Positions 1 through 64,000 of a stretch of DNA of 64,000 bases are shown one piece after another. Every line of letters starts with the position of its first letter. The stretch's first letter is position 1. Below the pieces are notes generated by a model. The model was not told where the DNA came from and made no database searches. It worked only from the letters and a program-made list of their open reading frames with translations. This DNA comes from Okapia johnstoni (lineage: Eukaryota; Chordata; Mammalia; Artiodactyla; Giraffidae): the NCBI GenBank assembly GCA_024291935.2, contig CM044310.1:119112213-119176212 (forward strand). Direction: 5' to 3'. A program made the position numbers and the translations under genes.

Positions 1-1430
1 TCACTGGGGGAGCTCAGTTTGGACAGAAGGAGAGCCTCATTATCTGTGGGAAGAGAACATAGCAACCAGTGTGTGGCAGCAGGACAGAGTGAGAGCTGTA
101 CACAGGCTGCTGACCCCAGCCCGCCACATTCAGCCTGAGAGGCATGTCCACCAATGCAGACAAGGGCTGAGGGCTGGAATGTGGGGTCTGGAGAGCAGAC
201 CAAGGCAGAGGACTGCTGTTGGCTATGAGGAAACATCCTGAAGGGATGAGAGTGTGGGAAGAGCTCTGCCAACGGGAATGCTTGAGGTAAAACCTGAACC
301 ACCATAGAGCAGAGTGCCGTTGGTGAGTGATGGCCAAAGAAGGAGCCCATTGCATCGCTTGTCCCTTATGCTGGCCCCTCCTCAGCGGGGACTACTAAGA
401 ACTCCACCTATGTAGGTCTTTTGATCCCCCAGCCACGGCCTCCCCCATCGACCTCCTCCACATTCAGCAGACCCCTGGGCTCTGGGGCAGTCTCAGGAGC
501 AGACACCTGTGAGCTGGCCACATACACAGATGGAGCTGAAAGCACAGCTGAACCCCAGGGAAAAGGAAGAAAAGCGGAAACCTCTCCTTGCAGCAACACA
601 AGCCATGGTCTTACACCCACGCCCAGCTTTGCAACCTCAGCCCCTACAGAGCATTTGAGTCAACGACCAGGGCTCTCCCAGTCATGGCAGGTGTAGCTTT
701 AGCAGCTGTACACTCTGTGGGCTCCTACACAAGGGGCTGGGGCCAGGACAGAGCCTGAGCTGTCCCAGAGCACCACAGAGGGTCCAGCTCCACGTTGACT
801 GCAATCCCAGGACCTGACTTCTCTGAATCTATGTGGTGACCTTGTGAAAACAACATCTCAGAGACACCAAGGCCATATGCCATCATGCCCATGGTTCAGG
901 TGGGCCAGAGCAGTGCCAACACTAGTATCACATGAGCGCTCGCAGAATGCTTGAGAGGGGCCACCAGAGCACATCCCGAGGTGAACATCCCCAGAGGAGT
1001 AATACTCACCGACTTCCCTCCCAGTGGGTGTGCTCCAGTCCCACCAGCCTGGCACCACAGAACAGAATCACAGCTAAGGATCAGATCTGGGGGCTCTATT
1101 CCACCAAGCAGGGAGCAGGCACCACCAGAGAGAGGGCAGTAACAACCACAGAACAATGGGGAAACAGCCCTGAATATCCACGGCAGGCTCTGGTCACAGT
1201 TAACAGCAATCAAAGCACAGATCAAGAGGATAAGGGCACAAACCTCTAGACCAACCTCATCCACCAAGGGGCAAACACCAGAAGAAGTCTAAGTAGGTTC
1301 CTGTAGCCTTCAAAACAGAGACCACAAATAGAAAGCTGGACAAAATGCGATGGCAAAGAAATAGGTTCCTAGAGGAAGAAGCAAGATAAAACCTACAAGG
1401 ACCACTAAATGAAGAGGAGTTAGGCAATCG
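1..1430 (+). mobile_element. LINE-1 5' region fragment (ruminant L1), cut by window edge
   Basis: Near-identical to 35810-37238, where the same sequence is preceded by an L1-like 5' start (a 'GGATCAAGATG' type opening). It ends in the A-rich stretch with 'AAGATAAAACCTACAAGGACCAC' character that precedes L1 ORF1, but ORF1 itself is absent. The open frames here are short and decayed. It is an intronic insertion shared with the paralogous segment, so it predates that duplication. Family assignment rests on recognition of the ruminant L1 leader, not on a search. Confidence 0.7.
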
Positions 1431-1704
1431 AATGATTACTTCTTGCTTTTAGTCATCTTATTTGGAGACACCAAACACTTTCACAAATCCTTGGTGCCTA
1501 ATAATTCTTTAATCCTCTTCTTGCCACACATGTTTCTGAGAATGGTCTATTAGATGTTTAAATCTAAAAACCATAGATGATAATGACACAGAATGAATCA
1601 AAAACTGAGGACACATAGGACAATGTCTGAGGAAGCTGAATACAATTAAGATAAACTTAATAAAGTACTTGTTTTAAGAAATTAAATAAGAAGAGTCTTT
1701 AAAA
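1431..1704. other. Unclassified intronic sequence between L1 and BovB
   Basis: AT-rich sequence also present at about 37239-37520. I see no gene or recognisable element in it. Confidence 0.5.
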
Positions 1705-3472
1705 CTATGATTGAAAGAGGGAACTCTACTCCTTGCTCTGTGGTGAACTAAATGGGAAGGAAATCAATGCAATGGTAAAGGCTAGAGATCTCTTGAAGAA
1801 AATGAGAGGTAAGGGAATATTTCATGCAAAGCTGGGAATAAAGGACAGAAACGGGATGGACCTAAAAGAAGCAGAAGACATTAAGAGAAGTTGGCAAGAA
1901 TACATGGAAGAACTATACAAAAAAGACGTTAATGACCCAGATAACCACCATGATGTGCTCACTCACCTAGTAACAGACATCCTGGCGTCCAAAGTCAAGT
2001 CGGCCTTAGGAGGCATGACTACCAACAAAGCTAATGCAGGTGACGAAACTCTAGCTGACCTACTTCAAGTCCTAAAAGATCATAACGCTAAAGTTCTGCA
2101 CTCGATAAACCAGCAAATTTGGAAAACTCAGCAGTGGCCAAAGGACCGGAAAAGGTCAGTTTTCATTCCAATGAAAAAGAAAGGCAATGTCAAAAAATGC
2201 TCAGACTACTACACAATTTCCCTCATTTCAAACAATAGCAAAGGCTCAAATTTTTTCCTAGTGAGGCTTTAACAGTGCCTGAGCCGAGAGCTTCCAGATG
2301 TTCAAGTTGGACTTATAAATGGCACAGGAATCAGAGATCAAATTGCCAACATCCCTTGGATCATACAAAAAGCAAGAGAGTTCTGGAAATACAACTACAT
2401 CTGCTTTATTGACTACACCACAGCCTTTGATTGTGTGGATCACAAGAAACTGTGGAAAATTCTTAAAGAGATGTGAACACCTTACCTGCCTTCTGAGCAA
2501 TCTGTGTGCATATCAAGAAGCAACAGTTAGAACTGGACATGTGACAACTGTCTGATTCCAAACTGGGAAAGGAGTACGTCAAGGCTGTATATTGTCACCT
2601 TGCTTATTTAATTTATATGCACAATACATCATGTGACATACTGGGCTGGATTAAGCACAAATTGGAATCAAGATTTCAGGGAGAAATATCTGTAATCTCA
2701 GATATACAGATGATACCACCCTTATAGCAGAAAGTAAAGAGGAACTGAGGAGTCTCTTGATGAAACTGAAAGAAGAGGTTGAAAAAGCTAGCTTCAAACT
2801 CAACATTCAAAAAACAAAGATCATGGCACCGGTCAGATAGTTTCATGGCAAACGGCGGGAGAAACAGTGGAAACAGTGAGAAACTTTAATTTTTGGGGCT
2901 CCAAAATCACTGCAGATGGTGACTAGAGCCATGAAAATAAAAGACGCTTGCTCCTTGAAAGAAAAGCTATGACCAACCTAGGCAGCATATTGAAAAGCAG
3001 AAACATTCCTTTGCTGACAAAGGTCCATCTAGTCAAAGCTTGGCTTTTCCAGTGGTCATGTATGGATGTGAAAGTTGGACCATGAAGAAGGCTGAGCGTC
3101 GAAGAATTGATGCTTTTGAACTGTGGTGTTGGAGAAGACTCTTGAGAGTCCCTTGGACTGAAAGGAGACCACACCACTTCATCCTAAAGGAAATCAGTCC
3201 TGAATATTCACTGGAAGAACTGAAGCTGAAGCTCTGATACTTTGGCCACGTGATGCGAAGAATTGACTCACTGAAAAAGACCTTGATGCTGGGAAAGACT
3301 GAGGATGGGAGGAGAGGGGAAGACAGAGGATGAGATGGCTGGATGGCATTAGTTACTCGATGGACAGGAGTTTGAGCAGGCTCTGGGAGTTGGTGATGGA
3401 CAGGGAAGCCTGGCTTGCTGCAGACCATGGATCACAGAGTAGGACTCGTCTGAACAACTGAACTGAACTGAC
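1705..3472 (+). mobile_element. BovB (RTE) LINE, 5'-truncated, decayed reverse transcriptase
   Basis: The first 180 codons (1733-2272) read as the BovB polyprotein upstream of the RT core. The rest continues as RT in shifted frames: the palm region with a YxDD-like box near 2700-2720, then the '[28 protein letters not shown]' region (3061-3160, short open frame) and the BovB 3' end with 'ACTGAACTGAACTGA' near 3455-3472. Several frameshifts and stops make it inactive. The same insertion sits at 37530-39285 and, truncated, at 24340-24805, so it predates triplication of this segment. Confidence 0.9.
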
Positions 3473-5124
<1,652 letters not shown>

Positions 5125-5564
5125 TTAGCGGCTTGGCTGGTATTACAGGATGTATTTTTTACACAGCAATACTTTCTACCCAATTTCTAACGTGAAGAAA
5201 AGAGGATGAGTTATGATCCACAAGTCATTAGAGAAACTATTCTCATCTGAAAGAGAAAGTATAAAATCATCAGAGCGACATTAGCATATTTATTTTTCAG
5301 TGTTCTACTCGTGTGAATAGGATAAATTGTTTATCAAAGAAACAGGATTTTTTTTTTTTTTTAAAGTGTATTCTGAGCCAAGAGTTCTGAAGTGGGGCCA
5401 AAGTGCCACATTTTTAGCAAGGTGATTTGAGTTAGTAACGTTGAAAATTCTGCTTGATGAATGACGATTTTGAACAGCAATGAAATAGAATAGTAAGGTA
5501 AGTATTCATACTCAAGTTGGAACTTCAACTATTTTACAGATTTTAACAGGTCTAATAGGATACT

Positions 5565-5715
5565 CTGGAAGCCCTTCCAAGTGGCAGTCATGCAATGAAT
5601 CTGCAGGAATTGGGGAAGCTTGGTCCTTCCCAATCCTGAGAAACAGGACCACAGCACGCCAGGACTCCCTGTCCATCACCACCTCCCGGAGCCGACTCAG
5701 ACTCATCTCCACTGA
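5565..5715. other. Relic of ERV E followed by BovB tail relic in gene V intron
   Basis: The stretch around 5590-5640 ('GGAATTGGGGAAGCTTGGTCC') matches ERV E internal sequence near 45985-46035. It is followed by an antisense BovB 3' scrap (5650-5715) that matches 47903-48015. In the paralogous segment the whole 6.2-kb ERV E lies here, so this copy appears to have lost almost all of it. Confidence 0.6.
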
Positions 5716-6315
5716 GTACAGACACACACTCAAATGGGGCTCTATACTCATCAAGGGTAAGAGAGAAAGTTTCAGGTCACTAAACTCAGGTAACTTTGAA
5801 TGGATTAAAAATGTGCATAATGTTTGAGGATGACATTCTTTATTTGCACTGAGCTGTATTTTAAATTTTAATACACTCCAACATAGATTAGGACCAATAA
5901 GATTCTTGTAAACATTTTGGAAAATACAAAATCTGATGAGACTCTGTGATGTGAGCATGGAGTGTACTGCAAAGGATCAGACCTGGGCTTGGGATGAAAA
6001 CACCTACTCCCCACATCCAGTATCTCTGCTGAACACAAGTGAGTGTTCATTTTCCAGAGTAGAAAGAAAGTAAGATGTGAATTTACTGCATAATTTGTGA
6101 TAGTTGAGGTACATCCCTCACTTTTTCTTTCCAAGACACTTGTTGAAGGCAAATTGAAAAAAACAAGTTCAGAGCATGGGAATCTCACAGAAACACCTAA
6201 ACCAGTGAACATGAGTCATGGGGTAAGACATACTTGGAAGAATGCATTATCACTGCATGGGTATTTTGGCACTATTATGGAAACTATGATCTGAATCTAT
6301 CATTAAAAAATGTTA

Positions 6316-6525
6316 GTTTGGGGACTTCGTGATGATTCAGTGACTAAGACCCTGAGCTCCCAATGCATGGAGCTCTGGTTCTTTCCCTGATCAGCAAACT
6401 AGATCCCATATGCTCAAGTTAGGAGTTTACATGTCACAACCAAAGAACCTGAAAACTACAAGGATGACTGAAGATCCTACCTGCCACAAGAAGACCCGGT
6501 GCAGCCAACTAAATAAATATTTTAA
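6316..6525 (+). mobile_element. CHR-type tRNA SINE, diverged
   Basis: Opens with the 'GGGGACTTCGTGATGATTCAG' type head of the ruminant CHR family and ends near 'CCAACTAAATAAATATTTT'. The same insertion is at 48617-48823. Confidence 0.7.
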
Positions 6526-7141
6526 AAGTGTGTTGTAAGCAAATTTCACTTCAAATATGCCTTCCCTGATCTGTAACCTAATACTACATTTAAGTAGTTA
6601 GTCTCACTTATCGATATAGAACAGTCTCTGCAACGTTTCTATTTCTGAAACTTTTCTGAAGAACTGTGGACCACTGAGTTCACCCTGTTTAGAAGGACAA
6701 TCTGTAACTCCTGTTCTAAGCAGCTGAAGCTGCATCCACATGTATACTCATCAGGGCACTTCCCCTCCTTCCCTATGATCCTGACGCCAGACCACATCCC
6801 AGTGGGAATCTCTGGTACCAGTGCCTCCCCGTGCTCATCTCGCACAAAGGGCATGTAGTCAACAACTGAACGTCACTGATTCATGCTGAGAATTCATCAT
6901 GCTCTAGAGGAAGCCGGGATACAGACAATGGATAACAGGCTCTGAGATTCAACGGAGAAGTTAGTCTAAAGAGCTGCTCTTCACTATTATAAGAACAAAA
7001 GGAAAAAATAAGAAGTAGATAACAACAAACCCCCCCAGGGAGAAAACTGAGAATCAGAGAAGTAAAGGTTTGCAGGTTCTCAGTCCAGGCATTTCAGGAG
7101 GAAAAGCAGACACATTCCCAGACCCGGGACAGGACATATAC

Positions 7142-7156
7142 CCGAGAAGCTGCCAT
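7142..7156 (-). CDS. First coding exon of KRAB-ZNF gene V (five codons)
   Basis: ATG at 7154-7156 opens five codons reading M-A-A-S-R and ends at a donor 'GG|GTATAT'. In the three paralogous copies the last codon is CAG and the donor is GTAAAT, so this copy has a changed last codon and a weaker donor. The exon ends on a codon boundary, as required by the phase-0 KRAB exon at 4905-5031. The purine-rich leader just upstream (AGCAGCAGGAAGAGGAGGAA) is shared by all copies. Short exon called by homology between copies and splice signals, not by length. Confidence 0.65.
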
Positions 7157-7837
7157 TTCCTCCTCTTCCTGCTGCTCTGCGTCTTCTCGGGGGATGTTAT
7201 GTCGCAAACTCACATCCACAGGTTAAGAAAATACCTTCAAAGGCATCCACACAGCCCTTTCACCTGCAACTGCTGCAGAGAAAATGAAGAAAAAAGGTTC
7301 TTGTTTCTCCAGCCCTTTTCTGAGCCTTTTTTTGGCTTCCTCTGTTCCTGATCGGCAGGCGGCAATCAAGCCTAATCTGACATGCTAATCACATTCTGTG
7401 TTTGGTGCTTACCTTTGGTGCATTCTCTTTGCAGACCACCCCTGAGAGTTCTCCTTTCTTTTTGCATTACAGAGAGCAGGTCACAGTAGAATTCACGCAA
7501 GACAGTGGCCCGGACTACTGACCTAGCTGACACACATTCTGAGGGTTTTTGAGACATCACAAGAGGACGACCCGCATTCAGGAGCCCTGAGCTGCAGCCT
7601 CACATTCCGCACACCTGAGACCTCTCTGGAGCTGATGATTAGGGCGGGAACTTCTAGAAACAAAGGATGTTGGGCTGGTTGCCTGGGGAGGGGCTCTCTC
7701 TAGGATGGGTGTGGCCCTCCACTGCTCTGCCTGTGCCCTTGGGGGAGGGGTGGTGGGGAATGCTTGCTTGGTGGGAATCACCTTGGGACCTTGGATTACT
7801 ACAAAGCTTTGCTCTCGGACAGAAAAGAAAGAAGTGA

Positions 7838-8015
7838 AGTCGCTCAGTCGTGTCCGACACTTTGCCACCCCATGCATGGACTGTACCCTACCAGGCTCCT
7901 CTCTCCTTGGAATTTTCCAGGCAATCGTCCTGGAGTAGATTGCCGTTTCCCTCTCAGGGGATCATCCTGATCCAGGGATCGGACTCAGGTCTCCTGCATT
8001 GCAGGCACCAGGAAA
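7838..8015 (-). mobile_element. Bov-tA SINE
   Basis: Antisense to the tRNA-derived Bov-tA consensus: 'AGTCGCTCAGTCGTGTCCGAC' near its left end and 'GGTCTCCTGCATTGCAGGCA' near its right end. Absent from the matching point of unit 2 near 10645. Confidence 0.85.
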
Positions 8016-8054
8016 GCACCCCAAGAACAAAGGCCCCAAAATGCCTTTCCTTTA

Positions 8055-8275
8055 TCGTGCTAAGTCGCTCAGTAGTGTCCGACTCTTTGCCACCACATGG
8101 AGTGTAGTCAGCGTGGCTCCTCTGCTCTGGGGAGTCTCCAGGAAAGAATATTGGAATATGGGTTGATATGCCGTCCTCCAGGGCATCTTCCTGACCCAGG
8201 AAATGAACTGACATCTCTCGGTGTCTGCTGCATTGCCAAGCAGTTCTTTACCACTAGTGCCACTTTGGAAGCCAC
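8055..8275 (-). mobile_element. Bov-tA SINE (shared with 10660-10890)
   Basis: Second antisense Bov-tA copy, more diverged. The same element lies at the same place in unit 2, so it predates the tandem duplication. Confidence 0.8.
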
Positions 8276-8420
8276 AGGATACCCTGAGTACCTAGGATTT
8301 CTTCACTACCCTCTGCAGCCTGGGGACACAGGTTTTCACAAAATGATTTGCAGCATGACCACCTGTCTGCAGGTGAGGGACCTCCAACTTCAGAGACCAG
8401 GAGCCTGAAGGTGTTTCCAC

Positions 8421-8740
8421 TGTTGCAGAAAACAAGCACCACACTCTGAGAGTTGGAGAACTCAGGTTTATTATGCTGGGGGCCCAGAGGACTTCACACT
8501 CCAAGCTCTGAGCCCCAAACAAAGGGGTTACAGAGTTTTTATACATGGACAGGCATGATTAAGCCGGTTTACAGGGGCTAGGGCAATTGCAAAGAGCAAT
8601 ACAAGGGTGAGTTCCAATTCCTGGTATTGTGAATCCCAGCTTTTTGAGATGTACATGATCAAGACTTTGTAAGGAGCAAGCTGAGTTACAGAGGCAGAAA
8701 GGGCAGGCGGTTGTGTAAAAATTTGAAATTTTCCTCTTCC
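8421..8740 (-). mobile_element. ERV B 3' LTR, copy in unit 1
   Basis: Aligns with 11030-11367 and with the 5' LTR at 22788-23147. Plus-strand ends are TGTTGCAGAA and CCTCTTCC; on the coding (minus) strand it is preceded by a purine tract 'AGGAGGGGCAA'. The TTTATT near 8468 is an antisense polyadenylation signal. Confidence 0.8.
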
Positions 8741-10222
8741 TTGCCCCTCCTGATGCTTCTATCAGTCATTGCAGAAAGCATCATCTCATGTTTGGTAGGT
8801 AATTCAGAGCTCACCTCGTTCAGGGGACTATATTGATCTATTGCCATTTGTAACTTATGGACTGAATTTGAGACGTTATGAACTGGGTAATATCTTTGAG
8901 AATACAAGGGCCAAACAAAAGCGCCGCAAAGAACATGAAGAGAGGACCGGTTAAAGGGAGAAGCCACGATTCCCAGCTGCAGATATTGTTTTGATTACCC
9001 CAGGAATTTGCTAGTTCCTCATACTTTGGCCACCTTGTGCAAAGAGTTGAGTCAATGGAAAAGACCCTGATGCTGGGAACGATTGGGGGCAGGAGGAGAA
9101 GGGGACGACAGAGGATGAGATGGCTGGCTGGATGGCATCACCGACTCGATGGACATGAGTTTGGGTGGACTCCGGGAGTTGGTGATGGACAGCGAGGCCT
9201 GGCGTGCTGTGGATCATGGGGTCCCAACGAGTCGGCCACGACTAAGCGACTGAGCTGAGCTCCCCTTTTCATGATTCATTCCCTAACTGTTGGGCCATGT
9301 CCGTGACTATTCCTAATTGGTTCACATAAAAAGTAGCATTCTTCATTCAAGAAGAGGCAGAGTCCTGCCTTTTCAGCTGTCAGTAGGTCTAGCACTCTCC
9401 TATTCTCTAAAACCACCTCAGCCAGGGAATCGACTTGGTTCTGTAAGGCCACTAAAGATGTGGCTACTCTCTCAATGTTGTCTGCGAAGTCCTTGGATAG
9501 TGTATGGTAGAAGGTGATTGATGAAGCAATTCCTCCTATTCTAATACTTAGCCCAGCCAAAATTTCCAAACCAACTAGTAGGGATATAAACTGGATGGCT
9601 CTTTATGACCACCTATGTGCTGGCAGAGGTACGGTGAGAGTCTGGTTGTTAGGGCCAGTATTCATCTGTGGAGTGAGGAAAGCTACGGTGCACATACCCA
9701 TCCAACTTACTGGTAGACATTAAGTAAGCATCTGTCCCACAAAGAAAAGGCCTTGATGGGGCGGCACCATATTGTCTGTGGGAAGATGAGTGGGCCACTC
9801 ACCTTTTACAGTTTAATTACATTCGTCCCTGGCTAAATTGCCTACAGCTTCAGTTCCTCCATGATTTGTAAAGCATTCTGGAGCCTTTTGAGATAACTCC
9901 ATTGCCCTTAAGACTGGCCCTTGTAAGGGTGGACCTATGGGAGTCCCCATGGCTCTGGCATTATTTTGATGGTACTGGTGTAGCTAAATACAGTGGAGCT
10001 CCTAAGGATGAGCAAAGGCTGGAATCCCTGGCCACCTAGGGGTTGGTGTCATTTAGATGGTGATGAGTTGCTTTGGGAACCTGGTATGGACTAGGGACTA
10101 AGGGGGAGTTAACTGTGTAACCTGGGTCATACTGCCAACAGGCAGAGCCTGATTTTTTCGGGCAAAGTTGGTCCGCGATTTCATTTGTCTGCATTATTGT
10201 CCTTGTCCAGTAGGTTTTTCCA
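8741..10222 (-). pseudogene. ERV B env fragment (surface C-terminal part and transmembrane subunit), broken
   Basis: Gammaretrovirus-like envelope read on the minus strand. From high to low coordinates it shows a surface-subunit part (about 10222-9600), a fusion-peptide-like glycine/isoleucine-rich stretch (about 9569-9520), the conserved ectodomain with '[14 protein letters not shown]' and a Cys-x6-Cys motif (about 9410-9340), then after a BovB insertion (9018-9262) the hydrophobic membrane anchor (about 8970-8890). In these families the motif is usually Cys-x6-Cys-Cys; here the last Cys is Tyr. Frameshifts, the BovB insertion and the missing N-terminal part make it non-functional. Confidence 0.8.
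9018..9262 (+). mobile_element. BovB 3'-end fragment inserted in ERV B env
   Basis: Matches only the last ~245 bp of BovB ('CTGATGCTGGGAACGATTGG', 'GGAGTTGGTGATGGACAG'). Unit 2 at about 11650 is uninterrupted at this point, which marks the insertion as unit-1 specific. Confidence 0.85.
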
Positions 10223-10659
10223 TTTATCTGATATCTAATCTCATTCTGTGTTTGGTGCTTACCTTTGGTGCATTCTCTTTGCAGACGACCCCTGAGAGTT
10301 CTTTCTTTTTCTATTACAGAGAGCAGGTCACAGTAGAATTCACGGGAGACAATGGACCCGACTACTGGGCTAGCTGACACACATTATGAGGGTTTTTGAA
10401 ACATGGCGGGTGAAGACCTGCATTTAGGAGCCCTGAGTTGCAGCCTCACACTCTGCACACCTGAGACCTCTCTGGGGCTGAGGATTAGGACGGGAACTTC
10501 TAGAAACAAAGGAAGTTGGGCTGAGTGCCTGTGGAGGGGCTCTCTCTAGGATGGGTGTGGCCCTCCACTGCCTCTGCCTGTGCCCTTGGGGGAGGTTTGG
10601 TGGGGGATGCATGCTTGGTGGGAATCACATAGGGGCTTTGCTCTCAGAATTCTTCCCAA

Positions 10660-10890
10660 AGATGCCTTGCCTTTAGCGTGCTACGTCAGACTCTGCCTGC
10701 CCATGGACTGTATGTAGCCCGCCTGACTCCTCTGTCAATGGGGAGTCTCCAGGGAAGAATACTGGACTGGGTCGCCATGCCCTCCTCCAGGGGATCTTCC
10801 TGACCCAGGAATTGAACTCACATCTCTCGGTGTCTCCTGCATTGCCAAGCAGTTCTTTACCACTAGTGCCACTTTGGAAGCCACAGGATA
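10660..10890 (-). mobile_element. Bov-tA SINE, diverged (unit 2 copy)
   Basis: Same element as 8055-8275, with the shared right end 'CCAAGCAGTTCTTTACCAC'. Confidence 0.75.
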
Positions 10891-11029
10891 CCCTGAGTAC
10901 TTAGGTTTCTTTCACTACCCTCTGCAGCCTGGGGACACAGGTTTGCACAAAATGATTTGCACTGTGACCACCTGTCTGCAGGCGAGGGACCTCCAACTTC
11001 AGAGACCAGGAGGCTGAAGGTCTTTCCAT

Positions 11030-11367
11030 TGTTGCAGAGAACAAGCACCACACTCGGAGAGGTGGAGAACTCAGGTTTATTTTGCCCGCGGGCCCAGAGG
11101 ACTTAACACTCCTAGCAATGAGCCCCAAACAAAGTGGTTACAGGGTTTTTATACATGGACAGGCATGATTAAGAGAGTTTTCAGGTTTGCAGGGGCTAGG
11201 GCATTTGCCAAGAGCAGGACAAGGGTGAGTAAGATAAATTCCAGTTCCTAGCATTGGGAGTCCCCACTTTTTGAGACCTACGTGATCAAGACTTTGCAAA
11301 GAGCAAGCTGAGCTACACAGGCAGAAGGAGCAGGAGATTACATAAAAATTAGACCTTTTCCTCTTCA
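11030..11367 (-). mobile_element. ERV B 3' LTR, copy in unit 2
   Basis: 338 bp with plus-strand ends TGTTGCAGAG and CCTCTTCA. A purine tract ('AGAAGGAGCAA') precedes the U3 edge on the coding strand, as expected of a 3' LTR. Confidence 0.8.
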
Positions 11368-11877
11368 TTGCTCCTTCTGGATGCTTCTACCACTCATTGT
11401 AGAAAGCATCATCTCATGCTTGATAGGACATTCAGAGCTCCCCATCGTTTAGGGGACTATATTGAGCTATTAACATTTGTAACTCTATGGATTCAATTCG
11501 AGAGGTGATGAATGGGGTACTATCTTTAAGAATACAGGGGCCAAACAAAAGCACCACAAAGAACATGAAGAGAGGACTGGTTAAAGGGAGAAGCCATGAT
11601 GCCCAGCTCCAGATACTGTTCCAGTTACCCCAGGAATTTGCTACTTCCTCTCTCCTTTTCGTGGTTCATTCCCTTAGCGGTTGGGTCATGTCTTTGACTA
11701 TTCTTAATTGGTTTACATAAAAGCAGAATTCTTCATTCAAGAAGAGGCAGAGGTCTGCCTTTTCAGCTGTCAGTAGGTCTAGCCCCCTCCTATTCCTTAA
11801 AACCACCTCAGCCAAGGGATCTAGTTGGTCCTGTAAGGCCACTAGATGTGGCTACTCTCTCAATGTCGTCTGTGTGT
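11368..11877 (-). pseudogene. ERV B env transmembrane fragment, unit 2
   Basis: Membrane-anchor region (about 11600-11520) and the ectodomain part (11870-11640) matching 9480-9263. It is cut at 11877 by the ERV A LTR; no intact frame. Confidence 0.7.
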
Positions 11878-12358
11878 TGTAGCCACGCGTTCTGGGAAAC
11901 AAACCCACCCAGAAAACAACGCAGATAGTGGAGTGCAGCTTATTACACCGGCGGGCCCAAGGCAGAGTCTCCTCTCAGCCAAGGACCCCAGCAGTTTTTG
12001 TGAAAGCCGTATACACCCCAAGTGTATAAAGGTTCCCTGAAACTAGTCTGAAGAAAGGAAAAAGACAGATACACTCGAAGTTAACCTGCGATCATATGCC
12101 TTAAGCCTCGGTAGTTAACAGTGGACAGTTATCAATAGGCCTGTGGTCATACCCCAACAAGCATAATAGAGTGTATGATTCTATTCGGTTACACAGATAA
12201 TTAGGGTACTCTTTCAGGCTTCGGAGAGCCCTGGGGCTCTTCCTTCCGGGGACCTGGCTTTCCAGGATGTATGTCGTTTTCATAGATACTGCTCAGAGAG
12301 CTCAAAGTCCAAAGTCCAGCCCAAGATGCAGTCCTGCTTTCCGGTGGAGCCTGTTGTA
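11878..12358 (-). mobile_element. ERV A 3' LTR
   Basis: Aligns with 19335-19796. Its U5 edge on the plus strand is TGTAGCC. The U3 edge lies beside a purine tract (GGGGAGGAAGGAGGA on the coding strand, 12359-12373). The TTATTA near 11940 is an antisense polyadenylation signal. Compared with the 5' LTR it keeps about 17 bases more at the U3 edge. Confidence 0.8.
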
Positions 12359-12373
12359 TCCTCCTTCCTCCCC

Positions 12374-12529
12374 GACTCTTGGCGCTCTTAACTCATAGTA
12401 TCAGCATCATTCATAGGGATATATTGCACCCTGGGTCTCCAACCGTCAATTTGGGAGAACGACACCAACCTTTGAGTTACAAAGTCGATACTACATTGTA
12501 AAATGCAGAGTCCACAAAGAAACTATAAC
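12374..12529 (-). other. ERV A sequence between env and 3' LTR
   Basis: Probably env C-terminal or 3' non-coding ERV sequence; no frame is convincing. Confidence 0.4.
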
Positions 12530-13075
12530 AATGGTAACCATAACAATGGTAAATATAGTTTTCCACCCATCACCCTTCACCCAAGATAGTACCAAGGTCC
12601 AGAAAGTAATGTTTGCATTTCACATTGCTTTTACATGGTTTTTCATGACATCTAAAGCAGGAATATATACACAACATTCAACCTTAATTATAGCACAGGT
12701 CCCTCCTTGGGCAGCTGTGACCATGTCCAAAACCACTGTCTTTTGGATTACCGCTTTCGTTACTTCTATGAAACTGGTGTTTACATAATATGTAATCCCA
12801 TGACCTGAGTCTATTGACTGTAGGTCTGGCTTAGACCAAGAGTGCAGGGAGACATTATGATTGAGAAGAGAAAGGAAAGTCTCTTTTTGTTGTCCCAGAA
12901 AAGAGCAGAGTGGTTTAAAATCTCCTTGGCGGAGCGATGACACCCTCCATGAAAGTCCATCCATCACAGACAGAGGCACAGCCCCACATACCCAAGAGTT
13001 GGAGGTGTTGTGAAAGTCCCCGATGGAATGTGCATGTTGATGAGGCCAAGCAGCAGGAAATGATCACCTGGTTTC
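12530..13075 (-). pseudogene. ERV A env remnant: leader plus transmembrane region, surface subunit mostly gone
   Basis: On the minus strand a hydrophobic leader-like start ('MKPGDHFLLLGLINM') near 13075 overlaps the integrase end, as is usual for gammaretroviral env. Within about 150 bp it runs into a transmembrane-subunit segment with a complete Cys-x6-Cys-Cys motif near 12700. The usual surface subunit of several hundred residues is missing, so this env is internally deleted. No membrane anchor in an open frame is seen. Confidence 0.7.
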
Positions 13076-13680
13076 ATCCTCAAGGGTCTTGTCCGGGATA
13101 TTCTTTTTCTTCTTAAGGATGATCTTAGTCTCTCGAGGGCCAGTGGGGTCCCTCTGCACAGTCCACTCAGCGTTTTTGGGTCTTGGTGGTATGCTCTCTT
13201 CACCCTCCTATGATGTATCTAAGGGGCAACACTTGCAACTTTAACTGCAGTAGGGGTAGTTAGAATAACAGTATAAAGGCCCTTTCACTGAGGGGCTAGT
13301 AAATCATGTTTCCAATCTTTGACCCATACTTGGTCACCAAGTGTAAACTCATGAATCTGTTCCCCAAGGGAGAACGGCACCCTTTCTTGCACAAACCTAG
13401 TTACTTGATTTATCACCTTACCCAGTTGTTACATCTGCTGTGAAATCTCATCCCCTCTACCTGAGGCAAATTTGTTGACACCTGTTTTATTATGGGAGGG
13501 GCCTCCCATACACAATTTCCTACAGAGAATAGCCATGGGACCGTGGGGTCATCCTGAGTCTGAGCAGAGCCATCGGAAGCAAGTACATCGAGAAGCAGTC
13601 AGTCTCTATGATCCATTTGGAGAGTGTCTCTTTAAGTGTCCGGTTGGTTCGTTCCACCATCCCAGAACTCTGGGGCCTAT
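13076..13680 (-). pseudogene. ERV A pol: integrase C-terminal half
   Basis: Minus strand: the catalytic Glu region ('[13 protein letters not shown]', near 13690-13645), then the GPY/F-type C-terminal module near 13320-13215 ('KGPYTVILTTPTAVKV'). At least two in-frame stops are visible, including one just before KGPY. It continues the integrase half at 14807-15288 across the BovB insertion. Confidence 0.8.
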
Positions 13681-14806
13681 ATGCAGTGTGCAGTTCAGTT
13701 CAGTTCAGTTCCTCAGTCGTGTCCGACTCTTTGTGACCCCATGAACCGCAACACACCAGGCCTACCTGTCCATCACCAACTCCCGGAGTCCACCGAGACC
13801 CATGTCCATCGAGTTGGTGATGCCATCCAACCATCTCATCCTCTGTCATCCCCTTGTCCTCCTGCCCCCAATCCTTCCCAACATTAGGGTCTTTTCCAAT
13901 ACGTCAACTCTTCGCATGAGGTGCCCAAAGTATTGGAGTTTCAGCTTCAACAGCAGTCCTTACAATGAACACCCAAGACTGATCTCCTTTAGGATGGACT
14001 GGTTGGATCTTCTTGCAGTCCAAGGGACTCTCAAGACTCTTCTCCAACACTACAGTTCAAAAGCATCAGTTCTTCGGCGCTCAGCTTTCTTCACTGTCCA
14101 ACTCTCACATCCATACATGACTACTGGAAAAACCATAGCCTTGACTAGACGGACCTTTTTTAGCAGAGTAATGTCTCTGCTTTTCAATATGCTATCTAGG
14201 TTGGTCATAACCTTCCTTCCAATGAGTAAGAGTCTTTTAATTTCATGGCTGCAATCACCATCAGCAGTGATTTTGGAGCCCCCCAAAATTAAGTCTGACA
14301 CTGTTTCCATTGTTTCCCCATCTATTTCCCATGAGGTGATGGGACCAGATGCCATGATCTTAGTTTTCTGAATGTTGAGCTTTAAGCCAACTTTTTCACT
14401 CTCCTCTTTCACTCTCATCAAGAGACTCTTTAGTTCTTCTTCAATTTCTGCCGTAAGGGTGGTGTCATCTGCATATCTGAGGTTATTGCTATTTCTCCCA
14501 GCAATCTTGATTCCAGCTTGTGCTTCATCCAGCCCAGTGTTTCTCATGATGTACTCTGCATATAAGTTAAATAAGCAGGGTGACAATATACAGCCTTGAC
14601 GTACTCCTTTTCCTATTTGGAACCAGTCCGTTGCTCCAGGTCCAGTTCTAACCGTTGCTTCCTGACCTGCATACAGGTTTGTCAAGAGACAGGTCACATG
14701 GTCTGGTATTCCCGTCTCTTTCAGAATTTTCCACAGTTTATTGTGATCCACACAGTCAAAGGCTTTGGCATAGTAAATAAAGCAGAAATAGATGCAGTGT
14801 GCAGTT
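13681..14806 (-). mobile_element. BovB LINE inserted in ERV A integrase, with 15-bp target-site duplication
   Basis: Antisense BovB of about 1.1 kb. Its 3' tail (GTTCAGTT repeats) is at 13695-13710 and its 5' truncation at 14791. The 15-bp direct repeat ATGCAGTGTGCAGTT flanks it at 13681-13695 and 14792-14806. The minus frame 14050-14811 is open for 253 codons and carries the RT palm: 'GVRQGCILSPCLFNLYAEY' followed by the YADDT catalytic box, then the '[15 protein letters not shown]' region. The 5' endonuclease is missing and the frame ends before the BovB C-terminus, so it is inactive. Confidence 0.95.
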
Positions 14807-15290
14807 TCCATTTATTGTTTAAAGTTGTCAGCTATGAAAGCCGGGCCATTGTCTGATCCAATGCTGGTAGGAAATCCAAATCTGGGAACTATTTCCCTAA
14901 GCAGCCACCGGGCTACTTCTGATGCTCTTTCAGTCCGGGTAGGAAACACTTCTACCCATCCCGAGAATGTACATACCACGATCAGCAGGTAACGGTAGTG
15001 TCGGTGAGGTTTCATTTCAGTGAAGTCCACTTCCAGGTGTTCAAAGGGCAGCGTGCCTTTCAGCTGAATCCCCAGAGGTTTTTGTCTGTGCCGAGAGGCA
15101 GCATTGACCTGTGAGCAGGCCGTGCAGTTCTGAGGTTCTGTCCTGCATAGGGAAGAGAGGTGGGGAACCAAGAAATATTTTCGAATTAGCTCTTCCAATA
15201 TATCATGTCCTAGGTGGGATGCTTGGTGTGTTTGGCTTACCAGTGTGGGTGCCAGCTCCTCCGGTACCAATAAGTTGCCACTTGGCAATT
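14807..15290 (-). pseudogene. ERV A pol: integrase N-terminal half
   Basis: An open minus frame of 158 codons with the HHCC zinc module (H-x3-H … C-x2-C, about residues 21-64) and the first two catalytic Asp residues: 'VDFTE' and 'GSDNGPAF'. The third catalytic residue lies beyond the BovB insertion. In an undisturbed provirus it would mediate integration of viral DNA. Confidence 0.9.
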
Positions 15291-15499
15291 CCCACCGTCC
15301 CTTTTCAGTCCTGATGGCCCCCTTCCACTTTGACTGTTGGTTTTAGGCTTCAGTGGACTCCCATGTTAGCTCAGGCAGCTCCGCCAATACGAGAGCTTTA
15401 ATAGGGGCTTCACTTGTCACCCCCAGCCCTCGGCTGCTTATTTAGCGGTCTTATCTGCCAGTCTGCTTCCCCGAGCCTGGGGGGTATCCTCTTTTTGAT

Positions 15500-16440
15500 G
15501 TCCTCAGCAGTGTATGACTGCAAGGCCTTCTGGTTCCCAGACAGCATCTAGTAGGGTCAGGATTTCTGCTTTATTTTTAATGTCCTTTCTGTTGGCTGTC
15601 AGAAGACCTCTCTCTGTATATAAAGCCCCACGTACATGTAAAGTAGCAAAAGCATACCTGGAGTCTGTGTAAATGTCTGTCTTCTTACCTTTTGACAGCT
15701 GGAGGGTCCAGATTAGAGCATATAGTTTGACCCGCTGAGCAGACCAGTGTGATGGCAGAGAGCTAGCTTCAACGAAGGTTTCTTCCATGACTGCTGTATA
15801 TCCCGACAGTCGTCCTTGTTTCACCAGGCTGGTGCCATTGCTGTGCAGGACCCAATATGGCTCCGGGATTGGCTGGTTCTCAAGTCAGGTCTGCTGGCAT
15901 AAACTTCTTCTAGGATTTCCTTGCAATCATGTGAGGGCCCACCTTCTCCCACAGGAAGGTGAGCGGCAGGATTCAGGGCCTGACAAGGCTCAGTAGTAAC
16001 ATGGGGGTTCTAACATAACAGTCTCTGGTACTGAGCAACCCGGGATGTCAACAGCTGTTTATGGGGGCCCCCTCGTAGGAGAGTGTTGACCTCATGTGGG
16101 ACTTTTACAATCAAATCTTAGCCCAAAGTCAGCTTGGTTGCCTCTGAAACCAGTAAGGCAACCACAGCAACTGCCCGTAGGCATCCCGCCCACCCAGTGG
16201 CAGCATTGTCCAGCCGTTTCAAGAGAGAAGCCACAGGTCTGTCCCATGTCCCCAGGCTGGGACAACACTCCCATAGCCACCTTGTCCTTTTCAGTCACGT
16301 AAAGAGTAAACAGCCAAGCAAGGTCTGGCAGGCCCAAGGCAGGTGCTGACATAATTGTACTGGGTTTGAGTTCTATTACCACTGGGACTTGTTTTGCAAG
16401 CCTGGGAGTGTTGTCTTCTGCCCAGACCTCTGGGAATTGT
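15500..16440 (-). pseudogene. ERV A pol: RT start joined to RNase H, catalytic RT core missing
   Basis: From high to low coordinates: an RT N-terminal segment ('FPEVWAEDNTPRLAKQVP', about 16440-16370) runs straight into the connection/RNase H start ('ALGLPDLAWLFTLYVTEKDK', about 16330-16270). The RNase H body with 'DIYTDSRYAFATLHVRGA' follows (15824-15504). The segment that should hold the YxDD catalytic box is absent. Several frameshifts lie between 16090 and 15830. Confidence 0.8.
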
Positions 16441-16446
16441 TGAGTT

Positions 16447-16448
<2 letters not shown>

Positions 16449-16507
<59 letters not shown>
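16449..16507. repeat. (CT)n microsatellite inside ERV A pol
   Basis: About 26 uninterrupted CT units followed by TTCTCTC. It sits at the protease-RT boundary of the provirus and translates to Arg-Glu repeats on the minus strand, a low-complexity artefact. Confidence 0.98.
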
Positions 16508-16559
16508 GACTTTCAGCCCATCCGGTTTCCCTTCCGAGAGATTGTGCAACCTCCATTTA

Positions 16560-16770
16560 TTTTTGAGGGGTTACTAAGAGGAAGAGTTAATAAGTGGTTG
16601 GGCCCACTCAAAAAGTGGGTCTTTCATGGGAGTGGGGAAGGTCACTTGTGCCCCTAAGTTAGACAGCAAGTCTCTTCCCAACAAAGGTACTGGGCATTGA
16701 GGGATGAATAAAAAATTCATGAGTCACTTGGTGTCCCCCCATCTGATATTTTCAGGGGAGGCTTGAAACA
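16560..16770 (-). pseudogene. ERV A protease remnant
   Basis: Near 16720-16640 the minus strand reads 'PVPLLGRDLLSNLGAQ', the C-terminal hallmark of gammaretroviral proteases. The catalytic DTGA box is not seen, so only the C-terminal part survives. Confidence 0.65.
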
Positions 16771-16966
16771 CAAAGGCTGCATTTATCACCATCTGCGTAT
16801 AAACCATACAGCCCTCGCACACTCTTTTGTAGAACTCAGAGGGTGATTCACTTTCCCTTTGAATCACTTCGGAGGATTTTGCCCTACTTATAGGTTTTCG
16901 GGCCCCCTCCTCTTGAGACCTTGTAAAATGGCTGCCCGATATCTCTCCAGGCAGCCCCTCCCTTCC

Positions 16967-17191
16967 TCATAGTCTCAACTGAGCCTCCCTTATAGTCTCA
17001 ACTGAGCCTCTCATAGGGGTGGCTAGTTCTGCCCACCGCTGCAGGTTTGCAGTACCCTCAGGTGCCATTTCTCTTAGCCATTTTCTAGCCTCAGTTAGGA
17101 TCCTGTGTCTGTCCTCAGTGCTGAAGAGGGAGATTAGAAGTTGGATTATCTCATCCCATGTAGGGCAGTGGGTTCGAAAAATAGTCTCCAT
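16967..17191 (-). pseudogene. ERV A gag capsid fragment
   Basis: An open minus frame of 74 codons with 'CPTWDEIIQLLISLFSTEDR' and a following 'EARKWLREMAPEGT', the conserved gammaretroviral capsid C-terminal region. The flanking gag is frameshifted. About 17192-17940 is probably more gag, with no convincing frame. Confidence 0.8.
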
Positions 17192-17939
17192 TAGTCAAAT
17201 CTGGTAATAATAGGCTACAGGGGTGCTGATGGACGTGGCCGTCTGCCCCCTGAACCAGAGGCTGCTGTAACTCTCTCGGGGGCATTTGTCTGCAGCCTCT
17301 GTTTGATTCTGGTGTCTCCTTTCCCCTTCCTGTCAGTACTCACTGGGTGTAGCTTGGGCGGTTCAGCTGCAGCCGGATCCTGGAAGTGCTGGCCAGAGGC
17401 TTCTGCCACCGGGATCTGAGCCTGCCCAAGGGGCGGCTCTACGACCTCCGGGAGAGCTGGCGGAGGATAGCGGCTGCTGCAGGAGCTTCACCGGGCCCTG
17501 GACTGGGCATTAAGGCGCCCTCCGGTCCTGGTGGAGCACTGGGTGGTGGGCATGTCATCATTCAGTATGGGAGAGGGGCAGGTCATCCTCGTGCAAATCC
17601 TGCCAGATCCCAGAGGGAGAAGTCGGATTGGCGTGTCTTCACCTTCCAGTCAACACGACTGAACCAGAACTCCATGTGGTCCAAGACTGTATCTCCCTTA
17701 AAGTTCATTCTTACTGGGAGCCGTTCTGGAACTACTGCCAGATGACAGTCACGGCACCGCTCAAGAAGAAATTGCAAATCGGTTTCTCTCCTGGATTGGA
17801 ACCTTCCCTCCTTCCTCTTTCTGTGCTTTTGTTGTGGCTAACTGTTTCATTCCTTGATGGCTGGAGTTGTAGGGGCTTCCGTGATGAGGTCATGAGAGTC
17901 CAGGAAAAAGAAAAATGATCCCTTGCCCCAGAGAAACAT

Positions 17940-18640
17940 TCCAAAAATGATTAAACCTACCGAGGCCTTTGACTTGTGGGTCCCTAACACTCAACCAGGG
18001 AATAGGCCATGATCATTTGGAAAACAAGCCCTAAGCCTATTGTGACCTGGCCTCATGAGGAAATTGTTATTGATGACTGGAAAACCTGGGTCACGTATGA
18101 GGGAAAATTACAGAAACTAAGCCAATTGCCTTTTCCCCTCAGAATGTAAGCATAAACGGAAAAGAACTATATGAATTGTATTGTAAATGGTTTCTAGGTA
18201 AACGGCAAAAGACTTGTCCCTCCCAGAAATAGTCTTGTATTATGTGGGTAGATGGTAAACAAACCATCACTGACAATGGCTGTACTATGAGAAACTTTGG
18301 CACTTAGACACCACTACAGTACTTATTCACTGAAGCAAGACGCTGTATTCGCGGGTGTAGCAGGCTGTACAGAATAAGTAGATGGAATGATATGATTCAT
18401 AGACTATGTTTTAGTAAAATAAAAATAGGTTTCGGGGTAAACATGTAACCAAAATGTGACAAAGGACTAGGAAAAAACTTTTAACACATCTTAGAATCAG
18501 GGGATGTTGATCTGAACGGAAAAATATTGTAAGAGTCATTACGTAGAAGAACATGTGCTATATAAATAGAGACCAAAGCAATAAAGATTATGGTCCTTGG
18601 GCCATCAAAAAAACTCTGTTTCTTTCTTTCCTCTTGCCAA
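17940..18640 (+). mobile_element. Opposite-strand insert: possible env-LTR scrap of another ERV
   Basis: Here the plus strand, not the minus, looks decayed-coding: an open 46-codon stretch at about 18009-18149 ('SPKPIVTWPHEEIVIDDWKT') and further pieces to 18290 in shifted frames. Downstream comes an LTR-like promoter/terminator pair: TATATAAATAG at 18559 and AATAAAG at 18580. This suggests a plus-oriented envelope plus LTR fragment, perhaps of betaretroviral type, lodged in the ERV A leader. The family call is a guess. Confidence 0.35.
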
Positions 18641-19314
18641 CGCCGTTCATGCCTTGGGGACCCCTGGACCAGCTGGAGCGGGACTCCGGCACATTCTGCC
18701 TTAGTGGGCTTGATCAGGTGTGGATGAAAACACAGATGGGTTAAATATCCTGCATCCCAGGCTGTCTCCGGAAAAGCCAATTCATACTCACTTATGTATC
18801 CCACTCCTTCTAGCCTGACAATTCCAAGGGGGTCAAGAATTTCACGGCAGATGGGACACCTCCTGGGGGAGGGTAGAATACGAGCACACAAGGACGAAGT
18901 TTCTTCTCCTAAAAATCCCTTGGCGATTGCTTGGTAATAATCTTCCCCAAGACAGCGTGGACACACCTCCTAAATGACCTTCCTAAATTTCCTTTCTAAG
19001 CCCCAACATGCTCTTTCGTCTATGTACCAAGCAATTGCTGCCACCTGCCTATTCCAGGCTCCTGTGGGTCCTTGCCCCTTCTAGTCCCTCCCAGGGGGGT
19101 GATCAGGCTCCCTTTTCCACCCTGCCGGGTGGGTTCCTTGTCACCTGAGCGCTCAGTTCCCCTGCTGCAGTCCACTACCTGCTAACGTGAAAGGTCCGGG
19201 CGTTGAGAAGCAGAATCCTTCCAGAAGGGCGAGACGCCTTTGCCTATCTAGAAGATTCAAGCCTCAAAGCCTCGGAGTAGTCCCAAATGGACTTGTCTCC
19301 TTAAAGTGAGAAGT
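18641..19314 (-). other. ERV A 5' leader
   Basis: Lies between the primer-binding site and gag. A minus frame 18966-18481 is open for 161 codons, but its second half is antisense to the TATA/AATAAA segment described for 17940-18640. No known product is recognised. Confidence 0.5.
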
Positions 19315-19332
19315 TTCCCGGCCAACGCACCA
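19315..19332 (-). promoter_or_regulatory. ERV A primer-binding site, tRNA-Gly type
   Basis: On the coding strand the 18 bases two positions downstream of the 5' LTR are TGGTGCGTTGGCCGGGAA. This pairs with the 3' end of tRNA-Gly (GCC) with one mismatch (G for A at position 7). Confidence 0.85.
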
Positions 19333-19334
19333 AA

Positions 19335-19796
19335 TGTAAGCCACATGTTCTGGGAAACAAACTCACTCAGAAGGACAATGCAGATAGTGGAGTGCAGTTT
19401 ATTACACTGGCGGGCCCAAGGCAGAGTCTCCTCTTAGCCAAAGACCGCGACCAGTTTTTGTGAATACCTTATATACCGTAAGTGTATGAGGTTCCCTGAA
19501 ACTAGTCTGAAGAAAAGAAAAAAGAAAGATACAATCAAAGTTAACCCACGATCATAAGCCTTAAGCCTATGTAGTTAACAGCGGACAATTATCAGTAGGC
19601 CTGTGGTCATACCCCAATAAGCAAAATAGAATGTATGATTCTATTTGGTTACACAGAAAATTAGGGTATTCTTTTAGGGGATGGAGATCCCTGGAGCTCT
19701 TCCTTCCGGGGGCCTGGTTTTCCAGTTGATATGTCGATCCATAGATACTGGGCATGTAGCTCAAAGTCCACATCCCGGCCCAAGATGGGGTCCTGC
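19335..19796 (-). mobile_element. ERV A 5' LTR, U3 edge truncated
   Basis: Aligns throughout with 11878-12341. On the plus strand it starts TGTAAGCC and its last matching bases are TCCTGCTTTC, after which the 3' LTR continues with CGGTGGAGCC but this copy enters the 111-bp repeat array. The terminal ~17 bases of U3 are thus missing. Confidence 0.85.
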
Positions 19797-20927
19797 TTTC
19801 TGTTCCCTGAGTGGTTGTGCTGGGCCTTGTGGAGTCAGGGGAACATACGGCGGGGGCAGCATTGGGTCTTCTAGTGAATCTCCCTGGAATATAGACTTTT
19901 TTCTTGCTTTCTGTTCCCTGACTGGTTGTGCTGGGCCTTGTGGAGTCAGGGGAACATACGGCGGGGGCAGCATTGGGTCTTCTAGTGAATCTCCCTGGAA
20001 TATAGACTTTTTTCTTGCTTTCTGTTCCCTGACTGGTTGTGCCGGGCCTTGTGGAGTCAGGGGAACATACGGCGGGGGCAGCATTGGGTCTTCTAGTGAA
20101 TCTCCCTGGAATATAGACTTTTTTCTTGCTTTCTGTTCCCTGAGTGGTTGTGGCGGGCCTTGTGGAGTCAGGGGAACATACGGCGGGGGCAGCATTGGGT
20201 CTTCTAGTGAATCTCCCTGGAATATAGACTATTTCCTTGCTTTCTGTTCCCTGAGTGGTTGTGCTGGGCCTTGTGGAGTCAGGGGAACATACGGCGAGGG
20301 CAGCATTGGGTCTTCAAGTGAATCTCCCTGGAATATAGACTATTTCCTTGCTTTCTGTTCCCTGAGTGGTTGTGCTGGGCCTTGTGGAGTCAGGGGAACA
20401 TACGGCGGGGGCAGCATTGGGTCTTCTAGTGAATCTCCCTGGAATATAGACTTTTTTCCTGCTTTCTGTTCCCTGAGTGGTTGTGCTGGGCCTTGTGGAG
20501 TCAGGGGAACATACGGCGGGGGCAGCATTGGGTCTTCTAATGAATCTCCCTGCAATATAGACTTTTTTCTTGCTTTCTGTTCCCTGAGTGGTTGTACTGG
20601 GCCTTGTGGAGTCAGGGGAACATACGGCGGGGGCAGCATTGGGTCTTCTAGCGAATCTCCCTGGAATATAGACTTTTTTCCTGCTTTCTGTTCCCTGACT
20701 GGTTGTGCTGGGCCTTGTGGAGTCAGGGGAACATACGGCAGGGGCAGCATTGGGTCTTCTAGTGAATCTCCCTGGAATATAGACTTTTTTCTTGCTTTCT
20801 GTTCCCTGAGTGGTTGTGCTGGGCCTTGTGGAGTGAGGGGAACATACGGCAGGGGCAGCATTGGGTCTTCTAGTGAATCTCCCTGGAATATAGACTTTTT
20901 TCTTGCTTTCTGTTCCCTGACTGGTTG
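19797..20927 (-). repeat. 111-bp tandem array in ERV B gag (PPPY-coding units)
   Basis: The marker TGTTCCCTGA/C starts at 19801, 19912, 20023, 20134, 20245, 20356, 20467, 20578, 20689, 20800 and 20911, exactly 111 bp apart: ten full units and a partial eleventh. Units differ at only a few bases. Since 111 is 3 x 37, frames run through many units on both strands. The minus frame with 'DPMLPPPYVPLTPQGP' per unit resembles the gag segment after matrix, where PPPY motifs recruit the budding machinery; two upstream units read PLPY and one PSPY. Two units (near 20229 and 20340) have a TAG in this frame. Confidence 0.95.
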
Positions 20928-21166
20928 GCCACATATACCCTACTTTGCTCCTGTCGTTTGTGCAAAATCCTGCCAATGGGGGCACGGTCAATGCGGTTAG
21001 AAGACAGGAGTTTGTGTATGGAAACTGATCTCGACATCCTGGAGTCCCAGTGACTCCCTGGTCCACTGCTTGGACAGTGGGCAGGACGAGTGCCCTCTGG
21101 CGGCCATCCAACCTCAAAGGATTGCCAATGGAGCTCACATAAATTGCAAAGCTTCGTGGGGGTCAT
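20928..21166 (-). pseudogene. ERV B gag matrix fragment
   Basis: ATG at 21164-21166 opens a frame with 'LCELHWQSFEVGWPPEGT', the gammaretroviral matrix N-terminus. The homology then shifts frame ('GVTGTPGCRDQFPYTNS') before entering the repeat array. At least one frameshift is therefore fixed. It lies directly upstream (in coding direction) of the 111-bp array, as the p12-type segment should. Confidence 0.8.
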
Positions 21167-21179
21167 CTTGACTTCATAA

Positions 21180-21654
21180 TCTCCTGCAAGTTCAGTTCAG
21201 TTCAGTCGCTCAGTTGTGTCCGACTCTTTGCAACCCCATGAATCGCAGCACGCCAGGCCTCCCTGTCCATCACCAACTCCCGGAATCTACCCAAACCCAT
21301 GTCCATCGAGTCGGTGATGCCATCCAACCATCTCATCCTCTGTAGTCCCCTTCTTCTCCTGTCCCTAGTTCTTCCCAGCATTAGGGTCTTTTCCAATGAG
21401 TCAACCCTTCTCATGAGGTGGCCAAAGTATTGGAGTTTCAGCTTCAACATCAGTCCTTCCAATGAACACCCAGGACTGATCTCCTTTAGAATGGACTGGT
21501 TGGATCTCCTTGCAGTCCAAGGGACTCTCAAGAGTCTTCTCCAACACCACCTTTCAAAAGCATCAATTTTTCGGCGCTCAGGTTTCTTCACCGTCCAACT
21601 CTCACATCCATGCAAGACTATTGCAAAAAACATAGCCTTGACGGTCTCCTGCAA
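21180..21654 (-). mobile_element. BovB 3' fragment with 10-bp target-site duplication, in ERV B leader
   Basis: Antisense BovB tail of about 455 bp, flanked by TCTCCTGCAA at 21180-21189 and 21645-21654. It separates the ERV B leader from the gag start by insertion only. Confidence 0.92.
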
Positions 21655-22765
21655 AGCCCTTCTTAAAGTTGTTTATCATGCATTCTAAAACTGTTGGCTT
21701 AGAGGAACTTCCACCCATGTTGACAAATGTAATCTACCTGGCAGGGTTTTGAGGAAAACCTAATCTCTTAGATGCCGGCTCAAGGAGTCAGTGGACAAAA
21801 GAATAATCAGTAACCAATAATTTCTCCCTCCCTGTGTATCCTGACCTGAGTTGGTGGCAAAAAGACAAACAACGGTGGGTGCCCCTTCAAAAGAGGAGAC
21901 CATTTAGGTGCCCCCTTGGCCATGCACCCAGGGGGATCTTAGGTGCCTCTTAGCACTGGCAGATCAGTATAAACCGCTGATCCAGATCTGTCTCGCAGGG
22001 AGGGACTGGGTTCCCCAGAGGCAGACAATGCCTTGAGCGTATGAGGTCACCAGGGACCTGCAAGTTAGGGTCCACTCGGACTCCGTAGCCATAAAGGCCG
22101 AGAAGCCACACAATTGAGCCTGAAGCTCAAGCGAATCAGGCAACACACGGGTTCACATTGATTTTTCCTCCACCTGGCCGCTCTCCTGAGGGAGATGTAA
22201 GATTCCTCTTAATATTGGCAGGTCGGTACAAACTCCCAAACCGGACCAGCCTCACAGGGAGGGATCAAATCCCCAAGAGGCTGGCACAGCCTTCCAGCCT
22301 TATGAGGTCATCATGGAACCACAGGTTTTGGACACTCTCAGTCTCTGTAGTCCGTGGACTGTGACGCTCACTTTCACTACCCTCAATCAGCAATCATGCA
22401 TACACAATCACTCAGAGGTTAACACAATACCTCCCTTTTCCTGAGTCCCTAAGTCTTCCTATCTGATGCTCCCTTCCTGGGAGCTCCAAGGAGGTGATCA
22501 GTCTCCTCCTTTACCCATTGGCGTAAGAACTCCTGACTGGGGACTGGTCCCGGGACATTACCTGATCCTGAGGTCATTCCTGGCGAGTTGGCCGGTCCCT
22601 GCCATGAGTCCAGTCAGGGCTCGGCCATCCAGAGGGTTGGAACACAGGTCCGAAAGAGAACCTGGAATACCACCAGGTGTCATGCCTCCTTGTCTGTCTC
22701 AGGGTCCTCTGCTCTCACCTGGCTGAGCCATCAGTCCGGTGGCTCAAGGGGCCGGTGTGGTTGGA
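21655..22765 (-). other. ERV B 5' leader with an imperfect internal duplication
   Basis: Two related blocks, about 21938-22120 and 22194-22365, share 'CAGGGAGGGA', 'CCCCAAGAGGC/CCCCAGAGGC' and 'TATGAGGTCA' at a spacing of about 256 bp. No coding frame is convincing. Leaders of this kind usually hold packaging signals and the splice donor; none can be pinned here. Confidence 0.5.
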
Positions 22766-22783
22766 ATCTCACTGGGGCCTCCA
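22766..22783 (-). promoter_or_regulatory. ERV B primer-binding site, tRNA-Gln-like
   Basis: The coding strand reads TGGAGGCCCCAGTGAGAT four bases after the LTR end, close to the complement of tRNA-Gln (three mismatches). Gln priming is common among gammaretroviral ERVs. Because of the mismatches the assignment is likely, not certain. Confidence 0.65.
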
Positions 22784-22787
22784 GAAA

Positions 22788-23147
22788 TGTTGCAGAAACC
22801 AGTACTTGAGAAATCAAGCACCATAGGCAGAGAGTTGGAGAACTCAAGTTTATTACACCGGTGGGCCCAAAGGAGTGAACACTCCAAGCGCTGAGCCCCG
22901 AACAAAGGGGTACAGAATTTTCATACATGGACAGGCGTGATTAAGCAGGTTTGCGTATTTGCAGGTTTGCAGGGGCTAGGGCGATTGCAAAGAGCAGGAA
23001 AAGGGTGAGTGAGATAAGCTCCAGCTCCTAGTATTTTGACTCCCCAATTTTTGAGACCTACATGATATAGACTTTGCAAGGAGCAAGCTGAGTTACAGAG
23101 GCAGAAGGAGCAGGAGATCAGGTAAAAATTTGAACTTTTTCTCTTCG
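22788..23147 (-). mobile_element. ERV B 5' LTR
   Basis: About 360 bp, aligning with 8421-8740 and 11030-11367. It stops at the same U3 position (plus-strand CTCTTCG). The TTTATT at about 22850 is an antisense polyadenylation signal. Confidence 0.85.
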
Positions 23148-23212
23148 TCATCACAACATCCTTTGAAAATAAAGCAGGAACAGCAGTGAACAACGGGTTG
23201 AAAATGTGTGTG

Positions 23213-23425
23213 CCTAGACGCTCAGTCATGTCTGAGTCTTTGCGACCCTTTGGACTCTAGCCCACCAGGCTCCTCTGTCCATGGGGTTTTGTAGGCAAGA
23301 ATACTGGAGTGGAGGGCCATTTCCTCCTCCAGGGGGGCCTTTCTGACCCAGGGATCAAGCCCAGGTCTCTTAGGCCTCCTGCATTGGCACTTAGATTCCT
23401 TAGTCCTACTGCCACCTTGGAAGTC
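23213..23425 (-). mobile_element. Bov-tA SINE
   Basis: Antisense copy with 'GACGCTCAGTCATGTCTGAG' and 'CAAGAATACTGGAGTGGAGG'. Confidence 0.85.
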
Positions 23426-23574
23426 CAAAAGTGTGCATGGGAATGGAGAAATATCTGTAAAATGATGCCTTAAATGCAAATCTGATGAACAACAAAAGAA
23501 ATAATGATCTGTGTTAAGTAATAAGTGACCTAACTGTTGGCTGAAAAAAAAAAAACAAAACACATAGCCTGAAT

Positions 23575-23880
23575 GTTGAGACTTGGGTTTTATTTTGTGG
23601 AAATGTTAGGACTTGAGCCCAGGAGAAAGTGTATCAGGTGACCCCAAGACAGCTGACTCTGAGGAAGCAAGGCAGGAGCCACACTATATACAAGTTTGCA
23701 GCAAGGGGCAGGTAATCTGAATAGTAAAAGTTACAACTAACATAAGGGAAAAACATCTCTCACAGAAGAGATTTAGTGATCTTCTATGTATGGGAAGATG
23801 CAAGCATCTGGACTTACTGAAATCATTTCTTTCATATGCATCTAGCTATCTCAGGACAATCCTTCTTCCTTGATTGTTCA
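23575..23880 (-). mobile_element. LTR-like fragment, antisense
   Basis: On the minus strand a TATATAG box (about 23690) is followed some 90 bases later by AATAAAA (about 23593), the layout of an old LTR. The family is not recognised. Confidence 0.4.
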
Positions 23881-23895
23881 CATCCTAATTCCAAG

Positions 23896-24058
23896 GGGAC
23901 GACAGAGGACCAGAGATTTAGATGGCACCACCATCTCAATGGACATGACTTTGACATGACTTCACCACTTCCAGATGGTGAAGGAACAGGAAGCCTGGCG
24001 TGTTGCAGCCCATGGGTCTCAAAAAGTTGGACATGAGTGAGTGACTGAACAACAACAA
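23896..24058 (+). mobile_element. BovB 3'-end scrap
   Basis: Diverged match to the last ~160 bp of BovB ('GGGGACGACAGAGGACCAG', 'GAAGCCTGGCGTGTTGCAG'). Confidence 0.7.
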
Positions 24059-24339
24059 ACATAGAGCGAGAAGACCATCATACCCCGACTTCTGAATGGA
24101 TGAGGGAGCTCACTGATCACTAAGTCACACCCTCTATGAATCAGTCTATTCAAGAACCAAAGTCTGAACAACAATGGCGGATGGTAGTCTCTCACACCCA
24201 CCCCTCCACCCCCAGCTCTTCAGTTCTTACCAAGTAGGAAATAGCTGGTGGCTTCTGAATAGCTGGCTTCCTTTCACCTAGGCTCAGAGATCTTCTTTTA
24301 GAAAAGGCTTCTTTAGTGTTAGAGTCAAGAAGGCCTGGA
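24059..24339. other. No recognised feature
   Basis: Intergenic or intronic sequence; nothing coding or repetitive recognised. Confidence 0.4.
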
Positions 24340-24805
24340 TAAACAGCAACAACCTCAGACATGCAGATGATACCACACTATTGCCACAAAGTGAAGAGGA
24401 ACTAAAGAGCCTCTTGATGAGGGTGAATGAGGTGAGTGAAAAAGCTGGCTTAAAACTCATCATTAAAAAAACTGTGGTGATGACATCTGGTCCTATCACT
24501 TCATAGCAAATAGAGGGAAAAAGTGGAGAAACAGTGACAGATTTTCTCTTCCTGGGCTTTAAAATCACTGTGAATGGGACTGTAGCTATGAAATCAAAAG
24601 ATGCTTGCCTCTTGAAAGGCAAGCTATGACAAACTTAGACAGTGTATTAAAAAGCAAAGACATCAATTGCTAACAAAAGTCCATGTAGTCTAATCTACGG
24701 TCTTTCCAATAGTCGTTTGAGATTTGGACCATAAAGAAGGCAGGGCACTGAAGAATTCATGCTTTCAAGCTGTGGTGCTGGGGAAGACTTTTGAGAGTAT
24801 TTTAT
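24340..24805 (+). mobile_element. BovB fragment, 3' end missing
   Basis: Corresponds to about 2700-3150 of the BovB in gene V. It continues straight into duplicated intron at 24806, so its 3' end was deleted together with some flank. Shared ancestry with the other two copies is inferred from position. Confidence 0.75.
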
Positions 24806-25844
24806 CATTGAGGAACTAGGGTAAATACACTTAAGAGATTTAATGTTAGTTCATCTAAAAAAAAGAGAAACTTTGAAGTAAAATTCAGGTTTGCATTTGC
24901 TCATTTAAGGGAAACGTCTTAAGCAGTGAAGAAAGAATTTGAGGATGCAATTTATCAGATCATACGTGTAGTTTCCAAGGATTGGAAATTATAGGGTAGA
25001 AAACAAATATCTGTCCCCAGTATTCCCAGAAGTTTGGCAGTCTGTTCACGACTCCACCGACACACTTCTGACTAGTGAGAGAATCAGAAGATTTAACAGG
25101 GCTTAAAATAGTTACTCAGAAATCTACACAGTTTTTATTGGAACCACCTCAATGGCTCAATGGAGGAGCCATCAGGTCATGCCATTTGTCCCAGGCCAAG
25201 ACAAGAATTCTTGTCCTCACTGGGAATGTGAAAATTAATCACTAGAGAGAAACGCATCAATGATAAAAAGAATCAAGAGTGGGTCAAGAGATGACCCTCT
25301 ATGATAGTGACCGAAATAAGCCAAGGCTAATCCAAAATCATTTCCGTTGAAGCAGATCTTCCCAAACCACATGACAAAGTATTGCTTCCTCCATGATACT
25401 CGTCCCTTTCGCGTGAGTCATCTGCTTCATGCACTGACATGTACCTGTGTGCATTGCTGTTTTCCCCATTTTATTTACAGCCAATGATCCTTCACTTGAT
25501 CCTGAGAGGCGACCAGGTCCAGCTTACAAGACATGTTCATCAGAAAAAGGAATATGTGTTTCGGTGGTGATTCATCTGTTTCCAATCCAATATGTGTTAA
25601 GGTAAGAAGAGAAGTTAAGGTAGAAAGTTAAAATAGCCAAGAAAAGGATTTCCCCAAAGACTTTATGGAAAGCACCTTTAAAATACAAATGCATGAAAAT
25701 CAGATTCTGGAATTGTACTCAAGCTCTACTGAGGTCAAAGCAGGTAGAGGAAATCTGATTTCAAGAGGAGGTTGGCACTATTTTGTGCCAGAGAATTTAT
25801 AGAAACACCACTAGTCCAGAATGAAGGATATGCAGGTCATGAAG
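24806..25844. other. Duplicated intron block of unit W
   Basis: Parallels 3690-4790 and 39480-40360, with more substitutions than those two have between themselves. No exon seen. Confidence 0.55.
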
Positions 25845-27310
25845 CAACAGTTAGAACCAAACAGGGAACAATGGACTGGTTTCAAATAGGGAAAGGAAGA
25901 CCTCAAAGCTGTATACCATCACCCTGCTTATTTAACTTCTATGCAGAGTACATTATGCAAATGCCATGCTGGAGGAAGTAGAACCTGGAATCAGGTTTGC
26001 CAGGAGAAATGTCAACAGTCTCAGATATGCACATGATACCACACTAGTGGCAGAAAGAGAAGAGGAACTAAAGAGGCTCTAATGGGGGTTAAAGAGGAGG
26101 GAGAAAGAAGCTGGCAGAAAACTCAACATTCAGGACACTAAGATCATGGCATTTAGTCCCATTCAGTTCAGTTCAGTCCCTCAGTCGTGTCCGACTCTTT
26201 CCGACCCCATGAATCGCAGCATGCCTGGCCTCCCTGTCCATCACCAACTCTCGGAGTTTACCCAAACCCATGTCCATCGAGTCGGTGATGCCATCCAACC
26301 ATCCCACCCTCTGTCGTCCCCTTTTCCTCCTTCCCCCAATCCTTCCCAGCATTAGGGTCTTTTCCAATGAGTCAACGCTTTGCATGAGGTGGCCAAAGCA
26401 CTGGAGTTTCAGCTTCAACATCAGTCCTTCCAATGAACACCCAGGACTGATCTCCTTTAGGATGGACTGGTTGGATCTCCTTGCAGTCCAAAGAGTCTTC
26501 TCCAACACCACAGTTCAAAAGCATCAATTCTTCAGTGCTCAGGTTTATTCACCGTCCAACTCTCACATCCATACATGACCACTGGAAAAACCATAGCCTT
26601 GACTAGACGGACCTTTGTTGGCAAAGTAATGTCTCTGCTTTTCAATATGCTATCTAGGTTGGTCATAACCTCCCTTCATTACTTAATTTAAATAGATGTG
26701 GAAAACGGAAACAGTGACAGACTTTAGGAGGGCTTCAAAGTCACTGCATATGGTGATTTCAGCCATGAAATTCAAAGACACTTGCTTCTAGGAAGAAAAG
26801 CTATGACCAATCTACACAGTGTATTCGAAAGCAGGATATCACTTTGCACACAAACGTCAATATGGCCAAAGCTATGGTTTTTCTTGTAGTCACATTCGGA
26901 TGTGATAGTTGGACCATAAAGAAGTCTGAGCGCTGAAGAATTGATAGCTCAAATTGTGGTGCAGGAGAAGGCTCTTAAAAGACCTTTGGACTCAAGAAGC
27001 CGAAACAAATCAACCATAAGGAAATCAATCCTGAATATTCACTGGAAGGACTGATGGTGAGGCTGAAGCTGCAATACGTTGGTCTCCTTGTGTGCTCAAC
27101 CAACTCATGGGCAAGATTCTAATGCTGGGAAAGATTGACAGCAAAAGCAGAAGAGAGTGACAGAGGGTGAGACGGTTGAATAGTTTTGTTGACTCAATGG
27201 AGATGAATTTGAGCAAACTCCTGGCATTGACAAAGGAAAGGGAAGCCTGGCTTGCTGCATTCCATGGGATTCACACGTTCCATACAACTTAGCCACTGAA
27301 TAACAAACAA
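25845..27310 (+). mobile_element. BovB LINE split by a second BovB
   Basis: The outer element has RT sequence at 25845-26159 ('FNFYAEYIM') and resumes at about 26690 to its 3' end near 27310. Frames are broken throughout. It is specific to unit W among the three paralogous introns. Confidence 0.8.
26160..26686 (-). mobile_element. Younger BovB 3' fragment nested in BovB
   Basis: An antisense BovB tail with 'CAGTTCAGTTCAGTCCCTC' at its left edge interrupts the outer copy. It is clearly less diverged than its host, which gives the order of events. Confidence 0.85.
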
Positions 27311-27317
27311 CAAGAAT

Positions 27318-27815
27318 AAAGGCAAAGAAGTAGTGGTATATATACATAATGGAATATTACTCAGCCATAAAGAGGAACGAATTTGAGTCAGTTCTAATAA
27401 GGTCGATGAACCTACAGCCTGCTATACAGACTGAAGTCAGAAAGAGAAATAGAAATATCATATACTAATGCATATATACTGAATTTAGAAAAATGGTACT
27501 GAAGAATTTACTTGCAGGACAGCAATGGAGAAACAGACAAAGATAACAGACTTATGGATGTGGGGAGAGGGGAGGAGAGGGTGAGATGTATGGAGAGAGT
27601 AACATGGAAACTTACATTACCACATGTAAAACAGATATCCAAAGGGAATATCCTGTGCATGTCAGGAAACTCAAATGGCACAGGGAGTGGGATGGGGAGG
27701 GAGATGGGAGCGAGATGCAAAAGGGGGGAGATACATGTATACCTATGGCTGTTTCATGTTGAGGTCTGACAGAAAACAAAATTCTGTAAAGCAATTATCC
27801 TTCAATTAAAACGTA
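27318..27815 (+). mobile_element. LINE-1 3' end
   Basis: L1 ORF2 C-terminal sequence ('GGAATATTACTCAGCCATAA') and the G-rich L1 3' UTR, ending near 'CCTTCAATTAAAACGTAAAC'. 5'-truncated, about 500 bp. Confidence 0.85.
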
Positions 27816-27926
27816 AACAAACAACAAAAAAGAATGAAGGCAACAGATTACATCAAGGGAGAAGTAGCTTAGAATCATGATGACTCATGAAATCTGTCTT
27901 CCAAATATCACAAATACCAATTTTTA

Positions 27927-28169
<243 letters not shown>

Positions 28170-28949
28170 CTGAAATACAAAGGACACATGCCGTGTGGCC
28201 GTGGGAAGACTTCCTAATGTGACCCAAGATGAAAACAGCAACTTCAGAGACCTGGTTGTGATTAGTGGTGTGGCTGATATTACAGAATAACATTTTTACA
28301 CAGTAATATTTTCCACCATATTTCTACCCCAAGCAAAGAGGATGAGATATGATCCACAAAGCATTACACAAACTATTGTGATCTGGAAGAGAAATTATAA
28401 CATGATCGGATCGACACTGGCATATTCATTTTTGAGTGTCGTACGCCTGTGACACAGGATAAATTGTCTATGAAGAAAACAGATATTTTTAAAAAGCATA
28501 CTGTGATTGAAGAGTTCTGGGGTGGGGCCAGTGCTCCACATTTTTAACAAGCTTATTTTAAGTAGTTATGTGAAGAAACCTGCTCTATACACAGCCATTT
28601 TGAGCAGCAAAGAAGTAGAATAGTAAAGTAAAGACTCATAATTAAACACTGAACTTTAAGTGTTTTGGGAATTTGAGAGGTCTGATAGATTAGTACCCAG
28701 GGCAGCAGCAATCCTTTGAATTATTTAGTATGTATTCTATGTCTCTCTAACGGCTTTTAGCGTTGAATGCACCACATAAATAATATAAAATCAACACCAC
28801 TGCCGTTCCACCTTTCTGCAAATATTTTGCAAACATTCATTAAATGGCAGAGCTTGCATTTTGCTTCAGTGTGTGTGACCTAGAATTGAACTAATAAAAC
28901 ACAAATACACAGAGACAACACTAGCCAAAGTCTAAAGAAGTTTTCGAGG

Positions 28950-29140
28950 GACTTTTGTGGTGGTCCAGGACTAAGAGTCTCAGCTCCCAAGGCAGGGGGA
29001 TGGGTTCAATACCTGCTTAGAGAGAAAGATCCCACACCCCACAGCTAAAGTTTTCCAGTATTAACAAAATCTCCCACACGGCTCTCAGATCCTGCCTGCT
29101 ACAACTAAGACACAACCGAGCCAAACAAATAAATCAGTGT
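28950..29140 (+). mobile_element. CHR-type tRNA SINE, diverged
   Basis: Head 'GTGGTGGTCCAGGACTAAG' and tail 'AACCGAGCCAAACAAATAAA'. Confidence 0.7.
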
Positions 29141-30069
29141 GTTTTTCAAAGAACTTACTATAACTTGAGAGAATAGCAAAACAAGAAAAAAAATCAAATA
29201 ATTTCCACATTTTTCTGCACACAGGGATACACTGAAATGAGATTATACTTACTAAGAGCATTAAAGCTTTTCATGTCAATGCAATCAAGATTATTTTTAA
29301 AGGGGTAATATATATACATCTACGACTGGATGATAATCTTTGTACATTTTAGATACATTTAGGGTGGAAACATACACAGCAGTATAAGATAAATTAGGAC
29401 TCTTGGTTCTGAAGCTTTTCTTTCTTCAAAATCTCCATCGTTCGTGTTGAGCTTTATCTTTCAACACAGTGGAAAACAGATTAGCACCATTATGATATTT
29501 TGAAAAAATACAAAAATGTGGGGAAAAAGATTATGTCTGTGATTTGAGCGTGGAGTGTTCTGGAAACATCACACCTGGGCTTGAGTGATGAATACGCCTA
29601 CCCCGAAAACCCAGGAGCTATAATCAACACAATGAGCGTTCATTCTCAGAAGCAAAGAGAAACCAAGAAGATGGGGAGTTTCTCCATTAACTATGAGCAT
29701 TTCCACACTTTCCTTATCCCTTTTTTCCACAACCTTGTTTAAAGAGAGAGGAAAGAAGTATGAACTTCATAGCCTCATGATGTCAGAGAGACATCTCCAG
29801 AACCAGTGGGCATCAGATGTCATGGTGTAAATGAATCACATGAAAGATGCCCTATCACTGCCTGGGCATTCTGGAATTAACAAGGAAATTATAACTTGAA
29901 TCTAACATTTAAAAATGTCAATTTTCTGTAAATTTCATTTCACCTATACTTCCCGTTTGGTAGCCTAATAATGCATTTAATTAGTAAGTCTTAGCAATGT
30001 GAAGGACAGTATCTGTAGTTTTCATTTCTGAAAATTTTCTGAAAAACTCTGGACCACTGAGTTGATTCA
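29141..30069. other. Duplicated intron of unit W, no gene seen
   Basis: Parallels 5760-6300 and 48060-48600 in part (for example 'GAGCGTGGAGTGTTCTGG'). No feature beyond that. Confidence 0.5.
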
Positions 30070-30218
30070 CTGGGCTTCCCAGCTGGCTCAGGGGTAAAGA
30101 ATCTGCCTGCCAATGCTGGAGATGCAGCTTCAGTCGCGGGGTGGAGAGAATCCCCGGGAGGAGGAAATGGCAACCCCCTGAAGAATTCTTGCCTGGAAAA
30201 TCCCATGGACAGTAGGGA
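30070..30218 (+). mobile_element. Bov-tA SINE, truncated
   Basis: Sense copy: 'GGGCTTCCCAGCTGGCTCAG' through 'CCCATGGACAGTAGGG'. It is absent from the matching place at 6650 and 48960. Confidence 0.85.
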
Positions 30219-30644
30219 GTTGGTCAAACTGTTTTAAATATCTAAATTGCATCCAGGTGCTAAGTCATCCCTGCATTTCCCAAAGTCCCTAAAATCCCAA
30301 CACCAAACCACATTCCAGTGGGAGTTAGGATAGGAGTGATTCCCCATGCTGATGATCTCTCACAAAAAGAATATTTCCAACAGTTGAAAGTCGCTGATTC
30401 ATGTTGAGAATTCATCACACTCCATACAAAGTGAGGATGCAGACAAGGGAGAAAAGGCTCTGGGACACAAGAAAGTGGTCTAAAGGGCTGGTCTGCACTA
30501 TTATAAGAAATGGGAAAAAATAAGATGATAACAAATGCCTGGGAAGAAAAATTAGGAGCAGAGAGCTAAAGGCTTGCATATTCTCATTCAGGCATCTCAG
30601 GTGCAAAAGCAGACACAGCCCCAGACCCAGGACAGGACATTTAC

Positions 30645-30659
30645 CTGAGAAGCTGCCAT
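30645..30659 (-). CDS. First coding exon copy (five codons), unit W
   Basis: ATG at 30657-30659, codons for M-A-A-S-Q, then the donor GTAAAT. Intact as an exon, but its natural partner, the KRAB exon at 28043, is dead. It could be skipped over or used with the KRAB exon at 4905 by read-through splicing; there is no evidence for either. Confidence 0.6.
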
Positions 30660-30679
30660 TTCCTCGTCTTTTTCCTCCT

Positions 30680-32945
30680 GCTCTGTCTTCTCTGGGGATG
30701 TTATGCTGCAAACGATTTCTGAGTTTTGAGAAAATACCTTTGAGGGCATCAACACAGCTCTTTAACCTGCAATCACTGCTCCTACAGACAGAAGGACCTT
30801 GAAAAGCTGAGAAGACCTACATCTCCTGTCCTCTGTCTCACGAGAGATTCAGGAACAATCAATTCGTACCTGGAGACCAGCCTGCGAACTAATTTCTTGA
30901 TTGTTCTCTCCTCATAGAGAGCTCCTAACACTCTGCTCACACAGAGGATGTGAGGTGACTGACTTCCCTGGTCCAAATCCAGCTAGATCAACCCTGCTGC
31001 CTCTCCTTGGACTGAAGCCGGGTCTCAGCTCTCACAAACGGACCCGGAGCCACGTCCTTAACCCGGGACTCTCCTTAGAATCCCCTGGAGCACTTCCTAC
31101 ACACCACAGTGATGCTTCCACAGGACCAACACAGAACTCTGATGGGAGGGCATCAGTGAGGTCATTTCCTGACACTGGTTACAGGATCCTGATGGAAACC
31201 AGGCGGAAACCACTTCGCTACAGATTCTTTCTGAATCATTTCAATGAATACAAATCCCTGGTGGTCAGGTCCCCACTCCAAGAAGTAATAAATCTGCACG
31301 TCTACAGTGGGGCCAGGAAAGGAGTCATCAGCAAATCTCGTTTTTTTCTGTTTCTTCCCCCAAACCAACGTTCAGGAGTCCTGAGGTCAAAGCCTCACAC
31401 TCACCACAGCTAAGACCTCTCTGTAAGGGAGGATTTAGGGCAGGAATTTCTGAGAGAGGTCAAAGCTAGCATCAGGCACAGAAAACATCAGTACTTGCGG
31501 TTCAGCCTTTAGAAGTTACCCTGGGTGAAGTACTCTGGGATCCCTAGGTCGAGTGTGGATTGCTGAATTCAAGCCAAGACAAGGATTGTGGTGCAGGCTG
31601 CCTGCTCCCCAGACAGATGCTGAGACAGCAACAGCATGGAGCAGTTTAGGGAACCTGTCAACAATGCTCTGTATAATCTTTCTTATTAGAACCATTACAG
31701 TGTCCAAGGAGTTACAAAATGGAAGAGGAGATACAACATAGAAATGATGGAATATATCTGAAGTTATGAGAAATTTAAAGCCAGTGAGTAAAGTAATTTC
31801 CACATATGCCATCTCTCTGTGCTACCAAATAGTTCATTGTGGTCTCCTTCACTAAAATCTTAAATAAGGTGGGCAAGGTTGCTGTTGGTGGTGGGTTAAC
31901 ATTTCATTCACTGCAATCAACCGAAACACTAAAAGCCATTCACTTTTATTAATAACCATGAATTAATTTCACACATAGTTGAAATAAAACCTTTTACAAT
32001 CCATGGTGTGACCTATGATTAAATACAGATCAAAAGTACAGAGAAAGATATTCATTTTTTGATATAATGATGTGAGATTTGCGACTTTTACAGCTTACCA
32101 AACAAAGCCTAGGAAACACTTAGCAAGCATGATATATACTAATTCCATGCCTTTTCCAGGAAGGGTTTCTAATATGTTTCTAGGTTATCATTGTCTTTAT
32201 TTCAACATTGTCAAGTAATAATCATGACTAGTCTTGATATTATAAAGAAACATCAATATTGCAGTGAACTGTCATTGTGTTCTTCTTGCAAATCAAGGAT
32301 ATTACTATTGAAACCTGACAACCAACTTCTGTCTTACTTTAATACGTGGAAAGATTAAATGATCACTTACATCATGGCAACCTCCAGATATTTCACATCA
32401 ATGACAACCACCTCCATTTAGATGGTCATTGTACATTTTACATTATGGTATCCTTCATCTTCTGGTAGAAAATAGATACAAATGGTTGCAACAGAATATT
32501 AAAAGGCTAATCTTTAATAAACCATCAAAAATCTATGTTTGCAAACACACTAGGAAGAAAGCATAATATGGATTATTTGAGTGCTGAATTGCATTCCCTT
32601 CAAATAATCTCAAATCACATCATTATTAACAAGCATACATACATTGCCAAGAACTGTAACTTTCTAACCATCAACCTTCATCTCATGATTCATGCTAATA
32701 TATCCATTTTCTATGTGTTTTAACTACGGATTACTCTCTACAGTCATTCTCCTTCAGAGAAACTTCAGAAAAGAGGATTGATGAAATGCTTTCTAGTATG
32801 CAGTCTCTGATATTTATTTAGATTTGATTTTTGATTAAATACCTTTCTACATATTTGTTACATCATTTCCATAGGTTTCCTGTATAAACTCTCGTGTTTT
32901 CCGATGCATGTTTAGGACAAACCTCTTCCATCACTTGTTCCATTA
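30680..32945 (-). other. Gene X 3' UTR and downstream flank, duplicated at 61.2-63.6 kb
   Basis: Collinear with 61240-63644. It holds several antisense AATAAA candidates (for example TTTATT at about 31946 and 32813); the true end cannot be chosen by eye. The open frame 30901-31413 on the plus strand is not preserved in the paralogous block and is taken as chance. Confidence 0.55.
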
Positions 32946-35437
32946 CTAGGGTTTCTCTCCAGTGTGTGTTCTCAGATGTCTAGTGAGATAAGCACTACGA
33001 CCAAAGGCTTTGCCACATTCTGTACATTTATAAGGTCTCTCTCCAGTATGAATTCGCTGATGTTGAGTAAGCGTTGCCTTGTAACCAAAGGCTTTGCCAC
33101 ATTCTGGACATTTATAAGGTTTCTCTCCAGTATGAACTCGCAAGTGTGTAGTAAGAATTGAGTTCCAAATAAAGGTTTTGCCACATTCTGTACATTTATA
33201 ACGTCTCTCCGCAGTATGGATTCGCTGATGTTTAGTAAGAGTAGCACTGTTAATAAAGGCCTTACCACATTCTGTACATTTATAACATCTATCCCCGGTA
33301 TGAATTTGGTGATGTTGAGTAAGGAACAAACTCGTAATAAAGGCTTTGCCACAGTCTTGACATTTATAAGGTCTCTCTCCAGTATGAATTTGCTGATGGT
33401 GGGTAAGATGTGAGCGCTGAATAGAGGCCTTGTCACAGTCTTTACATTTATATGGCTTCTCTCCAGCATGAAGTCGCTGATGTTGAGTAAGCTGAGAGCA
33501 CTGAACAAAGGCTTTGCCACATTCTTTACATTTATAGGGTCTCTCCCCAGAATGAATTCGCTGATGTCGGGTAAGAGTTGAGCGAAGGTGAAAGGCTTTG
33601 CCACATTCTTTACATTTGTAAGGTCTCTCTCCAGAATGAATTCGCTGATGTCGGGTAAGAAGTGAGCGAAGACGAAAGGCTTTGTCACAGTCTTTGCATT
33701 TATAAGGTCTCTCCCCAGAATGAATTCGCTGATGTCCAGTAAGAAGTGAGCGAAGACGAAAGGCTTTGTCACAGTCTTTACATTTATAAGGCTTCTCTCC
33801 AGTATGAATTCGCTGATGTTCAGTAAGTTGTGAACACTGACTAAAGGCTTTGCCACATTCTGTACATTTATAAGGTCTCTCCCCAGAATGAATTCGCTGA
33901 TGTCGGGTAAGAACAAAGCAACTGTGAAAGGCTTTGCCACATTCTTTGCATTTATAAGGTCTCTCCCCAGAATGAATTCGCTGATGTCCAGTAAGAAGTG
34001 AGCGACGATGAAAGGCCTTGTTACATTCTTTACATTCATAAGGCTTCTCTCCAGTATGAATTCGCTGATGTTGAGTAAGCTTTGTGCGCTGAATAAAGGC
34101 TTTGCTACATTCTGTACATTTATAAGGTCTCTCTCCAGTATGAATCCGCTGATGATAGGTTAGCTGTGAGCAAGAGATAAAGGCTTTGCTACATCCTGTA
34201 CATTTATAAGGTTTCTCTCTAGTATGAATTCGCTGATGTTCAATAAGTTGTGAGTTATAAGTAAACACTTTGCCACATTCTGTACATTTATATGGCTTCT
34301 CTCCAGTGTGAATTCTCTGATGTTTAGTAAGAAGTGAGCGAAAGTTACACACTTTGCTACGTTCTGTACATTTGAAAGCTTTCCTTTCTGTATGAACTGT
34401 CTTATGTATACTTAGATGGCATGACTTACTAAACACTTTCCCACATATTTTACACTTGTATTCTTTCTGTGGATTCTGAACAGTGTGCTGTTGAATAAGT
34501 TCTGAAGACTGATTAGAAACCTGACCATTTTCAGTACAAGTCCTCTCTCCAGTACAAGTCCTCTTATCTAGAGAAAAACCTGACATTTGATAAAAGGTAT
34601 TTCTGCATTTATTACTTTTAGAATCTCTGTTTGAAGATTCGGGTCCCTGATGTTTCATAAGGTTTGAGTCTCCATCAACCATACACCCAGTTTTATTGCC
34701 TGAATACCCTCTCACTCCACCATAAACACTCTTATAATTATTGGAGCTGGAGCTCTTACTTAAGGTCTGACTCATGTTATTACACATGGAAAGCTGTTGT
34801 GTATTAACCATATCACAATCTGTTTTGAACAATGATGGCTGGATTGCGTCTCTTCCATTATCATCAACACTACACATCTTGGAATGGAGAGAAAATATCT
34901 GTTGGGGGAAGAATAATGATCCCCTGCTCATGGATCCCTCAAATTGATTAGATTGTGAGTCTTCCCCTTCATTGTTAAATTGTAGGTGTCCAGACATGCT
35001 TGAATGTATGTTTAGTCCAAGCCTACATTCAGAATTGTCTGAATGAGTATTTGCAGTAGAGACAAGATTACCTTCCAGATCTTCCACGTTTCCTTTCATA
35101 GAACACGTATCTTTCAAAAAAGGATGGAAATCTTTTCTTAAACTCTTACACTTCTCAGCAAATGTGAAAGACTGAAGCTGGTGTTTTTCCCAATTTGACT
35201 CACGTTTCTCATTTCTTTTTGCAGTAATGTTAGCATTATGTGTAACTGTCTCCATTTCTTTAAGTCCATATAAACATCCTCTCTGTCTTTCATATACCCT
35301 CATATATTCCCAGTCTTTCATTAAATTTAAGCTTCTGAGGTGAAATATTTGATATATTCCTAGGTTTGCTTTTGGCAATACATCTTCTAACACTGGATTC
35401 TTCGGCATCAAATCCTGGGTGTCATGTGGAGACAGAG
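32946..35437 (-). CDS. Terminal exon of KRAB zinc-finger gene X: 18 C2H2 fingers
   Basis: Sequence-specific DNA-binding repressor exon. It opens after a TTTCAG acceptor in phase 1, which fits the KRAB-A donor at 40511, and runs 829 codons to a TAG at 32946-32948. A non-finger spacer of about 320 residues ('[20 protein letters not shown]' near its start) is followed from about 34460 by 18 fingers in tandem to the C-terminus. Finger 2 is degenerate (second Cys is Arg, core Phe is Cys); finger 13 has Ser for the core Phe. Contact residues (-1,2,3,6) from finger 3 on: YSQE, SSQY, QTKQ, RSLG, SFVR, QSQE, LSLG, LSLR, LSTR, QSQQ, QSHH, TLFQ, NATK, WSIT, YATQ, RAYR. Linkers alternate between TGEKP/TGERP and SGERP. 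No named orthologue is claimed. Confidence 0.96.
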
Positions 35438-35539
35438 CTGAAACATACCAAATAACAAGTAATTTTACCTGCTATTCACAGTGAATATCTTTAAAGATTT
35501 AGAGAAAATTGATGAAGATAGCTAGTTTAAAAATAAAAT

Positions 35540-37238
35540 AGAGACGGAAGGATCAAGATGCCAGAGGCTTAGGCAGATGTGGAGATCATCTCTCTCTCCA
35601 CAAATGAATGAGAAATGAAACAATTCTCACAGAGCCCGGCTGAACACAAGCAGAGGCCCTTGGAAATCTGCAAGGACAAGAAAGATTCCTGCTGAGCCAG
35701 GTAGGACAAATGAAAGAAGAAAGAAAAGAAGAGAGGAAGTGGGTTGGGGCCTGCACCCCTGCGGGGAGATGAAAGTGAGGAGAAGTCTCCATACCCAGGG
35801 AAGCCCCTCACTGGGGGAGCTCAGTTTGGACAGAAGGAGAGCCTCATTATCTGTGGGAAGAGAATATGGAAACCAGTGTGTGGCAGGACAGAGTGAGACC
35901 TGTACACAGGCTGCTGACCCCAGCCCTGCCCACCCAGCCTGAGAGGCATGTCCACCACTGCAGACAAGGGCTGGGTGCTGGAATGTGGGGTCTGGAGGGC
36001 AGACCCAGGCAGAGGACTGCTGTTGGCTATGAGGAGACATCCTGAAGGGATGGGAGTGTGGGAAGAGCTCTGCAAAAGGGAATGCTTGAGGTGAAGCCTG
36101 AACCACCATAGAGCAGAGTGCCGTTGGTGAGTGATGGCCAAAGAAGGAGCCCATTGCATCGCTTGTCCCTTACGCCAGCCCCTCCTCACCGGGGACTACG
36201 AAGAACGCCACCCACATAGGTCTTTTGATCCCCAGCCACGGCCTTCCCCTCGGCCTCCTCCACAATCAGCAGACCCCTGGGCTCTGGGGCAGTCTCAGGA
36301 GCAGACACCTGTGAGCTGGCCACATGCACAGACGGAGCTGAAAGCACAGCTGAACCCCAGGGATAAGGAAGAAAAAAAGCGGAAACCTCTCCTTGCAGCA
36401 ACACAAGCCATGTCTTACACCCACGCCCGGCTTTGCAACCTCAGCCCCTACAGAGCATTTGAGTCAACGTCCAGGGCTCTCCCAGTCATGGCAGGTTTAG
36501 CTTTAGCAGCTGTACACTCTGTGGGCTCCTACACAAGGGGCCGGGGCCAGGACAGAGTCTGAGCTGCCCCGGAGCACCACAGCGGGTCCAGCTCCACGTT
36601 GACTGCAATCCCAGGAGCTGACTTCTCTGAATCTATGTGGTGACCTTGTGAAAACAACATCTGAGAGACACCAAGGCCATGTGCCATCAGGCCCATGGTG
36701 AAGGTGGGCCAGAGCAGTGCCAACACTAGTATCACATGAGAGCTTGAAGAACGCATGAGAGGGGGCACCAGAGCACGTCCCGAGGTGAACATCCCCAGAG
36801 GAGTAATACTCAGCGACTTCCCTCCCAGTGGGTGTGCTCCAGTCCCACCAGCCTGGCACCACAGAACAGAATCACAGCTAAGGATCAGATCTGGGGGCTC
36901 TATTCCACCAAGCAGGGAGCAGGCACCACCAGAGAGAGGGCAGTAACAACCACAGAACAATAGGGAAACAGCCCTGAATATGCACGGCAGGCTCTGGTCA
37001 CAGTTAACAGCAATCAAAGCACAGATCAAGAGGATAAGGGCACAAACCTCTGGACCAATCTCATCCACCAAGGGGCAGACACCAGAAGGAAGTCTAAGTA
37101 GGTTTCTGTAGCCTTCAAAACAGAGACCACAAACAGAAAGCTAGACAAAATGAGATGACAAAGAAATAGGTTCTAGAGGAAGAAGCAAGATAAAACCTAC
37201 AAGGACCACGAAATGAAGAGGAGTTAGGCAATCAAATG
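35540..37238 (+). mobile_element. LINE-1 5' end (5' UTR region) in gene X intron
   Basis: Starts with a ruminant L1 opening ('GGAAGGATCAAGATGCCAGA') about 100 bp upstream of the finger-exon acceptor, in the opposite orientation to the gene. It ends before ORF1. The same insertion is at 1-1430. Confidence 0.75.
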
Positions 37239-37529
37239 ATTACTTCTTGCTTCTAGTCATCTTAAGTGGAGACACCAAACACTTTCACAAATCCTAGGTG
37301 CCTAATAATTCTTTAATTCTCTTCTTGCCACACATGTTTCTGAGAATGGTCTATTAGATGTTTCAATCTAAAAATCATAAATAATAATGACACAGAACGA
37401 ATCAGAAACTGAGGACACACAGGACAGTGTCTGAGGGAGCTGAATACAAATAAGATAAAGTTAATAAAGGACAAGTTTTAAGAAATTAAATAAGAAGAGA
37501 GACTTTAAAACTATGATTGAAAAAGGGAT
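37239..37529. other. Unclassified intronic sequence between L1 and BovB
   Basis: Counterpart of 1431-1704; nothing recognised. Confidence 0.5.
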
Positions 37530-39285
37530 CTCTAGTCATTGCTCCATGGAGACCTAAATGGGAAGGTAATCAATAGAACGGTAAAGACTAGAGAACTCTT
37601 AAAAGAAAATTAGAGGTACCGGGAATATTTCATGCAAAGATGAGAACAAAAAAGGATAGAAAGGGGATGCACCTAAAAGAAGCAGAAGATATTCAGAGAC
37701 GTTGGCAAGAATATATGGAAGAACTGTACAAAAAAGATCTTAATGACCGAGATAACCACGATGGTGTGATCACTCACCTAGTAACAGACATCCTGGCGTT
37801 CAAAATCAAGTCGGCCTTAGCAGAAATGACTATCAAAAGCTAGTGCAGGTGATGGAACTCCAGCTGACCTATTTCACGTGCTAAAAGATGATAATGTGAA
37901 AGTTCTGCACTCGATAAGCCAGCAAATTTGGAAAATTCAGCAGTTGCCTCAGGACTTGAAAAGGTCAGTTTTCATTCCAATCACAAAGAAAGGCAATGCC
38001 AAAGAATGCTCAAAGTACTATAGAGTTTCCCTCATTTCAAGCAATAGTAAAGGTTCAAAATTCTCCAAGGGAGGCTTTAACAGTATGTGAACCGAAAGCT
38101 TCCAGATGTTCAAGCTGGATTTAGATGGCAGAGGAACCAGAGATCAAATTGCCAACATCCCTTGATTCATATAAAAACCAAGAGAGTTCTGGAAAAAGAA
38201 CTACATCCGCTTTATTGGCTACACCACAGCTGTTGATTGTGTGGATCAGAAGAAACTGTGGAAAATTCTTAAAGAGATGGGAACACCAGACTACCGTACC
38301 TGCCTCCTGAGAAATCTGTATGCATGTCAAGACGCAAGAGTGAGAACTGGACATGTGACAACAGACTGATTCCATGTTGGGAAAGGAGTAGGTCAAAGCT
38401 GTATATTGTCACCCTGCTTATTTAACTTATACGCCCAATACGTCATGTGACATACTGGGCTGGATTAAGTACAAATTGGAATCAAGATTTCAGGGAGAAA
38501 TATCTGTAATCTCAGATATACAGATGATACCACCCTTATAGCAGAAAGCAAAGAGGAACTGAGGAGTCTCTTGAAACTGAAAGAAGAGACTGAAAAAGCT
38601 GGCTTCAAACTCAACATTCAAAAAACAAAGATAATGGCACTGGTCAGGTTGTTTCATGGCAAACAGCGGGTGAAACAGTGGAAACAGTGAGAGACTATTT
38701 TTGGGGGCTCCAAAATCACTGCAGATGTTGACTACAGCCAAGAAAGTAAAAGATGCTTCCTCCTTGGAAGAAAAGCTAAGACCAGCCTAGGCAGCATATT
38801 AGAAAGCACAAACATTACTTTGCTGACAAAGGTCCATCTAGTTAAACCTATCATGTTTCCAATAGTCATGTATGGATGTGAGTTGGACCATGAAGAAAGC
38901 TGAGTGCCAAAGAATTGATGCTTTTGAACTGCTGAGTTGGAGAAGACTCTTGAGAGTCCCTTGGACTGCAAGAAGATCACACCACTCCATCCTAAAGGAA
39001 ATCAGTCCTGAATATTCATTGGAAGGACATGCTGAAGCTGAGGCTCCGATACTTTGGTCACCTGATGCGAAGAACTGACCCGCTGAGAAAGACCCTGATG
39101 CTGGGAAAGACTGTAGATGGGATGAGAAGGGGACGACAGAGGGTGAGATGGTTGGATGGCATCACTTACTCGATGGACATGAGTTTGAGCAGGCTCTGGG
39201 AGTTGCTGACGGACAGGGAAGCCTGCCTTGCTGCAGACCATGGATCGTAGACTCAGACTCAACTGAGTGACTGAAGAGAACTGAC
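37530..39285 (+). mobile_element. BovB LINE, decayed (paralogue of 1705-3472)
   Basis: Same truncation and structure as the gene V copy, with its own frameshifts. Pieces in frame: 37640-37843 (pre-RT region), 38872-39078 and 39029-39250 (C-terminal region). Confidence 0.9.
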
Positions 39286-40730
<1,445 letters not shown>

Positions 40731-41177
40731 TTAGTGGCTTGGCTGGTATTACAAAATATATTTTTTACACAGTAATCCTTTCTACCCAATTTCTAATGTG
40801 AAGAAAACAGGATGAGTTTTGATCCACAAGCCATTAGAGAAACTATTCTCATCTGAAAGAGCAATTATAAAATCATCAGGGGAATATTAGCATGTTTATT
40901 TTTCAGTGTTCTACTCATGTGATATAGGATAAATTGTTCATCAATGAAACAGGAATTTTTTTTTTTTAAAGCATATTCTGAGCCACGAGTTCTGAGTGGG
41001 GCCAAAGTGCCACATTTTTAGCAAGGTTATTTGAGTTAGTAATGTTGAAAATTCTGCTCGATGAATGACGATTTTGAACTGCAATGAAATAGAATTGTAA
41101 GGTAAGAATTCATACTTAAGTTGGAACTTTAATTGTTTTACAGATTTTAACAGGTTTAATAGGACAGTAACCTTTCT

Positions 41178-41592
41178 TGTGGTCTGGGCTCGTGTTGGAA
41201 AAGAATTTCCAGACTTGAGACAAAATGAGAAGGAAATAAAGGTTTATTAGAATTGGAGACGCTGTTAGAACAGCAGGCCAGCTCAAGGGAGAACGGATGT
41301 TGAACAGGGGTCCTTAGTCCACTTTCATAGCCAGGATACAAGGAGTGGGATAAGGGTCTTGTGGATCATTTGCTGAATGGATGAGGCACATATACTGGGT
41401 GGGGAAAGAGTATGAAAAATATTTCTCCTTACTGGGGAGGAGGGGACAGCGTTCATACTGCTCAGGAGAACCTGAAATCCATCAGTAGTCACAACATGGG
41501 GGCGGGAAAGATGCTAAGGGGCCTTGACTTTCTGTTCCTGCATTCCAAACCATCCTTGGTTTTCTCTACTCTTTTGTCCCTGGGTCACCACA
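41178..41592 (-). mobile_element. ERV E 3' LTR
   Basis: 415 bp with matching inverted ends: TGTGGTCT on the left and ACCACA on the right of the plus strand. On the coding strand a purine tract (AAAGAGAGGGAGG) precedes U3. AATAAAG at 41237 lies on the plus strand; TTTATTAG at 41243 gives the antisense polyadenylation signal. Confidence 0.8.
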
Positions 41593-44500
41593 TACCTCCC
41601 TCTCTTTATTTTTAGGGCCAATTCTTTGGCCCCTGTTGATACCCTGTTCGTGTCTAACTATCTACCCATTTCCCTTCTCAGACATTTGGGAATCCAGTTT
41701 CAAGGGAAAAGGGGCGATGACCACTCTGGCTTCTTCAGGCTGAGCAGGGGCACCTTGGGGCTCTGGGTTGCCTTTGCCTACTCTGTCCGGGTGCATTTAT
41801 GGAGGGAGATGCGAGTCCGTGGAATGATAAGGTGACATGTTTCAGCATTGTCTAGGTGTTGGTCAGGGAATATTCTTGCCTGACTCCTTGGAAATGTGTT
41901 GCATTTTAGAAGAAACAAACTTTACAAGAAAGTTAAAGGTACATGGCCCAAAGATAAAGAGAAGTAGAAAAGCTGCTCAGGGGCTAGCCAGGAGAACCAG
42001 GCCCGGACATCAGTTTGTGACATTAGTGTTTCTCTAGGTACGAGAAGCAGCAAGAATTTGGGCTCATAAAATCTTTCCCTGAAAGCATCTGACTCTCGGA
42101 AGGCCAGTTCTTCTGGGTTTTTCCCAGAGGACAGAGTGCCTTATTTCTGATCTCTACTCTGAACTCCTTCGGGGGCTGTGGAAGGCCAGCAGCTTGCAGT
42201 GGTCATGATGTAATATTTGTAGAGACAGCTGGCAGAGTCCAGTCAGCATGGTCCCTTTGTAGCCACATATCTGACCATGCTTTGGGGGCATTTCTTGGCC
42301 ATTGTGTCCTGTGGCACTGGGAAGGCTCATTCCCAGGTCTAGGGAAGGTCCATTGATAGGCCACTCAATGTGCTGATTCTAGAGCAGGCCTGTGAGTAGC
42401 AAAATCTCTGGGCCACACCTGTCTTATTAGTCTCTCGGTCCAGGAAAATATTCCCTCTGCTTGCTTCTTCCCATGTCTAGAGTTACATTATTACAATCAT
42501 TGATGTCACAGGGAACTGCATAGCAGCTTTTTATCACAGGCTCAGTCACAACACTGAGTAACATAAGAAACAATCTTCTGAAACAAGCGACATAGAAAAT
42601 AATATAGCTATAGCTAGCAGTTATTAGTCAGGTCATAAGTAAGAATGGTAAGTCAAGAACTTTCATTAGGTAGAGCCCAGTATAGCCCAGGTCATCTGAC
42701 TTCATTTGTTAAATGACTATAGCCAGGTGTTAATCTTCTGGTTGCATATAATGGAGCATCTCATCTTTATCTGAAGACTGCTTACTGAGATTAGCTTTAG
42801 AAAGAAACTTAGAGTGTTCTTTTTAATAACTCAATTAAATCTTTTAGAAATATAACAAAAGAAGGAACTATCTCAGAAGTGAGTCTCAGTAAAGACCAGA
42901 CTTTAATTAACAAAACTAGAAACTTAGTTTAACAATGAACAAAACTTAATATTCAGTGAAACATAATTTTTTCATTATGAGGGCATTAACCCTGTAGCCA
43001 GTGAAAGCTTTAACCCATCAAATAAAAATGAGGTTTGTCAGGGAGCTGGGAAAAGCCAGGCAACCATCTTGGATTTCCCATAGCCCTGACTCTTTGTTTT
43101 ACAGCTATTTTTCACCCATTTTTCATTCCCCGATTTAGGAGCAGATTATGGCCATGTTTTAGCACATCAGGATGGCAAAATTCTAACCATAAGGGATTAT
43201 TTTTGTAGAAGAATGAGCTTTGTCTACAGGTACCATAATCTTAAGTAAAGCTTATTTACGTTACCAAACTAACAAAAGATTTTAAAAATGAAGATAAATC
43301 ACTTAAAGGCAAAGAAATTCATAATCTCTTATTGAAAGCTGCATTCTAAGAAAACTTTGTTCTATTAAAATAGAGATTAGACTAAATTCCAGTCTGGTAC
43401 CAGCTTACCAGATAGCAAACAAAACTTGTTTATCGGTTAACCTTAGAAAAATCTTTTCCATAAATCATGAAGTAGCAGTATTCTTACAAAGGCATCAGAG
43501 TGAAACCATAGAAGGCATGTTTAAATCTGATTAAACTGCAATTGACAATGTAGCCTGGTCATCGCTATGACTTGTAACACTTTAACAGGATAAGTAGAAT
43601 TATGGTTGACCACATTTTCTTAGGGCATATCAGATCTATATGAAGTTCACATAATTTTAGGATATCTATATTAGTAACACCAACCATACAGCATAATCTG
43701 AGAAGATTTATCACCACTTCAACAGTACTTCCCATGTAATTTAACATCTCCAATGAACCCAGGTAGTTTAATAGCTCCCTGGGATGTCTCAGGGGCCCTC
43801 TGAAGCATTCCAAAGCCAGCTAGAAGTGAAGTTATTTAGGAAGTTTTGTGGACAAATATCAAAAGGGGTTATAACACTCAGTCAGATAAAATCATATAGA
43901 TCACTGAGAAACAATATATTCACTTCGCCAAAGTAACAAAGAAGATTTCAAAGGTAAACATAGAATAGATCACTTCAGAGGTAAAGAAACTTAAAATCCA
44001 TTATCAAAGGCAGCTCAACATCTCAAGAAAACTTTTATTTATGCACAAAACTCTTCCTTCCCTTGGGGTCCACCTTCCACAAAACCTTCTTATCAGTTTC
44101 TGTACCCATTACTTTGTTCTCCCATCCTGAAACAGCCACCTGTAAGTTAGACTTACTTCCTTTTCCCTTCATAAAAATGTAATTTCATTCCTCATAGCTT
44201 CTTTGCTGAAAATACACATCCTACTTTCCTTAAGCAACCAAGAACTTAAGCATTCTATGGATTGGTGAACATAAATACCAGTGATAACTTCTAAAAAAAA
44301 TTCTAGAGAACATCTCAGGATGGCATCAAGCACTATTCATTAATAGTCCAAAACCTCTAGTTTCTCTGTAAGAGGACGTTAGTCCTCAGTAATGAATGTT
44401 TCAGAATCTTATTTTATTTGGAAATGACCTAGCTGTTCAATAAACTTCCGTCACTTAGTTTAGCACAGCCCTAGAAATTCAGTTTACCAAAATCTAGCAA

Positions 44501-47276
44501 GAATGTTTTAGACAGACATTTCTAAAGTACAACTATTCTTAAAAGAGTTTCTCTGAAACTTCATATCTCTTTTCCATTTTCTTTGAAGTTTTTTTTTCTC
44601 CTTTCCTTGAGGTACTTTCCTGGTTGACAAACTTGTAACAGATATAAAAATATAACAATATTTAACTTATAATAAACCTAGGCACAATGAAAATACTGTG
44701 CTTAATGACTCTTAGACATATCTACCTTAGATTAGGAAATAAACATCAATACTAAATATTTAATGTTGAATATTTCCCAGTTCACGTGAATCTGAAATTC
44801 ATGTAGGTTAGTTTCTCTCGTGGTTGGAACTGTCTCATCCGTAAGCGCTTACTTTTCTTTAGGCCAATCAAATTAGAACTCATTTACAACTTCAGCAACA
44901 TTGTAAAAAAAAAAAAGCGCACACACTGAGACACACATAAATCCAGACAGACAGACAGAGAACTCACAGTTTCCTGCCAGAGATTTTTTTTTTTCCCTCG
45001 ACAGTTTGTGGACATCACTCTTTCACATTTGAAATATAATACTGAAATATGGTAACTACTTAAATTTATATTCAGTTGACTGTGAAATATTTTGTAATAG
45101 TTTGTAAATTCTGTTATATGTATATTTTTTACAGCAGCCAAGCTAAGGAAAAAATGAGGAAAGTAAATTTGATTGGATCATTAACATTGGTGAGCTGTGA
45201 AATATTAAGTTTGAATCAGTTCTGCCTTCATTGAAGTTTGATGTCTTGGATCTGTAGTGAGAAGTACTTTAAGATTCTCTGCAGGCAGTGATAGATGTCC
45301 TGGATTGGCTCACTGTATTTATTCATTTATTTTTAAATTAATTTATTTATCTATTTTTTAACTTTACAATATTGTATTTGTTTTGCCATACACTGACATG
45401 CATCCACCATGGGTGTACATGTTTTCCCCTCCCAGACCCCGCCTCCCACCTCCCTCCCCATCCCATTCCTCCAGGTCATCCCGGTGCACCAGCCCCTGGC
45501 ACCCTGTATCACGCATCGAACCTTGCCTGAGATTTAAAACATCTCTTTCACCCTTTTTTGTTTGTTTGTCTGTTTGCCTTGAAGTTCTGATTTGTCCAAG
45601 GCTGAGTCAGGTCTCAGGCAAAGTGGGCAGTGTATTTCAAGGATATGGAAAGGTTAACTTCAAGCTTTTCCCTAGGCAGGCCTTTTAACAAGCTAGTTGT
45701 TTTTAAATGCATATGCGAAAAGAAAAGGTTTTGCAGTTTCCAAGGGAAAGAAAATATCATTTTAACCAGTTTTCTCCAGAGTCTAAAGAGTACCAGGGCC
45801 ATCCTGTATCAAAAAGTCATCTTTCCTTTCTGTATTCTTAGTTTTATATAGTTAAAATATAGACCAAATAGTGCTCAAATTGACTCTGATGTCAGGGGCA
45901 TTTCAGCTGATAAACATTTTGGACTGTCCCTCTGGTGGGAAGTGAGGTCTTAGTCTCATCAAGAGAATCTGAAGGGTTAAGGGAATTTGCAGGAGTTGGG
46001 GAAGCTTGGTCCTTCCCACCCCTGAGAAACATAAGTAGTCAAAAGGGAATTCTTTAGGATGTTCAGGAGTGGGGGAAGCTTAGTTCCCTCCCCACTTGAG
46101 AGATAAGCATAGTCAGAAGGGGATTCTTTAGAATGTTAGGAGAGTTTTTGATCCTTCAGGGTTTTGAATACAGAAGAAAGACCTGGACTAAAGGGAACCT
46201 CAGAAATCCTTTCCTAGAGATCAGGTGGCTATGAAAGGTCGAGTAGGAGTCATCTAGGAAATCTGATGGAGAGAGACAGAGAGGGACAGGAGACAGGGAG
46301 GCAACAGAACACAAGGACATTCTGAGTCCTTTCTCCTCTTTTGGCAAAAGCTAGTGTGCCATTCAGAGGCCATTTTTTTTGGGGGGTCCCCCAGTTTGTA
46401 TTGGAGCCAGGCCTTCTGGAGGGTCAAAATTTTCCAGTTTCTGAGAATGTAGCTGAGGGTTGAGTATGAGAGGGCCTCCTGGGATGTAACAAAACCCACT
46501 TTTAGCCTACCTACCACAGAATGGGAGTACTGAGAGTCACTGGCTGACAGAAAGGCGTCCCTTTTCCCTGGTGATCTCTCCGAGCGACTAATGGCACAAA
46601 ATGACCGAGCGTCCCAACAGTCGTGTCCGACAGAGGAGACCGCTGAAAACCCTGCAGCTAAGCCACCAGGTGACTCGGGCAGAGAAAGACAGAGATTCCC
46701 GGGAGCACCCAGGTGACTCACCAGTTGGTGATTCCCTGAAACGTGGAAGGCACTCTTAGGATGGCTCAGAGGCAACACCCAGACTCCTGTAAATCAACCC
46801 GGACCAAAAGGGAAAGAAGAGAAAGTGACAGGGAAGAAGGCTGAGGAATCCGCCTTACAATATATCGGGGAGGCGGTGGCCAGGGGACATTGGTCTCTGT
46901 TTTGCTCCAACCACTATGTTCCTGACAGGGTGGATGAAGTTGCCTTGCTGGGGGCGGATGCCCTTGTGGCCTGATCCATTCTGTGTCCCCCTTATCCTCA
47001 CATGGGAGTCTTCCTGTGGCAGGCGTCGGGCTTTATGTGTCTGACCTGTGCCCACGCAATACTGGTTGGCATAGTCCTCAGTTGGAAAAAAGACAAAGGA
47101 GAAACCCTCATCCATTCAGGGGACAGCTACTGGGGTGCAGTGAGCAGTGGGGCTCTTGGAACACACTAGAGGGTAACCCTGGCCAGACTTCCTCAGTTAC
47201 TGCCACAGCACTTGCCTGTTGGCAGAGGGTCCCTATGAGAAAGGAGAAGCAAGGACGTGAGGGAAGAGACTCCAAG
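41593..47276 (-). mobile_element. ERV E internal region, mostly non-coding, with gag matrix remnant
   Basis: Interior of a minus-strand class I-like provirus. The only recognisable coding trace is around 46254-46560, where a 174-codon minus frame contains 'LSYILRNWKILTLQKAWLQ', similar in layout to the matrix region of some class I ERVs. The stretch 41600-45290 is AT-rich with no convincing pol or env, so those genes are lost or replaced. Imperfect repeats of about 90 bp are visible at 43255-43345 and 43925-44030. Confidence 0.6.
45300..45545 (-). mobile_element. LINE-1 3' UTR fragment in ERV E
   Basis: Antisense L1 3' end: 'ACAATATTGTATTTGTTTTG' and the C-rich 'CCTCCCACCTCCCTCCCC' block. 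Confidence 0.85.
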
Positions 47277-47294
47277 TCCCTGAACAAGCCACCA
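47277..47294 (-). promoter_or_regulatory. ERV E putative primer-binding site
   Basis: Coding strand TGGTGGCTTGTTCAGGGA, six bases after the LTR end. The position fits a primer-binding site; I could not assign the tRNA. Confidence 0.45.
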
Positions 47295-47300
47295 AAAAGG

Positions 47301-47426
47301 TCACGGTCTGGGCGCGGGTTGGAAAATAATTTCCAGACATGAGACAATACGTTTTTTGGTTTTTCAGTTTCTGCATTCTAAGACCCTCCTAGGTTTTACA
47401 TGCTCTTCACTCTTTCGGTAACCACA
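47301..47426 (-). mobile_element. ERV E 5' LTR with internal deletion
   Basis: About 126 bp matching both ends of the 415-bp 3' LTR ('GGTTGGAAAATAATTTCCAG' on the left, 'GGTAACCACA' on the right), with the middle ~290 bp missing. Beyond 47426 sequence collinear with 50630 and 28700 resumes. Confidence 0.75.
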
Positions 47427-47707
47427 ACCTTGGCAGAAAGAATCATTTTAACTATTTAGTATATACTCTATATCTTTCTGATTGTTCTTATCAGAGTCTT
47501 GAAAGTGCAACAAAAAGACCTAAAAATCAGTAATGTTGTTCTTGTACCTTTTGGCACATATTTTAACAAACAGCCATTAAATGGCAGAGCTAAACTTTAC
47601 TTCAGTTTATGTATGTTAGACTTGAACTAATAAAACACAGACAGATTCACAGAGACAACTCTAAGAAAAGGTGATAGAAGTTTCTGTAACTGTAAAGAAT
47701 ACTAAAG

Positions 47708-47840
47708 AAAAGTTTTAGTCACTCAGTCATGTTCCATTCTTTGTAACCCCATGGACTCTAACTTGCCAGATTCGTCTGTCGAAGAAATTCCCAAGCAGAA
47801 ATATTGGAGTGGTAGTCATTCCCTTCCCCAGAATTTCTTC
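47708..47840 (-). mobile_element. Bov-tA SINE, diverged
   Basis: 'GTCACTCAGTCATGTTCCAT' and 'GAAATATTGGAGTGGTAG'. Confidence 0.7.
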
Positions 47841-47902
47841 AAAAAAACAAAGCAAAATAAAAGAAGAAAAAATTGATCAAGTCACTTTAATATTTTCATA
47901 CA

Positions 47903-48015
47903 TCCAGTCCAGTTTAGTTGCTCAGTCGTATCCGATTCTTTCCCACCCCATGTACTACAGCACGTCAGACCTCCCTGTCCATCAGCAACTCCCGGAGTCT
48001 ACTCAAACTCATCTC
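47903..48015 (-). mobile_element. BovB 3' scrap
   Basis: Antisense BovB tail ('CCCTGTCCATCAGCAACTCC'); the counterpart in gene V is at about 5650-5715. Confidence 0.75.
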
Positions 48016-48616
48016 TGCTGAGTACAGACATACACTCAAATGGGGCTGTATGCTCATTAGGAGGAAGAGAGAAAATTTTTCATGTCACTAAACTCAGGTA
48101 ATTTTGAATGTATTAAAATGTACATAATGTTAGAGGATGATATTCTTTATTTGCACGGAGCTGTATTTTAAATTTTAATACAACTGAGCATAGATTAGGA
48201 CTAATAAGATTCTTGTACACATTTTGGAAAATACAAAACTGTGATGAGACTCTGTGATGTGAGCATGGAGTGTACTGCAAACGATCAGACCTGGGCTTGG
48301 GATGAAAACCACCACTCTCAAAACCCAGCATCTCTGCTAAACACACGTTCAGTGTTCATTTTCCAAAGCAGAAAGAACGAAAGAAGACGTGAAGTTACTC
48401 TGTTAATTGTCATAGTTTAGGCACATCCTTAACTTCTTTCCAAGACACTTGTTCAAGTTAAATGGAAAAAAACAAATTCATAGCATGGGAATCTCACAGA
48501 AACACCTAAACCAGTGAACATGAGTCATGACGTACCTGGAAGAATGCATTATCACTGCATGGGTATTTTGGCACTATTATGGAAACTATGATCTGAAACT
48601 ATCATTGAAAAATGTT

Positions 48617-48823
48617 AGTTTGGGGACTTCGTGATGATCCAGTGACTAAGACCCTGAGCTCCCAATGCATGGAGCTCTGGTTCTTTCCCTGATCAGCAAA
48701 CTAGATCCCACATGCTGTAGCTAAGAGTTTACACGTCACAACCAAAGAACCTGAAAACTACAAGGATGACTGAAGATCCTACCTGCCACAAGAAGACCCA
48801 GTGCAGCCAACTAAATAAATATT
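48617..48823 (+). mobile_element. CHR-type tRNA SINE
   Basis: Same insertion as 6316-6525, nearly identical. Confidence 0.7.
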
Positions 48824-49429
48824 TTAAAAGTGTATTGTAAGCAAACTTCACTGCATATATGCCTTCCCTGATCTGCAGCCTAATACTACATTTAAGTAGT
48901 TAGTCTCACTTATCGATATAGAGCAGTCTCTGCAACGTTTCTATTTCTGAAACTTTTCTGAAGAACTGTGGACCACTGAGTTCACTCTGTTTAGAAGGAC
49001 AATCTGTAACTCCTGTTCTAAGCAGCTGAAGCTGCATCCACACGTAAACTCATCAGGGCATTTCCCCTCCTTCCCTATGATCCTGACACCAGACCACATC
49101 CCAGTGGGAATCTCTGGTACCAGTGCCTCCCTGTGCTCATCTCGCACAAAGGGCATATAGTCAACAACTGAACGTCACTAATTCATGCTGAGAATTCATC
49201 ATGCTCTAGAGAAAGCCGGGATACAGACAATGGATAACAGGCTCTGGGATATAAGGGAGAAGATAGTCCCAAGACCCGCTCTTCACTATTATAAGAAAAA
49301 AGGAAAAAAGAACAAGTAGATAACAACAAAACCCACAGGGAGAAAACTGAGAATCAGAGAAGTAAAGGTTTGCAGGTTCTCAGTCCAGGCATTTCAGGAG
49401 GAAAAGCAGACCCGGGACAGGACATTTAC

Positions 49430-49444
49430 CTGAGAAGCTGCCAT
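49430..49444 (-). CDS. First coding exon of gene X (five codons)
   Basis: ATG at 49442-49444, codons for M-A-A-S-Q, and a GTAAAT donor at the end. A purine-rich leader (GGAAGAAGAGGAA) precedes the ATG in good context. It ends on a codon boundary, joining the phase-0 KRAB exon at 40637. Called from four-way conservation of exon and donor. Confidence 0.75.
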
Positions 49445-49819
49445 TTCCTCCTCTTCTTCCTGCTGCTCTGAGGCTTTTCAGCGGATGTTATATCGCAAAC
49501 TCACATCCACAGGTTGAGAAAGTACCTTCAAAGGCATCCACACAGCCCTTTCACCTGCAACTGCTGCAGAGAAAAGAAGAAAAAAAAGGTTCTTGTTTCT
49601 CCGGCCCTTTTCTGAGCCTTTTTTTGGCTTCCTCTGTTCCTGATCTGTTGGCGGCAATCAAGACTAATCTCATATCTAATCACATTGTTTGGTCCTTACC
49701 TTTGGCGCATTCTCTCTGCAGACCACCCCTGAGAGTTCTCCTTTCTTTTTGCATTACAGGTCACAGTACAATTCATGGGAGACAATGGACCCGACTACTG
49801 AGATAGCTGACACACATTA

Positions 49820-50168
49820 TGAGAAGACTCTTGAGAGTCCCTTGGACTGCAAGGAGATCCAACCAGTCCATCCTAAAGGAGATCAGTCCTGGGTGTTCAT
49901 TGGAAGGACTGATGTTGAAGCTGAAACTCCAATATTTTGGCCACCTGATGGGAAGAGCTGACTCAGTGGAAAAGGCCCTGATGTTGGGAAAGATTGAAGG
50001 TGGGAGGAGGAGGGGATGACAGAGGATGAGATGGTTGGATGGCATCATCGACTCAATGGACATGAGTTTGGGTAAACTCCAGGAGTTGGTGATGGACAGG
50101 GAGGCCTGGTGTGCTGCGGTCCATGGGGTCACAAAGGGTCAGACACGAGTGAGCTGAACTGAACTGGT
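49820..50168 (+). mobile_element. BovB 3' fragment
   Basis: 'AAGACTCTTGAGAGTCCC' to 'GAGCTGAACTGAACTG'. Right of it begins a KRAB-intron-like block, so it sits at the junction of two duplicated segments. Confidence 0.9.
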
Positions 50169-50950
50169 ATTATACTATAATATAACTTTTACACAGCAGT
50201 ATTTTCTACCGTAATCCTAACCCAAAAAAAGATGAGATATGACCCACAAACCATTTCAGAAGCTATTCTGATATGGAAAAGAAATGATAAAATAATCAGA
50301 ACAACACTGGTATATTTATTTTTGAGTGTTGTATTTGTATGACACAAGATGAATTGTCTATCAAGGAAACTGGCAATATTTTTAAAAAGCATACTCTGAC
50401 CCAAGAGTTCTTGAGTGGGAGAAATGTGCCATTTATTTTAACAAGCTTAATTTTTTTCTTAGTGTTGTTAACAAGCTTCTTTTAACTAGTGATGTTCAAA
50501 ATTCTGCTCCATGAATGACCATTTTGAATAGTAACGAAATGCAATAGTAAGGTAAGCATTCATACTTACTTTTGAACTTCAAGTGTTTTACAAATTTTAC
50601 AGTTCAAATATGATAGCATCCTCAGTAGCAACAATCACTTTAACTATTTAGTATATACTATATATCTTTCTGAGAGTTTTTACAGAGTCTTGGATGTGCG
50701 ACGGAAATAATTTAAAATCAATTATGTTGTTGTTCCACCTTTTTGCAAGTATGTAGAAAACATTCCTTAAACAGCTTAAATTTACTTCACTTATGTACTC
50801 TAACTAATAATACACAGACAAATACATAGGGACAACTCTAAAGAAAGTTCATAGAAGTTTCTCTAACTGTGAAGAATACAAAATACAAGAAAAATAACTG
50901 ATCAAATGATATGAACATTTTCATGCATACATATATTAAATGGAACTATA
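50169..50950 (-). other. Remnant of a further KRAB unit, exon lost
   Basis: Collinear with 5140-5555, 28275-28900 and 40750-41160 plus 47430-47700, i.e. the sequence normally lying just upstream of a KRAB-A exon. The exon itself is absent; the BovB fragment 49820-50168 occupies its place. Confidence 0.65.
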
Positions 50951-50954
50951 TATT

Positions 50955-51915
50955 CATTAGAACTGGACATGGAAAAACAGACTGGTTCCAAATAGGAAAA
51001 GGAGTACGTCAAGGCTGTATATTGTCACCCTGCTTATTTACCTTATATGCAGAGTACATCATGTGAAACGCTGGACTGGAAGAAACACAAGCTGGAATCA
51101 AGATTGCCAGGAGAAATATCAATAACCTCAGATATGTGAATGACACCACCCTTATGGCAGAAAGTGAAGAAGAACTAAAGAGCCTCTTGATGAAGGAGAA
51201 AGAGGAGAGTGAAAAAGTTGGCCTAAAGCTCAACGTTTAGAAAACTAAGATCATGGCATCTGGTCCCATCACTTCATGGGATATAGATGGGGAAACAGTG
51301 GAAACAGTGTCAGACTTTATTTTTTTGGGCTCCAGAATCACTGCAGATGGTGATTGCAGCCATGAAATTAAAAGACGCTTACTCGTTGGAAGGAAGGTTA
51401 TGGCCAACCTAGATAGCATATTGAAAAGCAGAGACATTACTTTGCCAACAAAAGTCCGTCTAGTCAAGGCTATGGTTTTTCCAGTGGTCATGTATGGATA
51501 TGAGAGTTGGACGGTGAAGAAAGCTGAGCACCGAAGAATTGATGCTTTTGAACTGTGGTGTTGGAGAAGACTCTTGAGAGTCCCTTGGACTGCAAAGAGA
51601 TCCAATTAATCCATCCTAAAAGAGATCAATCCTGCGTGTTCACTGGAAGGACTGATGTTGAAGCTGAAACTCCAATACTTTGGCCACCTCATGCTAAGAG
51701 TTGACTCTTTGGAAAAGACCCTAATGCTGGGTAGGATTGGGGGCGGGAGGAGAAGGGGACGACAGAGGATGAGATGGTTGGATGGCATCACCGACTCGAT
51801 GGACATGGGTTTGGGTAGACTCCGGGAGTTGGTGATGGACAGAGAGGCCTGGCGTGCTGCAATTCATGGGGTCGCAAAGAGTCGGACACGACTGAGCGAC
51901 TGAACTGAACTGAAT
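50955..51915 (+). mobile_element. BovB LINE, RT and 3' end
   Basis: Relatively young copy: 'GGAGTACGTCAAGGCTGTAT' at the RT block, an open 118-codon frame at 51253-51609, then the complete 3' end with 'CTGAACTGAACTGAA'. The catalytic box reads YVND instead of YADD near 51135, so the RT is dead. Confidence 0.9.
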
Positions 51916-52206
51916 ATATTCATTTCACTAAAATGAACAAATCTAAAGCCATGGAAAATATGTAAGAACAATTTTCAAAGGTTAGAATAAATAAAAATAT
52001 TCATGAAATGATGATGGCTTTTATATAAACCCTAGGTTTCTGCCTGCACACACAGATGCACACATAAACACACTTAAGAGAAAAGCAACCTTCCATAAGT
52101 AACAGAACTTTTGGAAGAAACATTTTTAATCCACTTTTTGTTTTTTAAACTCAAGGGTATTTTAGCACTTATGGTAAAACAAACATTTACAAATTGTGCA
52201 TGAATG

Positions 52207-52415
52207 CGTGCTAAGTCACATCAATCATGTCTAATACTTTGCCACCCCATGGACTTTAGTTATCCAGACTCCTCTGTCCATGGGATTTCCCAGGCAAGTA
52301 TACTGGAGTGAGTTGCCATTTCCTTCTCCAGGGGACCTTCCAAGCCCGGGGATCAAACCCAGGTCTCCTGCATTGGCAGGAGGATTCTTTGCCACTGAGC
52401 CACCTGGGTTCACTG
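52207..52415 (-). mobile_element. Bov-tA SINE
   Basis: 'GCGTGCTAAGTCACATCAAT' to 'GCCACTGAGCCACCTGGG', antisense. Confidence 0.88.
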
Positions 52416-53056
52416 AAAACAATTTCTTCTCTTTAGTAAGAATGATCAAAAACACAATATGAGAAATAGTCTACATTTTATTAGCAAATATACCATGACA
52501 CCTATTTACAACACATTTCCAGACCTATGTGAAGAAACTGTAAACCTTTACTGAAGCACATCAAGTCTGAAAATCACAAGCTTTACATGGAAGATGTGGT
52601 GACATAAAGACTTCAGTGACTGCAAATTCAGAACAATTCAAACTTAAAACAAACACGGATATTTCAAATATAAGTCTCAGCTGTATCTAGGAGAGCCAAC
52701 ATAATTTTGAATTTAAAAAAGAAAAAAACCTAAATAGAGGGAAATGACAGATTTCTGTAATTACAATCTGTAAATCTGTAATTCTGCCAAATTACAGATG
52801 AAGTTATCACTGTATAGACTAGTAACACTTCAAACTAAATGAAGCAAAATAGCTACAAGGTAGCCAAAGAAGCTCACCTAAAGAGAGACTTAGACATTAT
52901 TTTGAACAATAAAATAGAAGGTAAACACAACAAAATATTTTTTAATAATGCAACAGGTGAGGTATTCCAAGGTAACAACAAAAATCAGAGGGGGGGAAAA
53001 GATCAAAGGGCATAAAGGAAAGATTTAGGTTTCAGCGTTGTGTAATAAAGAATTTA
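52416..53056. other. No recognised feature
   Basis: AT-rich, with a small self-repeating stretch 'TTACAATCTGTAAATCTGTAA' near 52760. Nothing coding. Confidence 0.4.
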
Positions 53057-53360
53057 GGGACTTGCCTGATGGTCCAGTGGTGAGAAATCTGCCTGTCAAT
53101 GCAGGGGACACGAGTTCCATCCCTGGTCAGGGAAGGGCCCAATGCCTCGGAGCAACTAAGCTAGTGTGCCACAACTTCTGAAGTCCACCTGCTCCAGAGC
53201 CTGCCAGTTATTAAGACAACGACTGAACCCCTGCCTTAGAGCCAGAGCTCCACAACAGGATAGTAGCCCCTCCTCATCACAACAGAGAAAGCCCAAGACC
53301 ATCAGCAAGATCCCAGCAGAGCCAAAACGAAATAAATACTAAAAATTTGACAAAAAAAAA
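53057..53360 (+). mobile_element. CHR-type tRNA SINE, near full length
   Basis: 'GGGACTTGCCTGATGGTCCA' head, body with 'GGAGCAACTAAGCTAGTGTG', poly-A tail at 53352-53364. Confidence 0.8.
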
Positions 53361-53389
53361 AAAAAGAACTTGGCAGGCTTTGGTCCCCA

Positions 53390-53765
53390 GGTTGTGAAAG
53401 TCTGTTAACTACTCTCGGAATTTAAGTTTTTTCACTCTTGGAATTCCCTTAGTGACTGCAATGGCTTTATTACTCTCCGTGGGCCCTCATAACTTATGCT
53501 AACAAGATGACTTATGTGGGCCCCTAGTTTAATAACGGGTGACTCAGGTTGTGAGGCTGGTCATTTCACAAAGACCAACGAAGTGACTACAGGTTTGGGG
53601 CTTTGAGCCAGGTGGGCTTATTAGCCCAACCGCTAAGGAGGGGAGAATGCTGGAGCTGTTATCAATCCGCTTATGTAGTTAAACCTCAATAAAAACTCGG
53701 GACTTAAAAGCTTGAGTGAGCTTCTGTGGCTGGCAATACTCTGTTTTCTGTCACACCGATAGGCC
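53390..53765 (+). mobile_element. Ancient ERVL-type LTR, sense
   Basis: LTR layout with 'CCTCAATAAAAACTCGGGAC' followed by a U5-like 'GGCTGGCAATACTCTG' and a TGTCACAC end. This resembles old mammalian ERVL LTRs; exact subfamily not determined. Confidence 0.5.
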
Positions 53766-54399
53766 AGGAGGGAGATGGGTCCCTTGGGATGATGACTATG
53801 GGTCAGTCCAAACAAACCCGTTCAGAAGATAAGGAGCTTATCAAGTCCAAAGAAACAGCATTTCAGGAAAGAGAGACAGAACGAACCAACAAAAGGACCA
53901 TGCCTCTTACCTCGGAACGAGTCATTTCTGACTCCTTGCTTTCCCCTTCCTCTGGGCTTCCTTCTCCCGTAAGAGCAGTCTTGGGAAGGGACCCCTGAAT
54001 GTTGAAAACAGGCTGTTCAATCCTTAGAGAGACACACCGAGGACCCTGTAACACAGCCCCACACAGAGGGAGGATCTCAGCAGCTACAAAACACAGTCCT
54101 CTACGGCCACCGACACGGCAGGGATTCTGGAACACAGAATCAAACGAGGTGTTTCCAGTTTTATTCTTCAGAACTCGCGGCCCTTCCTCTGAAAACCACA
54201 CGTTCCAGGCTGACCCTCCCCTTCAAACCACAGGCGAGACCCTGACCAAACTCCGTACACAACAGAGCCTCCTTCACCTCTTCGTGGATCAGGGACCTAG
54301 GGGCTGGGCAACGCAGGACTTTAAGCGGCGGTCTCTGCAAGTTAGAAGGCAGAACTGCCAGAGAAGGACATGGACTCTAGAACGACGCTAACAGGAGGC

Positions 54400-54800
54400 G
54401 GACGTGGGCCCCAGGGACCCGGCGGCTAAGCTAACGGACTTCAGGACGGCGATGCGAGGACACACTGGGGACGGGGAAAGGGGGACGGTAGTCTGAACGT
54501 CCACAGAGGCCGCGGAACCCACGTGTGAAGGACAACAGGCCGTGGGACCACGAAACCCAGCTTGTAAACAAACAAACCTACAAACACACTCACCAGAACT
54601 CTCTGCCTCTCAAACTCAATTCCGGGTCTGCAGGATACTGCGCACGCGCGGGCGGAAGAGCCGGTACAGAGGAAGGTGAGCGCGCTGCGCCGCGGACGGA
54701 GAGAGGCGACGTAAGGGGAGAGGCTGCGACGACGCCGGAAGCGCAGGTACGTGGGGGCGGGGCCAGTGGGGGCGGAGCCTTGCCTCCCCTCACCCGCTCT
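54400..54800. promoter_or_regulatory. CpG island, probable bidirectional promoter of gene X
   Basis: The only CpG-dense stretch in the window (for example 'GCGCGCTGCGCCGCGGACGG' at about 54681) with GGGGCGGGGC and GGGGGCGGAGCC GC boxes at 54754-54778. KRAB-ZNF genes typically start in such islands. It lies 5 kb upstream of the gene X coding exon on the minus strand. Strong donors leave it on both strands: GTGAGTG after 54594 on the minus, and GTGAGC (about 54676) and GTACGTG (about 54747) on the plus. Confidence 0.75.
54594..54665 (-). ncRNA. Predicted non-coding first exon of gene X (5' UTR)
   Basis: Ends 'GGCAGAGAGTTCTG' before a consensus GTGAGTG donor on the minus strand, inside the CpG island. 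The start is not determinable; the upper coordinate is a guess. The next acceptor would lie just upstream of 49444. Confidence 0.5.
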
Positions 54801-55604
54801 CCTGTCAGTTTGGGGTCTGTTGGTCCTTCTGTCCAGTTGTGTGCTTCGTTTCTCTGCCTTTTGATGCCTTAATCTCTTTGATTTCCTCTGGAGCAGAGCT
54901 GCTTCCTGCCTGTTCTAAGTTAGTGTTTCACACAACTTAAGGCAAAAGAGAAGAATTTTGAGAGCTGCCTCTATGGGAAGCCAAGATGTTTTCAGCAAGT
55001 TGAAAAACGGGGAAATTTCAGAAGCCATTTGTGTGAGTGTCTGAAGATGGGTGTCTCCTCAGTGACGAAAAGTAGAATGTAATCACTCAGATGATCCGTT
55101 GGGAGGAAGCCTCAGTAATTGTAACCAGAGACCTGCTTACAACAGGGCAGCTGGCTTTTCTCTTAGGAAATGATTCTGGAAAGAAACAGGGAGACCGGAA
55201 TTCACATTGTCGTTTATAACGTAACCACAGAAATGGCATACCGTTACTCCTGCCAGAATCTGTTGATACACGGATTGCCTCTGTTAATTGTTGTTGCTGC
55301 TGCTGCTGAAGCAACTAACTGCCCTGCTTCTTCCAGGACTGAACAAGTTTCCAAGAAGCAGGACTTTTTGTGCTAAAATTGGGCACGAAACTAGGCAAAT
55401 GGGGAGCGTGGATCACATCGACTGCTCTGCACCGAGCTTCCCAAACACCGTCCCCCACTGTTGGCTTTCTTTCTTAACCTCCTCCTCTTCACCCAGTCCT
55501 TGAAAGGATAATCTGAAGAAGAGCTAACACAAGACAGGAAAAACAGTGAGGGGCCCACAGACAATTGTATCCCAAGAGAGTACACCTTTCTCTTTAAATG
55601 TGAC
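54801..55604. other. Sequence right of the CpG island; no gene recognised
   Basis: Low repeat content, with a short (TTG)(CTG)n run at about 55287-55307. It could hold exons of a plus-strand transcript from the island, but no protein frame is convincing. Confidence 0.4.
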
Positions 55605-55905
55605 ATTAGCAACCTCCCTGGTAGTCCAGTGGTTAAGACGCTGTGCTTCCACTGCAGGTTATGTGGGTTCAATCCCTGGTCGGGGAGCTAAGATCTCAGA
55701 GTTGAAGATTTAATCATTCCTTACACAGAAAGCATTAATCATTACAATATAAAGGAAAATGTGTGTCAAGTTAATAAATTACTTATTAAAGAAAATGTGT
55801 TTAGGAGCTTCCCCAGCAGTCCAATGGTTAAGACCCCACCTTCTGATGAAGAATTGCGGTTCCTTCCCTAGCTGGGGAACTAAGGTCCCTCATGCTTTGG
55901 GGTGT
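55605..55905 (+). mobile_element. Two truncated CHR-type SINEs
   Basis: One at 55605-55700 ('GGTAGTCCAGTGGTTAAGAC') and one at 55805-55905 ('GCAGTCCAATGGTTAAGACC'). Confidence 0.7.
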
Positions 55906-56289
55906 GAACAAAAATGAAAAGAAAATATGTTTCTTAAGTATCTGTGAGTGGGGACAAATTCTAAGTAGAGGATATTGATACTGATTTTCATGATAAAAGT
56001 ATAAGTGGGTCACCTGAACCCAGTATCCAGGCAATGCGAGGACATCAAGTGAGTCTTTTCTGTTTCAGCCTGTGGGCAAGAATCTGCAAGAAACAGGTGC
56101 TTCGGGGAGTCTGGGTTGGTGACTATACAGGAAAAAGGAAGTCTTCTGGGTCAAAGTAATCCACAGCCAAAGCAACATGGGAAGGAGGAATAATTCAAAA
56201 ATTAAATGGAGCTATTGAAGAGAGATTAGGTGCTACCAGATGTCAGTTCCCAATGCCTCCTAATGTATCTTAGTGTAATTCTTTTTGAA
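55906..56289. other. No recognised feature
   Basis: Nothing coding or repetitive identified. Confidence 0.4.
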
Positions 56290-56460
56290 AAATATTTATT
56301 TGGCTGTACTGGATCTTACTTGTGGCATATGGGATCTAGTTCCTTGACCAGGGATCAAACCTAGGCACCTCCCCCCACCCCCGACCCCCCCCACCCCCGC
56401 CCTCACCGCAGCTAGCATTGAGAGCGAGGTGTCTTAGTCACTGGACCACCATGGAAATCA
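56290..56460 (-). mobile_element. CHR-type SINE, antisense, with C-rich run
   Basis: 'TTAGTCACTGGACCACCATG' at the right end; an impure C-rich tract at 56370-56404 lies within it. Confidence 0.65.
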
Positions 56461-56696
56461 CAGTGTAATTTTTGTGACAGTGATTGTTATTGTAGAATCC
56501 AAGTGATATGAAACCTGATGTTTAATGTAACCAATGACTGACATTGCAGAGATATATGTGAAATCATGGAGTACCTTACAGAAATCATACATTTTTAGGG
56601 TTACTATATGTGTGCCAACAGCACCTCCATGATTAATAAAAATAAATCTATAGGAATGACCTTTTAAAGAAACAGTGTATACAGTTGACAATTGTG

Positions 56697-56895
56697 TGCT
56701 TAGTCCATCAGTCTGTCTGACTCTTTACAATGCCATGGACTGTAGCCAGCCCAGCTCATCTATCCATGGAAGTCTCCAGGCAAGAATAGTGGAGTGGGTA
56801 GCCATTTCCTTCTCCAAGGGATCTTTCCGACCAAGGGATCGAACCCTGGTCTCCTGCATTGTAGGCAGGTTCTCTACCATCTGAGCTACCAGGAA
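56697..56895 (-). mobile_element. Bov-tA SINE
   Basis: 'GTGCTTAGTCCATCAGTCTG' to 'ACCATCTGAGCTACCAGG', antisense. Confidence 0.88.
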
Positions 56896-57424
56896 GCAGT
56901 AGAAATACTTTCTCTAACTCTGGGATTTATAAAGTGCTTAACAAAGACATTGTTTCCTACTGAAAACATCCATAGTTGGCTGATTTGGGTCAGACCATTT
57001 TCCAAAAGTAACTTCAGAAATGGGTTTCAGGTGGCAGCTATCAGGCATAAAAGCATAGTGTGTCATATTCTCTGATTTGAAAATATTCTCAAAATTTATA
57101 GTGGTATAACTTCATTTTACAAAATAAAAATCACTTTTTAAATATGTTATTTTCTTTAAGTGTGATATATTAATGTTTCAGAAATTTTTACTTCCACTTA
57201 ATACTTCTAATGTCACATTAATTAACAGATCAGTTTATGATTTGGAATTAGTCGTGTTTATTTTGTATGTCACACCAGTTTATCACACATTGTTGTTTCT
57301 AAGTATCATAGTTTATTTTTTTTTTATGAGAGAATAAACTTTATATTGTTTCTATGTCCCATATTTATTTAAGGAACATATAAAATACTTGGAAAATTAA
57401 GATATTCCCATTTGTATACCAACT
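56896..57424. other. No recognised feature
   Basis: AT-rich; nothing identified. Confidence 0.4.
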
Positions 57425-58075
57425 GTTAATATATTTTTTTTTTTATTTTAGTTGGAGGCTAATTACTTCACAATATTGTAGTAGTTTTTGCCATACATCG
57501 ACATGAATCAGCCATGGATTCACATGTGCTCCCCCTCCCAAACCCTCCTCCCACCTCCCTCCCCCTCCCATCCCTCTGTGTCATCCCAACGCTCCATCCC
57601 TGAGCATCCGTCCCATGCATAGAACATGGAATGGTGTTCCGCTTCACATATGACAATATACATGTTTCAGTGTTATTGTCCCAGAACATCCAACCCTCAC
57701 CTTCTCCCTCAGAGTCCACAGGACTGTTCTATGCATCTGTGTCTCTTATTCTGTCTCACATATAGGGTTACCATTACCATCTTTCAAATTCCCTATACAT
57801 GCATTAGTATACTGTATTGGTGCTTTTCTTTCTGGCTCACTTCACTCTGTATAATGGGCTCCAGTTTCATCCATCTCAATAGAACCGATTCAAATGTATT
57901 CTTTTTAATGGCTGAGTAATATTCCATTGTGTATATGTACCACAGCTTCCTTATCCATTCGTCTGCCGATGGACATCTAGGTTGCTTCCATGTCCTGGCT
58001 ATTGTAAACAGTGCTGCGATGAACATTGGGGTACACGCATCTCTTTCAATTCTGGTTTTGTATCATAGTTTAGGT
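57425..58075 (-). mobile_element. LINE-1 3' end, antisense, relatively young
   Basis: Poly-T start, L1 3' UTR, then the ORF2 C-terminus (minus frame 58026-57793, 'YYSAIKKNTFESVLLRW'). 5'-truncated. Confidence 0.92.
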
Positions 58076-58214
58076 TATAGTCTTTCATGACTGGTAGATG
58101 TTTATTCAATTCTTGTCAAAAAACCAATTAGTATTTCTGTCACCAAACAAGTAAAGAGCTTAGAGTGCATTTGAAAAACAAAATTTGTCAAAAAGTTTTT
58201 AAAATATTTTACAA

Positions 58215-58560
58215 TTTTATTCTCTAATTGAAGGATAATTGATTTACAGAATTTTATTCTCTGTCAGACACAACATGAATCAGCCATAGGTATACATATA
58301 TCCCCTCTCTCTTGAACATTCCTCCCATCTCCCTCCCCCATTGCACCCCTGTAAGTTTATACAGAGCCCCTATTTGAGTTTCCTGAGACATTCAGCAAAT
58401 TCCCACTGGCTACCTATTTTACATGTGGTAGTGTAAGTTTCCATGTTACTCTCTCCATACATCTCACCCTCTCCTCCCCTCTCCCCATGTCCATAAGTCT
58501 ATTCTCTATGTCTGTTTCTCCACTGCTGCCCTGCAAATAAATTCTTTCCTACCATCTTCC
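58215..58560 (-). mobile_element. LINE-1 3' UTR, older copy, antisense
   Basis: 'AATTGAAGGATAATTGATTT' and 'ACATGAATCAGCCATAGG'; more diverged than the neighbouring copy. Confidence 0.85.
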
Positions 58561-58599
58561 TAGATTCATGAATAGGGGTCAGGTATAATATGAGCGATT

Positions 58600-60172
58600 T
58601 AGAGAGTAGGGAGAATCGATCATAAGAAACATCTAATTAGAACGATGCTTCCCAGTACAGTGAGATAACAGGCAGCTAACCACAGCTTCTGACCCAAATC
58701 CAAGTCCTGGGGTGCGACTGAAGCTAGTCCTGTATCGAGGAGCACAGCAATAATACCAATCAGGGATAGAGGCCAGGGTTGACAATAAAAATCCATTGAT
58801 ATGTTGATAGCCAGATCATCAAGCTTCCACCATGCGTTGACCAGCCAGCTGCTGGAATGTGGCTGGAGCAAGGCTGAGGAATCCTCAAGCTTCTGCTGTA
58901 CGTGGTCTAGTCAGCTTCCGGAGCAACTAAAGCAGGGCTCAGTGTCTTTTGTGGGTGAGAGCTGTTGCTTTTGGAACCAGAACTTGATGGGATTTACGGA
59001 GTCCCAAACTGTGTCCTCATTACAGGAAGCCGCTGCCTTCTTGACTCTAGTGTGGTGGATCCAAGGCATGACGCCTGTAACTTTAAGAGCAGTAGGGGTT
59101 GCCAGGACAACCGTGTGAGGGCCTGTCCCAACTGGCTGACATGGTTCTTTTTTCGAATCTTTACCCATACCTCATCTCCTGGCTGATTGGCATGAACCCA
59201 ATTGCCCAAAGGAATGGGTGTCCTTTCTAAGGTTTCTCAGGTGATATGGTGGAATACTTTCCCCATGATCTGGAGGTGTCGGAGCATCTCCAGGTCAGCT
59301 AGTTGTTGGGGGTTTCCCTTGAGTTTTCCTATTACTGGGGATATTCTCCCATTTAATATCTCAAAGGGAGAATAGCCTGAGGACTCAGGGTGCATCGGGC
59401 TCAGAGTAAGGCTGGGGGGTAACATATTGACCCAAGATAACTGGTCTCCTGACAGAGTTTAGCTAATGTAGTCCTGAGGGTACAATTCATGCGTTCAACT
59501 TTCCCTGAGCTCTTTGGCCTATAAGCGGTGTAAAGCTTCCATTTGATTCCCAGTGTCCAGGATAAAGTTTGGATTATCTGAGACACAACCGCTGGCCCAT
59601 GGTCAGACCCTATGGAGAGAGGCAGCCCATATCTCTGGATCATGTCTCTTCACAGGGCCTTGTTTACTTCTCATGCCCGTTCAGTGCATGTGGCCCGTTC
59701 AGCCCATCCCAAGTAGGTGCAGACTACCACAAGGAAATACTTAAAACCCCTATAGGGCTTGACTTCAGTAAAGTCTACTTCTAGACCTTCAAAGGGCAGT
59801 GTCCCAACTGTCAGCACCCCTGGGTTGGGTCTCGGTCCTTGGCTGGCGTTGTTTTGCACACAAGTCACACAGCTAGCCCTGATCTGTGCACACAGGGCTG
59901 GGAGCTAAAAAACGAAATAGTAGCGGCTCGGTAAGCTCTCCAGCAGAGCTTTTCCTAATGGAGTTTTCTCATGATGTTGTTTTACCAGCTGGATTTCTAT
60001 ATTGCTGGAGACAAAGAGTCTTTGGTCTGGGAACTTCCAGCAGCCCTCTTTTTCTTTTATTCCTCCCTCATTTAGAGTCCATTGATCTTCTTCCATGGTA
60101 TACCTTGGGGACGAAGGCAATTCTGGTGCCAAGAGGACCTTAAAGATTGACTTGGGGCCCACTGTGGGGCTC
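58600..60172 (-). pseudogene. ERV D: integrase and env start of a gammaretrovirus-like provirus
   Basis: Minus strand, high to low: integrase N-terminal zinc region with 'LFVSSNIEIQLVKQHH' (about 60010-59950), core with 'VDFTEVKPYRGFKYF' (59790-59740) and 'IGSDHGPAVV' plus 'GKVERMN' (59620-59490), giving all three catalytic acidic residues, and a C-terminal module 'GPHTVVLATPTALKVTG' (about 59120). An env-like hydrophobic frame follows at 58871-58620. The pieces lie in different frames and several stops intervene. No LTR, gag or RT is present; its 5' side is cut by BovB at 60175 and its 3' side ends near old L1. Confidence 0.85.
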
Positions 60173-60174
60173 GG

Positions 60175-60787
60175 TGTGGAAACAGTGACAGACTTAATTT
60201 TGGGGGGCTCCAAAATCACAGCAGATGGTGACTGCAGCCATGAAATTAAAAGAGGCTTGCTCCTTGGAGGAAAAGTTATGACCAACCTAGATAGCTTGTT
60301 AGAAAGCACAGACACCACTTTGCCAACAAGGATCCGTCTAGTCAAATCTATGGTTTCTCAAGTACTCATGTATGGATGTGAGAGTTGAACTATAAAGAAA
60401 GCTGACTGCTGAAGAATTGATGCTTTTGAAATGTGGTGTTGGAGAAGACTCTTGAGAGTCCCTTGGACAGCAAGGAGATCCAACCAGTCCATTCTAAAGG
60501 AAATCAGTCCTGAATATTCGTTGGAAGTAATGATGCTGAAGCTGAAGCTACAATACTTTGGCCACCTGATGCGAAGAACTAACTCATCAGAAAAGACATT
60601 GATGCTGAGAAAGATTGAAGGCAGGAGGAGAAGGGGAGAACAGAGGATGAGATGGTTGGATGGCATCACCCACTCAATGGACATGAGTGTGAGTAAACTC
60701 TGGGAGTTGGTGTTGGACAGGGAGGCCTGGCGTGCTGCAGTCCATGGGGTCGCAAAGAGTCAGACACGACTGAATGACTGAACTGAA
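60175..60787 (+). mobile_element. BovB LINE 3' part
   Basis: 'GGAAACAGTGACAGACTTAA' to 'GACTGAACTGAACT'. In-frame TGA at about 60387 within the ESW region. Confidence 0.9.
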
Positions 60788-61205
60788 CTCTGTTCTAAAG
60801 ATTTGAATTGCACCCAAATATTAAGTCATCACTGCATTTCCCAACTTCCCTAAAATCTCAACATGAAACTACATGCCAATGAGAGTTAGGATAGGAATGA
60901 TTCCCCTTGTTGGCTCTCACAAAGAGAACATTTTCAACAGTACAAAGTCACTAATTCATGGTGAGAATTCATCATACTCCATAGAAAGTCAGGATGCAGA
61001 CAATGGAGAAAAGGCTCTGGGACACAAGAAGTAGTCTAAAGGGCAGGTCTTCACTAGTATAAGAAGAAAAGGAAGAAAATAAAATGATAACAAACACCCC
61101 AGGCAGAAAAATTAGGAGCAGAGAGCTAAAGCCTTGCAGATTCTCATTCTAGGCATTTCAGGAGGAAAATCAGACACAGCCCCGGACCCAGGACAGGACA
61201 TTTAC

Positions 61206-61220
61206 CTGAGAAGCTGACAT
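61206..61220 (-). CDS. First coding exon copy (five codons), downstream of gene Y
   Basis: ATG at 61218-61220 and donor GTAAAT; it reads M-S-A-S-Q, one substitution from the others. It lies upstream of the CpG island of gene X on the minus strand, so it is not expected in gene X unless transcription starts further right. No KRAB exon is paired with it in this window. Confidence 0.5.
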
Positions 61221-63644
61221 TTCCTCCTCTTCTTCCTCCTGCTCTACATCATGTCTGGGGATGTTACACTGCAAATGCACATCTGAGTTTTGAGAAAATA
61301 CCTTTGAGGGCATCAACACAGCTCTTTAACCTGCAACCATGGCACCTACAGACAGAAAGACCTTAAAAAGCTGAGAAGAAAAGCTGTCCTCTGTCTCAGG
61401 AGAGATTCAGAGACAATCATGTGATACTGGGAGACCAACCTGTGAACTTACTTCCTGATTGTTCTCTTCTCAGAGAGAGCTCCTAACCCTCTGCTCACAC
61501 AGATGACGTGAGCTGACTGACTTCCCTGATCCAAATCCAGCTAGACCAACCCTGCGGCCTCTCCTTGGACTGAAGCTGGGCCTCAGCTCTCACAAATGGA
61601 CCAGGAGCCATGTCCTTAACCCGGGCTTCCCCTTAGAATCTCCTGGAGCACTTCCTACAAAGCACGCTGATGCTCCCACAGGACCAAGAGAGAACTCTGT
61701 GGGGAGGGACCGGTGAGGTCATTGCTTACCACCGGTCACGTGATCCTGGTGGACACCAACTGGCTAAAGATTCTTTCTGAACCATTTCAGTGAATAGAAA
61801 CCCCTGGAGTTAAGGTCCCCACTCTAAGAGGATATGAATCTGCAGGTCTACAGTGAGGCCATGAAATGACTCTTTAGCAAGTTCCCTGTTTTTTCTGATG
61901 TTTCTTCCCCCAAACCCACATTCAGGAGCCCTGAGGTTGAGTCTGCACACACACTACACCTGAGACCTCTCTGTAGGGGAAGATTTAGGGGGGAGTTTCT
62001 GAGAGACGTCAAAGCTAGAGTCAGGCAGAGATAGTACTTGGGGTTCAGCCTTTATACGTGACCCTGGGTGAAGTGCTCTGGGCTCCCCAGGCTGAGTGTG
62101 GATTTCTCCATTCAAACCAAGACAAGCAGGATTCTGGTGAGCTCTGTGTGGGTGTCATTGAAGGGGGCCTGTGAAGCTGAACCTGGGGTTCAGTAAGACT
62201 GATGATCTCGAGGAAGGTGGCCTTCTAGTGCACGTGCTTACAGGACTGGCTGGTGTGAGTTCAAGGACCTGCAGGCTGGCTGCTCCCCAGACAGATGCTG
62301 AGGCAGCAACATCAAGGAGCAGCTCAGGGAAACTCTCTGCAATACTCTGTATTGTATACAACAATACTCTGTATAATCCTTCCTTTTAGAATCATCACAG
62401 TGTCTGAGTAGTTACAAAATGGGAGAGGAGATACGACATAGAAATGACGGAAAATATATGAAGATATGAAAGGTTTAAAGCCAGCAAGTAAACTAATTTC
62501 CACATATGCCATCTCTCTGTGCTACCAAATACTTTTTTATGGTCTCTTCACTACAACCTTGAATAAGGTGGGAGCGGTTCATGTTGGTGGTAGGTTAAAT
62601 ACTTCATTCATTACAATCAACTGAAACACTAAAAACCATTCACTTTTATTAATAACCATGTATTAATTTCACACATAGTTGAAATAAAACCTTTTACAAA
62701 TTACATACAGGTAAGAAGTACAAAGAAAGATATTTACTTTTTTCATATAATGATGTGAAGATTGTGATTTTCATTGCTTACAAAACAAAGCCTAGGAAGC
62801 ATTTAGTAAACATGATATACACTAATTACATGCCTTTTCCAGGAAGGGTTTCTAATACGTTTCTAGGTTATCACGGAAGCTGTCTTTATTTCAACATTGT
62901 CAAGTAATATTGATGACTTGTGTTGAAATTATAAAGATACGTCAATATTGCAGTGAACTGTCATTGTGTTCTTCTTACAAAGCAAGTTATATAACTATTG
63001 AAAATTTAGAACCAACTTCTGTCTTACTTTAATACATGGAAAGATTCCATGATCACTTACATCATGGTGACCTCCAGCGATATTTCACATCAACGACAAA
63101 CACCCCCATTTAGATGTTCACTGTGCATTTTATATTACAGTATCCTTCATCTTCTAATGGAAAATAGATAGAAATGGTTTCAACACAATATAAAAAGGCT
63201 AATCTTTGAAGCACAAACCATTGAAAACTTATGTTTTCATTCACACTAGAAATGAAAAACATTATGCTTTATTTGAGTGCTGAATTACATTCATTTTGGT
63301 TTTCAAATAATCTCAAATCATGTGATTATAAACAAGGATACATTGCTAAAAATTGTAACTTTTGAATCCTCAACCTTCATTTCACGATTCATGCTAATAT
63401 ATCCATTTTCTAGGTGTTTTAACTATGGATTACTCTCTACAGTAATTCTCCTTCAGAGAAACTTCAGAAAGGAGGATTGATGAAATGCTTTCTAGTATGC
63501 AGTCTCTGATATTTATTTTGATTTAACTTTTGATTAAATACCTTTCTACATATTTGTTACATCATTTCCATAGGTTTCCTGTATAAACTCTTGTGTTTTC
63601 TGATGCATGCTTAGGGCAAACCTCTTCCATCACTTGTTCCATTA

Positions 63645-64000
<356 letters not shown>

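Follow-up and report, generated by a model that had tools for sequence, protein, structure and literature searches.

A tandem array of a gag late-domain segment in the okapi genome, most likely an ordinary minisatellite born within an endogenous retrovirus

The window analyzed here is a stretch of 64,000 nucleotides from the okapi (Okapia johnstoni), which holds, on its minus strand, the remains of two endogenous retroviruses (proviruses A and B) and, where these meet, a tandem array designated array W (Table 1). TRF places the array at 19794-20927, with a period of 111, 10.2 copies, 96% matches, 0% indels and a score of 2114. A repeat search gave a start-to-start spacing of 111 in all nine steps, in agreement with the original prediction of ten units at an exact 111-bp period. 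By form, array W is a minisatellite, consisting of near-identical units arranged head to tail. The predicted scarcity of differences between units was likewise recovered: pairwise comparison of the ten units in the gag register yielded 0-8 differences (mean 3.9 of 111), and a second register yielded a mean of 3.84 and a maximum of 7. When neighboring units were compared with a shuffled order, the excess similarity was not significant (P 0.085). In one minus frame, every unit had been predicted to carry a PPPY or near-PPPY motif. All ten do carry a PPPY-type motif (LPPPY in seven units, LPLPY in two and LPSPY in one), but an identical TAG stop interrupts this frame in two adjacent units. Over the array, the second minus frame contains one stop and one plus frame is fully open; thus, an open frame by itself says little.

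Table 1. Features of array W and the surrounding proviruses (positions in the window).
Feature	Position	Strand	Basis or remark
Array W, ten 111-bp units (37 codons each)	19818..20927	-	TRF and unit comparison
W unit 1, gag sense	20817-20927	-	
W unit 10, gag sense	19818-19928	-	
Partial 11th unit of W, 24 bp	19794..19817	-	
Broken gag matrix (MA) of provirus A	20928..21718	-	ATG at about 21718, frameshifts
Insertion in provirus A matrix	about 21190-21650		copies elsewhere in the window
Part of provirus A 5' LTR	22809..23146	-	related LTR copies at 11036-11366, 8427-8739
Provirus B 5' LTR, first 30 bp missing, fused to array W	19339..19800	-	
Provirus B 3' LTR, then CACA and env of provirus A	11881..12367	-	
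Gag capsid, RNase H and integrase remains between provirus B LTRs	14812..17300	-	

The insertion within the matrix of provirus A is presumably of ART2/BovB type, and we take the stretch between the 5' LTR of this provirus and gag to be its leader. On its far side, array W abuts the LTR of provirus B rather than gag, a feature missed by the original prediction; this LTR is followed by what are presumably a primer-binding-site-like sequence and a leader. Between the LTRs of provirus B, Pfam identified RNase_H (2.3e-10) and rve (4.6e-13), and a capsid-like stretch was recognized by eye only. The pairing of the LTRs and the paralogue P described below ruled out provirus A as the source of the capsid and pol sequences at 14.8-17.3 kb; these remains belong to provirus B. 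They also include a CT/GA dinucleotide microsatellite of 29.5 units (16449-16507). Within the gag region of provirus B, an LTR-like sequence (17700-18690) lies in the orientation opposite to that of the provirus, with TATA-like and AATAAA-like signals noted by eye. Elsewhere, the env end, LTR and flank of provirus A are tandemly duplicated (7375-9020 and 10226-11650; pieces 84% and 89% identical; flank K2P 0.104), and the 3' LTR of this provirus is therefore present twice.

The minus strand of the array region reads as gag of a class-I (gamma-type) endogenous retrovirus, and the unit as the start of p12, including a PPPY-type late motif, directly after the matrix. Alignment with relatives makes it clear that the matrix adjoins array W upstream on this strand; the Pfam match of Gag_MA at this position is weak (E 0.061, below the cut-off). 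A protein search with the array frame returned 18 relatives among the 7995 best candidates, two of which are named proteins, both from muntjac deer. The profile built from these 18 proteins gave 263 matches. Among the best 120 of these 263, the unit core occurs in 33 proteins, exactly once in each, with PPPY as the late motif in nine, PLPY in ten and other forms in the remainder. Six relatives were scanned with Pfam: two contain Gag_p30 above the cut-off together with a weak Gag_MA, whereas Gag_MA is above the cut-off in three and weak in one. The order is the one described for gammaretroviral p12, in which a PPPY-type late motif lies between MA and CA (PMC4798954, PMC8402826). The p12 of MLV and ERV-Fc is described in the accessible parts of these papers with a single PPPY, unlike the broken gag of W, which has PPPY in seven of ten units. 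Recruitment of NEDD4-type ligases, and thereby budding, is a putative role of the unit motif, and gag in W is broken. Several other leads were set aside. The Pfam matches obtained with frames of the array, among them ACTL7A_N, fell below the cut-off, pass on no single stretch and are attributable to chance from repetition, and polymerase eta, the only match of a PDB sequence search, was rejected (E about 0.5). In viral contigs, an exact 35-base unit pattern had no match; searches with the unit protein (viral contigs) and with an alignment (viral and genome contigs) gave pattern matches, none of which was confirmed as a relative.

A search for family members with one, two or more units, suggested by the original prediction, was carried out in the 2.38-Gb assembly. 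Both genome searches score the best candidates (12 and 15), and the locus counts are lower bounds. A two-unit query found W, a second array (P) and at least ten other places at 77-84% identity. A query with a single-copy relative found at least 12 loci spanning the segment, its own included, with one match each; the match spans (260-294 bp) leave no room for an extra unit. The same query returned the ten units of W, the three of P and a partial locus, C18, that ends near the unit start. Each of the ten loci fetched (L010-L019) contains one BLAST match. Thus, none of the 12 other loci among the matches listed, and none of the 33 core-bearing proteins (best 120 of 263), represents a multi-unit state in an independent insertion, and P is the sole other multi-unit array among the matches listed. 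It had also been considered that the unit might be a satellite unrelated to gag. No such dispersed satellite was found, as the ten unit matches outside W and P (L010-L019) all align as MA-p12. The proposed placement of a late domain after an ERV gag matrix accordingly stands, both in the alignment of relatives and in P, which runs into capsid.

Array P lies at C6:119035865-119036182, about 96 kb from W and in the opposite orientation. It has three units, the third of which passes unbroken into an ordinary p12 C-terminus and capsid, where Gag_p30 is found (3.5e-13), giving the order MA, units, p12 and Gag_p30, with PPxY between MA and CA. The PPPY frame of P is open for 250 codons (L009:4833-5582) from the array to the start of capsid, at which a short repeat is inserted. 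P further retains env of provirus A and pol-like sequence recognized by eye, and one of its stretches matches the RNase H stretch of provirus B at 74.5%. The two copies differ by 2.1% over 4.6 kb upstream of the array (K2P 0.021), by 3.0% in the matrix part and by 2.8% over 5.0 kb of provirus B, with a K2P of 0.021-0.031 over the shared flanks, and they have matrix damage in common. On these grounds, P is recognizable as a segmental, inverted copy of the same provirus A as W. C2H2 zinc-finger sequence on the minus strand (32946-35471 and 63649-64000; an 841-codon frame with an 84-bp finger repeat) also belongs to a duplicated neighborhood. A further duplicated block is represented by positions 1-4000 and 36-40 kb of the window, both of which match one stretch near P (L021) at 88-93%, and 58566-60175 (minus strand) shares 84-90% similarity with the pol-like sequence of the provirus at P.

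Comparison with P also accounts for the junction between array W and provirus B. In P, provirus B begins inside env of A (L020:1210) after ...TTCACA; together with the CACA that follows the 3' LTR of B in W, this fits a 4-bp target duplication in env of A. Provirus B had integrated before the deletion in W, which removed all sequence between a point within an array unit and base 30 of LTR B; by coordinates, this amounts to 5956 bp from the end of array P to the shared point in LTR B. The joint in W is GAAAGCA in gag sense (19794-19800), a 7-bp microhomology that extends to 10 bp with a variant present in units 3 and 5. Since the joint falls inside a unit, the non-integer end of array W is a deletion scar.

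How a single segment could have become a tandem unit is suggested by its borders. Most single-copy relatives carry GTGGCMCAACCACTC on one side of the segment and GCACARCCAGC on the other, or sequences close to these, which provide direct repeats at the MA-p12 boundary (CAACCA ... CARCCA, within GCMCARCCA). Among the nine relatives with a readable upstream motif, the DNA spacing of the repeat cores is 111 in two and 112-122 in seven, the differences being mainly indels in an A-rich run. One of these relatives (L018) has the upstream core CATCCA at a spacing of 119, read from positions by hand; a tenth (L019) is without the upstream repeat, and the downstream repeat is CAGTCA in L016 and L018. 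At the protein level, 15 spacings were measured, with 37 aa in eight, 38 in five, 36 in one and 40 in one. In both W and P, the joint between units reads GCACAACCACTC, with the downstream repeat on the left and the upstream repeat on the right. The equality of unit length and repeat spacing, along with this order at the joint, is expected from slippage or unequal exchange between two repeats. The single-copy precursor has the arrangement required by the short-repeat birth model, i.e., direct repeats at unit spacing on either side. Two points count against the model: the exact DNA spacing of 111 is found in only two relatives, and the downstream CAGTCA of L016 and L018 departs from the repeat.

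The variation among units bears on the timing of these events. Mean differences per 111 bases are 3.9 within W, 3.3 within P and 3.7 between W and P. Only two of the 17 variable unit columns are common to both arrays, 12 being confined to W and three to P, which suggests that the array was probably nearly uniform at duplication; unit W2 is identical to unit P3. The LTRs gave K2P values of 0.186 and 0.165 for provirus A and of 0.157 between the 5' and 3' LTRs of provirus B. In comparison, unit divergence (3.5%) is about that of the paralogues (2-3%) and about a fifth of that of the provirus A LTRs, consistent with the recent expansion or homogenization predicted from the array. The low value relative to the LTRs implies that the array arose, or was last homogenized, after provirus B interrupted env. 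Because homogenization can make an old array look young, its birth cannot be dated from the divergence of the units alone; complete homogenization of an older array may have occurred, although nothing independent points to one. With two fixed rates, read as 2.3 and 5 per billion sites per year in the part of PMC3879100 available, provirus A would be roughly 16-40 million years old and the W-P duplication roughly 2-7 million years old.

Taken together, array W very probably represents a minisatellite that was born within gag of provirus A, a defunct class-I endogenous retrovirus, after the insertion of this provirus. Two short direct repeats, 111 bp or slightly more apart, bracket the late-motif segment in most single-copy relatives and would have been the starting point. 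Slippage or unequal exchange between them may then have produced the first tandem copy, with a unit length equal to the spacing. At least two units appear to have been present before the inverted segmental duplication gave rise to W and P, a step that is well supported since both arrays share the joint and unit types. The argument from shared types is weakened in two ways: at column 77, one of the two shared columns, the C/T difference falls on a CpG and could have arisen more than once, and unit types could also have spread by conversion between W and P. Local unequal exchange or conversion would subsequently have set the unit numbers of the two paralogues (10+ in W and three in P), a comparison between paralogous loci and not between alleles of one locus. 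Finally, as the comparison with P shows, a deletion of ~6 kb at the 7-bp microhomology fused a W unit to LTR B and cut off the natural 3' end of the array. This sequence of events would need no present function for array W. Against the minisatellite reading, 111 is 37 x 3 and keeps the frame, as a coding origin also predicts.

The original prediction had offered two options, amplification as a multivalent budding motif while the virus was active or growth as a minisatellite afterwards. The second is favored by the single-copy relatives, the segmental nature of P and the low unit divergence, whereas nothing positive was found for the first. An origin in the infecting virus, which would have carried two or three p12 late-domain units that the host later homogenized and expanded, is very improbable. 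In its favor, the unit is in frame and carries a late motif, the open frame of P extends from the array to the beginning of capsid (250 aa), homogenization can conceal age, and duplicated late motifs are known elsewhere, as in the PTAP duplication of HIV-1 (PMC8402826). However, among the matches listed, all other family loci and proteins (at least 12 loci and 33 proteins) have one unit, the units are about five times less diverged than the provirus A LTRs, and the sharing of only two of 17 variable columns points to an array that was probably near-uniform when duplicated. It is very improbable that the multi-unit state of P specifically was present in the infecting virus or briefly expressed, with the ten-unit array as a later overgrowth; if true, Gag would have had multiple PPxY motifs, and each molecule could have bound more NEDD4-family ligase. 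Selection for a multi-PPxY peptide, for the plus-strand 440-codon product or for a regulatory repeat is extremely improbable: long frames are open on both strands, but the stop occurs in two units, gag is broken upstream, the plus-strand frame had no relative among 7987 candidates scored, and the 14 changes in the PPPY frame of W (seven nonsynonymous, six synonymous and one stop, against 9.3, 4.1 and 0.6 expected) fit neutrality, the synonymous excess being small-sample with P 0.21. Equally hard to credit is an assembly artefact giving a wrong unit number or making two loci of one; tandem arrays are often mis-sized in assemblies, but W and P are followed 3' of the array by different sequences, diverge by 2-3% over 4.6 and 5.0 kb and have private unit variants.

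The minisatellite reading agrees with a known model. Haber and Louis proposed that minisatellites are born by exchange between short flanking direct repeats (PMC6947457). As in the transposable-element minisatellites discussed in the accessible part of that source, a single-copy segment lying between repeats of 5-10 bp gives rise to the unit, and the array lies inside an LTR element and expanded later (PMC6947457). W departs from those minisatellites in that it derives from coding sequence of gag p12 and its unit preserves the frame, and in that the single-copy, 3-unit and 10-unit states persist together in a single genome. Mouse minisatellites of MaLR origin, such as Ms6-hm, likewise derive from an LTR retroelement, but from an LTR rather than gag, judging by the title of the work cited there (PMC6947457). 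In the PTAP duplication of HIV-1 (PMC8402826), a late motif was also copied in gag; that duplication, however, occurs in a replicating virus, whereas array W resides in a host-resident relic. As far as titles and abstract beginnings go, no paper on a gag p12 tandem array was found among those listed, and a report on a tandem-repeat enhancer (PMC13373173) had, in its accessible part, no bearing on the question.

Thus, the array is most likely the outcome of ordinary minisatellite birth and not of viral adaptation. Its value lies in being an unusually complete case: within one genome, the precursor is present at no fewer than 12 loci, next to a 3-unit copy that retains its natural flanks on both sides and a 10-unit copy shortened by a deletion. 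The birth of a minisatellite can therefore be read step by step, with the unit length tied to the distance between two short direct repeats. The case also calls for caution, as late motifs repeated in tandem within an endogenous gag are not necessarily a sign of viral adaptation.
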